In this document: positions 1 through 64,000 of the stretch, piece by piece
Numbering within the stretch: position 1 is the stretch's first letter
How the letters are laid out: the number at the start of each line of letters is the position of its first letter
From: Hyphomonadaceae bacterium
Lineage (GTDB): Bacteria; Pseudomonadota; Alphaproteobacteria; Caulobacterales; Aquidulcibacteraceae
Assembly (NCBI GenBank): GCA_016791445.1
Contig: JAEUMP010000010.1
Coordinates: 62,001-126,000, forward strand
Direction of reading: 5' to 3'
DNA: 64,000 nucleotides
Program-made: the position numbers and the translations under genes
Notes under the pieces: model-generated
Databases searched by the model: none
Told to the model about the DNA's origin: nothing
What the model saw: only the letters and a program-made list of their open reading frames with translations

Positions 1-108
1 CGCAAGGCCGGTATGGAGCGCCCGTCCGCACATGGGGGCTCCGATTCTGCCGGGAGCCTGCGGGGACGCGCGCGGACGCGCCGGGAATTCGAGGAGCATT
101 CGCCGTGA
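1..108 (+). CDS. possible 3' end of an upstream gene (pstA expected), partial
   Basis: The frame starting at base 1 stays open until a TGA at 106-108, overlapping the GTG start of pstB by four bases (GTGA). Such coupling is usual inside pst operons, where pstA normally precedes pstB. The 35 visible residues are Arg/Gly/Ser-rich and show no recognisable PstA feature, so the assignment rests on position only. It could equally be non-coding leader sequence. Confidence 0.3.
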
Positions 109-953
109 ACTTCCAGGCGTCGCAGCCGAACGACAGCGCCGGGGCGTCGATCACCCCCGCGCCGACCGTCCAGAACGCGCCGCACCAGGCCGGCGCGCCG
201 GTCAAGGTCGAGGCGAGGGATGTGAACGTCCACTACGGCGAGAAGCAGGCGCTGTTCAACGTCTCGATCACGATCCCGGACCGTGCGGTCACGGCGTTCA
301 TCGGCCCCTCCGGCTGCGGCAAGACCACCTTCCTGCGCTGCATCAACCGGATGAACGATCTCATCCAGGGCTGCCGCGTGAACGGCGTCGTCGAGATCGA
401 CGGCAAGAACGCCTACGGCAAGAATGTCGATCCCGTCGTGCTGCGCGCGCGCATCGGCATGGTGTTCCAGAAGCCGAACCCGTTCCCGAAATCCATCTAC
501 GAAAACGTCGCCTACGGGCCGCGCATCCACGGCATGGCGTCCAACAAGGCCGAGCTTGATGCGATCGTGGAGAAATCCCTGCGTCGCGCCGGACTCTGGG
601 AAGAGGTGAAGGATCGCCTCCTTCAGTCGGGCGCAGGCCTCTCCGGCGGCCAGCAGCAGCGCCTCGTCATCGCACGCACCGTTGCGGTCGATCCCGACGT
701 CATCCTCATGGACGAGCCGTGTTCGGCGCTCGATCCCATCGCCACCGCGCGGATCGAGGAACTGATCGACGAGCTGCGGGAAAATTACTGCATCATCATC
801 GTCACGCACTCGATGGCGCAGGCCGCGCGCGTCTCGCAGAAGACGGCCTTCTTCCATCTCGGCACGCTGGTGGAGACCGGCAGCACGGAAGAAATCTTCC
901 AGAATCCCCGCGACAAGCGCACACAGGACTACATCACCGGCCGCTTCGGCTGA
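105..953 (+). CDS. pstB: phosphate ABC transporter ATP-binding protein PstB
   Basis: PstB is the ATPase of the high-affinity PstSCAB phosphate importer, at the cytoplasmic face of the inner membrane; with PhoU it also signals phosphate status. The 282-residue protein has Walker A GPSGCGKT at 67-74, a Q-loop glutamine in [11 protein letters not shown] near 122, the signature LSGGQQQR at about 179-186, Walker B ILMDEP near 200-205 and the switch histidine in VTHSM near 235. QKPNPFP is typical of PstB rather than other ABC ATPases. The start is GTG with GAGGAG nine bases upstream. About 33 Ala/Pro-rich residues precede the conserved fold, a common extension in this class. phoU follows after 26 bases. 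Confidence 0.95.
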
Positions 954-979
954 GCTGACACAGGATCGGAACGCCGCCT

Positions 980-1678
980 ATGGGCGACCATATCGTCAGG
1001 GCCTACGACCAGGCGCTCGAACACCTCTCCAGCGATCTCGCCAAGATGGGCGGGCTTGCGGAATCGCAGGTCAATGACGCCATCACCGCCATCACCCGCC
1101 GCGACACCGCACTCGCGCAGACCGTCATCCAGCGCGACGCGAAGATCGACGCGGCGCAGAAGGAAGTGGAGAAGCGCTGCACCTCGCTTCTCGCGCTGCG
1201 CCAGCCGATGGCCAACGATCTGCGCGAGGTCATGGCCGCGTGGAAGATCTCCAGCGATCTCGAACGCGTGGGCGATCTCGCCAAGAACATCGCCAAGCGC
1301 ACGCTGGTCATCAACCAGTCCGATCCAATCCAGCTGACGAAGTCCATCGAACGCATGGGCCGTCTCGCAGCGGCGCATCTCAAGCAGGTGCTCGACGCCT
1401 ACTCCTCGCGCGAGGTGGCGCCGGCGCTCGCCATCTGGTTCCAGGACGAGGACATCGACGCGCACTACAATTCGCTGTTCCGCGAACTCCTCACCTACAT
1501 GATGGAAGACCCGCGCACGATCGGGCCGTGCGCCCATCTCCTCTTCGTGGCCAAGAACATCGAACGCATCGGCGACCACTCGACCAATATCGCCGAAACC
1601 CTGCACTACCTCGTGACCGGCGAGGAGATCGCGACCGAGCGTCCCAAGGCTGACGATGAAAGACCGCTGGATTCCTGA
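980..1678 (+). CDS. phoU: phosphate signalling complex protein PhoU
   Basis: PhoU is a peripheral cytoplasmic protein linking PstSCAB activity to the PhoR/PhoB two-component system; loss normally derepresses the Pho regulon. The 232-residue product has the two-repeat helical PhoU architecture: LRQPMANDLREVMAAWKIS with ERVGDLAKNI in the first half and HLLFVAKNIERIGDHSTNI in the second. The acidic E/D-R-x-G-D motifs are the metal-binding signatures of the family. It lies between pstB and phoB, the standard alphaproteobacterial order, and phoB starts three bases after its stop. Confidence 0.95.
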   Translation: MGDHIVRAYDQALEHLSSDLAKMGGLAESQVNDAITAITRRDTALAQTVIQRDAKIDAAQKEVEKRCTSLLALRQPMANDLREVMAAWKISSDLERVGDLAKNIAKRTLVINQSDPIQLTKSIERMGRLAAAHLKQVLDAYSSREVAPALAIWFQDEDIDAHYNSLFRELLTYMMEDPRTIGPCAHLLFVAKNIERIGDHSTNIAETLHYLVTGEEIATERPKADDERPLDS

Positions 1679-1681
1679 CCC

Positions 1682-2377
1682 ATGCAGATGAACCCGCACG
1701 TCCTCATCGTCGAAGACGAAGAGCCCATCGCCCAGCTGCTCAAGTACAATCTGGAGAAAGAGGGCTACCGGGTTTCCGTCGCGGGGGACGGCGAGGAAGC
1801 GCTGCTTCTAGCCGATGAAGGCAAGCCGGATCTCGTCGTGCTCGACTGGATGCTGCCGAAGCTCGCGGGCATCGAGGTCTGCCGGCGCCTGCGCAGCGCG
1901 CGCGACAGCCGCAACACCCCGATTGTCATGCTCACCGCGCGCGGCGAGGAGGGCGATCGCATCCGCGGTCTCGACACCGGCGCCGACGACTACGTCGTGA
2001 AGCCGTTCCAGATGAGCGAGTTGCTCGCGCGTCTGCGCGCCGTGATGCGCCGCATCCGCCCCGCGCTCGCCGACGACAAGATCGCCGCGGGCGACGTCAC
2101 GCTCGATCGCGGCTCGCACAGGGTGAAGCGCGCCGGCAAGGACGTGCATCTCGGGCCGACGGAATTCCGCCTCCTCGAATATCTCATGCAGCATCCGGGG
2201 CGCGTGTTCTCCCGCGAGCAACTGCTCGACGCGGTCTGGGGTTCGGAGGTGTATGTCGAGGCGCGCACGGTGGACGTGCACATCGGTCGCCTCCGCCGCG
2301 CGCTCAACGCCGGCCACGATTTCGATCCGATCCGCACCGTGCGCAGCGCCGGCTACTCCTTCGACGTGGACGGCTGA
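1682..2377 (+). CDS. phoB: phosphate regulon response regulator PhoB
   Basis: OmpR/PhoB-type response regulator, 231 residues. The receiver domain covers about 6-120, with the acidic pocket EDEE at 11-14, phospho-acceptor Asp55 in LVVLDWMLPK, Thr in MLTARGEEGD near 85, and Lys107 in VVKPF. The C-terminal winged-helix domain (about 132-230) has the recognition-helix region RTVDVHIGRLRRAL. Three bases separate it from phoU, so co-transcription is likely. When phosphorylated by PhoR (not in this window) it activates Pho genes. The WMLP sequence after the phospho-Asp and the neighbourhood make PhoB much more likely than another OmpR paralogue. Confidence 0.93.
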   Translation: MQMNPHVLIVEDEEPIAQLLKYNLEKEGYRVSVAGDGEEALLLADEGKPDLVVLDWMLPKLAGIEVCRRLRSARDSRNTPIVMLTARGEEGDRIRGLDTGADDYVVKPFQMSELLARLRAVMRRIRPALADDKIAAGDVTLDRGSHRVKRAGKDVHLGPTEFRLLEYLMQHPGRVFSREQLLDAVWGSEVYVEARTVDVHIGRLRRALNAGHDFDPIRTVRSAGYSFDVDG

Positions 2378-2420
2378 CGCTGCCGCGACGGCTTGCGCGC
2401 TTCGGTGCGTTGAAGCACGC

Positions 2421-3299
2421 ATGGACCCCATGATCTCCCGTCGCGCCGTCGCTCTCGCCGGCATCGCCGCCCTCATGCCGCACCGCGCACTGGCGCAATC
2501 GGTCGCCCCGCGCCAGACCTTCCGCTACGCACAGTCGCCGGGCGCGCCCGCAAACCTGCAATCGCTCGATCTCTATCCGGGGCCGCGCGGGGCGCCGCTC
2601 CTCGTGTTCATCCATGGCGGCGGCTGGCGCATCGGCGACAAGCAGAACGGCGCGGCAGGGCAGGAGAAGGCGGCGTTCTTCAACGCGCAGGGCTTTTCCT
2701 ATGCGAGCCTGAACTATCGTCTCTCGCCGAATGTGCAGCATCCCGCCCATGTGGAGGATGTCGCCGCCGCGCTGGCCTGGCTGCACGACAACGCAGACGC
2801 GCAACGGTTCGACCGGGATCGCATCTTCGTCATGGGCCACTCTGCGGGCGCGCACCTCGCCGCGCTCGTTGCGGTGGATCCGCGCCGTCTCGGCGCACAC
2901 GGCAAACCGCTGACGCTGATCAAGGGCGTCATTCCGCTCGACGGCGCGGGCTATGACGTCACGCGGCAGGCGCCGGCGACGATCGCGCGCGGCGGCTTTC
3001 TCGGGCAGATGTACGCTGGCGCCTTCGGCTCCGATCCCGCCGGCTGGCGCGACGCCTCGCCCGCGCTGCTCGTGGAACGCGGCCGCGGCATCGCACCGTT
3101 CCTGATCGTGCACGCAAGCCGTCGCGACGCCATCAGCCAGTCGCGCCAGCTCGCCCAAGCGCTGCGCGACGCCGGCGGCGAAGCTCGCCTCTTCGAAGCC
3201 CGCGGCTACACCCACGCGGACGTCAATCGCCGCATCGGCCGGGAGGGCGAGCAGGTGACCGACGAGATCATGAAGTCGCTCCGGAGCTGGCTGGGCTGA
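2421..3299 (+). CDS. secreted alpha/beta hydrolase (esterase/lipase-like)
   Basis: Predicted exported alpha/beta-hydrolase of 292 residues starting at ATG 2421. The N-terminus has twin arginines (ISRRAVALAG) and a hydrophobic stretch ending HRALAQ, suggesting Tat or Sec export. The oxyanion motif HGGGW lies at 65-69 and the nucleophile elbow GHSAG at 139-143 with Ser141; a late acidic residue and the His in YTHADVN can complete the triad. HGGG plus GHSAG is typical of BD-FAE/hormone-sensitive-lipase-like esterases. The frame is open upstream to 2253 inside phoB, but the signal sequence fixes the start. The substrate cannot be told from sequence. Confidence 0.8.
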   Translation: MDPMISRRAVALAGIAALMPHRALAQSVAPRQTFRYAQSPGAPANLQSLDLYPGPRGAPLLVFIHGGGWRIGDKQNGAAGQEKAAFFNAQGFSYASLNYRLSPNVQHPAHVEDVAAALAWLHDNADAQRFDRDRIFVMGHSAGAHLAALVAVDPRRLGAHGKPLTLIKGVIPLDGAGYDVTRQAPATIARGGFLGQMYAGAFGSDPAGWRDASPALLVERGRGIAPFLIVHASRRDAISQSRQLAQALRDAGGEARLFEARGYTHADVNRRIGREGEQVTDEIMKSLRSWLG

Positions 3300-3347
3300 C
3301 AGCCGCGGCCCTTGACCGGGCCGGGCTCCCGCGCGACACGCCGCGCG

Positions 3348-4145
3348 ATGGAAACGCCGCCGCCGCAAGCCCCGCCAGAGGGTGTCCCGCCTCCTGCGCC
3401 GCCGGCGAAGCCGGGGTTTGCCGATTTCATCAACAACATGGACGCGCGCGCCTGGCGGGCCGTGTGGGTCACGCTCATCATGTTCGTGGTGGTGGGCGCG
3501 ATGCTGGTCGTCGGGCGGCTGGTGTTCGGGGACCAGATAGAAACAACCGTGCGTTCGTGGCTCTGGGGGGCGGAGCGGGGGCACTGGGGTCTGCCGGCGG
3601 CGGTGATCGCCTTCACGATCGCGGCCTTCATCGGCGCGCCGCAGTTCGTGCTCTATGCCGCCTGCGTGCTCGCCTTCGGGCCTGAAAAAGGCTTCTGGTA
3701 CGCGCTGATTTCCGTCATCGGCTCGGGCGCCGTGACCTTCTTCACCGCGCGCTTCTCCGGCGCGCAGAAGCTCGTCGCGCGTTATTCCGGCGCCACCGGC
3801 GGGCGCTTCACGAAGTTCATCCAGTCTTCGCGCAACGCCTTCTTCGCCTCGATGATCGTGCGCATGCTGCCGACGGCGCCGTTCATCGTCGTGAACATGA
3901 GCATGGCGGTGGCGGGCATGCCGTTCCTGCCGTTCATCCTGGGGCTCGCCGCCGGCTCGGCGCCGAAGATCGCGATCGTCGCCTTCGCCGGGGACGGCAT
4001 CATGGACGCGCTGGAGGGCAATGTCGGCGCGGCGGCGCTGGCGGGCGTCATCGCCATCGCGATCTGGTTCGTGGCGGTGGTGCTGGTGCGCAAATATGTG
4101 CGCAACCCGGTGGGGGACGCCGAAGAGACGCCGAAGCAGGGCTGA
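3348..4145 (+). CDS. TVP38/TMEM64 (VTT domain, DedA-like) membrane protein
   Basis: Polytopic inner-membrane protein of 265 residues from ATG 3348 (an in-frame TTG at 3312 gives 277). A Pro-rich cytoplasmic tail precedes a first membrane helix (WVTLIMFVVVGAMLVV). The VTT/SNARE-associated core follows, with FIGAPQFVLYAACVLAFG, GSGAVTFFTARFSG, and the re-entrant segment RMLPTAPFIVVNMSMAVAGM. Members are thought to act in lipid scrambling or transport and envelope homeostasis; substrates are mostly unknown. It stands alone between the hydrolase and leuA. No promoter is obvious in the 48 bases upstream. Confidence 0.75.
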   Translation: METPPPQAPPEGVPPPAPPAKPGFADFINNMDARAWRAVWVTLIMFVVVGAMLVVGRLVFGDQIETTVRSWLWGAERGHWGLPAAVIAFTIAAFIGAPQFVLYAACVLAFGPEKGFWYALISVIGSGAVTFFTARFSGAQKLVARYSGATGGRFTKFIQSSRNAFFASMIVRMLPTAPFIVVNMSMAVAGMPFLPFILGLAAGSAPKIAIVAFAGDGIMDALEGNVGAAALAGVIAIAIWFVAVVLVRKYVRNPVGDAEETPKQG

Positions 4146-4175
4146 ATCCACCCGGCACAGCATCCAAACCGCCCA

Positions 4176-4224
4176 GCAACGCAATATTGTTGCGCTGATG
4201 GGCCTGATCCGCTATCCACCACGC
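4176..4224 (+). promoter_or_regulatory. candidate promoter of the leuA leader transcript
   Basis: TTGCGC (4190-4195) and TATCCA (4213-4218) are separated by 17 bases, a plausible sigma-70 pair. Initiation about seven bases after the -10 would fall at 4225, the A of the leader-peptide ATG, implying a leaderless leader mRNA; no Shine-Dalgarno is visible before that ATG. Just upstream, CAATATTG at 4182-4189 is a perfect 8-bp palindrome flanked by GCAAC and TTGCG. This is inference from spacing and not a measured start. Confidence 0.35.
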
Positions 4225-4302
4225 ATGATCCGTCCCCGGACACTCCTTGCGCTGCCGCTTCTGGGCCTTACCGGCCCCCGGGCGCGCTCGTCCCTGGCCT
4301 GA
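4225..4302 (+). CDS. leuL: leucine-rich leader peptide of leuA (attenuation peptide)
   Basis: A 25-codon ORF, ATG 4225 to TGA 4302, encoding MIRPRTLLALPLLGLTG followed by PRARSSLA. Six of the nine codons from 4243 to 4269 are Leu (CTC CTT . CTG . CTT CTG . CTT), and a further Leu lies near the end. It sits 53 bases before leuA, the first committed enzyme of leucine synthesis. Leu-rich leader peptides in front of leuA are an established attenuation device in proteobacteria. The codons just after the Leu run overlap a C-rich segment (4274-4280) that can pair with the G-run controlling the leuA start, as expected of a regulatory peptide. It is too short for standard gene callers. Confidence 0.7.
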   Translation: MIRPRTLLALPLLGLTGPRARSSLA

Positions 4303-4355
4303 CGGCCTCGCGCTTCGGGGGTATTCGGCATCCACCCCCTCTGAAAGCGCGGTCC
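4274..4355 (+). promoter_or_regulatory. leuA attenuator: two mutually exclusive hairpins
   Basis: Hairpin A: CGCGCTTC (4309-4316) plus GGGGGT (4317-4322) pairs with ACCCCC (4334-4339) plus GAAAGCGCG (4343-4351), with a small internal bulge. It ends four bases before the leuA ATG and has no following T-run. Hairpin B: GCCCCCGGG (4274-4282) plus GCGC (4284-4287), inside the leader ORF, pairs with GCGC TT CGGGGGT (4310-4322) with one bulged C and G-T wobbles. Both use 4310-4322, so only one can form. A ribosome that finishes the leader covers arm 1 of B and permits A, which occludes the leuA start. Stalling at Leu codons leaves arm 1 free and permits B. The logic points to translational attenuation, or possibly Rho-dependent attenuation. 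Confidence 0.65.
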
Positions 4356-5900
4356 ATGACTTCCCAGCACGTCAAGATTTTCGACACCACCATGCGCGAC
4401 GGCGAGCAATCGCCCGGCGCCTCCATGACGCTCGACGAGAAGCTGGAGCTCGCCCAGTGGATGGACGCCATGGGCGTCGACGTCATCGAGGCGGGCTTCC
4501 CCATCTCCTCCAACGGCGACTTCGAGGCCGTGCGCGCGGTGGCGGGCGTGGTGAAGGAGAGCGTCGTGTGCGGCCTCTCCCGCGCCGGCGCGAAGGACAT
4601 CGACCGCTGCTGGGAGGCCATCAAGGGCGCCGCGCGCCCGCGCATCCATTCCTTCCTCTCGACCTCGCCCATCCATCGCAAGCACAAGCTGCAAATGCAC
4701 GAGGATCAGGTCATCGACGCGATCCAGTTCTCCGTCACCCATGCGCGCAACCTCTGCGGCGATGTGGAGTGGAGCGCGGAAGACGCCACCCGCACCGAGC
4801 GTGACTTCCTGCGGCGCGCCGTCGAGACCGCGATCAAGGCGGGCGCCACGACGATCAACATCCCCGACACCGTCGGCTATTCGTTTCCGCAGGAATATGG
4901 CGCCATCTTCGCCGATCTCATCGAGAACGTTCCCGGCGCCGACAAGGTCGTCTTCTCCGCGCACTGCCACAATGATCTCGGCCTCGCGGTGGCGAATTCC
5001 ATCGCTGCGGTCATGGCGGGCGCGCGCCAGATCGAATGCGCGATCAACGGCATGGGCGAGCGCGCGGGCAATGCCGCGCTCGAAGAAGTGGCGATGGCGC
5101 TCAAGGTGCGCGGGGACGCGCTGCCGTTCACGACGCAAATCGATTCCACGCGCCTCATGCGCGCGAGCCAGATGGTGTCGCGCATCACGGGCTTCCCCGT
5201 GCAGTACAACAAGGCCATCGTCGGCAAGAACGCGTTCTCCCACGAAAGCGGCATCCACCAGGACGGCATGCTGAAGAATGCGCAGACCTACGAGATCATG
5301 GCGCCGGAAGATGTCGGGCAGGGCGGCACGTCGCTCGTACTCGGCAAGCTCTCGGGCCGGGCGGCGTTCAAGGACAAGCTGCGCGATCTCGGCTACGAAC
5401 TCGGCGCCAATGAATTTCAGGACGCCTTCTCGCGCTTCAAGGAATTGGCCGACCGCAAGCGCCACGTCTATGACGACGACATCATCGCACTGGTCGACGA
5501 CCAGATCGCCCACAGCCACGACGCCTACCAGATCAAGCGCCTGCGCGTGGTCGCCGGCACCGATGGTCCGCAGACCGCCGAACTCGACATCGAGATCGAC
5601 GGCGAGACCAAGTGGACGACCGCGCGCGGCAACGGCCCGGTGGATGCGATCTTCGGCGCCATCCGCGCGCTGATCCCGCATGAAGCGAAGCTCGATCTCT
5701 ATCAGGTCCACGCCGTCACCGAAGGCACGGACGCCCAGGCGGAAGTGAGCGTGCGCCTGATCGAGAACGGCCGCGTCGGCGTCGCGCGCGCGGCGGATGC
5801 GGATACGCTCGTGGCGAGTGCGAAGGCGTATGTCGCCGCGTTGAACCGCCTCGCGGCGAAACGCCAGCGCGGGCCGGACGCGCAGGAAAGCGCGGCTTAG
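4356..5900 (+). CDS. leuA: 2-isopropylmalate synthase
   Basis: Condenses acetyl-CoA with 2-oxoisovalerate, the first committed step of leucine biosynthesis. The 514-residue protein has the [12 protein letters not shown] signature at 10-21, the metal/substrate motif [11 protein letters not shown] with neighbouring NGMGERAGN in the TIM barrel, and [12 protein letters not shown] in the linker region. A C-terminal LeuA dimerisation/allosteric domain covers about 370-500, the usual site of leucine feedback inhibition. The length matches the long, leucine-sensitive class. No Shine-Dalgarno is evident before ATG 4356; the preceding bases belong to the attenuator hairpin, so expression probably depends on the upstream leader peptide. 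Confidence 0.96.
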
Positions 5901-5910
5901 GCTGATCTTT

Positions 5911-6127
5911 CCCTTCTCCCTCTATCGAGACCTCTGCGAAAGTCGCTCGCCGCTCGTCCCCGGCGAAGGCCGGGGACCATTCCCCTTCGGCCAGATTCCG
6001 TCACAGGCTTGAACTCCGGCGGAAAATGGTCCCCGGCCTTCGCCGGGGACGAGCGTTGCGGCGGGAGATCGATTCTTGTGTGTCCCGATCGCGGCGTTTC
6101 GCAGAGGTCTCCGTGCGGGGGAGAAGG
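5911..6127. repeat. nested intergenic palindromic repeat (MITE/REP-like)
   Basis: The leuA downstream gap holds three nested inverted repeats sharing one centre: CCCTTCTCCC (5911-5920) with 6118-6127, GAGACCTCTGCGAAA (5927-5941) with 6097-6111, and a perfect 31-bp arm at 5951-5981 with 6025-6055. Each 31-bp arm contains its own small palindrome CCCCGGC-GAAG-GCCGGGG. Total span is 217 bp with a 43-bp core spacer and no plausible transposase. The CCCCGGCGAAGGCCGGGG core is of a kind seen as dispersed repeats in alphaproteobacterial genomes; copy number here is unknown. It may also end leuA transcription as a stable RNA structure. No gene is seen in 5901-6210. Confidence 0.75.
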
Positions 6128-6210
6128 GCGGTCGCCAGAAGATGCGGGGATCTAGCCGCCACATTGCGGGGAATTACGCGCCGCAATCCGACCGGGTTGC
6201 GGGCTCCCCT

Positions 6211-6729
6211 ATGATCCTCCCCATGAATGCGTTTCACCTCCCGCCAGAAACGGCAGCATCGATCAAAGCCCTGCAGACGGACCTCCGCCTGTGGGTGCTG
6301 ACGCTCGTCTGCTGGCTGGCGGAGCGCGTGCCGCAACGCTGGCTGCGATTGCTGTTGCAGCAGTGCATCCGCGATGTGCGGCAAGACGTGAAGCTGTTGA
6401 TCTTCGCGAAGACGCTCATGCGCGTGCGGCGGCGTGAAAGCGCAAGCCTTCATCCCTTCGCACAACCCGCCGCCATCTCTGCGCCGCCGGGCTTTGAGCT
6501 GCGACGACGCACGACGAAAACGCTCAAGCTCGTCACGCGCGGCATTCGCCTGCGCACGCTGCGCGATATCCGTCATGTGATCGAACGTATCGACTCTGTG
6601 GTCACGCGCGTGCTGCGCAGACTGCCGATGACGGTGCTGACCCACAAACTCGTCGCGGTGCGGATTCCGGGCTGCGTGTTTGCTTCCTGCACGCCCGCGC
6701 CCGCCGCCGAAGCCGCAGACACGTCATGA
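6211..6729 (+). CDS. hypothetical protein
   Basis: 172 residues from ATG 6211, or 168 from ATG 6223. The N-terminal half is amphipathic and Leu/Arg-rich (KALQTDLRLWVLTLVCWL, ERVPQRWLRLLLQQCIRD). The central part is strongly basic (KTLMRVRRR, FELRRRTTKTLKLVTRGIR), and the end is a Cys/Ala/Pro tail. One weak hydrophobic segment, near residues 29-36, could associate with the membrane, but there is no convincing helix pair or signal peptide. I do not recognise a family. The opposite strand is also open here with an Arg/His-rich translation, which looks like a GC-driven shadow. Its surroundings, a palindromic repeat upstream and an EamA transporter downstream, give no functional hint. Confidence 0.5.
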   Translation: MILPMNAFHLPPETAASIKALQTDLRLWVLTLVCWLAERVPQRWLRLLLQQCIRDVRQDVKLLIFAKTLMRVRRRESASLHPFAQPAAISAPPGFELRRRTTKTLKLVTRGIRLRTLRDIRHVIERIDSVVTRVLRRLPMTVLTHKLVAVRIPGCVFASCTPAPAAEAADTS

Positions 6730-6943
6730 CTTGCAACACAGGAGCGCGGGCCCGTGGCCTGCAACTTTTGGAACGATAAGCGCGAGATTCTTCGGAGTCT
6801 GGCGTCACGAAGCGTGGGCGGACCGCAATTGGATCAAGGGGTCCACGCTCCAGCCTTCCGCGTTCTCCGCCCCATCGGCGCGATACCAGAAGCCAAAGCC
6901 CGCAAATCACGGCAGAACGCTTCGCAACGAAAGCAATCCGGCC

Positions 6944-7849
6944 GTGCCTGTCAGTCTGATCTGGATCCCCATCGTCGTCTTCGGCGCCGCCTTCCAGACG
7001 GCGCGCAACGCGCTGCAGCGGGCCCTTGTGGAGACGGCGGGACCGTGGGGCGCCACGCTCGTACGCTTTCTGTTCGGTCTGCCGTTCGCGTTTGCGTGGT
7101 GGGCTGCAGCCGCGCTGATCTGGGGCGTGCCGTCGTCGACGGAATTCCGCTTCATGCCGTTCGTGATCGCCTGTCTCGTCGGCGCGCTCGCACAGGTCAT
7201 CGCCACCGCCGCGCTGCTGCAGTCCATGCGCAAGTCGAATTTCGCGCTCGGCTCCTTCTTCTCGCAGTCGACGCTGCCGCTGACCGCCATCGGCGGCTTG
7301 TTCGTCGGCGACCTTCTCAGCTGGCCGGCGGCGCTGGGCGTGGCCATCGCCACCCTCGGCCTTGCGGTCGTCTCGTGGCCGAAGCGCATCGAGGGCGGCC
7401 TGCGCAACTGGAGCGCGGCGCGCTACGGCGTGCTGTCGGGCGCCATGTTCGCCATTTCCGGCAACGCCTTTCGCGAAGGCGCGCATGCGGTGTCGATGGA
7501 GAGTCCCTTCTACGCGGCGGCGGTCGCCGTCGCGATCGTGCAACTCATGCAGTCGGCGGGGCTCATCGCCTGGCTCGTCGCAACCGATCGCCCGGCGCTG
7601 CGCACGGCGTTGTCGACGTGGCGTGTATCGCTTGGCGCCGGATTCTGCGGCTGGGCGGCGTCCGCGTGCGCGTTCACTGCACTGGCCTTCGCGCCGGCGG
7701 CGATGGTGCGGGTGGTGGCGGTCGTGGATATGCCGATGGCGGCTCTCGCGGGGCGGGGGCTTTTCCTCGAACGCCTCACGGCGCGCCAGATAGGCGGCGC
7801 GGTGCTGATCGCGTGCGGCGTCATCGCCACCGCGCTCGGTTCACTTTAG
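6944..7849 (+). CDS. EamA/DMT-family transporter
   Basis: Inner-membrane transporter of the drug/metabolite superfamily, 301 residues from GTG 6944. About ten hydrophobic helices form two EamA repeats: the first ends near [21 protein letters not shown]...LGLAVVSW, and the second starts at [20 protein letters not shown] and ends [38 protein letters not shown]. The last segment is the classic EamA C-terminal helix pair. The start is inferred: upstream codons in frame are not membrane-like, and only a weak GAAAG precedes the GTG. The substrate is unknown. A second, clearly different EamA gene lies at 22344-23243. Confidence 0.8.
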
Positions 7850-7878
7850 CCCGCGCACCCGCTAGAAACCGCGCCCTT

Positions 7879-8949
7879 ATGGCCAACCTATCCCTCTCCC
7901 GCGTCTTGCAGGTCCTCGATCGTTTCGATGCGGTCGAGGCGCGCCTCGGCGCCACCATGGATTCCGCCGAGATCGTGAAGCTCTCCAAGGAGCGCGCCGA
8001 ACTCGAACCCGTCGCCGCCGTGATGCGCACGCTGATCGACGCACGCAAGGAAGAAGAGGATCTCGAGGCCCTCGCCGCCGATCCCGAAATGGGCGCGATG
8101 GCGAAGGAAGAACTCGTGGCGCTCCGCGCGCGCCTGCCCGAACTCGAACGCGCTGCGCAATTGATGCTGCTGCCGAAGGACGAAGCGGAAAAGGCGTCCG
8201 CCATTCTCGAAATCCGCGCCGGCACTGGCGGGGAGGAGGCGGCGCTCTTCGCGGGCGATCTCTTCAAGATGTACTCGAAGTACGCGGCGTCCCGTGGCTG
8301 GAAGGTCGAGATCGAGGACATGAGCGAAAGCGATCTCGGCGGCTACCGCGAGATCGTGGCGAGCGTCACGGGCGAGGGCGTGTTCGGGCGCCTGCGCTTC
8401 GAAAGCGGCGTGCACCGCGTCCAGCGCGTCCCGGAAACGGAAACGCAGGGTCGCGTGCACACCAGCGCGGCGACGGTGGCGGTGCTGCCGGAAGTCGAGC
8501 ACGTCGATATCGAGATCAAGGACGCCGACATTCGCATCGACACGTTCCGCTCCTCCGGCGCGGGCGGCCAGCACGTCAACAAGACGGACTCCGCCGTGCG
8601 CATCACGCACCTGCCCACGGGCATCGTCGTGACCTCGAGCGAGAAGTCCCAGCACCAGAACCGCGCCAGGGCCATGAAAGTCCTGCAGGCGCGCCTCTAT
8701 GACCAGCAGCGCGAGAAACTCGACCGCGAGCGCGCCTCGGACCGCGCCGCCCAGGTGGGCTCCGGCGATCGCAGCGAACGCATCCGCACCTATAACTTCC
8801 CCCAGGGCCGCGTGACCGATCACCGGATCAACCTCACGCTCTACAACCTGCCCGAGATCATGGCCGGGCCGGCGCTCGACGAGGTGATCGAGGCGCTCCT
8901 CGCCGAAGACCAGGCCAAGAAGCTCGCCGCGCTCGACGCCGGCGGCTGA
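7879..8949 (+). CDS. prfA: peptide chain release factor 1
   Basis: RF1 terminates translation at UAA and UAG. The 356-residue protein has the stop-codon recognition tripeptide PET at 185-187 in [15 protein letters not shown] (P-x-T class, hence RF1 and not the SPF class of RF2), and the universal GGQ at 229-231 in [10 protein letters not shown], whose Gln is methylated by PrmC. The start ATG 7879 ([11 protein letters not shown]) matches normal RF1 length; the frame is open far upstream through the EamA gene, but that is a shadow. In many alphaproteobacteria prmC directly follows prfA; here prmC is about 8 kb away at 16924, beyond two TonB receptor genes. Confidence 0.95.
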
Positions 8950-8982
8950 ATTCGGCCTTCGCATCTGCGGAAAATTCGAACC

Positions 8983-9025
8983 TGCACTATGGCGGCCAAT
9001 TCGATGGACCGTCCGTCATAGTGCA
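8983..9025 (+). promoter_or_regulatory. inverted repeat between prfA and the TonB receptor
   Basis: TGCACTATG-G-CGG at 8983-8995 faces CCG-T-CATAGTGCA at 9013-9025: 13-base arms with one mismatch and a 17-base loop. It lies 34 bases after the prfA stop. There is no T-run, so an intrinsic terminator is unlikely; an operator or structured 5' leader for the downstream receptor is possible. Confidence 0.35.
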
Positions 9026-9090
9026 TTCGCGCAATACTTTTCCATTAATTTCAAAACCCGCTATGCAGCGCCGAAAATTTTGGCCATGGT

Positions 9091-9141
9091 TCCCGCAGCG
9101 GAAGACGAACGATCCACCGGGTCGGCGCGCTGCGGGAGGAA
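9091..9141 (+). promoter_or_regulatory. hairpin sequestering the TonB-receptor ribosome binding site
   Basis: TCCCGCAGCG (9091-9100) is the perfect reverse complement of CGCTGCGGGA (9128-9137), with a 27-base loop. The 3' arm contains the first bases of the strong Shine-Dalgarno GGGAGGAA (9134-9141) that serves ATG 9148. If it forms in the mRNA it would reduce translation, giving a handle for an sRNA or other trans factor. This is a sequence observation; function is inferred. Confidence 0.45.
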
Positions 9142-9147
9142 GCAAAC

Positions 9148-12100
9148 ATGCGCAAGAACGCGAACGGGAAGGGTGTGTCCTGGCTGGCATTGGCTGCCGC
9201 GGTCGGGATCGGGGGCTATGTCGACAATGCGGAGGCACAGAGCGCCCCGCAGGCCCGGGAAACAGACGAAATCGTCGTCACCGGCTCGCTGATCCGGGGC
9301 ACGGCGGAAACGGCGGCGCTGCCCGTCGACGTCATCACCGAGCAGGATCTGCGCGATCAGGGGTCGCCGACCACGCTCGAACTCATCAAGTCGCTGCCGG
9401 CGAGTCAGGGCGTCCTTGGCGACACCAACCAGTTCGACAGCCGCGCGCAGGGCTCCGAAGGCTCGGGTTCGGTGAACCTGCGCGGCCTCGGTCCGCAACG
9501 CACGCTCGTCCTGCTGAACGGCCGGCGGATGGTCATCAACCCGTTCGCCCTCGCGGGCGCGGGCGCAGTCGACACGAACATGATTCCGTCCGCCGCCATC
9601 GGACGGGTGGAAGTGCTCAAGGACGGCGCGGCCGCAACCTACGGCTCTGACGCCATCGGCGGCGTGGTCAACTTCATCACGCGCAAGAATTTCAGCGGTT
9701 TCGAAGTCGGCGGCAACTACAAGTACGTGGACGGATCTGACGGCGACTACGCGGTCAATGCGGCGTATGGCTGGCAGGGGTCAAACGCCGATTTCCTCGT
9801 CACGCTCGGCGTGCAGCACCGTTCGGAACTCGGCGTGCTTGAGCGCTCGTTCGCCACGCAATCCTATCTGTCGAGCCCGCAGGGCGGCTATTCAGCGGCA
9901 GGCATGCCGGCGAGCTTCATCCCGTTGGGTCTCAGCTCCAACCGTGCGCGCGATCCCGGTTGCGGCGCCGTGGGCGGAACGCCCGGCCTGACCGGCGCGC
10001 CGCCTAGTGTCACGCCGGTCTGCTACTGGAACTACACGCAGTTCGACAACCTCACCGAGCTTGAGGACCGGTATCAGATCTACTCCGAGCTCAACATAGA
10101 CATTTCGGAGAAGACGAAACTGCACGTGGAAGGCCTCTACGGCTACACGTCGGTGCCTGAGTGGAAGACGTCGCCGTCCTACGCGCTGCTGCAGGGGCCG
10201 ACGGCGCTGACCAATCCGGTTTCGCCGGGCAACTACTTCGTGCCTGGTCCGACTGCGCTGTTCGCCGGCTCCGTCGCCAACCCGGGCCTCGTGAACTTCA
10301 TCGCCGCCAATCCCGGCGGCGTTCCGGGCGTGGTCTCCGCCACCGGCGCGGCCAGCACCATCCCGATCGCGGCGTTCAACCCGGGCGCGCTCTTCATCGC
10401 CGGCCGTCCATATGCGCTCGGCGGCAACCCGCTCTTCAATTTCGGCGCGTCCGAAGGGGAGCGCGAATACACGGCCATGCGTCTGTCGGCGTCGCTGACC
10501 AGCGAATTCGACAACGGCATCGGTTGGGACCTCGCTGCGACCTACATGGAAGAAGAGGCCTTCCGCACGGGTCGCGACACCGTCGTGAACCGCTTCCAGC
10601 GCGCGCTGCGCGGTCTCGGCGGCCCGGCTTGCCCGACCACCGGCGGCACGCCGGGCGTCGGCGGCTGCTTGTGGTTCAACCCCTTCGCGTCAGGCGTGCC
10701 GGGCAACGCCATCACCGGCGTCGCCAATCCCGGCTACCTGCCGGCGCTGGCGAGCAACAACAACCGCGATCTCATCAACTGGTTCTTCCCGGAGCAGTGG
10801 AACCGCTCCACGGCGAAGCTCTTCGTCGCCGATCTCGTCTTCAACGGCGGGACGGGCATCGAACTGCCGGGCGGCGAAATCGCCTGGGCCCTCGGCACGC
10901 AGTACCGGCACAACAACTTCAAGGTGCGGCTGAGCGACATCAACAACCTGCGTCTCAACCCGTGCATCGACTCGCCTGATTTCGGTGTGATGAACTGCGC
11001 GATCCCGACCGGCGCCACCGGCTTCCTCGGCGGCGGCTACGAGTCGGATCTGACCAACAGCCAGACCGCCTTCTTCGGCGAATTGCGGGTGCCCGTCACG
11101 TCGGCGTTCGAAATGCAGATCGCGGCGCGATATGAAGACTACGGCGGCCAGGTCGGCTCGACTTTCGATCCGAAAATCTCGGCGCGCTGGCAGATCTTCG
11201 ATGCGCTCGCCCTGCGCGCATCTGCCGGCTCCACTTTCCGCGGTCCAGCGCAGACGGCACTCGCACCCGGCAGCGTGACCAGCCTGCAGGACGTGCTCGG
11301 CACCTTCCCGGCGGTCGACATCTTCGGCAATCCCGGCCTCAAGCCGGAAACGGCCAACACCTACAATGTCGGCCTGATCGTCGAGACGGGCGGCTTCACG
11401 GGCACCTTCGACCTGTGGCAGTTCGATTTCGAAAATCCCATCATCAGCGAACCGCTTGGCGGCATGGTCGCGACCATGTTCCCCAACGGCGTCGGCGTGC
11501 CGAACAACTGCGGCAATCCCGCCTTCGCGGCGCTGCAGGCGCGGTTCACCTTCAACTCCTTCGGCTGCGGCGGCGCCAACGTCATCCGCGTCGCGACGAA
11601 TTCGGTGAACGGTCCAGCGGTGAAGAATTCCGGCCTCGACGTTTCGCTCCAGTATGACTGGAACGACATCGGCGGGCTCGACTTCACGATCGGCGGCGCG
11701 GCCTCCTACATCCTCGAATACACGGTGGACGCGACCACCGTCGCGGGGGTCGTGGTGTCGCGCGCGTTCAATGCCGTCGACAAGCTCAACTACCAGACGC
11801 AGGTCGTTCCGATCCCGCGCTGGAAGGGCAACGCGTTCATGCAGTTCGCGACCGAGCGTCAGAACCTGCGTCTGGGCGTCACTTACATCGACGACTACGT
11901 CGACCAACGCACCGCGCCGTACATCGCCACGCTGGCCACCAACAACACGGTGATTTCCGCCGGCAAGACGATCGACGCCTTCGTGACGTTCGATGCGGTG
12001 TACCGGATGAACCTCACCGAAGGCCTGTCGTTCACCATCGCCGGCGAGAACCTCGCTGACGAGGACCCGCCGTTCGCGCGTCTCGACCTGAACTACGACC

Positions 12101-12165
12101 CCTTCACCGCCGACCCCATCGGTCGGACCATCAAGGTCGGTCTGAACTATCGCTTCGGCGGCTGA
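9148..12165 (+). CDS. TonB-dependent outer-membrane receptor (1005 residues)
   Basis: Outer-membrane active transporter energised by TonB-ExbBD. An N-terminal signal sequence ends near DNAEAQSA; the TonB-box-like DEIVVTGS follows at about 38-45. The plug domain holds VDVITEQDLRDQG, LRGLGPQRTLVLLNGRR and VEVLKDGAAATYGSDAIGGV, and the rest is a large beta-barrel ending in the aromatic-rich strand VGLNYRFGG. EIVVTGSxIR with AAATYGSDAIGGVVNFITR is characteristic of the large receptor subfamily expanded in Caulobacter, sphingomonads and xanthomonads, which import oligosaccharides, peptides or siderophores. The ligand is not predictable. The start is fixed by GGGAGGAA and the signal peptide. A strong terminator follows the stop. 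Confidence 0.9.
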   Translation: MRKNANGKGVSWLALAAAVGIGGYVDNAEAQSAPQARETDEIVVTGSLIRGTAETAALPVDVITEQDLRDQGSPTTLELIKSLPASQGVLGDTNQFDSRAQGSEGSGSVNLRGLGPQRTLVLLNGRRMVINPFALAGAGAVDTNMIPSAAIGRVEVLKDGAAATYGSDAIGGVVNFITRKNFSGFEVGGNYKYVDGSDGDYAVNAAYGWQGSNADFLVTLGVQHRSELGVLERSFATQSYLSSPQGGYSAAGMPASFIPLGLSSNRARDPGCGAVGGTPGLTGAPPSVTPVCYWNYTQFDNLTELEDRYQIYSELNIDISEKTKLHVEGLYGYTSVPEWKTSPSYALLQGPTALTNPVSPGNYFVPGPTALFAGSVANPGLVNFIAANPGGVPGVVSATGAASTIPIAAFNPGALFIAGRPYALGGNPLFNFGASEGEREYTAMRLSASLTSEFDNGIGWDLAATYMEEEAFRTGRDTVVNRFQRALRGLGGPACPTTGGTPGVGGCLWFNPFASGVPGNAITGVANPGYLPALASNNNRDLINWFFPEQWNRSTAKLFVADLVFNGGTGIELPGGEIAWALGTQYRHNNFKVRLSDINNLRLNPCIDSPDFGVMNCAIPTGATGFLGGGYESDLTNSQTAFFGELRVPVTSAFEMQIAARYEDYGGQVGSTFDPKISARWQIFDALALRASAGSTFRGPAQTALAPGSVTSLQDVLGTFPAVDIFGNPGLKPETANTYNVGLIVETGGFTGTFDLWQFDFENPIISEPLGGMVATMFPNGVGVPNNCGNPAFAALQARFTFNSFGCGGANVIRVATNSVNGPAVKNSGLDVSLQYDWNDIGGLDFTIGGAASYILEYTVDATTVAGVVVSRAFNAVDKLNYQTQVVPIPRWKGNAFMQFATERQNLRLGVTYIDDYVDQRTAPYIATLATNNTVISAGKTIDAFVTFDAVYRMNLTEGLSFTIAGENLADEDPPFARLDLNYDPFTADPIGRTIKVGLNYRFGG

Positions 12166-12198
12166 TCGCCTCCGCAGCACCCTACGGAAAAACCTGCG

Positions 12199-12232
12199 AG
12201 GCCCCTCCTGATGGAGGGGCCTCTTTCTTTTC
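12199..12232 (+). terminator. intrinsic terminator after the TonB receptor
   Basis: Perfect 10-bp stem AGGCCCCTCC (12199-12208) / GGAGGGGCCT (12213-12222), loop TGAT, followed by CTTTCTTT. It ends the plus-strand receptor transcript and separates it from the convergent minus-strand operon. Confidence 0.9.
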
Positions 12233-12256
12233 CGTCGGAAGCCGGGGGAGACTTGC

Positions 12257-13249
12257 TCAGCGCGAGGGCGGCAGGGCGCGGCGTGTCTCGGCGTCGATCT
12301 TCGCACGCGCTTCGACGATGGCGGCTTCGGTCGTGATCTCGCCGCTGTTGATGCGATCGGCGAGACCCATGAGGACGGGGCCGGTGACGGCGCCGTTCTG
12401 CGCTTCCTCTTCGATCGTCACCCCGCGTCCGCGCGCAATGGCGGCGTCCCACGCGCCGCGCACGGCAGCCCAGTAGTCCTTCGTCTTCGACCAGTAGCTG
12501 TCGGCGGCGGCGACATCGTAGGCATCGTACTTCGTGTAGGTGTTCACGCCGTCCTCGTGCACAAACGTGGAGATGGCGCCGTTCACGAGTCCGAGCTTTG
12601 CATTGTCCTGCTCATGCACCCAGCCGGCCGGCGTGATCGCTTGGCGATTGATGGCGCTGTAGCGGTCGTAGGCGGGATTGCGGATCGCATCGCGACGCGC
12701 GAGCGGGCGCATGGTGACCTCGCTTGTCCAGACAGCGGCGCCCGTGTCGTACGACCAGCGGCCGACGCCGCCATAGCGCGGGGAGTCTTCCGTCTGCCAG
12801 ACCGTCTGCGCCCACGCGCCTTGACGTTCGCCCCGGGACACCGGCGTCAACGTCCAGCGGTTGCGCGACGTGTAGGTCAGCACTTGCGTTGGCTCGTACG
12901 TCCAATCCTGGCGCCAGTGCTTGATGACGTGCGTCTTGCCCTCGTGCGTCACCACAAGCAGGTGCTGCAGTGAAATGAAGCGTCCGGTATCGGCGATAAC
13001 GCGCACCACTTCATGCCCGCCGCTCAGCTTCGGCTCCAGCGGCGTGTAGTCGGCGCGGAACGCCGTCGTCTCGCGGAAATCGAACCGGACCTTGTAGTCG
13101 CCGGCCATCGCGAGGATCGACTGTCGATCCTGCGCATAGCTCGAAGGTTGCGCCGCGACGCCCGCAGGAAGCGCGATGGCGAGCGCCGCGGCGATGAGAC
13201 CGGCCGCGACGGCGCCGCGACGGGTCATCATTGGTGAAAGGGACTGCAT
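12257..13249 (-). CDS. DUF6607-like secreted protein, partner of the heme-type receptor
   Basis: 330-residue exported protein, ATG at 13249 with a strong GGAGGAG upstream. The signal peptide (GLIAAALAIALPAGVAAQP) is cleaved near residue 34. The mature part is rich in Trp, Tyr and Arg and contains HVIKHWRQDWTYEP, RWTLTPVSRGERQGAWAQTV and WVHEQDNAKL. These resemble, from memory, the DUF6607 family that accompanies TonB receptors; I could not confirm this by search. The gene begins 46 bases after the receptor stop on the same strand, so the pair is almost certainly one transcript under the Fur-like operators at 15501-15543. A role in ligand capture or processing in the periplasm is inferred from position only. 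Confidence 0.6.
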   Translation of the reverse strand: MQSLSPMMTRRGAVAAGLIAAALAIALPAGVAAQPSSYAQDRQSILAMAGDYKVRFDFRETTAFRADYTPLEPKLSGGHEVVRVIADTGRFISLQHLLVVTHEGKTHVIKHWRQDWTYEPTQVLTYTSRNRWTLTPVSRGERQGAWAQTVWQTEDSPRYGGVGRWSYDTGAAVWTSEVTMRPLARRDAIRNPAYDRYSAINRQAITPAGWVHEQDNAKLGLVNGAISTFVHEDGVNTYTKYDAYDVAAADSYWSKTKDYWAAVRGAWDAAIARGRGVTIEEEAQNGAVTGPVLMGLADRINSGEITTEAAIVEARAKIDAETRRALPPSR

Positions 13250-13295
13250 GTGCTCCTCCTTGGGTTCGTGCGCTTCCGGGGCACGTCGGTTGAAA

Positions 13296-15461
13296 TCAGT
13301 AGCGGACGGTCAGCGAGGCGCTGACATTGCGGCCGGGCTGCGTGTAGGCGTCGATGACGGTCGATGTCGGCGACAGCCCGCGCACGTCGCTCCACCACGC
13401 GTAGTCCTCGTCGAGCATGTTGAAGACGCCGATCCGCAGCGTCGCGAAATCGACGGGCGACCAGTATGCGGTGAGATCGACAAGACCGAACGCCGGCGGC
13501 CGGTACGATCCGCCCGCTTCGCTGAACTTCTTCCGGTCTGAGTGCGTGTAGCTCAGCTGCCCGCCGAAGCGCCCGCCCGGATCGCGATAGCCGAGCCCGC
13601 CGACCACCTTCACCGGATCGATGCTGAGCAGGGGCGATTCCACGCCGAGACGGCGCTGGTCGCCGTGCGCCGTCGAAATCGCGAAATTGAAGGTCACGCC
13701 GTTCGTCCACAGCATCTGCACGCGCGCTTCCGCGCCGGTGATGTCGACTTCGCCGAGATTGACGAACTGGTAGATCGCCGGATCGAGCGCGGTGAAGGAG
13801 CCGGACACCAGCACCTGCTCGATGAAGTCGTCATATTTTCCGGTGAACGCAGCGGCGCTCGCCGTCAGCGCTCCGCCGAGCACGGATACATTGCGCATGC
13901 GCGCGCCGGCCTCAAACGTCGTGCTGGTTTCGGGCCGCAAATTCGGATTGGGCAGGGCGGTGTAGAACTGTACGGGGTTCGCGAAGCCGTTGTTCACCTG
14001 CGATGGCGAGGGCGCCTTGAATCCTTCAGCGTAGTTCGCAAAGAAGCCGAACTGTTCGCTCGCCCAGAATACAAGGCCGAGCTTCGCCGATACATGATCG
14101 TCGTCCTGTGGCGCAAGCTGGCCCACATAGAGCGCATCGCGCTCGGGCTCGAGCTTGTAGGAATCGTAGCGCACCGCCGGCACGACATCGAGCCGGTCAT
14201 CGAAGAGCGTGATCGTGTCCTGCACGAAGACGCCGGCGAGCGTATAGTCCGTGTTCGGGAACGAGCGGGTGGGATAGACTTCGCCGACGGGAGGGAACGT
14301 GCCGGTGCGCAGTCCTTCCTGACGCGTCACGGAGTAGTCGCCGCCGTAAACGAAGGCATGCGTCGCGCCCGCCCACCCGAAGCGGCTCTCCGCCTGCGCG
14401 CTCAGCCCGCGCACTTCATTGTCGAACGTGTTGTCGCGGATGCGGTCCGCGAGGATCGTACGCTCTTCGGCGGAATACTGCCGCGTGGCGGAGGTCTGCT
14501 GGTAGATCGTCGCCTGTGCTTCATCGATGAAGCCGTCGCCGCGATAGCGGTAGTCGAGGCTGAATCGATCGCGCTCCGTTTCGTCAAGCGCGAGCAAGCC
14601 TGCCGTGGAGGCGGAGACCGCGCTCAGGACATTGGAGTCAACGTTCCTGTCCACATGGTCCCAGGTGAAGCGCACGCGGTGCGCCGCCGAGGGCGTGAAA
14701 ACGAGTTTGCCGAGGAAAGCATTCGAAACAACATCCTGCGGGACCGGCGTCGTCCGCGCGGCGCTGGCGGTGTTGTTGACGCCCTGGTTGTCAAGTTCAT
14801 GACCGTCGCGGCGCGTGTACGCGAGAAGGGCGGAGAACGCGCCGGCGCGGACGGCGCCCGAAATGCCTTCGCTGAGGCTCTCGTCCGCCGAAGCGTAGCC
14901 GACCCGCGCACGCGAGCCGAACTGCCGGTCGTCCTTCAGGAAGTCCTCCGGATCCTTCGTGATAAAGCTGACGGCGCCCGCGAGCCCGTCGCTGCCGTAG
15001 AGCGCCGACGCGGGCCCCCGCAGGATTTCGACAGATTTCAGGAGATCGAGATCGGCGTAATCGCCGCGACCAACGGACTGCGCGCCGAAGTAGAAGGCGT
15101 CCGGCGCGCGGATGCCGTCCACCTGGATCAGCACGCGATTGCCCTCGAGGCCGCGAATATTGAAGCCGCTCGCGCCGTCACGCCCCGTCGTGCTGAGCGC
15201 GGCGGAAAACCGCGCCGGGCTCTGGCGGACTGACACGCCCGGCTCGAAGCGCACGAGGTCCTTGATGTCGTCGGCCAGCTGGTCGGCGATGTCTTCGTCG
15301 GTGAGGACGGTGACGGTCGCCGGCACGTCCAGCGCCGCGCGCGCCGATTTCGTCGCCGTCACCGTGATCGGATCGGCCGCTGCGTCATCCGCCGCCGCCG
15401 CGCCAGAGTGCAGGGCGAGTCCGAGCGCTGTCAGGCTCGCCGCCATCCCCAATCGTCGCAT
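13296..15461 (-). CDS. TonB-dependent heme/hemoglobin-type receptor
   Basis: 721-residue outer-membrane receptor. The signal peptide ends near GAAAADDAA; a TonB box-like DPITVTATK follows; the plug contains VTVLTDEDIADQ, FNIRGLEGNRVLIQVDGI and LRGPASALYGSDGLAGAV. In the barrel, FKAP followed by NPNLRPETS is the FRAP/NPNL signature of heme and hemoglobin receptors (HmuR/HemR type), with a conserved Phe/Tyr context suited to heme. The last strand ends SASLTVRY. The start ATG 15461 is preceded by GAGGG. Tandem Fur-like boxes lie 40-82 bases upstream. Import of heme iron is the best hypothesis; no heme ABC transporter or heme oxygenase lies in this window. Confidence 0.85.
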   Translation of the reverse strand: MRRLGMAASLTALGLALHSGAAAADDAAADPITVTATKSARAALDVPATVTVLTDEDIADQLADDIKDLVRFEPGVSVRQSPARFSAALSTTGRDGASGFNIRGLEGNRVLIQVDGIRAPDAFYFGAQSVGRGDYADLDLLKSVEILRGPASALYGSDGLAGAVSFITKDPEDFLKDDRQFGSRARVGYASADESLSEGISGAVRAGAFSALLAYTRRDGHELDNQGVNNTASAARTTPVPQDVVSNAFLGKLVFTPSAAHRVRFTWDHVDRNVDSNVLSAVSASTAGLLALDETERDRFSLDYRYRGDGFIDEAQATIYQQTSATRQYSAEERTILADRIRDNTFDNEVRGLSAQAESRFGWAGATHAFVYGGDYSVTRQEGLRTGTFPPVGEVYPTRSFPNTDYTLAGVFVQDTITLFDDRLDVVPAVRYDSYKLEPERDALYVGQLAPQDDDHVSAKLGLVFWASEQFGFFANYAEGFKAPSPSQVNNGFANPVQFYTALPNPNLRPETSTTFEAGARMRNVSVLGGALTASAAAFTGKYDDFIEQVLVSGSFTALDPAIYQFVNLGEVDITGAEARVQMLWTNGVTFNFAISTAHGDQRRLGVESPLLSIDPVKVVGGLGYRDPGGRFGGQLSYTHSDRKKFSEAGGSYRPPAFGLVDLTAYWSPVDFATLRIGVFNMLDEDYAWWSDVRGLSPTSTVIDAYTQPGRNVSASLTVRY

Positions 15462-15500
15462 GACTTCTAGCCCTCAACGTGATCGTTGGAGGGGCTTTAT

Positions 15501-15543
15501 TGCGATTAACTCGCAAATGCAAGGTTAATGCGAGTCAATCGCA
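15501..15543 (-). promoter_or_regulatory. tandem Fur-like operators upstream of the heme-type receptor
   Basis: Two 15-base inverted repeats, TGCGATTAACTCGCA (15501-15515) and TGCGAGTCAATCGCA (15529-15543), each have 7-1-7 symmetry with TGCGA/TCGCA ends. Start-to-start spacing is 28 bases. They lie just upstream of the minus-strand receptor gene, consistent with iron-dependent repression by Fur or a related regulator (Irr and RirA boxes differ). Confidence 0.6.
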
Positions 15544-15569
15544 ATTCCGTTGGGTGCGGGCCCTTGCAT

Positions 15570-16850
15570 CTAGTTGAACACGGGGAAGAAGTGGCCGCCT
15601 GCGTGGAGCAGAAGCCCCACGAGACCGCCGATGATCGTGCCGTTGAGCCGGATGAACTGCAGGTCGCGGCCCACATTCTGTTCGAGCTTTTGCACCACGG
15701 TGTCGGCGTCCCACGCTCGGATCGTCTCCGAGACCAGCCGCGACACGTCCGCGCCGTGACGGTCCGCGAGTTCGACGACGAGGGCGCGCAGGCGCTCGTT
15801 CAGCGCTTCGCGCACGGCGGCGTCTTCGGTCAGCCCCTTGCCGACACGCTGAAGGCCCTCGACCGCCCACGCGCGCAGCTGCGAATCCTCGCGCGCGAGA
15901 TCGGCGCGGAGGGCTGCCTTCACATGCGACCACGCCGCGTCGAGCGCCTCCGACACCGCCGGATGCGAAAGCACGTCCTGCGTCATCGCGCTGATGCGCG
16001 CATGCATCGCCGGATCGTTCTTCAGCTCATCGGCGAAGCGCGAAAGGATTTCAGTGACGCGCTTGCGCAGGGGATGATGCGGATCGCGCGCGGTTTCGGC
16101 GATGAGGTCTTCCATCGCGCCGATCATGGCGTCGGAGGCTTGCGCATCCACCGACAGCATGCGCCAGAGCCATCCCGTGCGATTGCGCACGCGCGCGCGG
16201 ATCGGCTCCTGGTTTTCTTCCAGCCATTTCCAGCCTTCCGCGAGCGCGGCGTCGAGCAGCATCTGGTGTTTTCCCTGCGCCGCCAGCGCTTCCAGCATGT
16301 TGCCGAAAGCAGGCGCGATCTGCTGCGAGGCGAGCGGACTCGACGCCTGCTTGCGCAGGAACGCGGCGACGGTCTCGTCGTCGAGTGTGTCGAGGATGGC
16401 GGGTACGGCGCCGACGACGCCATCGGCGATCCTGGTGACCTGATCGGGATCGGAAAGCCACTTGCCGAGGGCGAGCGCCATGTCCTGCTTGGCGACGCGT
16501 TCGTGCACGAGCGAAGGCGCGAGGAAGTTCTCCGCGATGAACGCGCCCAGCGCGTCGGCGATGCGGCCCTGGCTTTTCGGGATGACGGCTGTGTGGGGGA
16601 TCGGCAGGCCGAACGGGCGGCGGAAAATCGCGGTCACGGCAAACCAGTCCGCCAGCCCGCCGACCATCGCCGCTTCCGCGAACGCGCGCACATAGCCCCA
16701 GCTCATCTGGTCGCCGCCGAAGAGGTGCGCGACGATGTAAAGCAGCGTCATCGCCACCAGCAGGCCGGTGGCAGCGCGGCGCATGCGCACGAGAGATGGC
16801 GGATCCGGCGCCCGCGGCACGAGCGCAAGGTCGGGTGTGGTCAAACTCAT
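15570..16850 (-). CDS. DUF445 family membrane-anchored protein (YjiN-like)
   Basis: 426 residues from ATG 16850, preceded by GGAGG; the longer ATG at 16877 lacks this. The N-terminus has a membrane segment (ATGLLVAMTLLYIVAHLF) and the conserved DUF445 block AFAEAAMVGGLADWFAVTAIFRRP plus GLPIPHTAVIP. A long helical region follows with repeated DUF445 modules. A C-terminal helix (TIIGGLVGLLLHAGGHFF) ends in a second membrane segment, with FIRLNGTIIGGLVG conserved. The molecular function is unknown; the long coiled region suggests an envelope-spanning or scaffold role. It is transcribed away from prmC. Confidence 0.85.
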   Translation of the reverse strand: MSLTTPDLALVPRAPDPPSLVRMRRAATGLLVAMTLLYIVAHLFGGDQMSWGYVRAFAEAAMVGGLADWFAVTAIFRRPFGLPIPHTAVIPKSQGRIADALGAFIAENFLAPSLVHERVAKQDMALALGKWLSDPDQVTRIADGVVGAVPAILDTLDDETVAAFLRKQASSPLASQQIAPAFGNMLEALAAQGKHQMLLDAALAEGWKWLEENQEPIRARVRNRTGWLWRMLSVDAQASDAMIGAMEDLIAETARDPHHPLRKRVTEILSRFADELKNDPAMHARISAMTQDVLSHPAVSEALDAAWSHVKAALRADLAREDSQLRAWAVEGLQRVGKGLTEDAAVREALNERLRALVVELADRHGADVSRLVSETIRAWDADTVVQKLEQNVGRDLQFIRLNGTIIGGLVGLLLHAGGHFFPVFN

Positions 16851-16923
16851 GGGGCCTCCGGCGGCGACGGGCCGCATTCGGTCTTCAACGCGCGGGCCTA
16901 GAGCTAGGCGCCATAGCCCTTAT

Positions 16924-17799
16924 ATGGGCGCGATGACGCACACGCTTGTCTCCGCCTGGACGAAAGCCCGCCGCACCCTCGAGGCCGCCGGCGTGGAACT
17001 GCCCGTTTTCGATGCGCGCCTGCTTCTGGAAGCCGCGACCGGCGTCGCGCGTCTCGACATCCTCACCGATCCGCACCGGCCGATCGCCGAAGACGCCGCC
17101 GCGCGTCTCGACGCCCTCGTCGCCCGCCGTGCGGCGCGGGAGCCGGTCGCCTACATTCTCGGGAAGAAGGCCTTCTACGCCATCGACTTCGCCGTAGGCC
17201 CCGCAGTCCTCACGCCGCGTCCGGATACCGAGATGGTCGTGGAAGCCGCACTTGCGGCGCTGCCGGTAGATGCGCCCGCGCGCGTGCTGGATCTGGGGGT
17301 CGGCTCCGGTGCGATCCTCCTGTCGATCCTTTCTGCGCGGCCGTTGGCCAGCGGGATCGGCGTCGATGCAAGCCCGGAGGCGCTTGTATTCGCGGAGTCG
17401 AACGCTGCCGCGCTGGGGCTCACGCCGCGCGTGGTGATGCACCACGGGGACTGGGGGGCGGGCGTCGAGGGGCCGTTCGATCTCATCGTCTCCAACCCGC
17501 CCTATATCCCCACCGGCGACATCCCCGGCCTCGCGCCCGAAGTCTCGGTGCACGAGCCCCGGCTGGCGCTGGACGGCGGTGCGGACGGGCTCGCGGCCTA
17601 TCGCCGGCTCTGGCCGGACGTGGCGCGGCTTCTGAAGCCCGGCGGGCGGTTCTGCGTCGAGATCGGGATCGGGCAGGGGCCCGACGTTTCGGCCCTTGCC
17701 CGGGCCGCCGGCCTTGAGGTGGAGGCGATCAAGCCGGACCTGGCGGGCATCGCTCGGGTGGTCCTTGGGCGGCGGCCGCCGGCGGTTGCGGCGGGCTGA
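16924..17799 (+). CDS. prmC: peptide chain release factor N5-glutamine methyltransferase
   Basis: PrmC (HemK) methylates the Gln of the GGQ motif of RF1 and RF2. The 291-residue protein has an N-terminal helical substrate-recognition domain (about 5-90, with EPVAYILGKKAFY), the SAM-binding motif VLDLGVGSGAILLS at about 121-134 and the catalytic NPPY at 191-194. PEVSVHEPRLALDGG is also typical. ATG 16924 gives the usual length. It precedes the DUF4167 gene and clpB, the standard alphaproteobacterial order, but is separated from its substrate gene prfA by a block of receptor genes. Confidence 0.93.
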   Translation: MGAMTHTLVSAWTKARRTLEAAGVELPVFDARLLLEAATGVARLDILTDPHRPIAEDAAARLDALVARRAAREPVAYILGKKAFYAIDFAVGPAVLTPRPDTEMVVEAALAALPVDAPARVLDLGVGSGAILLSILSARPLASGIGVDASPEALVFAESNAAALGLTPRVVMHHGDWGAGVEGPFDLIVSNPPYIPTGDIPGLAPEVSVHEPRLALDGGADGLAAYRRLWPDVARLLKPGGRFCVEIGIGQGPDVSALARAAGLEVEAIKPDLAGIARVVLGRRPPAVAAG

Positions 17800-18162
17800 A
17801 GCCGACCCTCCTGAAAAAGGGGTTGGCGCGGGGCGCGCTGGCGGGTATCTTTGCCTATCGGCGGAATCGCCCGGAAGCCTTTCTGGACCCATGAAGGGTC
17901 CCCCGTCAGGGATGAGGCGGTCGGCGTCACGCCAGCTGCTCCAACGGCAAAGGTCATGTCCCGCGCGGTGTGCGTCAGTCGCGGGATTTCGTCCCGGCGC
18001 AGAACCGCCTCGGACGCCAGCCGAACGAACCCCGGCCCGGCCGGCCGGAACAACTGTCTTCGTGGACGATTGATCGAAGAGCTTTAGCGCAAGCGACCTG
18101 ACGCAAGTCTCCCAAACCCAACGACCATCGCCGGTCGCCCGTGGACGGGCGCGCGGCGCAAC
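17800..18162 (+). other. 363-base intergenic region, no gene identified
   Basis: No convincing ORF, RNA gene or terminator is seen. A short inverted repeat TCTTCG/CGAAGA with a 12-base spacer lies near 18057-18080, close to where a promoter for the DUF4167 gene would be expected. Frames open on both strands lack Shine-Dalgarno sequences and have atypical composition. Confidence 0.4.
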
Positions 18163-18981
18163 ATGAGCAGGAACCCGATGGGCCCCCACAACCACATGAA
18201 GCATCAGCAGCGCCAACGCGGTCGCGGTCGCAAGCCGGGCGGCGGCGGCAATCACGGCGGCGGTCACTCGGGCAATCGCAATTTCGAGTCGAACGGGCCG
18301 GACATGAAGGTCCGGGGCTCGGCCTCCACGATCTACGAGAAGTATCTGCAGCTTGCGCGCGATGCGAACTCGTCCGGCGATCGCGTGATGGCGGAAAGCT
18401 ATCTCCAGCACGCCGAGCACTATTACCGCGTCCTGCGCGCCAGCCAGCCGGCGCACCAGCCGGTCGCTGTCGAGCATCGCTACGAGCGGTTCGGCCACGA
18501 TCCCGATCTCGACGACGACGAGACGGCCGAAGAAGTTGAAGCCGGCGCCGAGCAACAGCCCCGCGAAGGCGGCGAGCAGCCTGAAGGTGAGGTCGGACGC
18601 CAGCAGCATGCCTATCGCGACGATCGCGGACACCGCGGCGACGGCCGCAATGACGGCCCGCGCGAACCCCGCGCCGAAGGCGACGACGAATTCCGCCGCG
18701 GTCGCCGCAATCGCCGCAACCGCTTCCGTCCTGACGGCGAGCGCGGCCCCCGCGCTGACAGCGAAGGCGGCGAGGGGTATGAAGCGCGCGAGCCCCGAGA
18801 GCCGCGCGAACCGCGTGAGGATGTCGCCCGCGAACCGCGCGAAGCCCGCGAGCCGCGTGAACCCCGCGCCGAAGGCGACGAGCGTCCGCCGCGCCGTGAG
18901 CGCGCGCCGCGCCGCGAACAGGGCGAGGCGCCCGAAGGTTTTGCTGACAGTCCGAAACCGGCTTTTCTCGCCGGCGATTGA
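18163..18981 (+). CDS. DUF4167 domain protein with Arg-rich low-complexity tail
   Basis: 272 residues. The N-terminal DUF4167 domain (about 14-95) is well conserved: an RGRGRKPGGGG/NRNFESNGPDMKVRGSA stretch leads into YEKYLQLARDANSSGDRV and AESYLQHAEHYYRV. The rest is disordered: an acidic linker (DLDDDETAEEVEAGAE), then RRGRRNRRNRFR and tandem REP units (REPREPREPRE, AREPREAREPRE). Basic RG/RR blocks and charge repeats suggest RNA binding, possibly ribosome- or condensate-related, but function is unestablished. It sits between prmC and clpB as in many alphaproteobacteria. The repeat-rich tail probably varies among relatives. Confidence 0.85.
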   Translation: MSRNPMGPHNHMKHQQRQRGRGRKPGGGGNHGGGHSGNRNFESNGPDMKVRGSASTIYEKYLQLARDANSSGDRVMAESYLQHAEHYYRVLRASQPAHQPVAVEHRYERFGHDPDLDDDETAEEVEAGAEQQPREGGEQPEGEVGRQQHAYRDDRGHRGDGRNDGPREPRAEGDDEFRRGRRNRRNRFRPDGERGPRADSEGGEGYEAREPREPREPREDVAREPREAREPREPRAEGDERPPRRERAPRREQGEAPEGFADSPKPAFLAGD

Positions 18982-19087
18982 TGCAGGCCACGCCAATTAG
19001 CCACACGCCTCTTGTGTGATATTGGCGCCACACCTACCTCCGCTGTGCTTCGGGCGTTCAGCCTGAAAATCTGATCGGAGGGGTCGC

Positions 19088-21673
<2,586 letters not shown>

Positions 21674-21677
21674 TTGC

Positions 21678-21828
21678 TCCCTCTCCCGCGCCAGAGCGGG
21701 AGAGGGACACGCGAGCATCGCGAGCGAGGGTGAGGGCGCAGACTTTCAGGACAAGACTAGTTCTGCACCACCGCGCCCTCACCCTGATCGCTTGCGCGAT
21801 CTTTCCCTCTCCCGCTCAGGCGCGGGAG
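21678..21828. repeat. intergenic palindromic repeat cluster after clpB
   Basis: A chain of inverted repeats: TCCCTCTCCCGC (21678-21689) with GCGGGAGAGGGA (21696-21707); GAGGGTGAGGGCGC (21726-21739) with GCGCCCTCACCCT (21773-21785); and a second CCCTCTCCCGC block near 21805-21815 with GCGGGAG near 21822. The region reads as one large imperfect palindrome, like dispersed REP-type repeats of alphaproteobacteria, and could serve as a bidirectional stop between clpB and the convergent membrane-protein gene. The stop codon of that gene (21816-21818) lies within it. Confidence 0.7.
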
Positions 21829-22256
21829 ACGGAGGTCGGTTCGCGCATCACGCCGCTCGCCATGACGGGGACGAGATAGCCGGCGAGGAGCGCGGTGTTC
21901 GAGACGGCGTTGAGAGAGAAACCCGTCGCGATCGAGATCGCACCGTCGATGATGTACCAGACGAAAATCCCCGCCGTGATCATCCGCCAGACCGGCGCCG
22001 CACGCTCGCCGAGCCGGTGCGCGGCGTCGATGACGGCGCCGAGGGTCAGCCCCCAGCCGAGCGTCACGGCGCCCATCAGGCCGACGCTGAAGCGCGCGGT
22101 CGCGTCGAAATCCGGGCGGCCCTGGCTGCCGAGGACATCGTAGAGCGTGCGTACGAGACCGTCCGTCGCGGGAAACGCGCCGCTTGCGAGCACGGCGCCG
22201 AACACGATCACCGCGCCGCACCAGATCTTCATCCATGATTGCCAGAACGGCGACAT
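21816..22256 (-). CDS. small four-helix membrane protein, unknown function
   Basis: 146 residues from ATG 22256, chosen because GGGAGAG precedes it; the frame continues upstream to 22307 without such a site. Four hydrophobic segments are visible: WCGAVIVFGAVLASGAF, FSVGLMGAVTLGWGLTLGAVI, MITAGIFVWYIIDGAISIA and ALLAGYLVPVMASGV. I do not recognise a named family. The last residues (REPTSVSRA) are encoded within the palindromic repeat cluster, so the C-terminus may have been shaped by the repeat. Confidence 0.7.
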   Translation of the reverse strand: MSPFWQSWMKIWCGAVIVFGAVLASGAFPATDGLVRTLYDVLGSQGRPDFDATARFSVGLMGAVTLGWGLTLGAVIDAAHRLGERAAPVWRMITAGIFVWYIIDGAISIATGFSLNAVSNTALLAGYLVPVMASGVMREPTSVSRA

Positions 22257-22343
22257 ACGTCTCTCCCTTGCTTGAGCCAGGGAAGTTTCCGGCGCAACGC
22301 GCGGCAAACCAATTACGTCGCAGGTAATGCGAACGGTCGCGCG

Positions 22344-23243
22344 CTAGTCGCCGATCGGTGTTTGCGGGGCGGGCGCCGGGCGTGTTCGCTGTTCTTCCCA
22401 CGCTGCAAAAAGGCACGCGGCGATGATGAGCGCGGCGCCCGCATAGACCTGAACGCGCGGGACTTCGTCGAAGAAGAGGAATCCGAACGCCGAAGCCCAG
22501 ATCAGCGCCGTGAACTCGATCGGCGCCAGGCGCTGCGCTTCCGCGCGCGCATACGCCTTGATGAGCACATACCAGCCGAGCGCGCCGAGCGTGCCCATCA
22601 CGAAGAACCAGCCGAGATCCTCGACCGGCGGCAGGGGCGAAAGCGCCACCGCCGGGCCGGCGACGATCGCCATCGGCAACAATGTCTGCATCAATCCCAC
22701 CACCGGCGCGCCGTCGCGGTCCGCGCGTTGCCGCAGGAGCGCGACGGAAAATGCATACGTCACCGCCGCCGTCAGGGCCGCTGCGATGCCGGTGAGGCGT
22801 TCCGGCGATTGCTGTTCGATGGGTGCGCCGCTCGCCGCCACAAGGGCGCCGATAAATCCTACGATGCCGGCGCCGACGCTCGTCGCACGCGGCTTTTCGC
22901 CGAGCACGAGCCACGCCGCGAAAGGAATGAGCAGCGGCGCGAGAAAGCCGATCGTGATCGCTTCCACGAGTTCAAGCACGCCGAGCGCGTAGAAGAAGCA
23001 GAAGGCCGATGTCGCAATCAGGAAGCCGCGCACAGCGTGCGCGCGCACCATTTCGAGCGTGATCGCCGGTCGCCCCGCCGCGTTCCAGATAGCGCCTGCG
23101 GCGGCGGCGCCGAAGACGTACCGCCCGAACGCGATCGCCAGCGCGCTGTTCGTCGCCGACAGCTGCTTGATCACGGCGTCCATGACGCACAGGAGCGCGG
23201 TGCCGATGACGGCGAGCGCGACGGGGGACAGGCGCTGAAGCAT
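22344..23243 (-). CDS. EamA/DMT-family transporter (RhaT/RarD-like)
   Basis: 299 residues with about ten hydrophobic segments in two EamA repeats. The first includes LSPVALAVIGTALLCVMDAVIKQL, SALAIAFGRYVFGAAAAG and AITIGFLAPLLIPFAAWLVLGEKPRATSVGAGIVGFIGAL. The second includes AALTAAVTYAFSVALLRQ, LGWYVLIKAYARAEAQRLAPIEFT, and ends FGFLFFDEVPRVQVYAGAALIIAACLFAAWEE. The E-x-P motif before the final helix is typical of EamA exporters. The substrate is unknown. It appears monocistronic. Confidence 0.85.
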   Translation of the reverse strand: MLQRLSPVALAVIGTALLCVMDAVIKQLSATNSALAIAFGRYVFGAAAAGAIWNAAGRPAITLEMVRAHAVRGFLIATSAFCFFYALGVLELVEAITIGFLAPLLIPFAAWLVLGEKPRATSVGAGIVGFIGALVAASGAPIEQQSPERLTGIAAALTAAVTYAFSVALLRQRADRDGAPVVGLMQTLLPMAIVAGPAVALSPLPPVEDLGWFFVMGTLGALGWYVLIKAYARAEAQRLAPIEFTALIWASAFGFLFFDEVPRVQVYAGAALIIAACLFAAWEEQRTRPAPAPQTPIGD

Positions 23244-23634
23244 CGGCGGCTTCTAGCGCGCCGGACGAGTCGGGCCAGAGGAGAAAATAAACGTAGACAC
23301 GCTGCGCTTCTCCCGACTGCCCGATTTCCCACGCCCAACGGATCGGCGGTCGCACTCGCCGTCGGCGCGCCTTCGACGATCTCGCTTGGCAGAGTCTGGC
23401 AGGGATTGGCGCATCGCGGCGCTTCAGCGCTTGAAAGGGCTCCCGAAAACCGGCTGTAGCCGTCGCAATCCGGCGGGGTCTGACAGGTTCTGGCGCAGTT
23501 TGGCGCAGTTAGACGCTGTTTGCGGCGATCTGGCGCTTGGGGCGCATGGGAGGCTTGTCTTTTAGTATGGGGTGCTTGACATGCGCGGCGGAGGTTGTAA
23601 AAGAAACTTGTCTTTCAGTCATGGAGGCTTGTCC
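23244..23634 (+). promoter_or_regulatory. regulatory gap with repeats before the HTH-linked membrane operon
   Basis: No gene is seen in this 391-base gap. A perfect tandem decamer TGGCGCAGTT lies at 23491-23500 and 23501-23510. CTTGTCTTTTAGT (23554-23566) recurs as CTTGTCTTTCAGT (23607-23619), 53 bases apart. Between the two copies is a promoter-like pair TTGACA (23576-23581) and TAAAAG (23598-23603) with a 16-base spacer. Direct repeats flanking a promoter fit operators for the HTH protein encoded at 24653-24871. Confidence 0.5.
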
Positions 23635-24564
23635 ATGGGCCCTCTGCCCCTGTCGTCCACACCGCCGGCCGCCCGTCCGTCGCTCCTGCGCGCAGCGCTG
23701 ACCGTCGGGGGCGTCTTCGCCCTGCTGTCGGCGACCGGGGCGCCGACGCCGAAGACACTGAAGCGTCTCGTCGACGCCGGGGCGTCTGCGGAAGCGGCGA
23801 CCGTCGCACTGCACGTCGCACCGGTGTTGATCGCGGTGGTCGGACTGACGGCGGGCCTGCTCCTCGTGCGCGGGCGAGGCGGCGTCATGAAGAGCGCGGT
23901 GCTCGCCGTCGTCGGCGGAGTGATCGGCTTTCTCACGGCTTTCTGCCTCGAGCTCTTCGTGGGCGTCCTGCCGCTGCTGGAGATCGTTACCGGCCCGCTC
24001 CGTGAGGCCACCGTTGTCGACGTGGCGGCTTGGTCTCTCGCCACCCTGTCGCTCGTGTTCGGCTGCATGACGCTGGCGATCGCGCGCTTCGGTGCGCCGG
24101 CGATGCAGGCGATCAACTTCGAAGCGCTCGATCCGGAGTGTCTCGAAGTGCGCAAGGCGGATCGCAGCATGTTCCTGCAATCGGGTTATGGCATGATCGG
24201 CCAGGCCGTGTTTGTCGGCGCGCTCGCGGTGTTGCACCAGCTTTCGCCGGACGCATCGGGGGCATTGCGCGGGGGCGCCAGCGTCGTACTCGCGCTCGGC
24301 CTCATCGCCTTCACCGCAAGCTCGTGGATCCTGTGGCGCCGGATGGACGAACTCATGCGCCGCATGGTGGTGGAGTCCTACGCGTGGACAGGGCTCTTCG
24401 CGACCGTGGGGTTGATGGCATGGGCGACGATCGACGCGCTCACCGGCGCTACGGCGTTCAGCGCGTACGCCGGCATCGTGATCCTGCTCTTCCTGCAGAC
24501 TTTCGTGACGATGTTCATCGCTGCAGGTTTCGGTGCGCCGGGCGGACGGAAGGAAGCGCAGTGA
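23635..24564 (+). CDS. multi-spanning membrane protein, unknown function
   Basis: 309 residues from ATG 23635, preceded at good spacing by GGAGG; an in-frame GTG exists at 23572. About eight hydrophobic helices. The second half carries an amphipathic loop WRRMDELMRRMVVESYAWTG between helices, followed by VGLMAWATIDALT. A comparable motif (IDELARQAHYEAWFW) occurs in the small membrane protein at 24876, suggesting a shared module. It lies upstream of the HTH regulator gene. I do not recognise a named family; DUF2975-like proteins have a similar genomic partner, but this one is twice as long. A transport or membrane-sensing role is speculative. Confidence 0.7.
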   Translation: MGPLPLSSTPPAARPSLLRAALTVGGVFALLSATGAPTPKTLKRLVDAGASAEAATVALHVAPVLIAVVGLTAGLLLVRGRGGVMKSAVLAVVGGVIGFLTAFCLELFVGVLPLLEIVTGPLREATVVDVAAWSLATLSLVFGCMTLAIARFGAPAMQAINFEALDPECLEVRKADRSMFLQSGYGMIGQAVFVGALAVLHQLSPDASGALRGGASVVLALGLIAFTASSWILWRRMDELMRRMVVESYAWTGLFATVGLMAWATIDALTGATAFSAYAGIVILLFLQTFVTMFIAAGFGAPGGRKEAQ

Positions 24565-24652
24565 TGCGAACTGTCCCGACGCCACCAAACGCCGCTCCGC
24601 TCATTCGCATCGCACGGGAACCGACGCAATGCACTTTCTTCCGGACTGCGAA

Positions 24653-24871
24653 ATGAAGAACCGTCTCCGTGTCCTGCGCGCAGAGCGCGCCTGGAGCCAG
24701 GCCGATCTTGCCGAACATCTCGGCGTGTCGCGCCAGACCGTGAACGCCATCGAGGTGGAGAAGTACGATCCGTCTCTGCCGCTCGCCTTCAAGATCGCGC
24801 GTCTCTTCGCGTTGCCGATCGAGCAGGTCTTTTCCGACGATGACGACAGCGCCGCGAAGGCGGCGGAGTAG
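24653..24871 (+). CDS. small HTH transcriptional regulator (XRE, YozG-like)
   Basis: 72 residues, essentially a stand-alone XRE helix-turn-helix: MKNRLRVLRAERAWSQADLA leads into EHLGVSRQTVNAIEVEKYDP and the closing helix LAFKIARLFALPIEQVFS. This short form is the YozG-type regulator, usually encoded next to membrane proteins and controlling its own operon. An upstream in-frame ATG (24629) would add eight residues that lack similarity to the fold. It lies 88 bases after the membrane gene and four bases before another, so the three are probably co-transcribed. Its operator may be the CTTGTCTTTYAGT repeats at 23554 and 23607. Confidence 0.88.
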   Translation: MKNRLRVLRAERAWSQADLAEHLGVSRQTVNAIEVEKYDPSLPLAFKIARLFALPIEQVFSDDDDSAAKAAE

Positions 24872-24875
24872 GGCC

Positions 24876-25346
24876 ATGACGAAACTGACCGAAACCTCCG
24901 GAGCCGCCAAAAGCCGCCGCAAATTGAAGGTCTGGCAGTGGTATCTCATCGCCTGCCTCGTCGCTGGCGGCATCTACGGGTTCGTGAGTGAGATGGACTT
25001 CGCGCTCGTGAAGTCGCCCGTCACGATCCTGATTGTGGCAGCCGTTGTCGTGGTGTTCGCGATGGTCGTGAGCCTCATCTGGATGAACGAGATCGACGAA
25101 CTGGCGCGGCAAGCGCACTACGAAGCCTGGTTCTGGGGCGGATCGACGGGACTTGGTTTCCTGCTCTTCCTCATGCTCGCGGCGCCCGCGCTTCCCGGTC
25201 TGATCGATTTTCAGGCGATCGAGGACATGATGGCGCCCTTCGCTGGCGAAGGCGGCGCGTTCCTCGGCGGCGTGATGGCGAGCATCCTGATCCTGACGCT
25301 CTGCTACGGCGCGTGGTGGATCTTCTTCTGGCTCCGCAAGCGATGA
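24876..25346 (+). CDS. four-helix membrane protein adjacent to the HTH regulator
   Basis: 156 residues from ATG 24876, four bases after the regulator stop. A basic N-terminus (SRRKLKVW) leads to four helices: WQWYLIACLVAGGIYGFV, TILIVAAVVVVFAMVVSLIW, GLGFLLFLMLAAPALPG and GGVMASILILTLCYGAWWIFFW. Between helices two and three is the loop WMNEIDELARQAHYEAW, similar to WRRMDELMRRMVVESYAW of the 309-residue protein upstream. The function is unknown. Tight spacing means it is regulated with the HTH gene. Confidence 0.75.
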   Translation: MTKLTETSGAAKSRRKLKVWQWYLIACLVAGGIYGFVSEMDFALVKSPVTILIVAAVVVVFAMVVSLIWMNEIDELARQAHYEAWFWGGSTGLGFLLFLMLAAPALPGLIDFQAIEDMMAPFAGEGGAFLGGVMASILILTLCYGAWWIFFWLRKR

Positions 25347-25498
25347 GCGTGATGGCTGAAACACGATTGAAACACGTCGCGATGCGCGTGCAACACGCCG
25401 TCACGCACCCGACACGGAACCTGTTCATCTTCGTTCATGTCGGGCTGCAGCAAACGGGATTGCGGGCCGGCGACGAGGGACAGCGGAGGCGGAAATGA
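25343..25498 (+). CDS. possible 51-residue ORF coupled on both sides
   Basis: ATG 25343 overlaps the previous stop by four bases (ATGA), and its own TGA (25496-25498) overlaps the next ATG by four bases. The product is basic, with a short hydrophobic stretch NLFIFVHVGL. There is no Shine-Dalgarno, so coding status is doubtful. The same DNA carries a direct repeat GTTCAT (25423-25428 and 25433-25438, 10-base period) that could be a regulator site or promoter for the following genes; both readings remain open. Confidence 0.25.
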   Translation: MSVMAETRLKHVAMRVQHAVTHPTRNLFIFVHVGLQQTGLRAGDEGQRRRK

Positions 25499-25704
25499 GA
25501 GTGATTGCATTCGATGAAGCCGTCGCCGCGCGGGCGCCCACAATGCCGTTGAGCGAGAGTGAGAAGGCGATGCTCTTCGATCTCGCCATCGCTGCGGCGG
25601 GCCGCGAACCGTCACGGGCGGAAGCGTTCCAGGCGGCGCCGCTGATCGACGCCTTCGCGCGCGCCTACGTCGCCATCAGGGATCGCGAGGAAGGCCTCGT
25701 GTGA
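25495..25704 (+). CDS. small hypothetical protein (69 residues)
   Basis: 69 residues from ATG 25495 with a strong GGAGG five bases upstream. The sequence is Ala/Glu-rich and helical: MPLSESEKAMLFDLAIAAAG then EAFQAAPLIDAFARAYVAIRD. No signal peptide or membrane helix is evident, so it is probably cytoplasmic. No family is recognised. It ends 40 bases before the TraB/GumN lipoprotein gene and may share its transcript. Confidence 0.55.
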   Translation: MRVIAFDEAVAARAPTMPLSESEKAMLFDLAIAAAGREPSRAEAFQAAPLIDAFARAYVAIRDREEGLV

Positions 25705-25744
25705 GCAAGTCGGCGTTGGACGCCGCAAGCAGGGGAAGACCGAC

Positions 25745-26671
25745 ATGATGAGAAAGCTATTGATCGCCGCTGCGGCGGGCGCGCTCGCGCTCGTCTCGGG
25801 ATGCGCCACCGCGCAGCAAACGACGCCGAGCATCGCCGCGGCGCCGGAACCGGCGCTCTGGGTCGTGCGCGACGCAGACTCCAAGATCTATCTCTACGGC
25901 ACGATACATCTGCGCAAAGCGGGTGCGAGCTGGGGCGGGCCGGCTGCAGAACGCGCTCTCGGAGAAGCGCAGGAGGTGTGGACCGAGATCGAGATGGATC
26001 CCGCGCGGGAAGGCGAGATGCAGGGGCTCGTCGTGAAGTACGGGATCGATACGGCGCGTCCGCTGTCGTCGAAAGTCTCGCCTGAGCGCTGGACCCAGAT
26101 CCAGACTGCGGCCGCCGGGTTCGGCATGCCGACCGCCAACATCGAACCGATGAAGCCCTGGCTCGCGAGTCTGACCTTCTCGATCCTGCCGATGATGAAG
26201 GCCGGCTACGATCCGAACGCCGGCGTCGATCGCGCCATTGATCGTCTCTCCCGCGCCGGCGGCAAGACGATGCGTGCGTTCGAGACGGCCGAGCAGCAAC
26301 TCCAGTTCTTCTCCACCTTCAGCGAAACTGCGCAGGTGCAGATGCTCTATCAGGCGCTCGACGACATCAACGAGGGCGCCGCGACGCTCGCCGCGCTGGA
26401 AGCCGCCTGGGAGAAGGGCGATGACCGTGCGCTCGCCAACGAGATGGTGGCCGAAATGCAGCGCGAATACCCCGAGCTGTATGATGTGCTGCTGAAGCGT
26501 CGCAATGCGGCGTGGACTGATACGCTCGTGAAGGAATTGCAGGGATCGGGTGTTGATTTCGTCGCCGTCGGCGCCGCGCACCTCGTGGGGCCTGACAGCG
26601 TGCAGGCGATGCTGCAGGCCCGCAACATTTCCGGCGTCACGATCGAGCGTGTCACGCGCGCGCCGTACTGA
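25745..26671 (+). CDS. TraB/GumN family lipoprotein
   Basis: 308 residues with a lipoprotein signal (LIAAAAGALALVSGCATA; lipobox LVSGC, Cys about residue 20). The mature TraB/GumN domain shows the conserved YLYGTIHLRK near the start, EIEMDP in the middle and the closing FVAVGAAHLVGPDSV. The two histidines in GTIHL and GAAHLVG are the hallmark of this putative metal-dependent protease or hydrolase fold (TIKI/EreA-like). It is probably anchored in the periplasm. The physiological substrate is unknown. A strong intrinsic terminator follows. Confidence 0.85.
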   Translation: MMRKLLIAAAAGALALVSGCATAQQTTPSIAAAPEPALWVVRDADSKIYLYGTIHLRKAGASWGGPAAERALGEAQEVWTEIEMDPAREGEMQGLVVKYGIDTARPLSSKVSPERWTQIQTAAAGFGMPTANIEPMKPWLASLTFSILPMMKAGYDPNAGVDRAIDRLSRAGGKTMRAFETAEQQLQFFSTFSETAQVQMLYQALDDINEGAATLAALEAAWEKGDDRALANEMVAEMQREYPELYDVLLKRRNAAWTDTLVKELQGSGVDFVAVGAAHLVGPDSVQAMLQARNISGVTIERVTRAPY

Positions 26672-26697
26672 AACGAAGTCGTCCGCAACCAGGAAAC

Positions 26698-26732
26698 TGC
26701 GCTCCGCCTCGCGGCGGGGCGCACTTTTTTTT
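26698..26732 (+). terminator. intrinsic terminator after the TraB/GumN gene
   Basis: Stem TGCGCTCCGCC (26698-26708) / GGCGGGGCGCA (26713-26723) with one T-G wobble and a TCGC loop, followed by eight Ts (26725-26732). The T-run overlaps the end of the convergent gene. Confidence 0.88.
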
Positions 26733-27415
26733 CAGGCGCCCACTTGCAGCGCACTCTTCGGCGCCCGCGTGCGATCAAGCAGAAAGCCCAGCGCTGCGAT
26801 GACGAGATATGCCGCGAGCGCGATCGGCGCGGCGCCCTTCAGCGTGTCTGCGGCTTCCTTCGGCCCGAGCTTGTCGTAAGCGTAGAGCGCGACGAAAAGA
26901 GCGATGAGCGCCCACGGCGCAATGCGCCCCGCAGCGCCGAGCGGCTTTGTTGCGCCGAGATAGATCGCGAAGCCGCCGAACAGGACGAGCGCTTCCGCGC
27001 CGATGCCGAGTGGGAGCGAATCCCACCAGCCAAGCCCGACTTTCTCGCCGTCGAACGTCAGCGGCAGGTCCGGCGCATGCACAAGCCAGTCGGTGATCCA
27101 GTGCGAGAAGACGCACGCGCCGATGAGCGCGGCCGCCTTCCAGCCGCCGCGCGGATCGAACACGCGATAGACAAGCATGCCGGCAAGCGACCAGATGAGG
27201 GCTGCTGGCAAGCTGTGCGTCCACGGCATGTGATCGAGACGGAGCGCCGACAGCCGCATGAAGCCGGGCTCGATGCGGCCGTACTCCACGCCCGTCATCA
27301 CCAGTACGGCCCAGCCGATATCTACGGCCTGCACGGCGAGGAAGGCGGCGCCGAGCGAAGGCGGGCGCTTGCCGATCTTGGCCGCAAACGCCGGCCCGTA
27401 ATGTCCCACGAACAT
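26732..27415 (-). CDS. membrane-bound hydrolase-like protein (YdjM/DUF457-like)
   Basis: 227 residues beginning MFVGHYGPAFAAKIGKRPPSLG, with about seven hydrophobic segments. Conserved features are the early VGHYGPA histidine, DHMPWTHSLPAALIWSL with a His/Asp-rich pair, and FSHWITDWLVHAPDLPL. The HxPWTHS and SHWxxDWxxH patterns resemble the LexA-binding, YdjM/DUF457 family of putative metal-dependent inner-membrane hydrolases. The enzymatic activity of these proteins is mostly unproven. It is convergent with the TraB/GumN gene. Confidence 0.6.
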   Translation of the reverse strand: MFVGHYGPAFAAKIGKRPPSLGAAFLAVQAVDIGWAVLVMTGVEYGRIEPGFMRLSALRLDHMPWTHSLPAALIWSLAGMLVYRVFDPRGGWKAAALIGACVFSHWITDWLVHAPDLPLTFDGEKVGLGWWDSLPLGIGAEALVLFGGFAIYLGATKPLGAAGRIAPWALIALFVALYAYDKLGPKEAADTLKGAAPIALAAYLVIAALGFLLDRTRAPKSALQVGA

Positions 27416-27598
27416 CGTCGCCTCCCGCTGTCCGGCGCGATGCTGGCCCGCGCCGGTCCGGGCGTCCAGCCATCCGGTCTTGACCGGCTCGGGCGAACGC
27501 GGAGTATGCAGATGAGAATGAATCGCAAATAAGGAGCGATCCGTGCTTTTGCGCAGCCTAGGGGCCGGGACGACAGCAACGCTGCTTCACCTGGACGG

Positions 27599-28075
27599 TC
27601 AGGCCGACGGCTGGCTCGGCAGCTGGCTGGATGGCCTCGTCGATCTCGGCCTGGACGATGAAGGTGCAGGACCGAGGAACGCGGCGAGTGCGTCCGCGAC
27701 GGCGGCGCGATCCTTCAGCGCGCATTCCCAGACCGTGACGCAGGACCAGCCTGCGGAAGAGAGCGCCTCGGTCGCGTCGATGTCGCGCGCGCGATTGCGG
27801 GCGATCTTGGCGCGCCAGTAGTCGGCGTTGGCCTTCGGCATGCGCGCGCCGCGCAGGCAGTCGTGGCCGTGCCAGAAACATCCGTGCACGAAGATCGCCT
27901 TGCGGCGGCCGCGCTGCACGATGTCCGGCCGTCCGGGCAGGTCGCGCGCGTCAAGCCGGTAGCGATGGCCGAGCGCGCGCACGATGGCGCGCACCTTCAG
28001 TTCCGGACCCGTGTCGCGCGCCTTGACCGCCCGCATGACGGCGGCGCGCTTTTCGGGGGCGAAGACGTCCGTCAT
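27599..28075 (-). CDS. vsr: very short patch repair endonuclease Vsr
   Basis: Vsr nicks 5' of the T in T:G mismatches produced by deamination of 5-methylcytosine. The 158-residue protein has the family fold: MRAVKARDTGPELKVR, RLDARDLPGRPDIV with catalytic Asp51, the metal/zinc segment FVHGCFWHGHDC (62-73; His64, Cys66, His69, His71, Cys73), and GWSCVTVWECALKD at the end of the domain. About 25 Ser/Pro-rich residues follow the domain. It overlaps the upstream methyltransferase gene by four bases (ATGA), so the two are coupled, the classical dcm-vsr arrangement. Confidence 0.92.
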   Translation of the reverse strand: MTDVFAPEKRAAVMRAVKARDTGPELKVRAIVRALGHRYRLDARDLPGRPDIVQRGRRKAIFVHGCFWHGHDCLRGARMPKANADYWRAKIARNRARDIDATEALSSAGWSCVTVWECALKDRAAVADALAAFLGPAPSSSRPRSTRPSSQLPSQPSA

Positions 28076-29217
28076 CCCGCCTTGCGCAGCGCCGGCCTGA
28101 TCCCGGCGAGCGGCTCGAGCAGATTCGCGGACAACCAGCGCACGACCGGCGCGGCGACTCCGTCGCCGACGAGATGCAATCCCTGCGACTGACTCGCCGG
28201 CAGAGGATAGTCGTCCGGCAGGCCCATGAGACGCGCCCCCTCGCGCGCTGTCAGCAAGCGCGAGCGCACTTGCGCGCCATCGACAAACAGCAACGTTTGC
28301 CGGCTCGACCCGCCGGTCGGCGTGCGCAGACAGCCCGCGACGCCGTCAAATCGAACTTCCGCGCGTTGGCGTTTCTCGCCTTTTTCGACGCGCACACGCT
28401 TGAAGAGCGCCCCGACCACAGGCGCGTTGCGCGCCTGTTCCGCAATGAGTTTTGCGCGTTGGAGCGGGCTCATCATCGCCACGAGTTCGCCCGTGTGCGC
28501 GTCGCTGTTCCACGCAACCGACGCATCGTCTTCCAGCAGATCGGCGAGACGCGTGTTGCGGAGCGGCGGCGTCGGCAGTCGCCACCAGATCCAGTGGCGG
28601 GCGACGTCCGCTGGAAGACGGTGAGCCGCCGCGCAGATCGCGTCGGTGTGGAAGGGCGTTGCGGCGGCCGGCGTTGTCAGCGCCGCGTCGGGCGTTCCGC
28701 GTGTGGCGACGACGAAGATGCGCGGACGCGACTGCGGCGTGAAGTGGATGGCGTCGATTTCCAGCGCGCCGAAGACATAGCCGCCCGCCGCAAGCGCTGC
28801 AGCGAGCGCCGCGAAATCGCGTCCGCCGTGCGACGTCAGGAGGCCGGTCACATTTTCCAGCACCAGAATGTTCGGCGCTCTGCCTTCAGCGACGAGGCCT
28901 TCCACCAACCGCCAGAACCCCCAGAACGCCCCTGACCTGGGGGCGTCGAGACCGCCGCGGGCGCCGGCGAGTGAGAGATCTTGGCAGGGAAAGGACGCCC
29001 ACGCGAGCGTGGGCTTTCCGGGCAGGTCGGCCGTGGTCAACGCGCCTACGTCGCCGGCGCGCATCACGCCGTCATCCCATGCAGTCCGGTAGGCCTTTGC
29101 CTTGGCGGGGTCGAAATCGTTGGCGAATGTCACGCGCCATGCGTCGCCCAGGCCCAGGCGGGCCATGCCGCCGCCTGCGAAAAATTCGTACGCTGAGGCG
29201 TCGGAATCACGGTGCAT
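28072..29217 (-). CDS. DNA (cytosine-5)-methyltransferase
   Basis: 381 residues with the C5-methyltransferase motifs in order: I FFAGGGMARLGL near 12-23 (SAM), IV FPCQDLSLAG near 76-85 with nucleophile Cys78, VI LVLENVTGLL, VIII QSRPRIFVVA and X LVGDGVAAPVVRWL. A variable target-recognition region lies between VIII and X (about 215-300). The recognition sequence cannot be read from the protein. It is followed by vsr with a four-base overlap. No restriction endonuclease gene is visible nearby, so this looks like a solitary methylase-repair pair or a remnant of a restriction-modification system. Confidence 0.92.
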   Translation of the reverse strand: MHRDSDASAYEFFAGGGMARLGLGDAWRVTFANDFDPAKAKAYRTAWDDGVMRAGDVGALTTADLPGKPTLAWASFPCQDLSLAGARGGLDAPRSGAFWGFWRLVEGLVAEGRAPNILVLENVTGLLTSHGGRDFAALAAALAAGGYVFGALEIDAIHFTPQSRPRIFVVATRGTPDAALTTPAAATPFHTDAICAAAHRLPADVARHWIWWRLPTPPLRNTRLADLLEDDASVAWNSDAHTGELVAMMSPLQRAKLIAEQARNAPVVGALFKRVRVEKGEKRQRAEVRFDGVAGCLRTPTGGSSRQTLLFVDGAQVRSRLLTAREGARLMGLPDDYPLPASQSQGLHLVGDGVAAPVVRWLSANLLEPLAGIRPALRKAG

Positions 29218-29295
29218 GGGGGTATAATAGCCCTAATGGCCCCGTCGCGTCCGGCATGTCGCCCGGAAATGCGGGGAATGACGGAGGCAGGGGAC

Positions 29296-30153
29296 ATGCG
29301 TATCGGCCTGTGCAGGAGTCTGGCGGCGGCGGCGGCGCTCGCGCTCCTGGCCGCGTGCGGTCAGGGCGGTTCCGACTCGTCGTCCGGTCCCGGCGGCGAA
29401 GGCCCCTCCGGCCCCGCCATAACCGAGGAAGAGATCGCCGCGAAGGCCAAGGCCATGCTCGCTGCGCTCGGCGCGCCTGCCACGCCCGACGTGAAGGCGC
29501 AATATTCGGCTGAGTTCGAAGCCGCTGGTGCGGAGCCGGACTGGAGCGCCACGATCCTGGACAACTATGTCGTCTTCACTCGCCCCGGCCTCGACGAAGT
29601 TCAGACGACGGCCTCTCCGCGCGATGTTCGTGCGCAGGGATTTTACACTGAAGCGGGACCGCTCACGATCACCGTGCGCGCCGGGCAATGCACCTACGGC
29701 GAAAGCGGCGGCGAAGCCTACCCCTACAGCGTGACCATCCTCTACGAAGGCGTGTCCTATGATGGCTGCGCGCGGACTGCAGAGAACGCCACGCGCGCTA
29801 CCAAGCGCTGGGCCGACGCGCTGTCGCAGTATCTCCCCGCGATCGACGCTTGCCTGCCGCGGGTGCAGGCCAAGCCCGGGCGCGTGACGATCGCGTATCC
29901 CGGTGAGGAAGGGCAGACGTCCGTCAGACTGCTCGAAGCGGACGGCGGCCGGCTGGAGTGTGTCGTCGGCGCCGACGGTGCGACCGTGGTTTCCGTCGAG
30001 CCGCTCTCTGACCGCAATGTCGTGGCCGGGGAGCGCGATCCCATCTTCACCCGCGCGCCGACGCCACCGCCAGGCGGCTCCTGCTTCACGAGCGAACCAG
30101 TCGCCGGCTCCGGCGCAGCGGTGATAGGGCACCTGTCGCGCCGGACCTGCTAG
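29296..30153 (+). CDS. lipoprotein, COG3650-like domain
   Basis: 285 residues from ATG 29296 (GGAGG upstream; an in-frame ATG at 29278 would add six). Lipoprotein signal: LAAAAALALLAACGQGG, lipobox LAAC. A Gly/Ser-rich linker is followed by a helical segment EEEIAAKAKAMLAALGA and a beta-rich region. Part of that region, VRAGQCTYGESGGEAYPYS followed by VTILYEGVSYDGCA, resembles the small COG3650/HslJ-associated lipoprotein domain. Paired cysteines suggest disulfides in the periplasm. The function is unknown and the domain match is by eye. Confidence 0.65.
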   Translation: MRIGLCRSLAAAAALALLAACGQGGSDSSSGPGGEGPSGPAITEEEIAAKAKAMLAALGAPATPDVKAQYSAEFEAAGAEPDWSATILDNYVVFTRPGLDEVQTTASPRDVRAQGFYTEAGPLTITVRAGQCTYGESGGEAYPYSVTILYEGVSYDGCARTAENATRATKRWADALSQYLPAIDACLPRVQAKPGRVTIAYPGEEGQTSVRLLEADGGRLECVVGADGATVVSVEPLSDRNVVAGERDPIFTRAPTPPPGGSCFTSEPVAGSGAAVIGHLSRRTC

Positions 30154-30165
30154 CGCCGCGCGCGC

Positions 30166-30825
30166 TCAGAAAAAGTAGTTGAACGCGCCCTGCAGCATTT
30201 CGCCGATTTCGCGCAGCGCGACCACGCCGATGCGAATGCCCGCCCAGGCGAACACCGTCGACAGGATGGTGAGCGGCACGCTGAGCAGCACCAGCCGCCC
30301 GTCCCGCTGCAGCAGCGCGAGCGCCGTCGCCGCGACCGTGACGCCTGGAAGCCAGTTGCCGAGCGGTATCGGCAGGATGAGCACGATCGCGAGATAGAGC
30401 GTCTGCAGGCCGAGCAGCTGGGTGAAGGGCGGTCTCGTGAGGAAGGTCAGCTGCGGCGCCACATAGCGTTCGATGCGCTTCAGGATCGGCAAAGCGCCCT
30501 TGATCGCCGAGTGCAGCGCGTCGCGCGAGAAGCTCCATTTGCGCACGCGGGACGGCAGCCACAGATCGCCGCGCCCGAGGATGAGCTGAATTGCCGGCGC
30601 CAGCATCATCACGCCGAAGATCGTCGAGAGACCGGGTATGTTCGGGATGCAGTTGGGAAGCGCCAGCACCAGAAGGAGCAGACCGAACGCCTGCCCCTCC
30701 AGCCGCTTCAGAATCTCCCCCACGGTGACGCGCTCGTCGGGAAACGCGTCCATCAGGTCGACGAGCAGCACCGAGGCCGGCGGGGGCTTGTCGGGCTTGG
30801 AAGGCGGTATCAGGGATTGATCCAT
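30166..30825 (-). CDS. exoD: ExoD family membrane protein
   Basis: About 219 residues from ATG 30825; the frame is open to 30882 with a less convincing extension. ExoD features: FPDERVTVGEILKRLEGQAF, LLVLALPNCIPNIPGLSTIF, WLPSRVRKWSFSR and the hydrophobic C-terminal half with LAIVLILPIPLGNWLPG and TILSTVFAWAGIRIG. ExoD was first described in Sinorhizobium, where mutants have altered exopolysaccharide and poor symbiotic invasion; the biochemical role is still unclear. It is encoded far from the polysaccharide locus at 46-64 kb. Confidence 0.85.
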   Translation of the reverse strand: MDQSLIPPSKPDKPPPASVLLVDLMDAFPDERVTVGEILKRLEGQAFGLLLLVLALPNCIPNIPGLSTIFGVMMLAPAIQLILGRGDLWLPSRVRKWSFSRDALHSAIKGALPILKRIERYVAPQLTFLTRPPFTQLLGLQTLYLAIVLILPIPLGNWLPGVTVAATALALLQRDGRLVLLSVPLTILSTVFAWAGIRIGVVALREIGEMLQGAFNYFF

Positions 30826-30914
30826 CAGCGTTTCCGACACATGGGGCGCCAGCAACGCAGAAGCCAGTGGCTGAAAATACACGGTCGGCTTCGAATCCGT
30901 GAATATTCTGGCGC

Positions 30915-31346
30915 ATGATGCGCGTGATCGGCCTGCTGGCGTGTTTCTGGGTCACGGCGTGCGCGCCGCCGGGACCTCCGCGTGAACTGGAAGGGCTATG
31001 GAGCCGTAGCGACGGCGCGTGCCGCATCGGTGCGGGCATCCGCTTCGGCGCGGACGCTGTGCGCATTTTCTATGGCCGGTCGGATGAAGTTCTGTTCGAC
31101 GCTCCGCGATACCGTGTCGATCGGCGCGGCGCGGTGGCGCGAATCGCCATCGCTTATCGGCGGCCGAACGATGCGCCTTCTGCGGCGGCGCGCACGCTGA
31201 TCCTGGAACGGGATGAGGGGGACTCGCTTCGGCCGGCGCGGCATGGCTTCGCAGACGGCGCGACGGGTTCTGTCCGGATCGATCTCGACAGCGATGACCT
31301 GCAGCGCGCTATGACCCTTCGGCGGTGCCCAGACCCGTCGGACTGA
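30915..31346 (+). CDS. small lipoprotein, unknown function
   Basis: 143 residues with lipoprotein signal MMRVIGLLACFWVTACAPPG (lipobox VTAC, Cys16). The mature region is short and beta-rich, with a conserved-looking beginning ELEGLWSRSDGACRIG, paired cysteines and a basic tail. LEGxWS followed by C-x-I resembles small lipocalin-like or copper-resistance-type domains only superficially, so no family is named. It is divergent from exoD, sharing its upstream region. Confidence 0.6.
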   Translation: MMRVIGLLACFWVTACAPPGPPRELEGLWSRSDGACRIGAGIRFGADAVRIFYGRSDEVLFDAPRYRVDRRGAVARIAIAYRRPNDAPSAAARTLILERDEGDSLRPARHGFADGATGSVRIDLDSDDLQRAMTLRRCPDPSD

Positions 31347-31356
31347 AGCCGGCCAA

Positions 31357-31388
31357 GAAAAAGGCGCGGGATCCGGGGATCCCGCGCC
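31357..31388 (-). terminator. intrinsic terminator of the minus-strand small secreted protein
   Basis: GGCGCGGGATCC (31363-31374) and GGATCCCGCGCC (31377-31388) form a near-perfect palindrome. Read on the minus strand, the stem is followed by TTTTTCTT. It lies between two convergent genes and may also slow plus-strand transcription. Confidence 0.8.
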
Positions 31389-31431
31389 GAGGCGATCTGG
31401 GCCGTAGGAGCGGCCGGGCAGAAACTCGAAA

Positions 31432-31755
31432 TCAGTTACGCGCGAAAACCGTCGCCTCCGGAGCCGCCGCGCGCAGGTTGCAGCGGGCGAGATCTTCGGC
31501 CGAAAGGTTGCCGATCGAGGTCACCTGACCGACTTCCTTGGCGAGTTCGCCGCAGACGCGGGCAGTGACCGTGCGGGCGAACTGGGCGGTGCAGGTGTCG
31601 CCTTCGCATGTCCAGACGACGCTGTTGGCGATGACCTGCGACTTGGTCGCGACCGGGGTCGCGAGCTTTGCGGTCACATAGGTCTTCCCGGCGGCGAAGG
31701 CGCCCGTGGAGACGCAAAGGGCGGCGATCGCGGCGACGGCGAACTTGGCTTTCAT
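31432..31755 (-). CDS. small exported protein with four cysteines
   Basis: 107 residues from ATG 31755; further ATGs upstream extend to 31818, but the Sec signal AKFAVAAIAALCVSTGAFAAGK fixes this start. The mature protein of about 85 residues has cysteines in SVVWTCEGDTCTAQ and ARVCGELAKEV...ARCNLRA, suggesting disulfides in the periplasm. Small proteins of this layout (VTAKLATPVATKSQ followed by a C-E-G-x-x-C motif) are common in Caulobacterales with unknown function. It is monocistronic, with its own terminator. Confidence 0.65.
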   Translation of the reverse strand: MKAKFAVAAIAALCVSTGAFAAGKTYVTAKLATPVATKSQVIANSVVWTCEGDTCTAQFARTVTARVCGELAKEVGQVTSIGNLSAEDLARCNLRAAAPEATVFARN

Positions 31756-31864
31756 GGGGTTTTCTCCGGCTTTCCCGCCAATGTTGACGGGGACGTCACT
31801 CAACACACGCCTCACCATACGCCGGCTGCTGACCTATGCAAGAGAAAAATTGAATAATGTGGGA

Positions 31865-31882
31865 AATATTCATTCGAATATT
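31865..31882. promoter_or_regulatory. AATATTC-ATTC-GAATATT palindrome
   Basis: Perfect seven-base inverted repeat in an unusually AT-rich stretch (about 31835-31900) upstream of the minus-strand secreted protein. Possible operator or promoter element. A second small palindrome, AGGGG-AATTA-CCCCT, follows near 31897-31911. Confidence 0.3.
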
Positions 31883-31931
31883 GTCACACTTATGTGAGGG
31901 GAATTACCCCTTGATTCCGTAAGGGCGCCTC

Positions 31932-32483
31932 CTACTGCGCGCTCCTGCGCCGATAGTGGAAATCATAAGACGGGCCCCAGCTCCGGCCGCCGTCGGATGA
32001 GATTTCCCCGAACTGACGGACGCTGCCGTCCGGGTTGCGGGTGAAGGTCATGCGCAGGGTCTGCTTCTGCAGTCGACCGGGGGCAGTTTCGTCCGCGGCG
32101 AGGAACTGCATGCCGGTGGCGGTGGGGCCGCCGACGAACCGCGTGATCTCACCCTGGCTGTCGGTCCAGAACTGGAGCCATTGACCGGTCGTGGCGTCGA
32201 AGAGGTTGAGGCTGCGCCCGGAATAGGCCGAGCGCGCGGAGGTCCACTGTTCCGTGATCACGCAACCGGCGTCCGTCGACACGATCGTGCTGCGCCCGGC
32301 GAGATTTTCGGAACCGGACACATAGGCGTCCCATTCGCCGATCCAGAAATCAAAGGCGCGGTGTTCGGATGCAGTGCAGGCGGGCGGAGGAGGGCGCGTC
32401 GGCGTGGCGGTTTGCGCCGCTGCGTCAGGCGCCGAAAGGCACGCGACGAAGCCGAATGCTGCCGCGACGATAGGCTTGACCAT
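31932..32483 (-). CDS. exported DUF1579-like protein
   Basis: 183 residues, ATG 32483 with GGGAG upstream. A Sec signal (IVAAAFGFVACLSAPDAAAQ) is followed by a Pro-rich linker and the domain beginning EHRAFDFWIGEWDAY, the FDFWxGxW signature of DUF1579-like and lipocalin-type domains. Later segments CVITEQWTSARSAYSGRSLN and TTGQWLQFWTDSQGE follow the family pattern, and the domain ends WGPSYDFHYRRR. Probably periplasmic; the ligand is unknown. Confidence 0.7.
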   Translation of the reverse strand: MVKPIVAAAFGFVACLSAPDAAAQTATPTRPPPPACTASEHRAFDFWIGEWDAYVSGSENLAGRSTIVSTDAGCVITEQWTSARSAYSGRSLNLFDATTGQWLQFWTDSQGEITRFVGGPTATGMQFLAADETAPGRLQKQTLRMTFTRNPDGSVRQFGEISSDGGRSWGPSYDFHYRRRSAQ

Positions 32484-32593
32484 GTCGTTTCTCCCTCGGA
32501 CGGTGGTCCCAACGACTGACTGCTCGCGCGCCGCAGCGCCACAAGCATGCGACCAACGGCGTCGACAGCCGAGACAAAGGGAGGCCCCGCGCC

Positions 32594-33880
32594 ATGGACT
32601 TCAACATCCCCAAGGACATTGCCGATTATCTCGTCGTGCTCGACAAGTTCATCGAGGACGAGATCAAGCCGCTGCAGGCGCAGGACGACAATGAGCGCTT
32701 CTTCGATCACCGCCGCGAATGGGCGCGCACGAATTTCGAAGACCAGGGCCTGCCGCGCCACGACTGGGAACTGTTGCTGCGCGAGGCCAAGCGGCGCGCC
32801 GACAAGGCCGGGCACCTCCGATACGCGCTGCCGAAGGAATTCGGCGGCAAGGACGGCACCAATCTCGGCATGGCCGTCATCCGCGAGCATCTCGCGCGCA
32901 AGGGCCTTGGCCTCCACAACGATCTCCAGAACGAACACTCCATCGTCGGCAACATGCCGGGCGTGCTGATGCTGCGTGATTTCGGTACCGAGGAGCAGAA
33001 GCAGAAATTCATCCCCGGCAGCTTTGACGGCACCTACATCGCCTGCTTCGGCCTCACCGAAGCCGAGCACGGCTCCGACGCGACGCACATGGAGACGCGT
33101 GGCGTGCCGGAAACACGCAATGGCGTGAAAGGCTATCGCATCGACGGCGAGAAGATGTGGATCACCGGCATGCACGTGGCCACGCACATCATGCTCTTCT
33201 GCCGGACGAGCGGTGAGGATGGCGACGCGAGCGGGATCACCTGCTTCATCGTCGACGCCAAGGATCCCGGCGTGAAGATCGAAGAATACATGTGGACTTT
33301 CAACATGCCGACGGATCACCCGCGGCTGTCGATCACGAATGTCTGGGCGCCGGAGAGCGCGATCTTCGGCAAACTGGGCGGCGGGCTCGCGCTCGCGCAG
33401 CACTTCGTCCACGAAAACCGAATCCGCCAGGCGGCGTCCTCGTGCGGTGCTGCGCTCTACTGCATCGAGGAGAGCGTGAAATACGCCCGCAAGCGCAAGC
33501 CCTTCGGTGAAGCGCTCGCGAAGAACCAGGCGATCCAGTTCCCGCTCGTCGAACTCGCGACGCAGGCTGAAATGTTGCGCCTGCTGATCTTCAAGACCGC
33601 ATGGGAAATGGACCAGATGCCGAAGCCGGAGGTCGAAAAGCGCCTCTCGGACAAGGTCTCCATGTGCAACTACTATGCAAACCGCCTCTGCTGCGAAGCG
33701 GCGGACCGCGCGATCCAGGTGCATGGCGGGATCGGCTATTCGCGCCACAAGCCGTTCGAGCACATCTACCGCCACCACCGCCGCTATCGCATCACCGAAG
33801 GCGCGGAGGAGATTCAGATGCGCAAAGTGGCGGCGTTCTTGTTCGGCTACATGGGCCCGAACAAACAGCGCGCATCTTAA
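32594..33880 (+). CDS. acyl-CoA dehydrogenase
   Basis: 428-residue flavoenzyme of the acyl-CoA dehydrogenase family (alpha,beta-dehydrogenation of an acyl-CoA with FAD). The N-terminal helical domain contains YALPKEFGGKDGTNLGM, the middle beta-domain the FAD motif ACFGLTEAEHGSDATHMETR, and the C-terminal helical domain ends ...QVHGGIGYSRHKPFEHIYR and RRYRITEGAEEIQMR. The catalytic base of several family members falls in the last motif (ITEGAEEIQ). ATG 32594 has a good GGGAGG. Substrate chain length cannot be told. No beta-oxidation partners are adjacent. Confidence 0.9.
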   Translation: MDFNIPKDIADYLVVLDKFIEDEIKPLQAQDDNERFFDHRREWARTNFEDQGLPRHDWELLLREAKRRADKAGHLRYALPKEFGGKDGTNLGMAVIREHLARKGLGLHNDLQNEHSIVGNMPGVLMLRDFGTEEQKQKFIPGSFDGTYIACFGLTEAEHGSDATHMETRGVPETRNGVKGYRIDGEKMWITGMHVATHIMLFCRTSGEDGDASGITCFIVDAKDPGVKIEEYMWTFNMPTDHPRLSITNVWAPESAIFGKLGGGLALAQHFVHENRIRQAASSCGAALYCIEESVKYARKRKPFGEALAKNQAIQFPLVELATQAEMLRLLIFKTAWEMDQMPKPEVEKRLSDKVSMCNYYANRLCCEAADRAIQVHGGIGYSRHKPFEHIYRHHRRYRITEGAEEIQMRKVAAFLFGYMGPNKQRAS

Positions 33881-33881
33881 G

Positions 33882-34697
33882 CTAGATCAGTGCTTGCCGC
33901 GCAGCGCTCGCCGCCGCAGCGCTGGCAAACGCGATGAAGCCGTGGATCAGGAAGTCTCCAGCCGCATCGCCATAGCGAAGCGGCGATCCGTCGAGGCGCA
34001 TGACGCCGCCGCCCGCTGCAGAAAGGATCGCGTGGCCCGCGGCAGTGTCCCATTCGCAGACATCGCCAAAGCGCGGATAAAGATCGGCTGCGCCTTCGGC
34101 TAGGCGGCAGAACTTGATCGACGAACTCGCATGCGCAGGCGCGCCGTTGAGCTTGGCGATGAACGCTTGCGTTGCCTGGTTGCGGCCGGAGAAATCGGAC
34201 GCGATGATGCGCCATTGCGCAGGCGGCGTGCTCTGCGCGTGAATTGCTTGAAGCGGCGCCAGCAGCTGCGCGGCGCCGATATCGCAGCGCCCGGCCAGTG
34301 CGCGGCCCGGCTCGCCAGCATAAAGCTCGCCCGTGGCCGGCGCGTAGACAACGCCCATCACCGGCGCGGCGTCCTCAACGAGCGCGATGTTGACGGTGAA
34401 TTCGTCGCCGCCCTTGACGAAGCCGCGGGTGCCGTCGAGCGGATCGACGCAAAAGAAGCGCGCGCCGCATTCGGGGATGCGCCCGGCAGACGCCGCTTCC
34501 TCGCCCAGCATCGGAATCTCCGGCGCCAGGCGCGCAAGCCCTGCCTCGATCACCGCCTCGGCGCGCTGATCGGCGAGGGTGACGACCGATCCATCGCCCT
34601 TCGTCTGCGCGGCGAAGCCTGCGGCGCGCACCGCCATGATCTCGCGCCCCGCCGCCAGCGCGAGCGCGATCAGGTCATCGAGTGCAGGGCGGGTCAT
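33882..34697 (-). CDS. cysQ: 3'(2'),5'-bisphosphate nucleotidase CysQ
   Basis: 271-residue member of the lithium-sensitive inositol-phosphatase superfamily. Motifs are MLGEEAASAG for metal 1, FCVDPLDGTRGFVKGGDEF (DPLDGTxxF signature), FTVNIALVED, and the C-terminal CEWDTAAGHAILSAAGG (WDxAAxH motif). CysQ hydrolyses PAP to AMP in the sulfate assimilation cycle; related inositol monophosphatases share the motifs, but DGTRGFVKG and the overall form favour CysQ. It is convergent with the acyl-CoA dehydrogenase gene, one base apart. nadE lies upstream on the same strand, 27 bases away. Confidence 0.87.
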   Translation of the reverse strand: MTRPALDDLIALALAAGREIMAVRAAGFAAQTKGDGSVVTLADQRAEAVIEAGLARLAPEIPMLGEEAASAGRIPECGARFFCVDPLDGTRGFVKGGDEFTVNIALVEDAAPVMGVVYAPATGELYAGEPGRALAGRCDIGAAQLLAPLQAIHAQSTPPAQWRIIASDFSGRNQATQAFIAKLNGAPAHASSSIKFCRLAEGAADLYPRFGDVCEWDTAAGHAILSAAGGGVMRLDGSPLRYGDAAGDFLIHGFIAFASAAAASAARQALI

Positions 34698-34724
34698 GGC
34701 GTTGAGATGCGCGAGGACGCGCGG

Positions 34725-36755
34725 CTAGTCCAGCGTTTCCGGCGCGTTGGCGGCGAGTTCGGCAAGCCAGGTGGCGGAGGAGACATCGCTCGGCGCGCGC
34801 CAGTCGCCGCGCGGCGAGAGCGCGCCGCCGGAGACGATCTTCGGCCCGTTCGGCATCGCCGAGCGCTTGTACTGGTTGGCGAAGAAGCGCTTGAGGAACA
34901 GCTCCAGCCAGCGCTTCAGCGTGGCGTAATCGTATTTCTCGCGCCACGCCGTCCAGGCGAGGAACAGTACCTTGCTCGGCGCCAGCCCGTAGCGCGTCAG
35001 CCAATAGAGATTGAAGTCCTGCAATTCGTAGGGGCCGACCACCGCTTGCGTGCTCTGCGGCGCAGCGCCGGGGATGAGTTCAGGGCTGATCTCGGTGTCG
35101 AGAATGGCGCGCAGCGTCTTGCTCGCTTCAGCGCCGAACAACGCCTGATCGGCGACCCAGCGGATCAGGTGCTGAATCAACGTCTTCGGCGCGCCGCCAT
35201 TGACGTTGTAGTGCGACATCTGATCGCCGACGCCATAGGTGCACCAGCCGAGCGCCAGTTCGGACAGATCGCCCGTGCCGAGCACGAAGCCGCCTTCCTT
35301 GTTGGCGAGGCGGAAGAGGTAATCGGTACGAATGCCGGCCTGCACGTTCTCGTAGGCGATGTCGTAGACCGGCTCGCCGCGCGCGGCCGGGTGATCGAGA
35401 TCCTCCAGCATCCGCTGCGCCAGCGGTGCGATCGAAACTTCGCGCGCGTCGATGCCGAGCGCCTTCATCAAGGCCCAGGCGCTTTGCTTGGTCGCGTCGC
35501 TGGTGGCGAAGCCAGGCATGGTGACGCCGATGATGTTGGTGCGCGGCAAGCCGGCAAGATCGAACGCGCGCGCAGCGACGATCAGCGCATGCGTGGAATC
35601 GAGCCCGCCGGAAACGCCGATCACCACGCGCTGCGAACCCGTCGCTTCGAGCCGCTTGGCCAAGCCAGAGACCTGGATGTTGTAGGCCTCGTAGCAGTCG
35701 CGGTCGCGCTGCGCCGATTCATCCGGCACGAACGGGAAGCGGTCGACGCGGCGCTGCAGCGGCAGCGGCAGCGGCGAAAGCGGCGCGGCGACCTCGAAGT
35801 CCACGCGTCGCCAGCTGGCGATGCGATGCTTCTCGCGCGCGGCGGCGTCGCGGAAATTGGAAAGGCGGCGGCGCTCCTGCGCGATGCGGCCGGTGTCGAT
35901 GTCGGCGATCACCAGCTTGGGTGCGCGCGCAAAGCGCTCGCCTTCGGCGATCAGCTCGCCCATCTCGTAGGCGACGACTTGGCCATCCCAGGCCAGATCG
36001 GTCGTGCTCTCGCCGCGGCCGGCGGCGGCGAACACGTAAGCGGCGGTGCAGCGGCGCGATTGCGCATCGCAGAGAATGGCGCGGTCCGCCGCTTTGCCGA
36101 TGACGATATTCGAAGCCGAAAGATTGAGCAGCACCGTCGCGCCCGCGAGCGCGGCCGTGGAGGAGGGCGGCGTCGGCGCCCAGAAATCCTCGCAGATCTC
36201 GGCGTGAAAGACGAAATCGCGAAGATCGCGCGCAGCGTAGACAATATCCGCGCCGAACGGAACGTCCTCGCCGCAGAGGCGGATGCAATCGTCCGCGACA
36301 TCGCCGGCGACGGCGAAATAGCGCTTCTCGTAGAACTCGCGGTAGTTCGGCAGGAAGCTCTTGGGCGTCACGCCCAGGATACGGCCGCGATGGATGATGA
36401 CGGCGCAGTTGAACAGCATGCCGCGCAAGCGCAGCGGCGCGCCCACGATCAGCGCCGGCATCAGCTCGGCGCTGGCCGCCTTGAGCGTCGCGATGGCGGC
36501 ATCGACGCTGTCGAGCAGCGCATCCTGCAGCAGCAGATCGTCGATCGCATAACCGGAGAGCGACAATTCCGGCGTCAGCAGCAGCGCCGCCTTGGCCGCG
36601 TCGGCCTCGCGCCAGAAGGCGAGGATCGCCTCGGCGTTGCGTTGAGGCTCGGCCGGGACCACCACAGGCGCACACGCCGCCACGCGCACGAAACCGTGCG
36701 CGTAGAGCGACTGGAAGCGCTCGGCTGGCGAAGGTTGGCTTTTGCGGGAGGCCAT
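34725..36755 (-). CDS. nadE: glutamine-dependent NAD+ synthetase
   Basis: 676 residues with two domains. The N-terminal amidase (about 20-320, nitrilase superfamily Glu-Lys-Cys triad) has [16 protein letters not shown] with catalytic Glu, [12 protein letters not shown] and [12 protein letters not shown] with the nucleophilic Cys. The C-terminal NAD+ synthetase (about 340-660) has the ATP-pyrophosphatase P-loop [13 protein letters not shown] and conserved [40 protein letters not shown]. It makes NAD+ from deamido-NAD+ with glutamine as the nitrogen donor. The length is of the long, glutamine-using class. Probably co-transcribed with cysQ. Confidence 0.95.
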
Positions 36756-36798
36756 GGATCACCCTACCATGTTATGCTCAGGGCGACCATAAGCAGGG

Positions 36799-37026
36799 TT
36801 AATGCGGATCGTGGTCGATCTCGATGCGATCGTCGTAGCCCTTGCGCGCCGAGTAGAACACGAGCGCCATCAGCCCGCCGCCAACCGCGAGCGAGAGCAC
36901 CGTGCCAAGCGTCAGGGCGATCCAGCCATGCACGCTCATGGCCGAGGGGTCCCATCCGGTCAGGACGCCGAACATGACGACGGCCAAAAGGCCGCCGAGG
37001 CACACCACGAGCAGAAATACTTTCAT
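36799..37026 (-). CDS. small two-helix membrane protein
   Basis: 75 residues. Two hydrophobic helices, VFLLVVCLGGLLAVVMFGVL and WIALTLGTVLSLAVGGGLMALVF, and a charged C-terminal tail (YDDRIEIDHDPH). It is upstream of nadE on the same strand with a 43-base gap. No named family; small, widespread, uncharacterised membrane proteins look like this. The Shine-Dalgarno is weak. Confidence 0.6.
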   Translation of the reverse strand: MKVFLLVVCLGGLLAVVMFGVLTGWDPSAMSVHGWIALTLGTVLSLAVGGGLMALVFYSARKGYDDRIEIDHDPH

Positions 37027-37112
37027 GCCAAGCTATCTGGTGTCGAACGCCGGCTGGCGCCAGCCGTCACAACGCCGCGTGCTTATGGGCCGCGTGCTTG
37101 GACGCCGCGCGC

Positions 37113-37511
37113 CTACGGGCAGAAGCTCGGCTTGGCGACCGGCTGCGCCGCCGTGTGCTGGCGCCACTGGCCGCCCTCGTCGCGATAGCGTTCGCCCACG
37201 GCGATGCGGTGATCGAAGACTTCGCAGGCGACCGCTGCCGCCATCTCGTTGACCGAGACATTCCGCTCGGCGGCGCGGCGCGTGTAGAGCTGGCGGCGCT
37301 GGATGTTGATCTGCTCGACCCGCCCGCGCAGGTCGGCTGAAATCGAAGCGCCGGGCGCGAAGCCGAGATAGCCGTCGGTCATTTCGCCAATTGCGCCAGC
37401 GGCGCGCGCTTGCGTCACCACCGGATCGTTGGCTTGAGCCCAGGCCGGCGCGGCAACCGCAAGAGCGGCGGCGATGAAGGCGCCGGAAGCGAATGCGAGA
37501 GTGCGTTTCAT
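37113..37511 (-). CDS. ydbL: YdbL family periplasmic protein (DUF1318)
   Basis: 132 residues. Signal sequence AFIAAALAVAAPAWAQAN, then the YdbL/DUF1318 pattern: QARAAGAIGEMTDGYLGF, a conserved helix RGRVEQINIQRRQLYTRRA and NVSVNEMAAAVACEVFDHR. It is the third gene after ydbH and ynbE homologues, with ynbE ending 10 bases before its start. In E. coli YdbL is a periplasmic partner of the YdbH-YnbE intermembrane bridge. Its extended C-terminus GERYRDEGGQWRQH is not typical of E. coli YdbL. Confidence 0.85.
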   Translation of the reverse strand: MKRTLAFASGAFIAAALAVAAPAWAQANDPVVTQARAAGAIGEMTDGYLGFAPGASISADLRGRVEQINIQRRQLYTRRAAERNVSVNEMAAAVACEVFDHRIAVGERYRDEGGQWRQHTAAQPVAKPSFCP

Positions 37512-37521
37512 CGGTCTGGCC

Positions 37522-37713
37522 TCAGAACAGATTGGAGTTTTGTTCCAGCAATTCCTGGGCGTCGCGCTCGAGACGCACGATCACCTCCTGCCGGATGTTG
37601 ACGTTGAGATTGATTTCGATCGGCTCGTCAGGCGCCTGGATCTGCACCGGAATGCAGCCCGCGACGGCTGCCGCCGCCCCCAAGCCCGCAAGCACTTTGG
37701 CCCTCATCCGCAT
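37522..37713 (-). CDS. ynbE: YnbE-like outer-membrane lipoprotein
   Basis: 63 residues from ATG 37713 (or 37707), with AGGAG upstream. Lipoprotein signal LAGLGAAAAVAGCIPVQIQ, lipobox VAGC with Cys20. The mature part is a short beta-strand segment PIEINLNVNIRQEVIVRLER, which in E. coli YnbE is the region that augments the beta-sheet of YdbH. It lies between ydbH and ydbL on one strand. The size and order match the E. coli operon closely. Confidence 0.85.
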   Translation of the reverse strand: MRMRAKVLAGLGAAAAVAGCIPVQIQAPDEPIEINLNVNIRQEVIVRLERDAQELLEQNSNLF

Positions 37714-37777
37714 GGCTCGTAAAACTCCTGGCTGCCTTGCTAAGCCGTCCGGCCTGAACCGGGGCTGAAGCGAACCC

Positions 37778-40700
37778 TTATCTCGGCTGCTCGGGCGTTG
37801 GGTCAACCACTTCGATATCGACCTCAGTGTCGCTCTGCTCATCATTTTGCCGGGCGCGGTTGAGAATTGCGCCTGGATCGGTGATCGAGGCGGCGGTTTG
37901 CGCAAGGCGGCGGAAGGGCGCGGCGACGCGCACGTTGAAATCGAACGGCACGCCGCGCACCTGCACGTTGCCGAGGCCAGGCACCGGCGCGATCGGGCCG
38001 AGATCGACCGGCTGGCCACTATTGTGGCCGCTGAATTCGATCGAGGAGACGACATCGCCGTTGATGTCGCCGTCGAGCGTCAGCGACAGCACGTCATAGC
38101 GGAAACTGCGCAGCGCATCGAAGGCGACGCGCGCCATGCCGGTCGCGTTCGCGCCGGCTTGGCCTGTGTAGGAGAGCGTGCCCCCGCCACCGGTGGCGCG
38201 CAGCACGCCGTGCTCGACATACGCGCTCTGCCGCGTCAGGCGCAGCGGGAACGAGCCTTCAAGCTGACCGGTGGCTTCGAGGTCCGGCACGCTCAAGGAT
38301 TCGAGCAGCGCGGTTGCGTCCACCTGGCGCAGCGTGAGTTCAAAGCGTGTTTCATCCGCGCCAAGCGTGATTGTCGCCGGCGACATCGCCAGCGTGCCGG
38401 CGGCGAAATCGAACTCGGCGCTCTCGATCGAGACCCGCTGCTGATCGAGCAATTGGAAGCGCACGCGGCCATTGCTGACGGCCACGCCAGGATTGAGTAC
38501 GCCGACATGGATGTTCTGACCCGGCGGCGTCGTCAGTTCGAACAGATTGTCGAAGAAGACATCGCCGCGCACGTCCTGCACGATCGGGATCGTCGCCGTG
38601 GCCAGCGACAACCCGTCGAGGTGAGCAAGGCCGGCGCCGGTGATGTCCGCGCGCGACCAATTGATGTCGGCGGTGACATCGATCGGACCGCGCACGTTTT
38701 CGACCATGCCGCGGGCGCGTTCGGTGATGTCGTAGGGCTGTAGCGTGGGGCTGAAGGTGAGCGCGCGCGCGATCACCTGGGCGCGCCCAATGCCTTCGCC
38801 GACGCCATGCTCGGCGGTGAAGTGCGCGAGCTGGGTGGCGTCCTCGGCGAGAACGATGTCGCCGTCGGCGCCGATGCGCCCCTCGCGCATCACCCCGTTC
38901 ACGTTGATGAGCCGCAGCGGATTGAACAGCGGCCGCTCGTCCTCGCTGGCGGGGCGATTGGCGGTGAGCAGAGCTTCGCCGGCGCTGACGCGGATCACCG
39001 CCTTGCCGTCTTCCGGCGCGGCGCTCCAGCTGCCGGCGATAGTGGACACAGAACCCGGCAAGGCCGGATCAGCCAGCGCGCCTTGCTCGAACGCGCCTTC
39101 GATGCGCCAGCTGTCGTCAAAGGTCGCATCGGCGAGGACGCGGTGTAGCGTCAGATTGAGCGTGCGATCCTCGGCCATGGTGATGGCGAGTGTCGGGTTC
39201 GCGGCTTCGAGCGCGAGTGTCATGTGTTCGGGGCGGCCGCGGAAGCGGCCGACGAGAGTGCGCGCGGAAAGCCGCGCCGGCTGCGCGTCTGGGCCTGACA
39301 TGCGGCCGTTGAGCGCGACGCGCTCAATGCTGAAGCCGCCGGAAAGATTGCTGTGCGCGTCGGCGGCGATCAACGCCGGCCCCAGTGCGCACACCGAAAA
39401 CGCGCCATCGCTGAAGGAAAGGCCTACCGCGTCTAGTCCGCCCACGCGCACCGGCACGCAGCCGTTCGGCGTTACACGCCAGCCCGCGCCCCAGCTGACG
39501 CCGAGATCGAGCGAAGCAACCATGTCGCGCACTTGCCCGTCGCCGAGTGGGCCGGTGACATGGGCAGGACCGCGCAAATCGATGCGGCCAACGCCATGGG
39601 GTTGCACACTGATGCCGATGTTCAACTCGTCGGCCGCGATGCTCGCGCCAGCTGCGCTCCAATTGGAAAGCGCGAGCGTGCCGTCTGCTTCGAATGGTGC
39701 GTCCTGCGCCCATAGTACGCTGTCGAGCAGCAGCGATGCATTCGGCGCGCCGCCGCCGCTCAGCTCAAGCGCGACCGCGCCCTGCAACGCCGGCCCTGGC
39801 CAGTTCAACAGCAGAGAAGGCGAGTCCTGCCGCAGCGGGCTGAGGCGCAGCCGCGCGCCGGTTGCGGCGCGTGCTTCGGCAGGCTCGGTCATGGAGAGAC
39901 GAAGACCTTGGCTGCTGCTGGCGAACAGCACCGGCAGCGAAAGCGTGAAGCTATCAGCCGCGCGGTCGAGCGCGTGTTCGGCTTGCGTGAAAGTGGGCGA
40001 TAGCGGCGTGCCGCCCATGTTCGGAATGGCTTCGCGCAGATCGTGTTGGGCGCTGTTGGTGAGCGAAGCGCCGGCGAGCGTGATCAGCGCATCGCCGTTC
40101 ACGCCATTGCTGGCGTCCACGAAGAAGCGCCCGGCCGCGGCTGGGCGCGCGGACGCCAACGCGAAACCGTCGAAGCGTTCGCCGCCGAGCACCCAGCGGC
40201 CGCGCGCGCGCGCGGCTTCGCCCTCGGCGCGCGCCTCGAAGCGGGCGCCGCGCACGCTGGCGCCGGTCAGTCCCAGCTGACCGGCGGTCGCGCGCGCCTG
40301 TCCGGTCCAGGTATCGATCTCGAGCGCGTCGCTGCGTGTGCGCGCTTCGGCGCTGGCAAGGCCGGTGAGTTGCACTGCGCTCGCGCCGGGCGCTGCCAGC
40401 GCGCCGATGCGGAACGCGGTGTTGACATTGATGCGCGCAAGATCGAGCGGCGCTTCGCCAGAAGCACGCAGCGATGCATCTTCAATGCGCGCGCCGCCCC
40501 ACGTGACGCCGTGCGCCTGCGCGCTCAGCCTGAGGCTGAGCGTATCGTCTCGCGACACCGCGATCAGTTCCGCCGTGGCGTGCGTGAGTGCGTAGGCGTC
40601 GCCAGGATAGGTAGAGTCCGGCAGGCGCGCGACGGCGGAAAAATCCTCGCCCAGGCGGCCCGAGCCATTGAAGGCCGCTACCAATGGCCCGAACGGCGCC

Positions 40701-41218
40701 TCGATCACGGCCTGGCCGCCGCTGATCTCCAGCCTGACGCGGGGAAGGCTGGGGCGGCGGCGGCTGGGCGGGCCGGGCTCAAGCCGGCTGAGGCTGCCGG
40801 CGCTGATCGCGCCGCTGCGATCCAGCCGCAGCCGGACATGGGGCTCGGTCAGGCGGACCAATTCGATGGCGGGGGAAAGGCCCGTCCAGCGCCAGTGGAC
40901 GTCGATGCGCTGGACCGAGGCGTCGGGGGAGGCTTCGGAGCCGAAACGAATATCGGTCAGCACCGCCCGGTTAAGATCCAGCTCGACCACCTGGAAATCA
41001 GCGTCCAGCCCCCGTTCGGAAAGGGCCGCGCTCAGGACCAAGTCCGCCAGCGGCAGCCGGGCCAGCCACAGCGACAGGCCCACCAGCACGGTGCTGACCC
41101 CAAGCGCAGCGAGCGCCGTCGCCCAGCCGATTAAAAATCGGCGAGGCGGGGGCGGTTGATCGACGCTGTTGGGCGCTCGATCTTGACTCGCAACGGCCTG
41201 GTTAGACCTATGTGCCAT
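37778..41218 (-). CDS. ydbH: YdbH-like intermembrane bridge protein (AsmA-like)
   Basis: 1146 residues from ATG 41218, chosen for CGGAGGAC just upstream; the frame continues to 41377 over the divergent promoter region. A cytoplasmic basic N-terminus is followed by one membrane helix (FLIGWATALAALGVSTVLVGLSLWLA), then a very long repetitive beta-strand region with many alternating hydrophobic strands, as in AsmA/TamB/YdbH. The C-terminal domain ends with LGNVQVRGVPFDFNVRVAAP and acidic tail. YdbH spans the periplasm, likely moving phospholipids between membranes, with YnbE finishing the bridge at the outer membrane. Both partners follow downstream. Confidence 0.85.
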   Translation of the reverse strand: MAHRSNQAVASQDRAPNSVDQPPPPRRFLIGWATALAALGVSTVLVGLSLWLARLPLADLVLSAALSERGLDADFQVVELDLNRAVLTDIRFGSEASPDASVQRIDVHWRWTGLSPAIELVRLTEPHVRLRLDRSGAISAGSLSRLEPGPPSRRRPSLPRVRLEISGGQAVIEAPFGPLVAAFNGSGRLGEDFSAVARLPDSTYPGDAYALTHATAELIAVSRDDTLSLRLSAQAHGVTWGGARIEDASLRASGEAPLDLARINVNTAFRIGALAAPGASAVQLTGLASAEARTRSDALEIDTWTGQARATAGQLGLTGASVRGARFEARAEGEAARARGRWVLGGERFDGFALASARPAAAGRFFVDASNGVNGDALITLAGASLTNSAQHDLREAIPNMGGTPLSPTFTQAEHALDRAADSFTLSLPVLFASSSQGLRLSMTEPAEARAATGARLRLSPLRQDSPSLLLNWPGPALQGAVALELSGGGAPNASLLLDSVLWAQDAPFEADGTLALSNWSAAGASIAADELNIGISVQPHGVGRIDLRGPAHVTGPLGDGQVRDMVASLDLGVSWGAGWRVTPNGCVPVRVGGLDAVGLSFSDGAFSVCALGPALIAADAHSNLSGGFSIERVALNGRMSGPDAQPARLSARTLVGRFRGRPEHMTLALEAANPTLAITMAEDRTLNLTLHRVLADATFDDSWRIEGAFEQGALADPALPGSVSTIAGSWSAAPEDGKAVIRVSAGEALLTANRPASEDERPLFNPLRLINVNGVMREGRIGADGDIVLAEDATQLAHFTAEHGVGEGIGRAQVIARALTFSPTLQPYDITERARGMVENVRGPIDVTADINWSRADITGAGLAHLDGLSLATATIPIVQDVRGDVFFDNLFELTTPPGQNIHVGVLNPGVAVSNGRVRFQLLDQQRVSIESAEFDFAAGTLAMSPATITLGADETRFELTLRQVDATALLESLSVPDLEATGQLEGSFPLRLTRQSAYVEHGVLRATGGGGTLSYTGQAGANATGMARVAFDALRSFRYDVLSLTLDGDINGDVVSSIEFSGHNSGQPVDLGPIAPVPGLGNVQVRGVPFDFNVRVAAPFRRLAQTAASITDPGAILNRARQNDEQSDTEVDIEVVDPTPEQPR

Positions 41219-41375
41219 AGTCCTCCGCTTGGCGCGGTCCTTGCTCGTGATGTGGGCGCCCTTTGGGGCCGCTTCACGGCGTTGAAGATGGCGCCTTTTC
41301 AGTTTCCGGCTGGATAACCAACCGGTCAAAACGCCTGTCGGTTCAACGTTTTTTGCGTTAATCGGCGTTGGGAGC

Positions 41376-42758
41376 ATGAGATTGAGAGCAGAAATCGCTC
41401 ATCGGCTCATGAAGGCCAGATCAGGCATGACCGCCTTCGGCCTGATGGCGGGCGCGGCCGTCGTCGGGCTGGCGCTTGCCTGGAACGCCGGCCTGTTCTC
41501 CGGCTCGGCCCAGGCTGCCGCTACGGAAAGCGCCCAGGTGCGCGAAGAAGCCGCAAAGCGGGCCGAACTACAGGCGTTTACCGAAGTTTACCTAGCCCAC
41601 GAGGCGCGCGAGATGCGCGTCGGCAATGGCGAAACGCTGGCTGGGCTGCTGTCCCGCGCCGGGGCGTCCCGGGCCGAGACCCACGCGGCGCTGGCCTCGA
41701 TCAGCGGCGTCTACAACCCGCGCCAGATCCGGCCGGGCCAGCCGATTAGCTTGTTCTTTGATCGCCGCGGCGGCGACGCCCGCCTGACCGGCATTGCTTT
41801 CCGCTCCGAGCCGGGCGCATCGGTCACCGCCAACCGCACCAGCACGGGGTTCGCCGCGCGCGAAGTGCAGATGCCGGTAACGTTCGAGATGGCGCGCATC
41901 GCGGCGCCGGTCGAAACCACGCTCTACGGTACGGCGCTGCGTCTCGGCGCGACCGACCGCGAGGTCGCCGCGCTCGCAGATGCCTTTGCGTATGACGTCG
42001 ACTTCCAGCGCGACGTGCGCCCGGGCGACAATTTCGAACTCGTGTTCGAGCGCTATTTCGACGACGAGGGCAACACCGTCCGTACTGGCGACCTGCTGTT
42101 CGTCGGCCTGGAATCGAGCCGCGGCTCGCGCGCCTTCTACCAATTCCTGGCCCCCGGCGATTCCCGTCCCGATTGGTACGATGCGCAAGGCCATAGCGCG
42201 CGGCGCTTCCTGATGAAGACGCCGATCAACGGCGCGCGGCTTTCATCCGGCTTCGGCATGCGCCGCCATCCGGTGCTGGGCTATTCCGCCATGCACCGCG
42301 GCACCGATTTCGCCGCACCGATCGGCACGCCGATCCTGGCGGCGGGCGAGGGCACGGTCGTGCGCGCGGGCCCGTTCAGCTCGTTCGGCAATTATGTGCG
42401 CATCCGCCACGCCAATGGGTATGAAACCGCCTACGCGCACATGTCCCGCTTCGCAGGCGGTCTCCGCGCCGGCACACGCGTGCGGCAGGGTCAGGTGATC
42501 GGTTATGTCGGAACGACAGGCCGCTCGACCGGCCCGCACTTGCACTACGAAGTGCTGCTGCGCGGCCGCCAGATGAACCCGATGGCGTTGCGCGTCGCCA
42601 ACGGCCGCAATCTGGAAGGCCGCGCGCTCGAGCTCTTCATGATCGAGCGCGAACGCATCGATACGCTGCGCCAGGTGCGCGCCCGCGAAACGCCGGACGC
42701 GGCGCGGGCCATTCCGGCGAGCGCGTCCGCGCCCGCAGCGAGTATCGCTGGCAACTAA
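41376..42758 (+). CDS. M23 family metallopeptidase (OapA/DipM-type)
   Basis: 460-residue peptidoglycan endopeptidase. One N-terminal membrane anchor or signal (MTAFGLMAGAAVVGLALAW), then a LysM/OapA-like region (GNGETLAGLLSRAGAS, YNPRQIRPGQPISLFF), then the M23 domain at about 290-410. Zn ligands are His307 and Asp311 in MHRGTDFAAPIGTP and His390 in HLHYE; His355 (YAHMSR) and His388 complete the active site, all intact. A catalytically active lysostaphin-type enzyme is expected. The gene is divergent from ydbH across 157 bases, so both envelope genes may share regulation. Confidence 0.9.
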   Translation: MRLRAEIAHRLMKARSGMTAFGLMAGAAVVGLALAWNAGLFSGSAQAAATESAQVREEAAKRAELQAFTEVYLAHEAREMRVGNGETLAGLLSRAGASRAETHAALASISGVYNPRQIRPGQPISLFFDRRGGDARLTGIAFRSEPGASVTANRTSTGFAAREVQMPVTFEMARIAAPVETTLYGTALRLGATDREVAALADAFAYDVDFQRDVRPGDNFELVFERYFDDEGNTVRTGDLLFVGLESSRGSRAFYQFLAPGDSRPDWYDAQGHSARRFLMKTPINGARLSSGFGMRRHPVLGYSAMHRGTDFAAPIGTPILAAGEGTVVRAGPFSSFGNYVRIRHANGYETAYAHMSRFAGGLRAGTRVRQGQVIGYVGTTGRSTGPHLHYEVLLRGRQMNPMALRVANGRNLEGRALELFMIERERIDTLRQVRARETPDAARAIPASASAPAASIAGN

Positions 42759-42852
42759 GGCGTGCGCGGCTACAACTTGTCTGTTGAGCCAGGGGGCAAT
42801 CTAGCTATTCTCGCCGCGTCAGGTTCAGCTGGCGACGGACACGCAAGAGGCG

Positions 42853-43485
42853 ATGGCGCTGCAGATCTTGATCGCGGATGACCACGAGCTGTTCCGCAGC
42901 GGCTTGAAGCAGCTGGTGGTGGACACGCTCGGTGCTGACCAAGTTCGCGAAGCCGACAGCCTCGATAAGGCAATCGAAGTCCTCACCAATGAGGGTGCCG
43001 GCGATCTCATTCTGGTTGATCTGCGCATGCCTGGCATGAACGGCGCGGAATCGCTGGCGGCGCTTCGCGACGGCTTTCCTTTGGCCAAGATTGCAGTCGT
43101 CTCCGCTTGGGAAGAGCGCGCCGACATTCTGGCGGCGCTCGGCGCGGGCGTGAACGGCTACGTTCCGAAATCTCTTTCATCATCTGAAATCACGGCGGCG
43201 CTGCGCTCCATTCTGGAGGGCCGCATCTACGTGCCGCCCGCGATCGGGCGGCGCGAGCCTGGCGCGGGCGCGATGCCGCCGCCGGACGGAGGATTCGCCC
43301 CCGACAAGCTCACACTGCGTCAGAAGGAAGTGCTGAACGAACTGCTGAAGGGGCAGGCGAGCAAGGAGATTGCGCGAACGCTCGATATCGCCGAGGGCAC
43401 CGTGAAGATTCACCTCGCCGCGATTTACCGCGCGCTCGGCGTGCGTACGCGCGCTGAGGCGATCGCGAAATTCAGGGCCGGCTGA
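42853..43485 (+). CDS. NarL/FixJ-type response regulator
   Basis: 210 residues. Receiver domain 1-120 with IADDHELFRSGL (acidic pocket), phospho-acceptor Asp56 in LILVDLRMPGMNG and Lys in YVPKSLSS. The GerE/LuxR helix-turn-helix lies near 150-205: LTLRQKEVLNELLKGQASKE then IARTLDIAEGTVKIHLAAIY. The downstream hybrid kinase is convergent and their ends overlap by 14 bases, so partnership is likely but unproven. It lacks an upstream Shine-Dalgarno of note. Targets are unknown. Confidence 0.9.
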   Translation: MALQILIADDHELFRSGLKQLVVDTLGADQVREADSLDKAIEVLTNEGAGDLILVDLRMPGMNGAESLAALRDGFPLAKIAVVSAWEERADILAALGAGVNGYVPKSLSSSEITAALRSILEGRIYVPPAIGRREPGAGAMPPPDGGFAPDKLTLRQKEVLNELLKGQASKEIARTLDIAEGTVKIHLAAIYRALGVRTRAEAIAKFRAG

Positions 43486-45214
43486 GTTCCAGCAGAGCGG
43501 CTTGCCGCAGCGCCTCGCCCGTGACCGGCTTGATCAGCACCGCATATCCGGACTGCTTCAGCTCCCCTAATGTCCTCGCTTCGATGTCGCCGGTGACGAT
43601 GATCACACGTGGGGGCGGGTCGATGCGCGCGACAGCGTCGTTGGCAATGCGCAGGCCGCTGAGTTCGCCGTCGATACGCAAATCCATGATGAGAAGCCGC
43701 GGACGCATCCCAGCGTTCAGAGCGGTTGCGAAGTCGCCTTCATTGGCGAAGCCGCGCGCCTCAGTCCCAAGGTCGAGCAAGGCGGACACCATCGCGCCGC
43801 GCGAGAGATCGTTATCATCGACGACCAACACCTGCGCGCCGCGTGCAGCGTCACCGTCGGCCTCACGGGCCGCGCCTTGAGCGGCTGCAGCGCTGGCCAG
43901 CGGCACGCGCAGCGTAAAGCGCGTGCCGTCGCCCGGTGCTGAATCCAATTCGAGGCTGATGTCGAGCAGACGGGCGAGGTGGCGCGCGATGGTGAGCCCG
44001 AGCCCCAGGCCGCCGCCGCGCTTATCGAGACGTTCGAATTCTTCGAAGATGCGGCCGTGCTCGTCCTCGGGAATGCCAGGGCCATCATCTGCAATGACTA
44101 TTTCAGCAAATTGGCCGATTTCCTGGGCGGTTACGCGCGCGCCGCCGCCGTGAAGGACGGCGTTGGCCACGAGGTTCGACAAAATCTGCCCAAGCAGGAC
44201 AGGATCGGTGCGCACATGCACGGCGGGCAATGGCGCAGGGATGCTCGCGCCCGGATGAGCGGCGGCGACGCGCTCGACGATGTCGTCGAGCGGCGTTTCG
44301 ATGAAATCCGGCGTAATCACGCCAGCCTGCATGCGCGCGAGATCGACGAGCGCGGCGAACATGCCGCTCATCGACTGCACTGCGTGCTCCATCTTGTCGA
44401 TGATTTCGCGCGCTTCATTGCCTTGGACGCGCCGCTCAAGTGCGCTGAGATAAAGCGTCAGCGCATGCAGGGGCTGGCGCATATCGTGACTGGCGACCGC
44501 CAGGAAGCGGGACTTCGCCATGTCCGACGCGCGCGCGCTCTCGCGCGCCTGCACAGCCGCAGCGTCGGCGATGCGCCATTGATGCTGCGAACGCCTCAAT
44601 GCCACAAAGCCGATGAGCGCGGTGCCCACGGTCAGCGCCAACAAGATTCCGGCGATTTGCGCGACCCGGAGGTCTGTCGCTTCTTCGCGCTGGCGCGAAA
44701 TATCGATTCGGCTGTTCAAAAGCGCGTGCAGGTCTTCGGCTGCGCGCAAGACTTCCTCCGAGCGCGTCAAGTTGCGCGCGCTGGTGCGCGGCCGCGCCAA
44801 TTCGGTCTGAATTTCATTGAAACGCGCGTCGATCAGCGCCGCGAACCGATCCAGCGCCGGGCCGACGGCCGGGTCGCTTCCCATGTAGGCGCGCGCCGCA
44901 TCGATGTGCCGGTGCGCCTCTTCGTGTGAGGCGATGAGATGGGCTCGGGATTCCATTGGCCGCCCGCCCCGGTATTCGGCGGCGAAGATTTCGGCCTCAC
45001 GCTGCGCTAGCGCAGCGCCAAAAATCTCGGCGCGGGCGCGGCGCACATTGGTGACGACGTCGAGTTCGCTGCGGCCGAGCGAGGCCTGCGCCCAAAGCAT
45101 CGCCACCAGGATGAAGGCGAGAAGTGCGGCGACCGCGAGCGCGCCGAGCAACGCTACGTCCGCCCGCATGGGCTGACGTTTCGGCGAGAGGTCAGGCCCC
45201 TGCGGCGCGCTCAC
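43472..45214 (-). CDS. hybrid sensor histidine kinase
   Basis: 580 residues. Two membrane helices (19-43 and 185-206) enclose a periplasmic helical sensor region of about 140 residues. The kinase core has the H-box SHDMRQPLHALTL with phospho-acceptor His243, N-box NLVANAV near 347-353 and G1/G2 boxes ADDGPGIPEDEHGRIFEEFE and GGGLGLGLTIARHLA. A C-terminal receiver (460-578) carries Asp511 (LIMDLRIDGELSG) and Lys562. Phospho-relay through the receiver is expected. The convergent NarL-type regulator gene overlaps its 3' end by 14 bases. The stimulus is unknown. Confidence 0.9.
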   Translation of the reverse strand: MSAPQGPDLSPKRQPMRADVALLGALAVAALLAFILVAMLWAQASLGRSELDVVTNVRRARAEIFGAALAQREAEIFAAEYRGGRPMESRAHLIASHEEAHRHIDAARAYMGSDPAVGPALDRFAALIDARFNEIQTELARPRTSARNLTRSEEVLRAAEDLHALLNSRIDISRQREEATDLRVAQIAGILLALTVGTALIGFVALRRSQHQWRIADAAAVQARESARASDMAKSRFLAVASHDMRQPLHALTLYLSALERRVQGNEAREIIDKMEHAVQSMSGMFAALVDLARMQAGVITPDFIETPLDDIVERVAAAHPGASIPAPLPAVHVRTDPVLLGQILSNLVANAVLHGGGARVTAQEIGQFAEIVIADDGPGIPEDEHGRIFEEFERLDKRGGGLGLGLTIARHLARLLDISLELDSAPGDGTRFTLRVPLASAAAAQGAAREADGDAARGAQVLVVDDNDLSRGAMVSALLDLGTEARGFANEGDFATALNAGMRPRLLIMDLRIDGELSGLRIANDAVARIDPPPRVIIVTGDIEARTLGELKQSGYAVLIKPVTGEALRQAALLELSRP

Positions 45215-45454
45215 TCAGCCTCTCCCGGCGCTGCGATAAACGCGTTTGGATTCAAGGCACACCTGGGCAAATCCGCCCGCACTGAACACGTCCCCTTGCT
45301 GCAGCGCAAAGCGAAACCGGAAGCATAGGCCAAAAGGCATAGACTTGCCCCTGCGGGGGCTACGCCTTCGACCCCGCCTTCTGTGCAATTTTCACCAATG
45401 TGTCGTGAAGGCATCATTCCCGCATCGCAGCACGCGAAGGCCGGAGAATTTTCA

Positions 45455-45787
45455 ATGTATAATCGCGGGCTTAGGCACGCCGACGAGACCTGGAGCCAAC
45501 ATCCGGGACACGATCAGCCAAGCCACGGCGATCCGCCGGACTATTGCTCGCGCGACGGTGCGATGGCGTTGAAAGAGAAGATCGAGGCCTATTGGCGCGA
45601 GCGCGGCATGCAGGTGATGATCGCGCTGCACAATGTGGGCTTCCATCCCGCCATCCGTGCTGCGCGTTACGATGTTCGCAGCGACATGATCAACGGCATG
45701 CCAAGAACAATCCCGGCGGCGCGCGCGCCGAAACTTGTCGACGAAACCTACGCCGACGACGCCAACGACGACGACATCGTCGAATAA
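45455..45787 (+). CDS. hypothetical protein with acidic C-terminus
   Basis: 110 residues from ATG 45455, supported by GGAG eight bases upstream; the frame is open to 45383. The N-terminal third is His/Asp/Pro-rich, the middle contains a helix ALKEKIEAYWRERGMQVMIA, and the protein ends with an acidic run (DETYADDANDDDIVE). No signal peptide or membrane helix. I do not recognise a family. An intrinsic terminator lies 27 bases after its stop. The region 45215-45454 before it contains no other gene; it holds only a few small hairpins. Confidence 0.55.
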   Translation: MYNRGLRHADETWSQHPGHDQPSHGDPPDYCSRDGAMALKEKIEAYWRERGMQVMIALHNVGFHPAIRAARYDVRSDMINGMPRTIPAARAPKLVDETYADDANDDDIVE

Positions 45788-45813
45788 GATCTTGAGCGGC
45801 CTGGTGCTGCGAG

Positions 45814-45850
45814 GGGCGTGAGCCAGGAGGGCTCGCGCCCTTCGCTTTTT
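45814..45850 (+). terminator. intrinsic terminator
   Basis: GGGCGTGAGCC (45814-45824) / GGCTCGCGCCC (45830-45840) with one wobble and a five-base loop, followed by TTCGCTTTTT. It ends the transcript of the preceding hypothetical gene. Confidence 0.8.
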
Positions 45851-45899
45851 CGCGCATGGTTCGTGTAGACTGATCTTGAGACAGCAACACGAGAGTTAC

Positions 45900-46370
45900 A
45901 TGTCAGACGACGTCGCAGCGCCGCCTGCTTTTCAAGTTCCCGATGGCTATGAAATCCTCGATTGGCGCCGCGGCTTTGGCCGTCAAATCGGTCCGCTCTA
46001 TCGCAAGCACGACGCGAACGGGCTCAGCAGCATGGCCTTCCGGGTCGAGGAATATCATACCAACGGCATGCTGAACGCCCATGGCGGCATGCTGATGAGC
46101 TTTGCCGACATGTCCTGGGGGCACGTGATCTCGGTTGAAACCTCATCCTATTGGGTGACGGTGCGCTTGACTGTCGACTTCTTGTCGAGCGCCCGTTTGG
46201 GCGATTGGGTCGAAGGCGCGAGCGAACTCTTGTCGAAGGAGGACGATCTCTACGTCGTGCGCGGACGCATCTGGTCGGGCGATCGCACGCTGATCACCGG
46301 CTCTGGCGTGTTCAAGCCGATCGCAAAGCGCGACCCGCGGCCGGGGGAAAAGGCTTATAAAGCGCCCTGA
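45900..46370 (+). CDS. PaaI-like hotdog-fold thioesterase
   Basis: 156 residues from ATG 45900. The hotdog thioesterase core reads [20 protein letters not shown] (NxHGGxxxxxxD, the typical PaaI/YbgC-like motif with the catalytic carboxylate), [20 protein letters not shown] and [20 protein letters not shown] with SGSGVFK at the end. It likely hydrolyses an acyl-CoA of unknown identity. The start ATG follows a gene terminator, so it has its own promoter. It ends 25 bases before the convergent sugar transferase gene. Confidence 0.85.
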
Positions 46371-46395
46371 ATCGCCGCTGCTGCGAGCGGTTAGT

Positions 46396-47151
46396 CTAGC
46401 AGGCGTCGTCGGTCTTGAGCACGGCGGGGAGCGTCATCAGGAGGATCCAGAACTCGCCGAGCCAGGACCATTCCTCGAGATACTCGCGATCGTAACGGAT
46501 GCGGCGCTCATAGCCCGTGCTCGAGCGGCCGCTCACTTGCCACAGGCCCGTGATGCCCGGGCGCACGAGCAGATAGTAGCGGCGATCCTTGCCGTAACGA
46601 TTGAGCTCGGCGCGCGTCACCGGGCGCGGGCCGATGACGCTCATATCGCCGCGCACGACGTTCCAGAGCTGCGGCAGCTCGTCGAGGCTGGTCTTGCGCA
46701 GGAACGCGCCGATCTTGGTGATGCGCGGATCCTCGCGCAGCTTTTGGCTTTCCTGCCATTCCGCGGCGGCGCGCGGATCTGAGAGAAGAATCTGCGCCAG
46801 ACGCTCTTCGCTATCGATCGCCATGGTGCGGAATTTCAGGCACTCGAAGCGGGCGCCTTGGCGGCCGACGCGCGTGTGGCGATAGAAGACCGGGCCGCGG
46901 TCCGTCGCTTTGATCATGAGCGCGATGGTGAGGAATGCCGGCGCGAGGAAGATCAGCGCCGCCCACGCGATCGCCAGATCAAACGCGCGCTTGGCGCGGC
47001 CGTTGGCGGCGCGCACTTTGCTGATGAGGCGGCGATCGGTGATCCGGTGCGCGACGCGCGCTTCCGCCACGCGGGATCGTTCGCCTGCGTTTTGCCGGCC
47101 CCGAAACGGGATGCGGATGGCAGACCCCGTCTCGATCATTTGATTCGCCAT
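46396..47151 (-). CDS. priming sugar transferase (polyprenyl-phosphate)
   Basis: Initiating sugar-phosphate transferase of the bacterial sugar transferase family (RfbP/WbaP/PglC type), 251 residues from ATG 47151; upstream in-frame ATGs extend to 47286 without membrane or conserved features. One membrane or re-entrant helix (AIAWAALIFLAPAFLTIALMI, 61-81) precedes the catalytic domain: LKFRTMAIDSEE with the D-E pair near 113-116, TSLDELPQLWNVVRGDM (155-170), SVIGPRPVTR and RPGITGLWQVSGR (197-209). It transfers a hexose-1-phosphate to undecaprenyl phosphate. All consensus residues are present, unlike its paralogue at 52096. Confidence 0.9.
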   Translation of the reverse strand: MANQMIETGSAIRIPFRGRQNAGERSRVAEARVAHRITDRRLISKVRAANGRAKRAFDLAIAWAALIFLAPAFLTIALMIKATDRGPVFYRHTRVGRQGARFECLKFRTMAIDSEERLAQILLSDPRAAAEWQESQKLREDPRITKIGAFLRKTSLDELPQLWNVVRGDMSVIGPRPVTRAELNRYGKDRRYYLLVRPGITGLWQVSGRSSTGYERRIRYDREYLEEWSWLGEFWILLMTLPAVLKTDDAC

Positions 47152-47735
47152 ACGTCCGTCCCCTGAGCCATTCCCTCCGCTAATGGCTTGGTAACTTCTG
47201 GCACGCGTCCATTGTGCAGTGCAATCCCAGACGCGTCTGAGGACAACGCGACGCAGCATTACGCTTGTCAGGAACCTTTTCACCATTACGCTCGTTCGTG
47301 CGGCGTACTCGGTGCGTCGATCGGATGAGGGAGTACCGGCCGTGGGGGCTTTACGCCAGCCCAGGCAACCGGAACGGGAAGGGGCCGAAAAGGCTGCGCT
47401 TTCCCCCGAGACGCGAAACGCGTCAGGGCCGCCACGTTGGATCGTGGTGAGCGGTCTTGTCCTTTATTGCGCTGCGTTTTGGTTGATTATCTGGAGCGCT
47501 GGCAGCTTTGGCGTTCAATTGGTCCGCACTGCGTTCGCGGGCCAACACTAAGCAAATTGTAGGTAGGGTTGGGAGGCGTCTGATGCGCGAGCGCGTGCGT
47601 GGAAAGCACAGGGGCGGCGCATTCTCGCCGCGCGTGCAACAAATTGCTCCCGGCCCCGGTTTGACGGCACCATTGGCGCAGCGAAATGTCCGCCCCTCGA
47701 TCTGGGCGGCGCTGATCGTTCCAGGGGGTTCACAG
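47152..47735 (+). other. 584-base region: promoter area and possible single-helix ORF
   Basis: Between the divergent sugar transferase and beta-barrel genes. CATTACGCT recurs at 47257-47265 and 47284-47292 (27-base spacing), a possible regulator site. A frame at 47219-47551 encodes up to 110 residues with one membrane helix near its end (WIVVSGLVLYCAAFWLIIW), which could be a real small gene starting further in; no good Shine-Dalgarno is seen. Nothing else is recognised. Confidence 0.35.
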
Positions 47736-48971
47736 GTGCAGATCCGTCCGCTTCTCAGCGCGTTCGCCGCGTCGCTGATCGTCTTCACGCCATGCCACGC
47801 GCTGGCGCAGACGCAGGCTCAACCCGATGACAGCGTGTCGGTGCGGGAACGGCCGCGGCCTGAGTACGATCCGCTTGGCCTGCGCTTCGGCAGCTTCACC
47901 GCCAACGCTTCGCTCGATCTCGGCGCCACCAGCACCGACAATCTGTTCGCCCAGCCGAGCGGGTCGGAACAAGACGACATCGTCTACACCGTCAGCCCGA
48001 ATGTGCAGTTGAAATCGGATTGGTCGCGCCATGCGCTGGAAGTGCAAGCCGGCGCGCGTTTCACCAATCACCAGGATTTCTCAAGCGAAGATGCAAACAG
48101 CCATTATGTGCGCGCCGTTGGCCGGCTTGATGTCGGCACGCGCACCAGCATCAGCGCAACGGCCGGCTTTGCGCACGAAGTCGAGCCGCGCACCGATCCG
48201 GACTCGCCGGTGACGCTTGACCCGGTTGAGTACGATCGCACCGAAGCGTCGCTGAACGCACAACACACCTTTAATCGCTTCCGCGTCAGCGGCGGCGTTG
48301 CCCGCACCGAGTACAGTTTCGATGGTTCGCAGAGCTTCCGCGACAATGAAGAGACGGTCGCGCGCGGCCGCCTCGACGCGGAACTGACCCCGCGCATCGG
48401 CGTGCTGCTGCAAGGCACGGCCGACGAACGCGACTACGACCGGGACGTGCCGTTCGATCTCGACTCCAGCGGCCGCACGGTGCTCGCCGGTGTCACCATC
48501 AATTTCACCGACCTGATGCGCGGCGAATTCTCGGTCGGGCAATTCAGCCGCGACTATGACGATCCGGGCATCGGCACGGTTGATGGCTTGGCCGCATCCG
48601 GCGATCTCGATTGGTACATCACGCGCCTGACTACGTTGCACTTCAGCGCCCGCCGCAATGCGGAATCCGTTGTTGGCGGCGGCACCGGCGCGCCCTTCGT
48701 CGAAACCTCATACGGCGCTCACGTCGATCACGAATTGCTGCGCAACGTGATCCTCAGCGCTGGCGTGCAGGCGGGCAAGCGGGAGTACGACAAGGTGATC
48801 GACCGCGAGGATGACTTTGTCTACGGCGAGGTCGGCGCGGACTACATCGTGAACCGTCGCGTGGCGTTGCGTGCGCGCTACAACTTCGACCAAGTGGATT
48901 CGACGGGTCTCAACGCCTACCGGGACTATGAGGTCAAAGCGTTCTCGTTGGGCGTGACGCTGCGCCTCTAG
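47736..48971 (+). CDS. outer-membrane beta-barrel protein, polysaccharide locus
   Basis: 411 residues from GTG 47736, preceded by AGGGGG; starting here gives a clean signal peptide (IRPLLSAFAASLIVFTPCHALAQ). In-frame ATGs at 47508 and 47583 would bury that signal. The mature protein is made of many amphipathic strands with alternating aromatic residues, for example ALEVQAGARFTNHQDFSSED and HFSARRNAESVVGG, and ends in a strand ending VTLRL. It resembles the BBP2-type beta-barrels of exopolysaccharide loci (VpsM/HfsB-like, by eye). It may help export or anchor polysaccharide. Confidence 0.75.
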   Translation: MQIRPLLSAFAASLIVFTPCHALAQTQAQPDDSVSVRERPRPEYDPLGLRFGSFTANASLDLGATSTDNLFAQPSGSEQDDIVYTVSPNVQLKSDWSRHALEVQAGARFTNHQDFSSEDANSHYVRAVGRLDVGTRTSISATAGFAHEVEPRTDPDSPVTLDPVEYDRTEASLNAQHTFNRFRVSGGVARTEYSFDGSQSFRDNEETVARGRLDAELTPRIGVLLQGTADERDYDRDVPFDLDSSGRTVLAGVTINFTDLMRGEFSVGQFSRDYDDPGIGTVDGLAASGDLDWYITRLTTLHFSARRNAESVVGGGTGAPFVETSYGAHVDHELLRNVILSAGVQAGKREYDKVIDREDDFVYGEVGADYIVNRRVALRARYNFDQVDSTGLNAYRDYEVKAFSLGVTLRL

Positions 48972-49024
48972 GGGCCGGCGTCGCGAGCCGCTAGACTAGG
49001 CGTGCGCCTGAACATTGGAAGCCC

Positions 49025-49480
49025 ATGCCGGCGGTAGCGTCATCCAAGGTCAAACGGGCCAGCAAGGCTGGCCAGGCGCGCCGGCCGTCCCGCAAGACGC
49101 CGGCGCGTTCGCGTACGCTGAACGACGCCTTGGCCGAAGCGGCCTGGGCGGAAGCAGACGCAGCGCTCGCTGAAGCGCTGGCCGATCTCGATGAAGTCGA
49201 GGGCGCGGAAACCGCCGCAGCCCGGCGCACAGCGCTTGCCATGCTGGCGCAATCGCTGGCGCGGGCAGGCCGTAAACGCGGCCTCACACGCATTGGCGAG
49301 GTGGGCGGCAAAGCCGCTTACAGCGCCGCCGCGCATGAGCTTGCGGTCCCAGCCAAACGCGCGCCGAAGCGCGTTGTCATCAGCGCGCGCGGCGTCGCCC
49401 GTGGCGGAGCGGTGCTGGCTAAGCCGCGGGTGAAACCGGCAACGCGCGGCAAGAAGCCGGGACGGAAGAAGAAGCCGTGA
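49025..49480 (+). CDS. Lys/Arg/Ala-rich basic protein, partner of the Hsp70-like gene
   Basis: 151 residues. A basic N-terminus (KVKRASKAGQARRPSRK), an Ala/Glu/Asp-rich helical middle (DALAEAAWAEADAALAEALA), and a strongly basic tail (RVKPATRGKKPGRKKKP). The pattern resembles alanine/lysine-rich histone-like or nucleoid proteins, but no family is certain. Its TGA overlaps the GTG start of the following Hsp70-like gene (GTGA at 49477-49480), so the two are translationally coupled. Nucleic-acid binding, or being a client or regulator of the ATPase, are guesses. Confidence 0.55.
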   Translation: MPAVASSKVKRASKAGQARRPSRKTPARSRTLNDALAEAAWAEADAALAEALADLDEVEGAETAAARRTALAMLAQSLARAGRKRGLTRIGEVGGKAAYSAAAHELAVPAKRAPKRVVISARGVARGGAVLAKPRVKPATRGKKPGRKKKP

Positions 49481-50862
49481 CCGAGTGGACGCTCTGCCTC
49501 GATTTCGGCACCGCTTATTCCAAAGCGGCCGCGGCGCCGACCGGGGCTTGGGCGCGCTTTGATCCCGCCACGGTGCGTCCGCTGATGCTCGCGGGCGAGG
49601 AAGCGGAAACCAACCCGTTCCTGCTCGAAAGCGCGGTGTTCGTCGACGATCAGCAAGTGCTGTTCGGCAGTGCGGCGGTGCAGCGCGCCGATCAGTTCAG
49701 CGGCGGCAAACGCCGGGCGCTACGCTCGTTCAAGACGCTGCTGAGCGTGAGCGATCTCGATCGCGCGCTAGCCACCAACGTGCCGGGCTCGATCGATCCG
49801 CATCGCCTCTTTCAAATGCGCGATCTGATCGTGCTCTATCTCGCCTATTTGCTCGCCGCGATTAATCGCGCCGCGGGGCAGGACGGCGACATCTCGCAAG
49901 CGACGGGCCTCAAGGTGCGCTACGCGGCGCCGGCATGGCGCGACGCGGACAGCGCCGGCACGCACGCCTCCATCCTCCGGCTGTTCGGTGAAGCAGAAGC
50001 GCTGCGCAATGCGCTGGGCAAGAAGCTGCTGTCGCCGGAAGGCTTGTCGATGGCGCTCGTGACCAAGGCCGTGCCCAAAGCGATGGCCGCGCCGGAACCG
50101 CTGGAGATGAGCCTCATCTTCGAAGCGCCCGCGGCGGCGGCGTACACATCCATTGGTTTGCGCGATGCCGGCTCGCACTTCATCGTGGTCGACATGGGCG
50201 CGGGCACGACCGACATCGCCGGGCTCGTGCGCGACCGCGACGGCATCCAGGAACTCGCCGACGCGCGCTACACGCTGAAGCAGGCGGGCGATTTTCTCGA
50301 CGGCATCATCGCCAACCGCGTGCTCAAAGCGGCGTCGTGGGCGCGCGGGACAGAGGCGCAGACCGCGCTCTGGGCCATGCTGATGCGGCAGATGGCGGAC
50401 GTGAAAGAGACGCTGTTCGCCGAGGGGCGCGTGAGCATCCGTGCGCAAGGGCGCGGCGTGACCGTCGCCATGCGCGACATTGAGCGCGATCAGGACTTCA
50501 GGGAATTCATCAAGACGCTGGAGCACGCTTACGAGCACAGCATCGCGGTGGTGCGCGGCGACGCGCTGGTGCGCGGACGCGCCGAGGTCGAGGCTATCGC
50601 GGTCGGCGGCGGGGCCGCCGCGCCCTTCATTCAGGCGCTGGTGAAGCAGAAATATCGCGGCAAGCCGCGCGTGACGGCGCGCCCTGCGACACCCGATTGG
50701 GCGCATGCGCCCGTGTTCGCCGGCAACCTCGCGCCGGTGTTCCCGCAGCTTGCCATCGCGATCGGGGGGGCGCTGGCGCCGGACGAGATGCTCGCCGTCA
50801 ATGGCGGGGGCGTCAGGCGCCTCGCAGCCGGCCGAAACGATACCCAGGCGGCACGCGATTGA
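49477..50862 (+). CDS. Hsp70-like actin-fold ATPase without substrate-binding domain
   Basis: 461 residues, GTG start coupled to the preceding basic-protein gene. Actin/Hsp70 ATPase motifs are present: phosphate 1 LDFGTAYSKAA (8-18), phosphate 2 VVDMGAGTTDIAG (237-249), and adenosine AVGGGAAAPFIQAL near the C-terminus. A helical connector QRADQFSGGKRRALRSFKTL also fits. DnaK is about 640 residues; here the C-terminal substrate-binding domain is absent, as in YegD-like and other Hsp70-type ATPases. The GTTD signature is kept, so ATP binding is likely. Its 3' end overlaps the convergent BY-kinase-like gene by 50 bases. The role is unknown. Confidence 0.75.
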   Translation: MTEWTLCLDFGTAYSKAAAAPTGAWARFDPATVRPLMLAGEEAETNPFLLESAVFVDDQQVLFGSAAVQRADQFSGGKRRALRSFKTLLSVSDLDRALATNVPGSIDPHRLFQMRDLIVLYLAYLLAAINRAAGQDGDISQATGLKVRYAAPAWRDADSAGTHASILRLFGEAEALRNALGKKLLSPEGLSMALVTKAVPKAMAAPEPLEMSLIFEAPAAAAYTSIGLRDAGSHFIVVDMGAGTTDIAGLVRDRDGIQELADARYTLKQAGDFLDGIIANRVLKAASWARGTEAQTALWAMLMRQMADVKETLFAEGRVSIRAQGRGVTVAMRDIERDQDFREFIKTLEHAYEHSIAVVRGDALVRGRAEVEAIAVGGGAAAPFIQALVKQKYRGKPRVTARPATPDWAHAPVFAGNLAPVFPQLAIAIGGALAPDEMLAVNGGGVRRLAAGRNDTQAARD

Positions 50863-51844
50863 CCCATACCCCTGCAGGAGAGCGCTCGCGCCTCTGCAGC
50901 ATCCGCAGCGCTGCTCTCACGGCCCGGAGCGGGGTGCGGTCCCAGGCGGTGACGACCACCGTCTTGCTGGCGAGGCCAGCGATCAATGCGCCTTCGGACG
51001 GCCCCAGCGCAGGCGGGCAATCAAGCACGACGAGATCGTATTCTTGCGCAAGCCGCTGCAGCAGGATCGGCAAGCCGCGCGCGCCGATCAGCGTGCGCCA
51101 CGGGCTGCGCATGCGCGCCGCTGGCAGGATGTGCAGCCCCGTCTCGTCTTCCTGTTCGACATAATGGCGCCAGCTGTCGGGATGCTCGGTGGCCTCGAGG
51201 ACGCCGGCTTCGGGATCCAAGTCGAAACCGCGTGACAGCGTGCGCCGGCGCAGATCGCAATCGATGATGATGACATTGCGCCCCTGCTGTGCGGCGGCGA
51301 CTGCGGTGCAGAGCGCCGCCGTGGTCGCGCCTTCGTCCGGGGTCGAGGCGATGAACGCGATCAGCCGTTCGCGAGAAAGCGTATCCTGCAGATCACGGAA
51401 GGCCGTGGCGAACGCCGATGCCGGCTGGAAGGCGATACAGCCAAGCGGCGAGCGCTGATCCGGCGGCAGTTGGCGCAGCACTGATTCAGTCAGCTCGGGT
51501 GCGGCGCCCAAGACCGCGTAGGCGCGGTTCTTGCCGAAGCTCGCAATCGAGGTGATGGTGTTGCGGCCAAGTTCGCGCACGAGCGCAACGACAAACGCGG
51601 CGCCCGCTGACAGCGGCAGCCAGAAGACAGACGCCGCTTGCCAGCGCACGCCGCCGCTGACGTCATACAAAACGCCGATCGCCGTAACCACGGCTGTCGC
51701 GACGGCGAAGAGGGGAAGCTGACGAACAATTGCGCGCTTGAGCCGAGCCAGCGCGAGCGATTTGACGGGCTCGCGGCGTGCGCGTGGGCCGGGTGCTTGC
51801 AGCATCTCCCTGGGCACACGATCACCGACGCTCGATGAGCTCAC
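50813..51844 (-). CDS. BY-kinase-like protein with degenerate Walker A (pseudo-kinase)
   Basis: About 343 residues from GTG 51844, chosen for AGGAG nine bases upstream (an ATG at 51913 is also in frame). Two membrane helices near 41-60 and 73-90, then the P-loop domain of CapB/CpsD/Wzc-type tyrosine kinases. Walker A reads STPDEGATTAA (168-178): Ala173 stands where the conserved Lys of GEGKTT should be. Walker A' VIIIDCD (191-197) and Walker B LVVLDCP (271-277) are intact. The C-terminus has only one Tyr instead of the usual cluster. It is therefore probably not an active autokinase and may regulate the intact kinase at 55293. Confidence 0.72.
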   Translation of the reverse strand: MSSSSVGDRVPREMLQAPGPRARREPVKSLALARLKRAIVRQLPLFAVATAVVTAIGVLYDVSGGVRWQAASVFWLPLSAGAAFVVALVRELGRNTITSIASFGKNRAYAVLGAAPELTESVLRQLPPDQRSPLGCIAFQPASAFATAFRDLQDTLSRERLIAFIASTPDEGATTAALCTAVAAAQQGRNVIIIDCDLRRRTLSRGFDLDPEAGVLEATEHPDSWRHYVEQEDETGLHILPAARMRSPWRTLIGARGLPILLQRLAQEYDLVVLDCPPALGPSEGALIAGLASKTVVVTAWDRTPLRAVRAALRMLQRRERSPAGVWVNRVPPGYRFGRLRGA

Positions 51845-52040
51845 GTCCTTTTGCTCCTGCCCGGCTCGTGGGGTGGGATTGTTTGAGGCGCCGCGCCCAC
51901 TGGCGCAACACATAGTTTGCAGCGCGAATAGTTCGCGCGTCGCGGGTGAATTACTTGAGCGGTATCAAAGCCGTCAGGGAAACTTGGCCGTTTCATCATA
52001 GTGTCCGCAAAAAATAAGGGGACAGCTTCGTTAAGAAGCG

Positions 52041-52089
52041 TTGATCTTTCCTGGCGTTTTTCTAACTTTAGATCTGTCAGGCTCGGGAT
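52041..52089 (+). promoter_or_regulatory. candidate promoter of the degenerate sugar transferase
   Basis: TTGATC (52041-52046) and TAACTT (52063-52068), 16-base spacer, in an AT-rich patch between divergent genes. A small hairpin GCTTC-GTTA-GAAGC lies just upstream (about 52025-52039). Inference from sequence only. Confidence 0.35.
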
Positions 52090-52095
52090 TTGCCA

Positions 52096-52887
52096 ATGCT
52101 CATCCAGGTGCCTCGCACGCCCCCGGGCGCGCCAGGTTCGCAGAACGCGGAGAACTGCAGCCCCTTCGAGGCCGGGCTCAGGCGTGACCTCGCGAGCGCT
52201 CCGATCGTGTCCTACGATTCGATGCTTGGCGGCTGGGCCAAGCGCGCCATTGACCTAACAGTAGTGCTCATTTCGCTCCCGCTCTGGTTGCCGGTGATGC
52301 TGGGCGCGGCCTTGTGGGCGAAGCTGAGGCATCCCGCCCCCGTGTTTCAGGCGCGCGAGATGGTCGGCTATGGCGGCCGCAGCTTCCAGCTGCTTGCGCT
52401 TCGCGTTGATCCGCCGTCCGCAACGATCGAGGTGCTGCGCGTTGCAGGCGATGTGGCGCCGGCGCCGGCGAACGATTGGACGCTGATCGCCAGCCAAGCC
52501 GACGATGCGCAGGCCAAGTGGCGGCGCGCGCTTTCGCGCTTGCCGATGCTGCTAAACGTGCTGCGCGGTGAGATGGCGCTGGTCGGCCCCACGCCGCTTT
52601 CACTTAAGGAAATCGAGCCGCTGAAGACTGCGCGGCGCTATTACCTCAGCGCCCGTCCCGGCGTGATCGGCGTCAGCGCCATCGTCGATGCCGACGAGGA
52701 AGAGGCGAGCCAGTACAAGCTCTATGCGTTGTCATGGTCGTTGAGCACGGATGCGCTGATCCTGTGGGATGCGCTCGATTCGTTGCTGCGGCGCGGCGAG
52801 TTGTGGAAGCCTCATCCCGGTTTGAAGGCGCGCGGCCAGGCGGCGGCAGAAGCCGCGGCGACGCGGCGTCGCGGCGCGGCGCAATAA
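52096..52887 (+). CDS. degenerate sugar-transferase homologue
   Basis: 263 residues from ATG 52096. One hydrophobic helix (AIDLTVVLISLPLWLPVMLG) and then the sugar-transferase fold: LPMLLNVLRGEMALVGPTPL (149-168) and RPGVIGVSAIVDADEE (187-202) align with LPQLWNVVRGDMSVIGPRP and RPGITGLWQVSGR of the active transferase at 46396. The active-site KFRTMxxD-E segment has become LLALRVDPPSATIEV, the DELPQ acidic pair is replaced (ALSRLPM), and the GPRP Arg is Thr. The catalytic residues are therefore missing. The stop lies 49 bases before the next glycosyltransferase gene. It is possibly a scaffold or regulatory protein. Confidence 0.75.
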   Translation: MLIQVPRTPPGAPGSQNAENCSPFEAGLRRDLASAPIVSYDSMLGGWAKRAIDLTVVLISLPLWLPVMLGAALWAKLRHPAPVFQAREMVGYGGRSFQLLALRVDPPSATIEVLRVAGDVAPAPANDWTLIASQADDAQAKWRRALSRLPMLLNVLRGEMALVGPTPLSLKEIEPLKTARRYYLSARPGVIGVSAIVDADEEEASQYKLYALSWSLSTDALILWDALDSLLRRGELWKPHPGLKARGQAAAEAAATRRRGAAQ

Positions 52888-52936
52888 GCGCCGCACGCGT
52901 CGACCATTGCCAGACTCGCGGCGCTTGCCGATAGGA

Positions 52937-54082
52937 GTGCCGCGAGGTGCGCGGGACTTGGCGGCCGATCTCATCTTCTTCGGGCACGACGCCCGCGACG
53001 CAGCGGTGCAGCGGCGCATCGGCGCGTTCGCCCAGGCCGGCGCGGACGTGCTGGCGTTCACCATGCGCCGCGGCGGCTCGATTGCGCCGGCATGGCGCAA
53101 TGTCGATCTCGGCGAGACCCGCGATGCGGCCTTCCTGCAGCGCTTGCTGGCGTTGCACCGGGCCCGGCCGGTGCTGGCGGCGCACAAAGCGGAGCTTGCC
53201 GCGGCCAGCGTATTTTACGCGCGCAATCTCGACATGGCGCTGTTGGCGCAATGGGCCAAGAGCATGAGCGGCTCGCGCGCGGCTATCGTTTACGAATGCC
53301 TCGACATTCACCGCTTCATGACGCGGCGCGATCCGCTCGGCGCGGCGATGCGCGCCATGGAACGCGACCTGTTGCGCCGTACCGCCTTGGTGGTGGTCAG
53401 CTCGCCCGCGTTCGTGCGCGAGTATTTCGACAAGGCTCAGCCAGGGGCGGCGGAGTTCATGCTGGTGGAGAACCGGCTGCCGCGCGGCTTCGCCTACGGG
53501 CCGCGTCCGAGCGGGGAAAAGCCGGTTGGTCAGCCGTTGCGCATCGGCTGGTTCGGCAATCTGCGCTGCAAGCGCAGCCTGGCGCTGCTGCTGGCGCTGG
53601 CGGATCGTTTTCCTGATCGCGTCGCTATCGAGATGCGCGGCGTGCCTGCACGCACCGAGCTGACGGATTTCGAAGCCAGCATTGCCGGGCGCGCCAATGT
53701 GCGCTTCGGCGGACGCTATGCGTGGCCAGATGATCTGGCAGCGCTCTATGCAGGCGTCGATCTGGTTTGGGCTGGCGATTTCCACGATCCTGGCGCGAAC
53801 TCGAAATGGCTGCTGCCGAACCGGCTCTACGAGGGCGGCTATTACGCCGTGCCGCCGGTCGCGCCTGCCGACAGTGAAACCGGCCGCTGGATCGGCGAGC
53901 ACGGCTTCGGTTTCCCCCTGCCAGAGCCGCTCGAACAGACGCTGCCGCACTTCCTCCAGCAGCTGCGGCCGGAGGCAATTGCTGCGGCGCGCGCCCGCAT
54001 GCTGTCGGCGCCGGAGAGCGTGTTTGTGCAGGCCGAAGACGAACTGAAGCGCGTGCTGGACGCGGCGAGGGCGCGCGCATGA
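52937..54082 (+). CDS. glycosyltransferase, GT1/GT4-like
   Basis: GT-B fold glycosyltransferase, about 381 residues if GTG 52937 is the start; TTG 52907 and TTG 52958 (GAGG ten bases upstream) are alternatives. The N-terminal Rossmann half has DLIFFGHDARDAAVQRR and VFYARNLDMALLAQW. The C-terminal donor-binding half has LRIGWFGNLRCKRSLALLL, DLAALYAGVDLVWAGDF and NRLYEGGYYAVPPVAP with WIGEHGFGFPL. It presumably adds a sugar to the lipid-linked polysaccharide precursor; donor and acceptor are unknown. Its stop overlaps the next glycosyltransferase start by four bases (ATGA). Confidence 0.8.
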   Translation: MPRGARDLAADLIFFGHDARDAAVQRRIGAFAQAGADVLAFTMRRGGSIAPAWRNVDLGETRDAAFLQRLLALHRARPVLAAHKAELAAASVFYARNLDMALLAQWAKSMSGSRAAIVYECLDIHRFMTRRDPLGAAMRAMERDLLRRTALVVVSSPAFVREYFDKAQPGAAEFMLVENRLPRGFAYGPRPSGEKPVGQPLRIGWFGNLRCKRSLALLLALADRFPDRVAIEMRGVPARTELTDFEASIAGRANVRFGGRYAWPDDLAALYAGVDLVWAGDFHDPGANSKWLLPNRLYEGGYYAVPPVAPADSETGRWIGEHGFGFPLPEPLEQTLPHFLQQLRPEAIAAARARMLSAPESVFVQAEDELKRVLDAARARA

Positions 54083-55308
54083 GCAAGCCGACCATGCTCA
54101 TGTTGCTCGGCCGCAATCCGTTCGCGGAGCGCAGCGGGCGCGCCGTGATGTTGCGCCAGCGCATTGAGCAGGCGCGCCAGCGGTTTGAAACGCACATCGT
54201 GGTTGTCGGCCATGCCAGCGGCGATGCGAGCGATGAGGGGTTGCACTTTCTGCCGATGGCGAACCCCGCAGCGATTGCCTTGAATGCGCTGCGCATGTCC
54301 GGCTTGCCGCTGCAGACATGGCTCTATCATAGCGCGCACGCCCGCGCCGAGATCGCTGCGCGCGTGCGCGAAACGGGCGCTCGGGCCATCTTCATCGACA
54401 TGTTGCGGCTGGCGCCGCTGGCCGGCGATGTGCCCAGGAGCGTTGCGCGCCTGGTCGATTACGACGACCTTCTGTCGGAGCGGTACCGTCTGGCCGCTTC
54501 GGCGGAGGACTATGACGTGATGGGCTTCCTGGCCCGCCGAGTCGGTCCGCTTGCTCCTGCGGCGCGCGCGGTGGCGGGGCCGCTGTTGCACGAGGAGGCG
54601 CGCCGGTGCGCCGCGTACGAGCACGAGATGCTGGTCCATGCCGATCTCGTGCTGTTCACCTCGCCGCGCGAGGCGCAGATGCTGGCGCGCGAAGGCGTGC
54701 ATGTGCTGGCCGCGCCGCCACTGCTTGCGCCCCATCCACGCACGGACGGTGTTGGCGAACGGCTCATCTTCCTCGGCAATCTGCGCTATGCAGAGAATAT
54801 CGTGATGCTGCGGGCGCTGGCGGATGCGGTGTCGGCGCTGGAGCAGCAGGGCGAACTCCCAGAGGACGTGACGCTCGACATCGTCGGCGAACATGCGCCC
54901 GATCTGCCGCACGCGTTCGACGCTAAACGCTTCCGTTTCATCGGCCGCATTCCCGATCTCGCTACGCTGGCCGGTGCCGGGATTTTTCTCGCGCCGGTTA
55001 TCGGCGGCACTGGCGTGAAGCTGAAAGTGTTGGACGGGCTCGCGCTAGGCTGTCCGGTGGTCGCCACGGGCAAGGCGCTTGAGGGGCTGTCGGCCCGCGC
55101 CAATCGCGACATGCTCGTGGGCGAAAGCGTCAAAGACGTGCTGCGGGCGGCGATCGCGCTGCGAAGCCGGACGGCGTTGAAAGCGAAGCTCGCAGCGCGC
55201 GGGCGCGCCTATCTTGAGCGCGCGCACGCGCCCGCTTTGGGCGATGCCATCGCCGAAGCCATGGCGAAGGCCGTCGAGCGCGCGGGCGCGCGTCAGGAGA
55301 CGCTGTAG
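54079..55308 (+). CDS. glycosyltransferase family 4-like
   Basis: 409-residue GT-B enzyme, ATG 54079 overlapping the previous stop by four bases. Landmarks are LLGRNPFAERSGRAVMLRQR at the N-terminus, and in the donor domain RLIFLGNLRYAENIVMLRAL, FRFIGRIPDLATLAGAGIFL, and the GT4-like TGVKLKVLDGLALGCPVVAT. The last segment corresponds to the E-x7-E type donor site region, although the exact Glu pair is not clear by eye. Coupled to the preceding glycosyltransferase, so two sequential sugar additions are plausible. Its 3' end overlaps the convergent wzc-like gene by 16 bases. Confidence 0.85.
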   Translation: MSKPTMLMLLGRNPFAERSGRAVMLRQRIEQARQRFETHIVVVGHASGDASDEGLHFLPMANPAAIALNALRMSGLPLQTWLYHSAHARAEIAARVRETGARAIFIDMLRLAPLAGDVPRSVARLVDYDDLLSERYRLAASAEDYDVMGFLARRVGPLAPAARAVAGPLLHEEARRCAAYEHEMLVHADLVLFTSPREAQMLAREGVHVLAAPPLLAPHPRTDGVGERLIFLGNLRYAENIVMLRALADAVSALEQQGELPEDVTLDIVGEHAPDLPHAFDAKRFRFIGRIPDLATLAGAGIFLAPVIGGTGVKLKVLDGLALGCPVVATGKALEGLSARANRDMLVGESVKDVLRAAIALRSRTALKAKLAARGRAYLERAHAPALGDAIAEAMAKAVERAGARQETL

Positions 55309-57437
55309 TACGACTTCGATTGGTAGAAGTAGAGCGAGTCCCCGTACGACTGCCAATGCGGCTGCACGCAATTGAGCGCGATGCCGAGCACCTTGCCGCC
55401 AGCGGCTTCGGTCTGTTGCACGGCGGTGCGCACCGCGCCGAGGGCCGAGCGGCCAGCGCGGGCGACGATCACACAAGTGTCGGCCTGCTTGGCCAGAATG
55501 CGCGTTTCGGCGACAGCCAGGATCGGCGCGCAATCGAGCACCACCAGATCGTAGTGAGCGCGCAGCTCGCTGATCAGGTTTTCCATCGCTTCCGAGCCGA
55601 ACACGTCGCGCGGGGTGAAGCCTGAGGTGGCCACCGGCAACACGTGCGCGTCCGAATTCGGGTCGCGCACGATCGCCGCGCGCCACGGCGCTTCGCCAGC
55701 CAGCACTTGCAGGAGGCCGACATCGGTCTCGATGTCGATCACATCGTTGATCGATTGCTTGCGCAGGTCGCAGTCGACCACGACGACGCGCTGGCCTGAC
55801 ATGGCCGCGACGCGCGCAAGGCACATCGAAATCGTCGTCTTGCCTTCGTCAGGCAAGGCCGAGGTGACGGCGACGACTTTCACCGAGAAGTCGAGCTTGG
55901 AATAGACGATCACCGTGCGCAGCACGCGCAGCGCCTCGGTGAAGGCCGACATCGGCCGGCCGACGAGGTAGCCGGAAGGGTGGCGTTCCGCGGGCGGCAT
56001 CTGCCGCATCATCTTCTTGGAGATGATCGGGATCGAAGCGATCGCCGGATAGCCGACGCGGGCTTCAAGATCGTCGGCGTTCTTCACCGATTGATCGAGG
56101 ATTTCAGCAATCACGCCGGCGCCGAGGCCGAGCATGAGGCCGAGCGCAATCGCCAGCGCCAGCGCCACGCGCAGCTGCGGCGAGGAGGGTGAGCCTGGCA
56201 GCGACGCGTAGGCGAGCAGACGCGCGTCGGAGGTGTTCAGCTGATCCTGGTCGGCGATTTCCTGATAGCGCTGCAGGTAGCTTTCATAGACTTGGCGGCT
56301 GGCCGTGGCCTCGCGCTCGAGTTCGCGCAGGCGCACGGATGCGCTGGAATTGCTGGTAACTTCGCCAGTGGCGCTGCGCAGCGAGCCTTGCAGGGTCGCA
56401 AGGCGCGCACGCGCGACCTGGACCTCGTTGCTCATGTTGATCGAAATGCGCTGGATTTCGCGCTGAATCTGCTGCTCGATATCCTGACGCTCGGCGCGGA
56501 CAGCCTGCACCGCAGGGTGCGTCGGCAGGTAGCGGTTTTCCAGATCCGACTGGCGGCGCGCAATGTCGGACTCGCGGTCGCGCAGACTGCGGATGGTTTC
56601 GGAATTGAGTGCGTTGCCGATGGTTTCCAGCGGCGCGCCGGATTGGCGCAGCTCCTGAAGCTGGCGGAAGCGGGCTTCGCGTTCGGCCAGATCGGCCTGC
56701 GCCTGCAGCACTTGCGTCTGCACGTTGCTGATCTGCTGTTCGACCAGCGGCGCGCCCTGGGCGGAGATGAGCCCCGATTGCGCCCGATAGGTTTCGGCGG
56801 CGCTTTCCTTGGCTTGCACGTCTTCGCGCAATTCGGCGAGGCGGCGGGCGAGCCAGGAATTGGCGCGCTGGGCGGTGTCGATGCGCTGATTGACCTGGCT
56901 GGCGATGTAAACGTCAGCGTAGGTGTTGGCGATCAGCTGAGCGCGCGCCGGGTCGGTCGAGCGCGCTTGGATTTCGATCACGTAGGTGCCGCCGCGGCGG
57001 CGCACGTCGAGCGCGCCAGCGAGGCTGCCGGCGATCTGGTCCGGGCTGGCGTTGGATCCCTGATTGCGCGCTTGCATGCCGAGCGCGGTGGCGAGTTCGC
57101 CCATCAGCGCCGGCGAGCGCAGCAGCTCGATTTCGGAATCGATCGCTTGCGATTGCAGCGGCAGCGAGCCCATCACCGCTTCGGAGTTCAGCACGCGCTC
57201 CTGGCGGGGATTGATGATGAGCAGCGAGGTGGCGCTGTAGCTCGGCGTCCGCATCATCAGGAACGCGAACGCCACGACCATCGCCGTTACGCCCACGATC
57301 GCCATGATTAACGCGCGTCTGCGCAGCATCTGCAGCGCGGCGGTGACGCCGAACAGTTCGGCTAAGCCCTGAGGCGCCGCACTTGAGGGATATCCTGGCG
57401 GGCCGCTGGCGGGAGTCTCGTTGTTCATCATATTCAT
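55293..57437 (-). CDS. polysaccharide co-polymerase / BY-kinase (Wzc-type)
   Basis: 714 residues. An N-terminal helix (RALIMAIVGVTAMVVAFAFL, about 41-60) and a Wzz domain with YSATSLLIINPRQERVLNSE begin the protein; a long periplasmic coiled-coil (about 180-400) follows, with a second membrane helix (LALAIALGLMLGLGAGVIAE). The BY-kinase domain has Walker A ALPDEGKTT with Lys533, A' VVVVDCDLR and B LVVLDCAP, all intact. The C-terminus has a Tyr cluster (SYGDSLYFYQSKSYYSVS, five Tyr). It controls chain length and export through autophosphorylation. Downstream on the strand of the Wza-like gene. Confidence 0.9.
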   Translation of the reverse strand: MNMMNNETPASGPPGYPSSAAPQGLAELFGVTAALQMLRRRALIMAIVGVTAMVVAFAFLMMRTPSYSATSLLIINPRQERVLNSEAVMGSLPLQSQAIDSEIELLRSPALMGELATALGMQARNQGSNASPDQIAGSLAGALDVRRRGGTYVIEIQARSTDPARAQLIANTYADVYIASQVNQRIDTAQRANSWLARRLAELREDVQAKESAAETYRAQSGLISAQGAPLVEQQISNVQTQVLQAQADLAEREARFRQLQELRQSGAPLETIGNALNSETIRSLRDRESDIARRQSDLENRYLPTHPAVQAVRAERQDIEQQIQREIQRISINMSNEVQVARARLATLQGSLRSATGEVTSNSSASVRLRELEREATASRQVYESYLQRYQEIADQDQLNTSDARLLAYASLPGSPSSPQLRVALALAIALGLMLGLGAGVIAEILDQSVKNADDLEARVGYPAIASIPIISKKMMRQMPPAERHPSGYLVGRPMSAFTEALRVLRTVIVYSKLDFSVKVVAVTSALPDEGKTTISMCLARVAAMSGQRVVVVDCDLRKQSINDVIDIETDVGLLQVLAGEAPWRAAIVRDPNSDAHVLPVATSGFTPRDVFGSEAMENLISELRAHYDLVVLDCAPILAVAETRILAKQADTCVIVARAGRSALGAVRTAVQQTEAAGGKVLGIALNCVQPHWQSYGDSLYFYQSKSYYSVS

Positions 57438-57597
57438 TGGCGCACACTGGCCCTTTGCACGCGCGGGCTAACGCCGGAGAATGGGCGCAAGCTAGCACAG
57501 CACTTAGGCTCGCGCCGTCCTCCAGGCGAGCACCATGCACGGTCCGCGCCGGAGATTTTCGATCAGTGGCTGCGGGCCGTGCACATGTGCGACAAAA

Positions 57598-58176
57598 TCA
57601 GAACAGCCGTTCACCGATGCGGATGGTGTCGCCCGGCAGGACCGGCGTGGCGATGGATAGCTGAACCACCCGTTCCTCGGTCTCATTCGCGTGGCGGATG
57701 TAGACGCGGCTCTGGTTCGCCCGATAGGTGAATCCGCCCGCGGTGGCGACCGCGTTCAGGACCGTGAGGCTGGCCGAATAGGGGTACGTGCCTGGGCGCT
57801 GCACTTCGCCAAGGATGAAGAATGGCCGGTAATTGGCGACTTCCACGCTGACATTGGGCTGGCGGATGAATTGGCTCAGCGCCTGTTGCAGCGAGGTGGT
57901 GAATTCAGGGATGGTGAGCCCTGCGGCATGCACCTCGCCGACCAGCGGGTAGGCGATCATGCCCTGCGACCCGACCAGGTACTGGCCGGTCAGTTCAGCC
58001 TCGTTGAACACGGTGATGCGCAGCTGGTCGCCGGGGCCGAGGCGATATTCGGCAGTCTCCGCTTCGGCCAGTGGCGTGCTGGGCATGGTCGCGCACGCGC
58101 CAAGCGCGGTTGCGCCAGCACCGAACAGAAGCCCACGCAACAGGGCGCGGCGATTGTGCCAAATCGGCTCAGACAT
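57598..58176 (-). CDS. polysaccharide export lipoprotein (Wza/GumB-like)
   Basis: 192-residue outer-membrane export protein from ATG 58176, preceded by GGGAGG. Basic N-terminus RRALLRGLLFG and lipobox LGACAT, Cys near 28. A Poly_export domain follows: EYRLGPGDQLRITVFNEAEL and QGMIAYPLVGEVHAAGLTIP (about 43-95), then one SLBB domain NYRPFFILGEVQRPGTYPY with VLNAVATAGGFTYRANQSRV. It lacks the C-terminal trans-membrane helix of E. coli Wza, like the short GumB/ExoF-type proteins. It precedes the Wzc-like gene on the same strand, the usual export pair. Confidence 0.88.
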   Translation of the reverse strand: MSEPIWHNRRALLRGLLFGAGATALGACATMPSTPLAEAETAEYRLGPGDQLRITVFNEAELTGQYLVGSQGMIAYPLVGEVHAAGLTIPEFTTSLQQALSQFIRQPNVSVEVANYRPFFILGEVQRPGTYPYSASLTVLNAVATAGGFTYRANQSRVYIRHANETEERVVQLSIATPVLPGDTIRIGERLF

Positions 58177-58298
58177 CAGAGGAACCTCCCGGGGCGGGTT
58201 ACGAGCGACAGGTATGCCGCAAAGAACTGGCCGGACCGATAATCTAACGCGGTCCGCGACAAATTTCCGCGCCCGGCGTCCGCGGCGCCAGCACCAAG

Positions 58299-59252
58299 TC
58301 AATGCGCTTGGCGCGGGGAAAGGGGCGGCCATGCGGCAAGCTTGGCCGGCCCGCGCAGCCAGACTTGCTCGGCCAGCTTGCCGGCCAGGTAAAGCGCGGT
58401 CGCAGGCGAGGTGAAGGTGGATAAGGCCTGGCCCGCGCTGCGCTGCTTCACCGCCGTGATCAGCCGGCGCCATTGCAGGCGCTCATCGACGCTTTGCCAA
58501 TGGCGGCGGACTGCCCGCCGCTCGGTTGCACTCAGGTGCAGCGTTGCGAGATCATCGTCGCAGTCGCGCAGCGCCTGCAATTCGCGTTCGCCGTGCGCCC
58601 GGCTCAGCGAACCTTCGCGTTCGACGGAAACATAGCCGGCCTCGCCGCAGACGGCGAAGCGCGCGCCAAGCGCGAGCGCGCGGGCGTAGAACTCGTAGTC
58701 TTCGCCAAGTCGCATGTCCTCGCGATAGCGCATGGCGTGCTGCGTGATGAAGCTGCGCCGCAGCAGCGGCTTCATGAAGCCGAGATGCAGCCCCGTTCGT
58801 TCGCTTGCATTGCCCAGGACAAACGCGGCGAAGCTGAGCTGGCGCGGCTGCAGCGGCTGGGCGCTCCAGGCCGGTGCAGCGCCGGGCCAGGGCGTGCGGA
58901 TCAGCGTATCGGCGATGAAATCATGATCGGCGGCGATTGCATGCAATGCGCGCAGGCGGCCCGGCAGCATGTAATCATCCGCGTCCAGGATCGTGATCCA
59001 CGGCGCGCTCGTGGCGGCGATGCCGCGGTTCCGCGCCGCCGCTGGCCCGGCGTTCTTCTCAATCGCGATGACACGCACGCGGCTATCGCGCGCAGCCAAT
59101 GTATGCGCCAGCGCCAAGGTCCCATCGCCGGAGGCGTCATCAATGACGCAGACCTCCGCCGTCTCTGGCTGATCAAGCGCTGACAGCACCGCGCGTTCCA
59201 GCGTGGCTTCCGCGTTGTACGCGGCGATCAAGACGGTGCTGTTGGCGCTCAT
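58299..59252 (-). CDS. glycosyltransferase family 2
   Basis: 317-residue GT-A glycosyltransferase from ATG 59252. Motifs: TVLIAAYNAEATLERAV at the start, VCVIDDASGDGTLALA for UDP-sugar binding, NAGPAAARNRGIA, and the metal-binding LDADDYMLPGRL (DxD region). The C-terminal region has a basic helix and short hydrophobic segments (SPATALYLAGKLAEQVWL) that may associate with the membrane. Seven bases separate it from the GH16 gene upstream, so they are one transcript. Donor and acceptor are unknown. Confidence 0.87.
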   Translation of the reverse strand: MSANSTVLIAAYNAEATLERAVLSALDQPETAEVCVIDDASGDGTLALAHTLAARDSRVRVIAIEKNAGPAAARNRGIAATSAPWITILDADDYMLPGRLRALHAIAADHDFIADTLIRTPWPGAAPAWSAQPLQPRQLSFAAFVLGNASERTGLHLGFMKPLLRRSFITQHAMRYREDMRLGEDYEFYARALALGARFAVCGEAGYVSVEREGSLSRAHGERELQALRDCDDDLATLHLSATERRAVRRHWQSVDERLQWRRLITAVKQRSAGQALSTFTSPATALYLAGKLAEQVWLRGPAKLAAWPPLSPRQAH

Positions 59253-59259
59253 TACAATG

Positions 59260-60042
59260 TCATTGCGGGTTCGCGCAGAGGGAACGACCCTCGTACACGG
59301 GCGCATAAGCGATGCACGTCACTTGCAGCCGCCAGGGCGCTTCTGAAGGAATAATGGGGCCGAGCCAGTCGTTTAGCGTCTCGGTGTTCCAGAGATGCAG
59401 ATAGAGCCGCTGTTCGCGCCGCGGCATTGGCCCATCGGCGGATGTCGCCTCGTGCAGCAATTGCCCGTCGGCGTACCAGCGGATCGCGTTCGCCGTCCAT
59501 TCGAACGCGTAGGTGTGCTGGCCGTCTGCGGCGTCGAACGGCAACGGCACGGTGGTGATTTGCCGCCGCCCGCCGCGATAGCGGGTAAATTGAATCGAAC
59601 GCGTGTCGCGGCCGAGGATCTCGATGTCGATTTCGTCCCACGTATTTTCGCTGCTTGGCCGCGTATAGGTGAAGAAGCCGGTGACCAGACCAGAGCCGCG
59701 CGGCGCCTGCAGCCGGGTTTCAAAATAGCCGTAGTGAAAGACGTCTTCCGACTGCAGTTCGCCCGATGAGTATGGCTTGTCGCCGTCGCGCGCGGGCGCA
59801 AGCGTGATCTCGATGCCGCGGGGCGCTTTTCTGATTTGAGAGGTGCGCCAATCGTTGGCGGTCCAGTCGCCATTGGTCCAACCATCGGACACGCGCCAGC
59901 GCGCCTCATCGATGCTGGTGAAGGTGTCGACGAACGCGGCGGGCGCGTTGGCGGGGTCGCGCTGTTCGGCGCCTGCGCCGGGGCCGCAAGCCGCCGCCAG
60001 CATGGCGAGCGTCGAAAACAGGAAGAAGCGGGCGGTTTGCAT
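59260..60042 (-). CDS. glycoside hydrolase family 16 lipoprotein
   Basis: 260 residues. Lipoprotein signal FFLFSTLAMLAAACGPG, lipobox LAAAC. The mature GH16 beta-jelly-roll has FHYGYFETRLQAPRGSGLVT and the catalytic ENTWDEIDIEILGRD (E-x-D-x-E, nucleophile and acid/base intact), then HTYAFEWTANAIRWYADGQLL. GH16 enzymes cleave beta-1,3/1,4-glucans or galactans. Within a polysaccharide locus it may trim, release or process the exported polymer in the envelope. It is immediately upstream of the GT2 gene on the same strand. Confidence 0.88.
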   Translation of the reverse strand: MQTARFFLFSTLAMLAAACGPGAGAEQRDPANAPAAFVDTFTSIDEARWRVSDGWTNGDWTANDWRTSQIRKAPRGIEITLAPARDGDKPYSSGELQSEDVFHYGYFETRLQAPRGSGLVTGFFTYTRPSSENTWDEIDIEILGRDTRSIQFTRYRGGRRQITTVPLPFDAADGQHTYAFEWTANAIRWYADGQLLHEATSADGPMPRREQRLYLHLWNTETLNDWLGPIIPSEAPWRLQVTCIAYAPVYEGRSLCANPQ

Positions 60043-60114
60043 CGTTTAAGTGTGCCACAGCGCAGGCGGCGAACGCCAGCGATAGAGACCCTTAGGTGTT
60101 GGCGGCGGCGGCGT

Positions 60115-61020
60115 TCAACCGGCGGTGCTGCGGATTAACCGTTCTACGTCGTTGGCGACGCCTTCTTCGGCGCCGGTCAGGCTTGCATTGAGGCGGATAT
60201 GCGCGTCCTTCGCTGAGGCGAACAGCACGACACCGCCCGGATTGCGCGCGATTGCCGTGCGCATCAGCAACTGGGCGAGTTGGCGGCGCGTCTCCTCCGA
60301 GCTCGTTGGCCGCGCCGCCAGTCCGTGTTTGGCGGCAAACTCCGGATCAAGCTGGTCAAACGCCGCCTGCAGGCGTTCGCCGAGAACCGAGTGCAAGATG
60401 ACGCGCGCCGGGCGGAAGGCGCTGATATCGGTTTGGATCAGCGAGGCGCAGGGAATTTGCACAATATCGAACAGCGTCTCGTGGCTTCGTTGCAGCGCGA
60501 GCGTGTGTGCCGCCGAGGTGGCGAGTCCAATGGCGCGGATGCGGCCCTGGCGCTTCATAGTCTGCAGCAGCGCCGCCAGTTCGTCCGACATCTGCGCCGG
60601 CTCGATCTCGTGCAACAGCAGGGCGTCGAGGTAATCAGCGCCGAGTTCGGTCAAGCTCTTGCGCACGCTCGCTTCGACGGCGGCAGGGCTGAATCGGCCA
60701 AAGCGCGGCTCGCCCAGGCGCGCAACGGCGCGAAGGCTGGGCGCAACGCGGGCGAACGCACGGCCCCACCGGCTTGGCGGTTCGATCCCTGCCTTGCTGA
60801 CGATAACCATGCTGTCGCGCTTGCCGCGCGCCATTTGACCCAGCAGGGCCTCGGTGCGGCCGTGGCCGTACATCCGGGCTGTGTCGAAGTGGCGGATGCC
60901 GTATTCATGGGCGAGGTCGAGCAGGCGAACGGCCTCGCGCGCAGGCATCGCGGCCAAGGCCGCGGTCCCGAATCCGATCTCAGCACCGCCGGTCCGGAGC
61001 GATTCTGGGCCTGCCTTCAC
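60115..61020 (-). CDS. aldo/keto reductase
   Basis: 301-residue NAD(P)H-dependent aldo/keto reductase. TIM-barrel features: EIGFGTAALAAMPAREAVRL, GIRHFDTARMYGHGRTEALL with catalytic Asp and Tyr, VIVSKAGIE with Lys and LLLHEIEP with His, giving the full Asp-Tyr-Lys-His tetrad. The C-terminal cofactor region is less canonical (GGVVLFASAKDAHIRLNA). The GH16 gene follows 72 bases downstream on the same strand. It could make a modified nucleotide sugar or a general carbonyl reduction; not decidable. Confidence 0.85.
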   Translation of the reverse strand: MKAGPESLRTGGAEIGFGTAALAAMPAREAVRLLDLAHEYGIRHFDTARMYGHGRTEALLGQMARGKRDSMVIVSKAGIEPPSRWGRAFARVAPSLRAVARLGEPRFGRFSPAAVEASVRKSLTELGADYLDALLLHEIEPAQMSDELAALLQTMKRQGRIRAIGLATSAAHTLALQRSHETLFDIVQIPCASLIQTDISAFRPARVILHSVLGERLQAAFDQLDPEFAAKHGLAARPTSSEETRRQLAQLLMRTAIARNPGGVVLFASAKDAHIRLNASLTGAEEGVANDVERLIRSTAG

Positions 61021-61171
61021 TCTCTGCTCCGAAAGAACTCACCGCTCCAAGCCAGACTTGGCTTGCATCGACCTAGCGCTCCCGTAGCTTCTGCCAACTC
61101 AACAAGCGCGTGAGAGTGAAAATCTCTTGCGAGAGGGGAAAGCAAATTTTGCACCGCGGTGGCTCGTAAGC

Positions 61172-62257
61172 ATGGTTAGCAGCAACGATGGCGCGGAACG
61201 CGAACGTTTCGCGTTGCTCGATGGCATGCGCGGCTTGGCTGCGCTGGCGGTGATCACCGATCACGTTCCCTCGACGCTGTTCACCACGCTGTTGCCGGGC
61301 CGCTATCTGGCCGTCGACTTCTTCTTCGTGCTGAGCGGGTTCGTGCTCGCCCATGTTTACAGCCGCAGGCTGACGGCGGGGCTCTCGCTGCTCGCCTTCA
61401 TGCGCGTGCGGGTGGTGCGGCTTTATCCGCTTTACCTGCTGGGCGCGGCGACCGGCGCTGTGCTGATGGCGCTTCACATCGTCAGGGGATGGAACGACGC
61501 CAGCTTGGCGCAGCTGGCGACATCAACCTTGTTTGCGCTGTTCATGCTGCCGTGTCCGCCGCCAGCGTCGCTTTGGGAAAACGCGCCGTACCCGCTCAAC
61601 GGCCCGTCCTGGTCGCTGTTCTTCGAACTGTTCATCAACCTGATTTTCGCGCTCGTGGCGCCGCGGTTAACGCCGCGGCTTTGCTTGATGATCGCCGGGA
61701 TCGGCGCGATCTTGCTGGTTCCCACTGCGTTTGGCTTTGGCCAGCTTGATGGCGGCTTCGCCTGGTCGAACTTCGTTGCCGGCTTTCCACGTGTGACCTT
61801 CAGCTTCTTCGCCGGCGTTTTCCTTTACCAAACTCGCTCGCATTGGCGCCTGCCGGCGCTGCCGGCCTGGGCTGGCTATCTGGCGCTGGCGGCCGTGTTT
61901 ATGGTTCCGGCGACGGGTGTGTGGCGGTCGCTCTACGATCTGGTGGCCGTGCTGATCCTGTTTCCGGCGCTGGTCGCCCTCTGTAGCGGCTCGGATGTTC
62001 GCGGCGCGGTGGCGAAGGTCAGCAGCGTCGCCGGGACGCTGTCTTATGGCGTTTACATTCTGCATGTGCCGCTTTGGGGCTGGCTACAGCTCGTGCTGGG
62101 GCGGCTACATCTCGACCTCCCGGGCGGGCTGGATGTGGTCCTGACTGCGGGCGCCGCGCTCGCCATCGCGGCGGTTCTGCACAAGATTTACGACACCCCG
62201 GTGCGGCGCTGGCTGTCGCTGCGCCAGACGCCCCGCGCGGCGCTGGCCAGGGATTGA
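61172..62257 (+). CDS. acyltransferase 3 (OafA/YrhL-like)
   Basis: 361-residue multi-spanning membrane acyltransferase from ATG 61172. The family opening is FALLDGMRGLAALAVITDH with the conserved His, then AVDFFFVLSGFVLAHVYSRR and RVVRLYPLYLLGAATGAVL with the catalytic-region Arg. About ten hydrophobic helices follow and the protein ends in a charged tail. Acyltransferase-3 proteins O-acetylate or succinylate sugars; in this locus the exported polymer or its lipid-linked unit is a natural target. The deacetylase gene follows on the same strand after 94 bases. Confidence 0.87.
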   Translation: MVSSNDGAERERFALLDGMRGLAALAVITDHVPSTLFTTLLPGRYLAVDFFFVLSGFVLAHVYSRRLTAGLSLLAFMRVRVVRLYPLYLLGAATGAVLMALHIVRGWNDASLAQLATSTLFALFMLPCPPPASLWENAPYPLNGPSWSLFFELFINLIFALVAPRLTPRLCLMIAGIGAILLVPTAFGFGQLDGGFAWSNFVAGFPRVTFSFFAGVFLYQTRSHWRLPALPAWAGYLALAAVFMVPATGVWRSLYDLVAVLILFPALVALCSGSDVRGAVAKVSSVAGTLSYGVYILHVPLWGWLQLVLGRLHLDLPGGLDVVLTAGAALAIAAVLHKIYDTPVRRWLSLRQTPRAALARD

Positions 62258-62351
62258 CCCGCGAGAGGCCGGGCGGCACGCTCTTCGCACAAGCGAAAGC
62301 ACTGGCGCGCGACGGCCCATAAGGGCACGAGCAGCCTTGGACTCGGCGGCG

Positions 62352-63164
62352 ATGATTCAGGCGGTGAAGAAGCTGGTTCAGCGGGCTGGGCTGCGCCGGC
62401 AGCACCTGGAAGCCGCACGCATGTACGGTGAACGCCATGCGCTCGCCGTCGCCGCTCCGTTTCGCAGTCCGCGCGCGCGCGGCCGCATTCTTTGCTACCA
62501 CTCGGTCGGCCAACCGGAATTTGGCGTCAATGACGTGACGCCCTCACGCTTTCGCCGCCACATCGAACTGGCGCTGGAGCAGGGCTATCGCTTCGTGGCG
62601 CCGGCCGAGATTGCTGCAACCGGCGGCGGGCCGAAGGATATCGCCATCAGTTTCGATGATGCGCTGAAGACAGTGCTGACCCAAGCCGACCCGATCCTGC
62701 GCGAACACAAGATTCCGTACTCCGTGTTCATCGTCAGCGAATGGTCCGAGCAGAAGCACGACTGGGAAAAGACCGGCGTGCTCGGTTGGCGCGAGCTTGA
62801 GAAGATGCGCGCCGATGGGGTTGAACTTGGCAGCCATTCGGCGACCCACCGCGATTTCGGCGAAGTCGACGTCGAACGGGCCAAGCGCGAATTCGAACAA
62901 TCGCGCAACACCATCAACGAGCGTCTCGGCTTCACGCCCGACGTCTTCGCTATTCCGTTCGGCCAATCGCGCAACTGGACCCCGTGCGCCGACAAGGCTG
63001 CGCGCGAGGCCGGCTTCACCACCATCTACGCGCAGGCGGAAGAGACGCGCCCGCCGGGCACCATCCCGCGCACCTTCGTCACCCGCTTTGATGATGACCG
63101 CATCTTCAAGGCGCTGCTGCGCGGCGCCTTTGACCGCTGGGAAGAGTGGACGTGGACCTATTGA
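62352..63164 (+). CDS. polysaccharide deacetylase family protein
   Basis: 270 residues from ATG 62352 (a TTG at 62337 is in frame). NodB-like deacetylase domain: RILCYHSVGQPEFGVND, the metal/catalytic ISFDDALKTVL with Asp102-Asp103, SHSATH with His162 and His166, and the distal FAIPFGQSRNW region. The D-D-H-H metal and acid/base residues are kept. It has no signal peptide, so it may act on a cytoplasmic lipid-linked sugar or be a membrane-associated form. The end overlaps the next glycosyltransferase start by 13 bases. Confidence 0.87.
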   Translation: MIQAVKKLVQRAGLRRQHLEAARMYGERHALAVAAPFRSPRARGRILCYHSVGQPEFGVNDVTPSRFRRHIELALEQGYRFVAPAEIAATGGGPKDIAISFDDALKTVLTQADPILREHKIPYSVFIVSEWSEQKHDWEKTGVLGWRELEKMRADGVELGSHSATHRDFGEVDVERAKREFEQSRNTINERLGFTPDVFAIPFGQSRNWTPCADKAAREAGFTTIYAQAEETRPPGTIPRTFVTRFDDDRIFKALLRGAFDRWEEWTWTY

Positions 63165-64000
63165 AACCCCGCATTTCCGTCGTCGTGCCGACGCGCGATC
63201 GCCCGGACCTGCTGCGGCAGGCGCTGGCGAGCATCCGCGCCGTCGAAGGCAATGACCTCGCGTGCGAAATCATCGTCGGCGACAATGGAGCCGATCCGCG
63301 CAGCCGCGAAGCGGCTGAGGAATTTGGCGCCATTCACGTTCCAGTGCCGCGTGCAGGCGCGGGCGCTGCGCGCAATGCCGGCCTGCTCGCGGCGAGTGGC
63401 GATTACATCGCCTTTCTCGATGATGACGATCTGTGGCTCGACAACCATGTCCGCCGCCATCTCGAGTTTCTCGACCTCAATCCGGATGTCGAGGGCGTGT
63501 TCGGGCAAGTTATTCCGGTCGATGACGATCTGCGTCACCTCGACGATCCGTGGCCGTTCCGCGCCCCGCACGAAGGCGAAGACCTCGTCCGCTCGATGCT
63601 GAGCGGCTATTACCCGCAGATCGGCGCCACCATCGTGCGCGCTTCCGCTGCGAAAGCGGTCGGCCTGTTCGACGAAAGCCTGCTCGGCGATCAGGATTGG
63701 GATTGGCAGCTGCGCCTCACGCGCCGGCGGACGATGCGCTACATTGCCCATCCGTGCGTGCTGTTCCGCCAGCGCCCGCCCGGTTCGTATGATGCGCTGC
63801 GTCTGCGCCGCTTGGGGTTTGGACGGCGCGTGTTCTTGCGCCATGCGCTGCCGGAATGGCGGCTGTGGCCTTCGCCGAAGGGCCTGCTGCAAGCCTACCA
63901 GAACGTGCTCTGGCAATATTACGAGTACTTCGTCACCGCCGCGACCGAGCGCGCTGAAGCCGGCGCGCCGCGCAAGGAAATCCTGCGCGCGATCTGGGGC
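63152..64000 (+). CDS. glycosyltransferase family 2, partial (runs off the window)
   Basis: The frame from GTG 63152, preceded by GGAAGAG, is open to base 64000 with no stop, so the gene continues outside the window (at least 283 residues). GT-A motifs are RISVVVPTRDRPDLLRQAL, IIVGDNGADPRSREAA, AGAGAARNAGLLAASGDYIA, FLDDDDLWLDNHVRRHLEFL (DxD) and LGDQDWDWQLRLTRR with the ED/DW catalytic-base region. The C-terminal part seen so far is rich in Arg and Trp (RRVFLRHALPEWRLWPSP). It overlaps the deacetylase gene by 13 bases and so is translationally coupled to it. Confidence 0.88.
   Translation, partial: MDLLKPRISVVVPTRDRPDLLRQALASIRAVEGNDLACEIIVGDNGADPRSREAAEEFGAIHVPVPRAGAGAARNAGLLAASGDYIAFLDDDDLWLDNHVRRHLEFLDLNPDVEGVFGQVIPVDDDLRHLDDPWPFRAPHEGEDLVRSMLSGYYPQIGATIVRASAAKAVGLFDESLLGDQDWDWQLRLTRRRTMRYIAHPCVLFRQRPPGSYDALRLRRLGFGRRVFLRHALPEWRLWPSPKGLLQAYQNVLWQYYEYFVTAATERAEAGAPRKEILRAIWG

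Follow-up and report, generated by a model that had tools for sequence, protein, structure and literature searches.

A predicted hairpin over the Shine-Dalgarno sequence of a TonB-dependent receptor gene as a candidate translational brake in a Hyphomonadaceae bacterium

Introduction

Some translational repressor hairpins act by sequestering the Shine-Dalgarno (SD) sequence; the MS2 coat gene and the rpoS leader are examples. At rpoS the small RNA (sRNA) DsrA frees the SD by pairing with the 5' arm or loop. Among the TonB-dependent receptors, those of Caulobacter are under sRNA control, as an initial annotation of the present locus had stated and as SisA and ChvR bear out (PMC12559287, PMC6237742). 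The alphaR8 sRNAs of C. crescentus are described there as carrying the anti-SD core UUUCCUCCCU, which SisA uses to repress a TonB-receptor mRNA, and CrfA as a sponge of the alphaR8 family during carbon starvation (PMC12559287).

The locus studied here lies in a 64,000-nucleotide stretch of DNA from a Hyphomonadaceae bacterium (the window) and comprises a TonB-receptor gene whose own leader is predicted to fold over its SD. A literature search, mostly outside subscription journals, returned no relevant paper on TonB receptors with a hidden SD, an RNA thermometer or a cis-regulatory RNA.

Results

The features of the leader and the gene, with the evidence for each, are as follows.

9091..9100, plus strand: 5' arm TCCCGCAGCG, the intramolecular anti-SD (sequence, inverted-repeat match and fold)
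9110..9124, plus strand: inner helix of the same hairpin, CGAUCC-acc-GGGUCG (predicted folds containing the segment)
9128..9137, plus strand: 3' arm CGCTGCGGGA, covering the first half of the SD (sequence and inverted-repeat match)
9134..9141, plus strand: SD GGGAGGAA, to which the alphaR8/MmgR sRNA has a complementary anti-SD core (sequence and duplex energy)
9148..12165, plus strand: TonB-dependent receptor of 1005 aa, plug and beta-barrel (open reading frame; PF07715 and PF00593)

The arms are complementary at 10 of 10 base pairs with a spacing of 27 nt, and the 3' arm ends 10 nt before the receptor start codon, the ATG at 9148. This confirms the perfect 10-bp hairpin (9091-9100 with 9128-9137) that the initial annotation had placed at the ribosome site of the receptor, together with its claim that the 5' half of the SD is hidden, since the 3' arm overlaps the SD at 9134-9141. 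The predicted pairing goes further: U9090-G9138 forms an eleventh pair, so that five of the eight SD bases are paired in the hairpin, and in the fold of 9030-9165 the remaining bases, GGAA, pair with UUCC farther upstream, which leaves the entire SD paired. The SD is base-paired in the predicted leader fold in the manner of an SD-sequestering cis hairpin. The 47-nt element, a segment picked around the repeat, has a predicted fold of -27.2 kcal/mol (z -3.9; none of 200 shuffles as stable), in which CGAUCC/GGGUCG forms the inner helix.

One rival to a regulatory role is that a GC-rich leader folds by chance, the repeat happening to cover the SD, and that ribosomes load before folding, with no regulatory effect. 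In its favour, perfect inverted repeats that span 10 bp or more and have loops of 3-40 nt are as frequent in the window as in shuffled sequence (11, against a mean of 9.5 with sd 2.75 over 30 shuffles). The bare repeat is ordinary for the window; its position over the SD is what counts. Opening the SD of the window receptor is predicted to cost 11.2 kcal/mol, which 4 of 2000 shuffles equalled when the sequence upstream was permuted around a fixed SD and start; this and the other energies are nearest-neighbour estimates on short, isolated leaders. The value is the highest among 46 distinct genes scored in this genome (G000), namely 25 TonB-receptor leaders and 23 window genes with two counted in both, the starts being called by a simple script and 4 of 29 TonB-receptor matches and 28 of 51 window open reading frames being left out for want of a clear start and SD.

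Homologues of the receptor occur across the order, with about 38 to 58% identity for the full-length matches listed. SD hiding reached p<0.05 in 16 of 92 leaders, window included (median p 0.44); the 92 are the listed matches that became loci automatically and 40 further ones, excluding the partial genes L020, L027, L036 and L037 and including cases in which one genome contributes a second copy, as well as two TTG starts that are dubious (L018, L138). In a 52-receptor tree, the window receptor forms one clade (SH-aLRT 91) with the genera g14 (L009) and g6 (L003-L008, L010), and all nine members belong to the hidden-SD class, defined by p<0.1 and an opening value above 7, limits fixed after the values had been seen. 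That label changes 6 times on the tree, compared with 15.1 times when labels are shuffled, a clustering that near-copies on the tree favour.

Within the clade, SD opening is predicted to cost 12.3 kcal/mol in the g6 orthologue L006 (6 of 2000 shuffles) and 10.5 kcal/mol in the g14 receptor L009 (84 of 2000), whose tandem paralogue L144 gives 10.4 kcal/mol (161 of 2000). Ranked among the scored TonB-receptor leaders of its own genome, the window leader comes first of 25 in G000 and its orthologue first of 19 in G033 (g6; 11 of the 30 taken from 44 matches had no clear start and SD and were left out). The tandem pair of G015 (g14) ranks second and third of 15 (15 of the 30 taken from 34 matches left out likewise), a different receptor leader, L209, hiding its SD more. 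The shuffle tests of L006 and L009 and the ranks within G033 and G015 are independent of the initial annotation's choice of site.

Beyond this clade the picture is mixed. The g25 leaders L082, L085 and L117 hide their SD too (p 0.010-0.015), with L011 at p 0.07, and a subgroup of g23 is borderline. SDs are mostly open or partly hidden in g29, g15, g20 and roughly half of the g23 leaders. In many of these open or partly hidden remoter leaders a hairpin stops a few bases 5' of the SD, and a hairpin in this position is possibly common across the receptor family. Clade-specific hairpins of this kind are seen in L015, L123-L130 and L133 (g29), where the loops are A-rich, and in L021, L023, L026 and L150-L152 (g15).

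The letters of the arms behave differently from the masking. The leader block is nearly invariant within g6, where the intergenic sequence that precedes it is far less conserved, and a covariance model built on the leader has matches in 8 of 60 family genomes, all g6 (one match, L164 in G037, was left out of folding). One search with the model gave no match at the window hairpin, and an unfiltered search gave 9.3 bits (E 0.27). The model also matched 17796-17831 weakly and in part (15.1 bits, E 0.043); this site resembles a terminator-type hairpin that overlaps the stop of prmC, and it was set aside. Local similarity upstream of the SD between the window and the g6/g14 leaders was not significant (204 of 2000), nor was the shared GATCCACC, and covariation within the g6 leaders showed no excess over control (score equalled by 265 of 500 shuffles). 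Together these comparisons suggest that selection has acted on the hiding of the SD and not on arm sequence: either masking has been selected while the arms drifted, or it arose more than once. The initial annotation had made conservation in orthologues the measure of its hairpin, and here the outcome is split, as the repeat sequence is not conserved, SD masking is kept in the near clade, and masking is absent from most remoter homologues.

These data also weigh on the chance fold. The open SDs of most remoter homologues and the lack of covariation support in g6 speak for it; against it stand masking retained by all three lineages of the clade, the independent results for L006 and L009, and the high within-genome ranks of the orthologue leaders. 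We regard a chance fold as unlikely, yet as an explanation to be taken seriously.

The genomic setting supports the orthology of the window and g6 receptors, both of which lie at a prfA-prmC locus. In the window, prfA precedes the receptor, the hairpin lies between prfA and the receptor start, and the prmC match is at 16912-17769, 4.7 kb past the receptor; the g6 receptor of G033 directly follows a gene taken as prmC from inspection of its protein sequence alone. The g14 receptor of G015 is at another locus. In many bacteria prfA and prmC are directly adjacent; here (8949-17799) they are separated by the receptor, a DUF6607 gene, a heme receptor and a 435-aa open reading frame. An inverted repeat 3' of prfA (8983-9025, TGCACTATGGCGG/CCGTCATAGTGCA, 12 of 13 pairs, 17 nt spacing, no T-run) may be a terminator or operator; a promoter and terminator scan of 8900-9200 found no terminator-like site and nothing else.

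The heme receptor (13296-15461) is a second TonB receptor of the window, in the heme/hemoglobin family (TIGR01785/TIGR01786). A hairpin lies over its start region (15469-15496, minus strand), with an SD opening of 11.1 kcal/mol, second of the 46 genes; its SD is weak, so this value depends on the start call. Upstream, at 15500-15516 on the minus strand, is a near-perfect palindrome, TTGCGAGTTAATCGCAA, which resembles a Fur-type box.

The initial annotation had read the hairpin as allowing on/off translation, worked by a small RNA or ligand. For a version in which an sRNA binds the 5' arm or loop and thereby exposes the SD, the geometry fits: with the 5' arm blocked, the modelled SD opening of the window leader falls from 12.3 to 5.3 kcal/mol. 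Control of Caulobacter TonB receptors by sRNAs is moreover established (PMC12559287, PMC6237742). Against this, a 14-nt pattern complementary to the arm (at most one mismatch) occurs at two genome sites beyond the leader's own, compared with 10 for a reversed control pattern, and the alphaR8/MmgR sRNA pairs with the SD instead of the arm. A scan of the whole window at gathering score yielded 0 matches to Rfam models, cis-regulatory elements and riboswitches included, and at 8900-9300 the sole families to appear, a microRNA and a worm snoRNA, were far below cut-off. The switch was not supported: there was no Rfam match, the genome search for an activating RNA that could pair with the 5' arm found none, no temperature switch is predicted, and the one partner RNA identified, alphaR8/MmgR, pairs with the SD. 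An on/off switch is possible, with no direct support; control by an sRNA at the arm or loop we judge improbable.

The alphaR8/MmgR sRNA itself is present in this genome (L106, 1480-1558; RF00519, 50.8 bits, with the cut-off at 41) and above cut-off in all 17 genomes searched. A second, divergent alphaR8/MmgR-like candidate (L100, 1442-1529, minus strand; G000:C8:28419-28506) scores 31.3 bits, below cut-off, and carries TTTCCTCCC and a terminator-like hairpin. The 10-mer core UUUCCUCCCU is complementary to the SD GGGAGGAA, and its duplex with the window leader, at -19.6 kcal/mol, is the strongest among the 25 TonB-receptor leaders of this genome. Opening the sRNA site in the window leader is predicted to cost 14.6 kcal/mol, giving a net of -5.0 and rank 15 of 25. 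The SD, although complementary, is predicted to be inaccessible to alphaR8/MmgR, and a like loss is predicted for the orthologues of G033 and G015 (net -1.6, -1.3 and -1.2). As this sRNA covers the SD itself, it could only repress, and cannot turn translation on. By these model energies the hairpin should shield the receptor from alphaR8/MmgR.

An extension of this idea is that the leader is an escape device, its own anti-SD arm keeping the SD from the alphaR8/MmgR sRNAs that restrain other TonB receptors, with a different release signal and with the receptor outside the carbon-starvation (CrfA/Sis) circuit. Selection would then act on SD masking and not on sequence, which would explain the turnover of the arms between genera. 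We hold this to be a speculative reading, and a doubtful one.

An RNA thermometer would share the general layout, with the SD in the 3' arm, and the g6 arms have several G-U pairs against the SD; it was rejected as highly improbable, as the predicted free-SD probability of the window leader stays at 6e-10 to 3e-8 between 20 and 42 C and shows no sharp transition, that is, no SD release over the physiological temperature range, and there is no Rfam match to any thermometer family. An operator or terminator acting as DNA, which the position between prfA and the receptor start might suggest, is equally hard to credit given no terminator-like site in 8900-9200, arms 27 bp apart that end 10 nt before the ATG, and orthologues that retain SD pairing, not a palindrome.

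Discussion

We propose that the cis hairpin lowers translation initiation at the receptor gene, as a translational brake, and on these computations we give this reading a probability of roughly 0.55. The hairpin is probably a brake on this one TonB receptor, a reading supported by comparison, and the kind of element is well known. What the computation shows is that the SD is paired, that masking of this strength is rare, and that g14 and g6, the sister lineages, have kept it although their arms changed. In the proposed mechanism the anti-SD arm of the receptor mRNA would pair with the SD, giving lower translation initiation; the hairpin would form in the cell and reduce translation there. Release could come from an RNA or protein that acts in trans at the 5' arm or loop, from an RNA chaperone, or from ribosome loading before folding. 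The alphaR8/MmgR anti-SD sRNA would use the same SD bases, so that the hairpin would make the receptor a poor target.

The element resembles SD-sequestering cis hairpins in that the SD is paired with an upstream anti-SD arm and strong repression is predicted; it differs in that it is known here by prediction and that its arms vary in sequence between genera. A related system in the same order is ChvR-chvT, which likewise has a structured TonB-receptor 5' UTR, there under post-transcriptional control; ChvR represses by pairing at two sites, one near the SD, whereas no such partner was found here (PMC6237742). The alphaR8 sRNAs SisA-D/MmgR (RF00519) of Caulobacter crescentus have a target of the same SD sequence class as here, with the anti-SD supplied in trans and repressing, whereas the window leader carries its anti-SD in cis, where it should compete with the sRNA (PMC12559287). 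If the brake is real, one of many TonB receptors would be restrained in cis through exactly those bases at which a conserved family of anti-SD sRNAs acts in trans, and the locus would allow a simple test of how folding in cis determines the mRNAs that are open to an anti-SD sRNA.

What the first reader, a model, noticed from the sequence alone, without database searches (positions are those of the whole stretch)
52096..52887. Sugar-transferase paralogue stripped of its catalytic residues
Compared with the intact enzyme at 46396-47151, the KFRTM..D-E active site, DELPQ and GPRP arginine are lost, but the fold anchors (LP.L.NV.RG.M and RPG) remain. With the pseudo-kinase next door it forms a degenerate pair, suggesting a regulatory or scaffold role in polymer initiation.
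Basis: partly seen in the sequence, partly recalled or inferred. Interest (0 to 1): 0.6.

Follow-up and report, generated by a model that had tools for sequence, protein, structure and literature searches.

The report
Conserved dead sugar transferase, paired pseudokinase
Beside a slime-polysaccharide gene cluster, one group of bacteria keeps a copy of the enzyme that normally starts such polymers, but with its whole catalytic site replaced and always next to an equally disabled kinase, so the two probably act as a membrane scaffold or regulator rather than as enzymes.

Summary
Window 52096-52887 (+) encodes a monotopic phosphoglycosyl-transferase (PGT, PF02397) fold whose catalytic residues are gone. 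It is not decaying: 23 orthologues exist in one bacterial family. None keeps the Asp-Glu dyad or PglC Arg88; Lys59 and Arg111 survive in 3 each. The membrane-helix anchors are kept. The old site carries a new conserved pattern (R88 to W in 19/23, D93 to E in 18/23, E94 to R in 20/23). dN/dS is 0.15-0.41, the clade is single, and the AlphaFold model matches only PglC and WbaP in the PDB.

A BY-pseudokinase (Walker-A Lys lost in 28/28) lies beside it in all 23 genomes, divergent in the 16 loci read in full. Six genomes have the pseudokinase alone, in two nested clades, suggesting two losses. Both belong to a cassette with a beta-barrel protein, an Hsp70-like ATPase and a hidden GrpE-like protein. 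A role in 'initiation' is not shown: the active PGT differs between genomes while the pair stays. Best reading: a non-catalytic membrane scaffold for polysaccharide assembly, a new pseudoenzyme branch of a known family. Function is inferred.

The parts
52096..52887 (+). psPGT: PGT-fold protein without catalytic residues. PglC equivalents in this protein: D11=D53, P24=P66, K59->A101, R88->W142, D93->S147, E94->R148, R111->T166, D168=D219
   Evidence: fold
52228..52329 (+). Predicted re-entrant membrane helix region (residues about 45-78) with DX12P anchors D53 and P66
   Evidence: helix 40-78 in the model; D11 kept 22/23 and P24 18/23
52096..52230 (+). Family-specific N-terminus (MLIQxP ... FEAxLRRDLASxPxVSYD), conserved in most of the 23 orthologues
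   Evidence: invariant columns; alignment
50813..51844 (-). psBYK: BY-kinase-fold protein with hydrophobic N-terminal segments, Walker-A Lys replaced by Ala, no Tyr-rich tail. ORF is open to 51913; the GTG at 51844 is the start suggested by orthologues (inference)
51845..52095 (.). Intergenic region between the divergent psBYK and psPGT genes
49477..50862 (+). Hsp70-like ATPase of about nucleotide-binding-domain length; its 3' end overlaps the 3' end of psBYK
   Evidence: PF00012 26.1 bits vs cut-off 20.6; motifs
49025..49480 (+). GrpE-like small protein, overlapping the Hsp70-like gene by 4 bases
   Evidence: fold match to GrpE, hhalign P 7e-5; no Pfam match
47508..48971 (+). Beta-barrel outer-membrane protein (PF10082) of the cassette
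46396..47151 (-). Intact PGT with canonical active site (comparison enzyme)
52907..55308 (+). Two glycosyltransferase genes following psPGT; present between psPGT and Wzc only in some genomes
55293..57437 (-). Wzc: co-polymerase with intact BY-kinase domain and Tyr tail
57598..58176 (-). Wza-type export protein (start by homology)

Best explanation
psPGT is a non-catalytic, membrane-embedded PGT-fold protein that works with the adjacent BY-pseudokinase as a scaffold or allosteric regulator of an exopolysaccharide assembly complex. Shown by computation: fold kept, catalytic residues replaced by a new conserved pattern, purifying selection, constant neighbourhood with psBYK, membership in a conserved cassette with an Hsp70-like/GrpE-like pair. 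Inferred: that psPGT and psBYK bind each other, that they sit on the Wzc/Wza machine or another assembly step, and that the Hsp70-like pair assembles or disassembles the complex using ATP.
For: Active-site table over 23 orthologues with 7/7 canonical controls. 77/77 other nearest loci keep the dyad. dN/dS 0.15-0.41. Single clade. Model matches only PglC and WbaP. psBYK beside psPGT in 23/23 and divergent in 16/16 read in full. psBYK Walker-A Lys absent in 28/28. Two inferred losses of psPGT, followed in one clade by damage to Walker A'/B of psBYK. Distances of psPGT follow psBYK (r 0.66) more than Wzc (0.29) or Wza (0.14). Precedent: BY-pseudokinases EcpK and HfsB proposed as scaffolds (PMC12004946).
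Against: No interaction, complex model or phenotype. Six genomes keep psBYK without psPGT, so the pair is not obligate for psBYK. EcpK and HfsB serve co-polymerases that lack a kinase domain, whereas the Wzc here has its own intact one. Distance correlations come from linked genes and non-independent pairs.
Confidence: 0.55

Rival explanations
1. psPGT is a regulatory subunit that binds the active PGT directly (a 'prozyme'), tuning the first step of synthesis.
For: Same fold as the active enzyme; WbaP is a dimer and PGTs can be regulated by partner proteins or by a BY-kinase (PMC12802240, PMC6441080). In several genomes the active PGT lies in the same cluster.
Against: Eight psPGT genomes checked have no close orthologue of the window's PGT (best 41-47% identity), while psBYK, Hsp70L and the GrpE-like gene stay. 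Small PGTs such as PglC are described as monomers (PMC12802240).
Confidence: 0.22
2. psPGT is still an enzyme, with a Glu nucleophile or a different reaction.
For: Glu stands at the Asp93 position in 18/23 and the pocket residues are conserved.
Against: In the window protein it is Ser. Glu94, Arg88 and mostly Lys59 and Arg111 are also replaced, so metal, nucleotide-sugar and Und-P contacts are missing together.
Confidence: 0.08
3. psPGT binds Und-P or a lipid-linked sugar as a sensor without turning it over.
For: The membrane-helix anchors are kept.
Against: Arg88 and probably Arg145, which bind the Und-P phosphate in PglC (PMC10519829), are lost (Arg88 0/23; SGR Arg kept in about 2/23).
Confidence: 0.08
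4. It is a decaying duplicate without function.
For: Catalytic residues are lost, and two losses of the gene are inferred.
Against: 23 open orthologues, dN/dS well below 1, a new conserved pattern at the old site, a conserved family-specific N-terminus.
Confidence: 0.03

Closest known systems
Monotopic phosphoglycosyl transferases (PglC; catalytic domain of WbaP; PF02397)
   Same: Sequence family, predicted fold (Z 16.8-20.0), re-entrant-helix anchors
   Different: No Asp-Glu dyad, no Arg88; Lys59 and Arg111 nearly always lost; own conserved N-terminus
BY-pseudokinases EcpK (Myxococcus) and HfsB (Caulobacter), PMC12004946
   Same: The neighbour psBYK also has a BY-kinase fold with lost catalytic residue and no Tyr tail, in a polysaccharide locus
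   Different: Here the local Wzc has its own intact kinase domain, and a pseudo-PGT and an Hsp70-like/GrpE-like pair accompany it
EpsW-EpsZ regulation of a PGT, PMC12802240
   Same: A non-catalytic partner controls polysaccharide synthesis at the PGT fold
   Different: EpsW is a response regulator and EpsZ is active; here the PGT-fold protein itself is inactive by sequence
CapAB-CapM of Staphylococcus aureus, PMC6441080
   Same: Functional link between a BY-kinase and a PGT-fold protein
   Different: CapAB acts by phosphorylation of an active PGT; here both partners lack catalytic residues
StkA and SglK of Myxococcus, PMC4319316
   Same: Hsp70-family proteins act on exopolysaccharide production
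   Different: Here an Hsp70-like ATPase and a GrpE-like protein are members of the cassette beside two pseudoenzymes; function untested

Membership tests
Monotopic PGT superfamily (as a sequence and fold family) | Match to PF02397 above the curated cut-off | tested here: met
   72.8 vs 27 bits
Monotopic PGT superfamily (as a sequence and fold family) | PGT fold | tested here: met
   Predicted model only: WbaP Z 20.0, PglC Z 16.8; the model's alignment held intact PGTs
Monotopic PGT superfamily (as a sequence and fold family) | DX12P motif and the Asp168 equivalent that hold the re-entrant helix | tested here: met
   Present in the window protein (D53, P66, D219); 22/23, 18/23 and 22/23 in orthologues
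Active phosphoglycosyl transferase | Asp93-Glu94 catalytic dyad | tested here: not met
   0/23; Ser-Arg in the window protein
Active phosphoglycosyl transferase | Lys59, Arg88, Arg111 | tested here: not met
   Ala, Trp, Thr in the window protein; 3/23, 0/23, 3/23 in orthologues
Active phosphoglycosyl transferase | Transferase activity | not testable with these tools
   Needs a biochemical assay
BY-pseudokinase of EcpK/HfsB type (neighbour psBYK) | BY-kinase fold lacking catalytic residues | tested here: met
   VpsO match E 1e-24; Walker-A Lys absent 28/28
BY-pseudokinase of EcpK/HfsB type (neighbour psBYK) | No C-terminal Tyr cluster | tested here: met
   0-2 Tyr in the last 25 residues vs 3-5 in Wzc
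BY-pseudokinase of EcpK/HfsB type (neighbour psBYK) | Partner co-polymerase lacks its own BY-kinase domain | tested here: not met
   The Wzc of the locus has an intact Walker A and a Tyr tail; so psBYK is not filed under this subfamily
BY-pseudokinase of EcpK/HfsB type (neighbour psBYK) | Direct binding to the co-polymerase | not testable with these tools
   Needs two-hybrid or co-purification
GrpE (neighbour 49025-49480) | GrpE fold | tested here: met
   The 12 best PDB matches of the predicted model are GrpE chains, best E 5e-5; model pLDDT 70, pTM 0.38
GrpE (neighbour 49025-49480) | Sequence match to the GrpE family | tested here: inconclusive
   No Pfam match in 14 members; hhalign P 7e-5, probability 63%, over 37 columns

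The most novel reading that the evidence does not exclude
A dedicated chaperone-type ATPase module (Hsp70-like plus GrpE-like) assembles and disassembles a two-pseudoenzyme membrane scaffold (pseudo-PGT plus BY-pseudokinase), giving an ATP-driven, phosphorylation-independent switch for exopolysaccharide assembly, built on the first described pseudoenzyme branch of the monotopic PGT superfamily.
Probability: 0.22. Interest if true: 0.75.

Novelty: new variant of a known kind. Interest (0 to 1): 0.55.

Why it matters
In the open-access library searched I found BY-pseudokinases but no described pseudoenzyme of the monotopic PGT superfamily (absence there is not proof of novelty). A family match such as PF02397 would label the gene a sugar transferase, which its residues contradict. 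If the pair works as a scaffold, it would extend the phosphorylation-independent model proposed for EcpK and HfsB to the PGT fold and tie it to an Hsp70-like ATPase, giving a testable route into how bacteria control polymer assembly without tyrosine phosphorylation.

Tried and rejected
Decaying pseudogene: rejected. Loss common among PGTs: rejected; 77/77 nearest other loci keep the dyad. Wide distribution: not found; of 24 hits in 398 genomes of the order, 23 lie in the one family and the 24th is an ordinary PGT (G242); only the window genome hits among 385 of the class. Specific partner of the window's intact PGT: disfavoured. Pfam and PDB sequence searches for the GrpE-like protein found nothing useful; the fold search did. 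Literature searches for an inactive PGT in exopolysaccharide synthesis, or for this lineage's exopolysaccharide, found nothing direct. Several alignment calls failed on coordinates and one script on a file path. The first alignment of all hits ignored strand and was redone.

Full report
WHAT IS THERE. The ORF 52096-52887 (+) encodes 263 residues. It matches PF02397 (Bac_transf) at 72.8 bits against a gathering score of 27; the intact copy at 46396-47151, on the minus strand, scores 217 bits. The two are 30% identical. The genome has three PF02397 genes, and only this one scores low.

THE LOST SITE. The literature gives the PglC active site as Asp93-Glu94, Lys59, Arg88 and Arg111, with D11/P24 (DX12P) and D168 holding the re-entrant membrane helix (PMC12802240). 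I mapped these on an alignment of 23 orthologues and 7 intact PGTs from the same bacterial family. Asp93: 0/23 (Glu 18, Ser 2, Gly, Val, Gln). Glu94: 0/23 (Arg 20). Arg88: 0/23 (Trp 19). Lys59: 3/23. Arg111: 3/23. D11: 22/23. P24: 18/23. D168: 22/23. All 7 controls have the canonical catalytic residues. The residue that is probably Arg145 (the Arg of SGR, by position) is also mostly gone. In PglC, Arg88 and Arg145 mediate Und-P binding (PMC10519829), so the lipid-substrate site is affected too. The replacements are themselves conserved (W, E, R), which fits a rewired rather than an eroded pocket; this last point is inference.

NOT CHANCE, NOT DECAY. In a scan of about 85,000 genomes the best 80 loci include three orthologues; the other 77 all keep a D-E dyad. 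Pairwise dN/dS for psPGT is 0.15-0.41, similar to psBYK and the Hsp70-like gene; most dS values are near or above 1, so single ratios are rough. All 23 form one clade with SH-aLRT 100 (quick tree, some long branches). The stop codons flagged in G012 and G075 fall at the ends of their ORFs. The AlphaFold2 model (pLDDT 77, pTM 0.70, above 90 in the core) has clear PDB matches only to PglC and WbaP (Z 16.8 and 20.0). The model's alignment held intact PGTs, which may help the resemblance.

DISTRIBUTION. 23 of 60 genomes of the family carry it: 22 of one genus (g11) and the window genome, whose two genus mates in the set do not. In the order, the only further hit among 398 genomes is an ordinary PGT; in the class, only the window genome hits among 385. 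The named relatives are metagenome-assembled genomes, two labelled 'Hyphomonadaceae bacterium' and one 'Alphaproteobacteria bacterium'.

THE PAIR. The neighbour at 50813-51844 (-) has a BY-kinase fold by sequence (best solved match VpsO). Its Walker-A Lys is absent in 28/28 homologues (Ala in 26) and there is no Tyr-rich tail, whereas the Wzc of the same loci has the Lys in 7/7 and 3-5 C-terminal Tyr. It lies beside psPGT in all 23 genomes; in the 16 loci read in full the two genes are always divergent. In G077 it is split between two frames, as are other genes of that assembly, so an assembly error is likely there. Six genomes have psBYK without psPGT. They form two clades nested among psPGT carriers, so two losses are the simplest reading (several backbone branches are weak). 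Both clades sit on long stems, and in one of them (G074, G081, G083) Walker A' or B is damaged as well, as expected if psBYK depends in part on psPGT. That is suggestive only.

THE CASSETTE. The order beta-barrel protein - 49025 gene - Hsp70-like - psBYK - psPGT - Wzc - Wza is kept in most genomes read, with the two glycosyltransferases between psPGT and Wzc only in some. The 49025 gene has no useful Pfam match, but its model (pLDDT 70, pTM 0.38) has GrpE chains as its 12 best PDB matches, and hhalign to canonical GrpE gives P 7e-5. The Hsp70-like protein matches PF00012 weakly but above the cut-off. In Myxococcus, the Hsp70-like StkA and SglK act on exopolysaccharide production (PMC4319316). 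Pairwise distances within the five-gene module correlate at 0.51-0.85; those of its members with Wzc or Wza lie between -0.04 and 0.45. The pairs are not independent and the genes are linked, so this is descriptive.

HOW IT MOST LIKELY WORKS. BY-pseudokinases EcpK and HfsB are proposed to act as scaffolds for the co-polymerase through binding (PMC12004946). By analogy, psPGT and psBYK most likely form a non-catalytic membrane scaffold or regulator of the exopolysaccharide complex, perhaps assembled by the Hsp70-like pair. That psPGT instead regulates the active PGT has precedents for PGT regulation, but the active PGT changes between genomes while the pair stays: eight psPGT genomes checked lack a close orthologue of the window's PGT. 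The link to 'initiation' is therefore not established.

MEMBERSHIP AND NOVELTY. psPGT belongs to the monotopic PGT superfamily by sequence, predicted fold and membrane anchors, and fails every tested feature of an active PGT. psBYK is a BY-pseudokinase by sequence but does not fit the EcpK/HfsB pairing, because the local Wzc has its own intact kinase domain. I therefore rate this a new variant of a known kind.

LIMITS. No experiment, no model of a complex, no expression data. Genomes in the main collection are unnamed. Distance correlations and dN/dS are simple measures. The starts of psBYK and Wza were chosen by homology. That no pseudo-PGT has been described rests on an open-access library only.

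Noticed in passing
window 49025-49480 (+): Protein without a useful Pfam match whose predicted fold is GrpE-like; it overlaps the Hsp70-like gene by 4 bases and is kept in the cassette of the relatives.
   Followed up: partly
window 49477-50862 (+): Hsp70-like ATPase of about nucleotide-binding-domain length inside an exopolysaccharide cluster, with phosphate and adenosine motifs apparently intact.
   Followed up: partly
L185 2580-3932, L186 9065-10150, L187 8896-10056: psBYK genes in genomes without psPGT show further loss of Walker A' or B motifs and long branches, as if relaxed after psPGT was lost.
   Followed up: partly
L044 and L045 (G012), 15531-17972 of the joined region: The two glycosyltransferases that follow psPGT appear as one 813-aa open frame in this genome, possibly a gene fusion.
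   Followed up: no
L197 6721-8166 and 9459-10328 (G242): A genome of another family of the order has an Hsp70-like relative (33% identity) near an intact PGT and a Wzc, a possible wider or older arrangement.
   Followed up: no
L038 4527-7738; L041 and L043; also L037: Four psPGT genomes (G032, G036, G018, G022) carry a second Wzc next to a different type of intact PGT some kilobases from the cassette.
   Followed up: partly
L182, L183, L184 (G026, G029, G076): Two or more adjacent homologues of the window's hybrid histidine kinase (43472-45214) lie near the cassette in the three genomes of one psPGT-negative clade.
   Followed up: no
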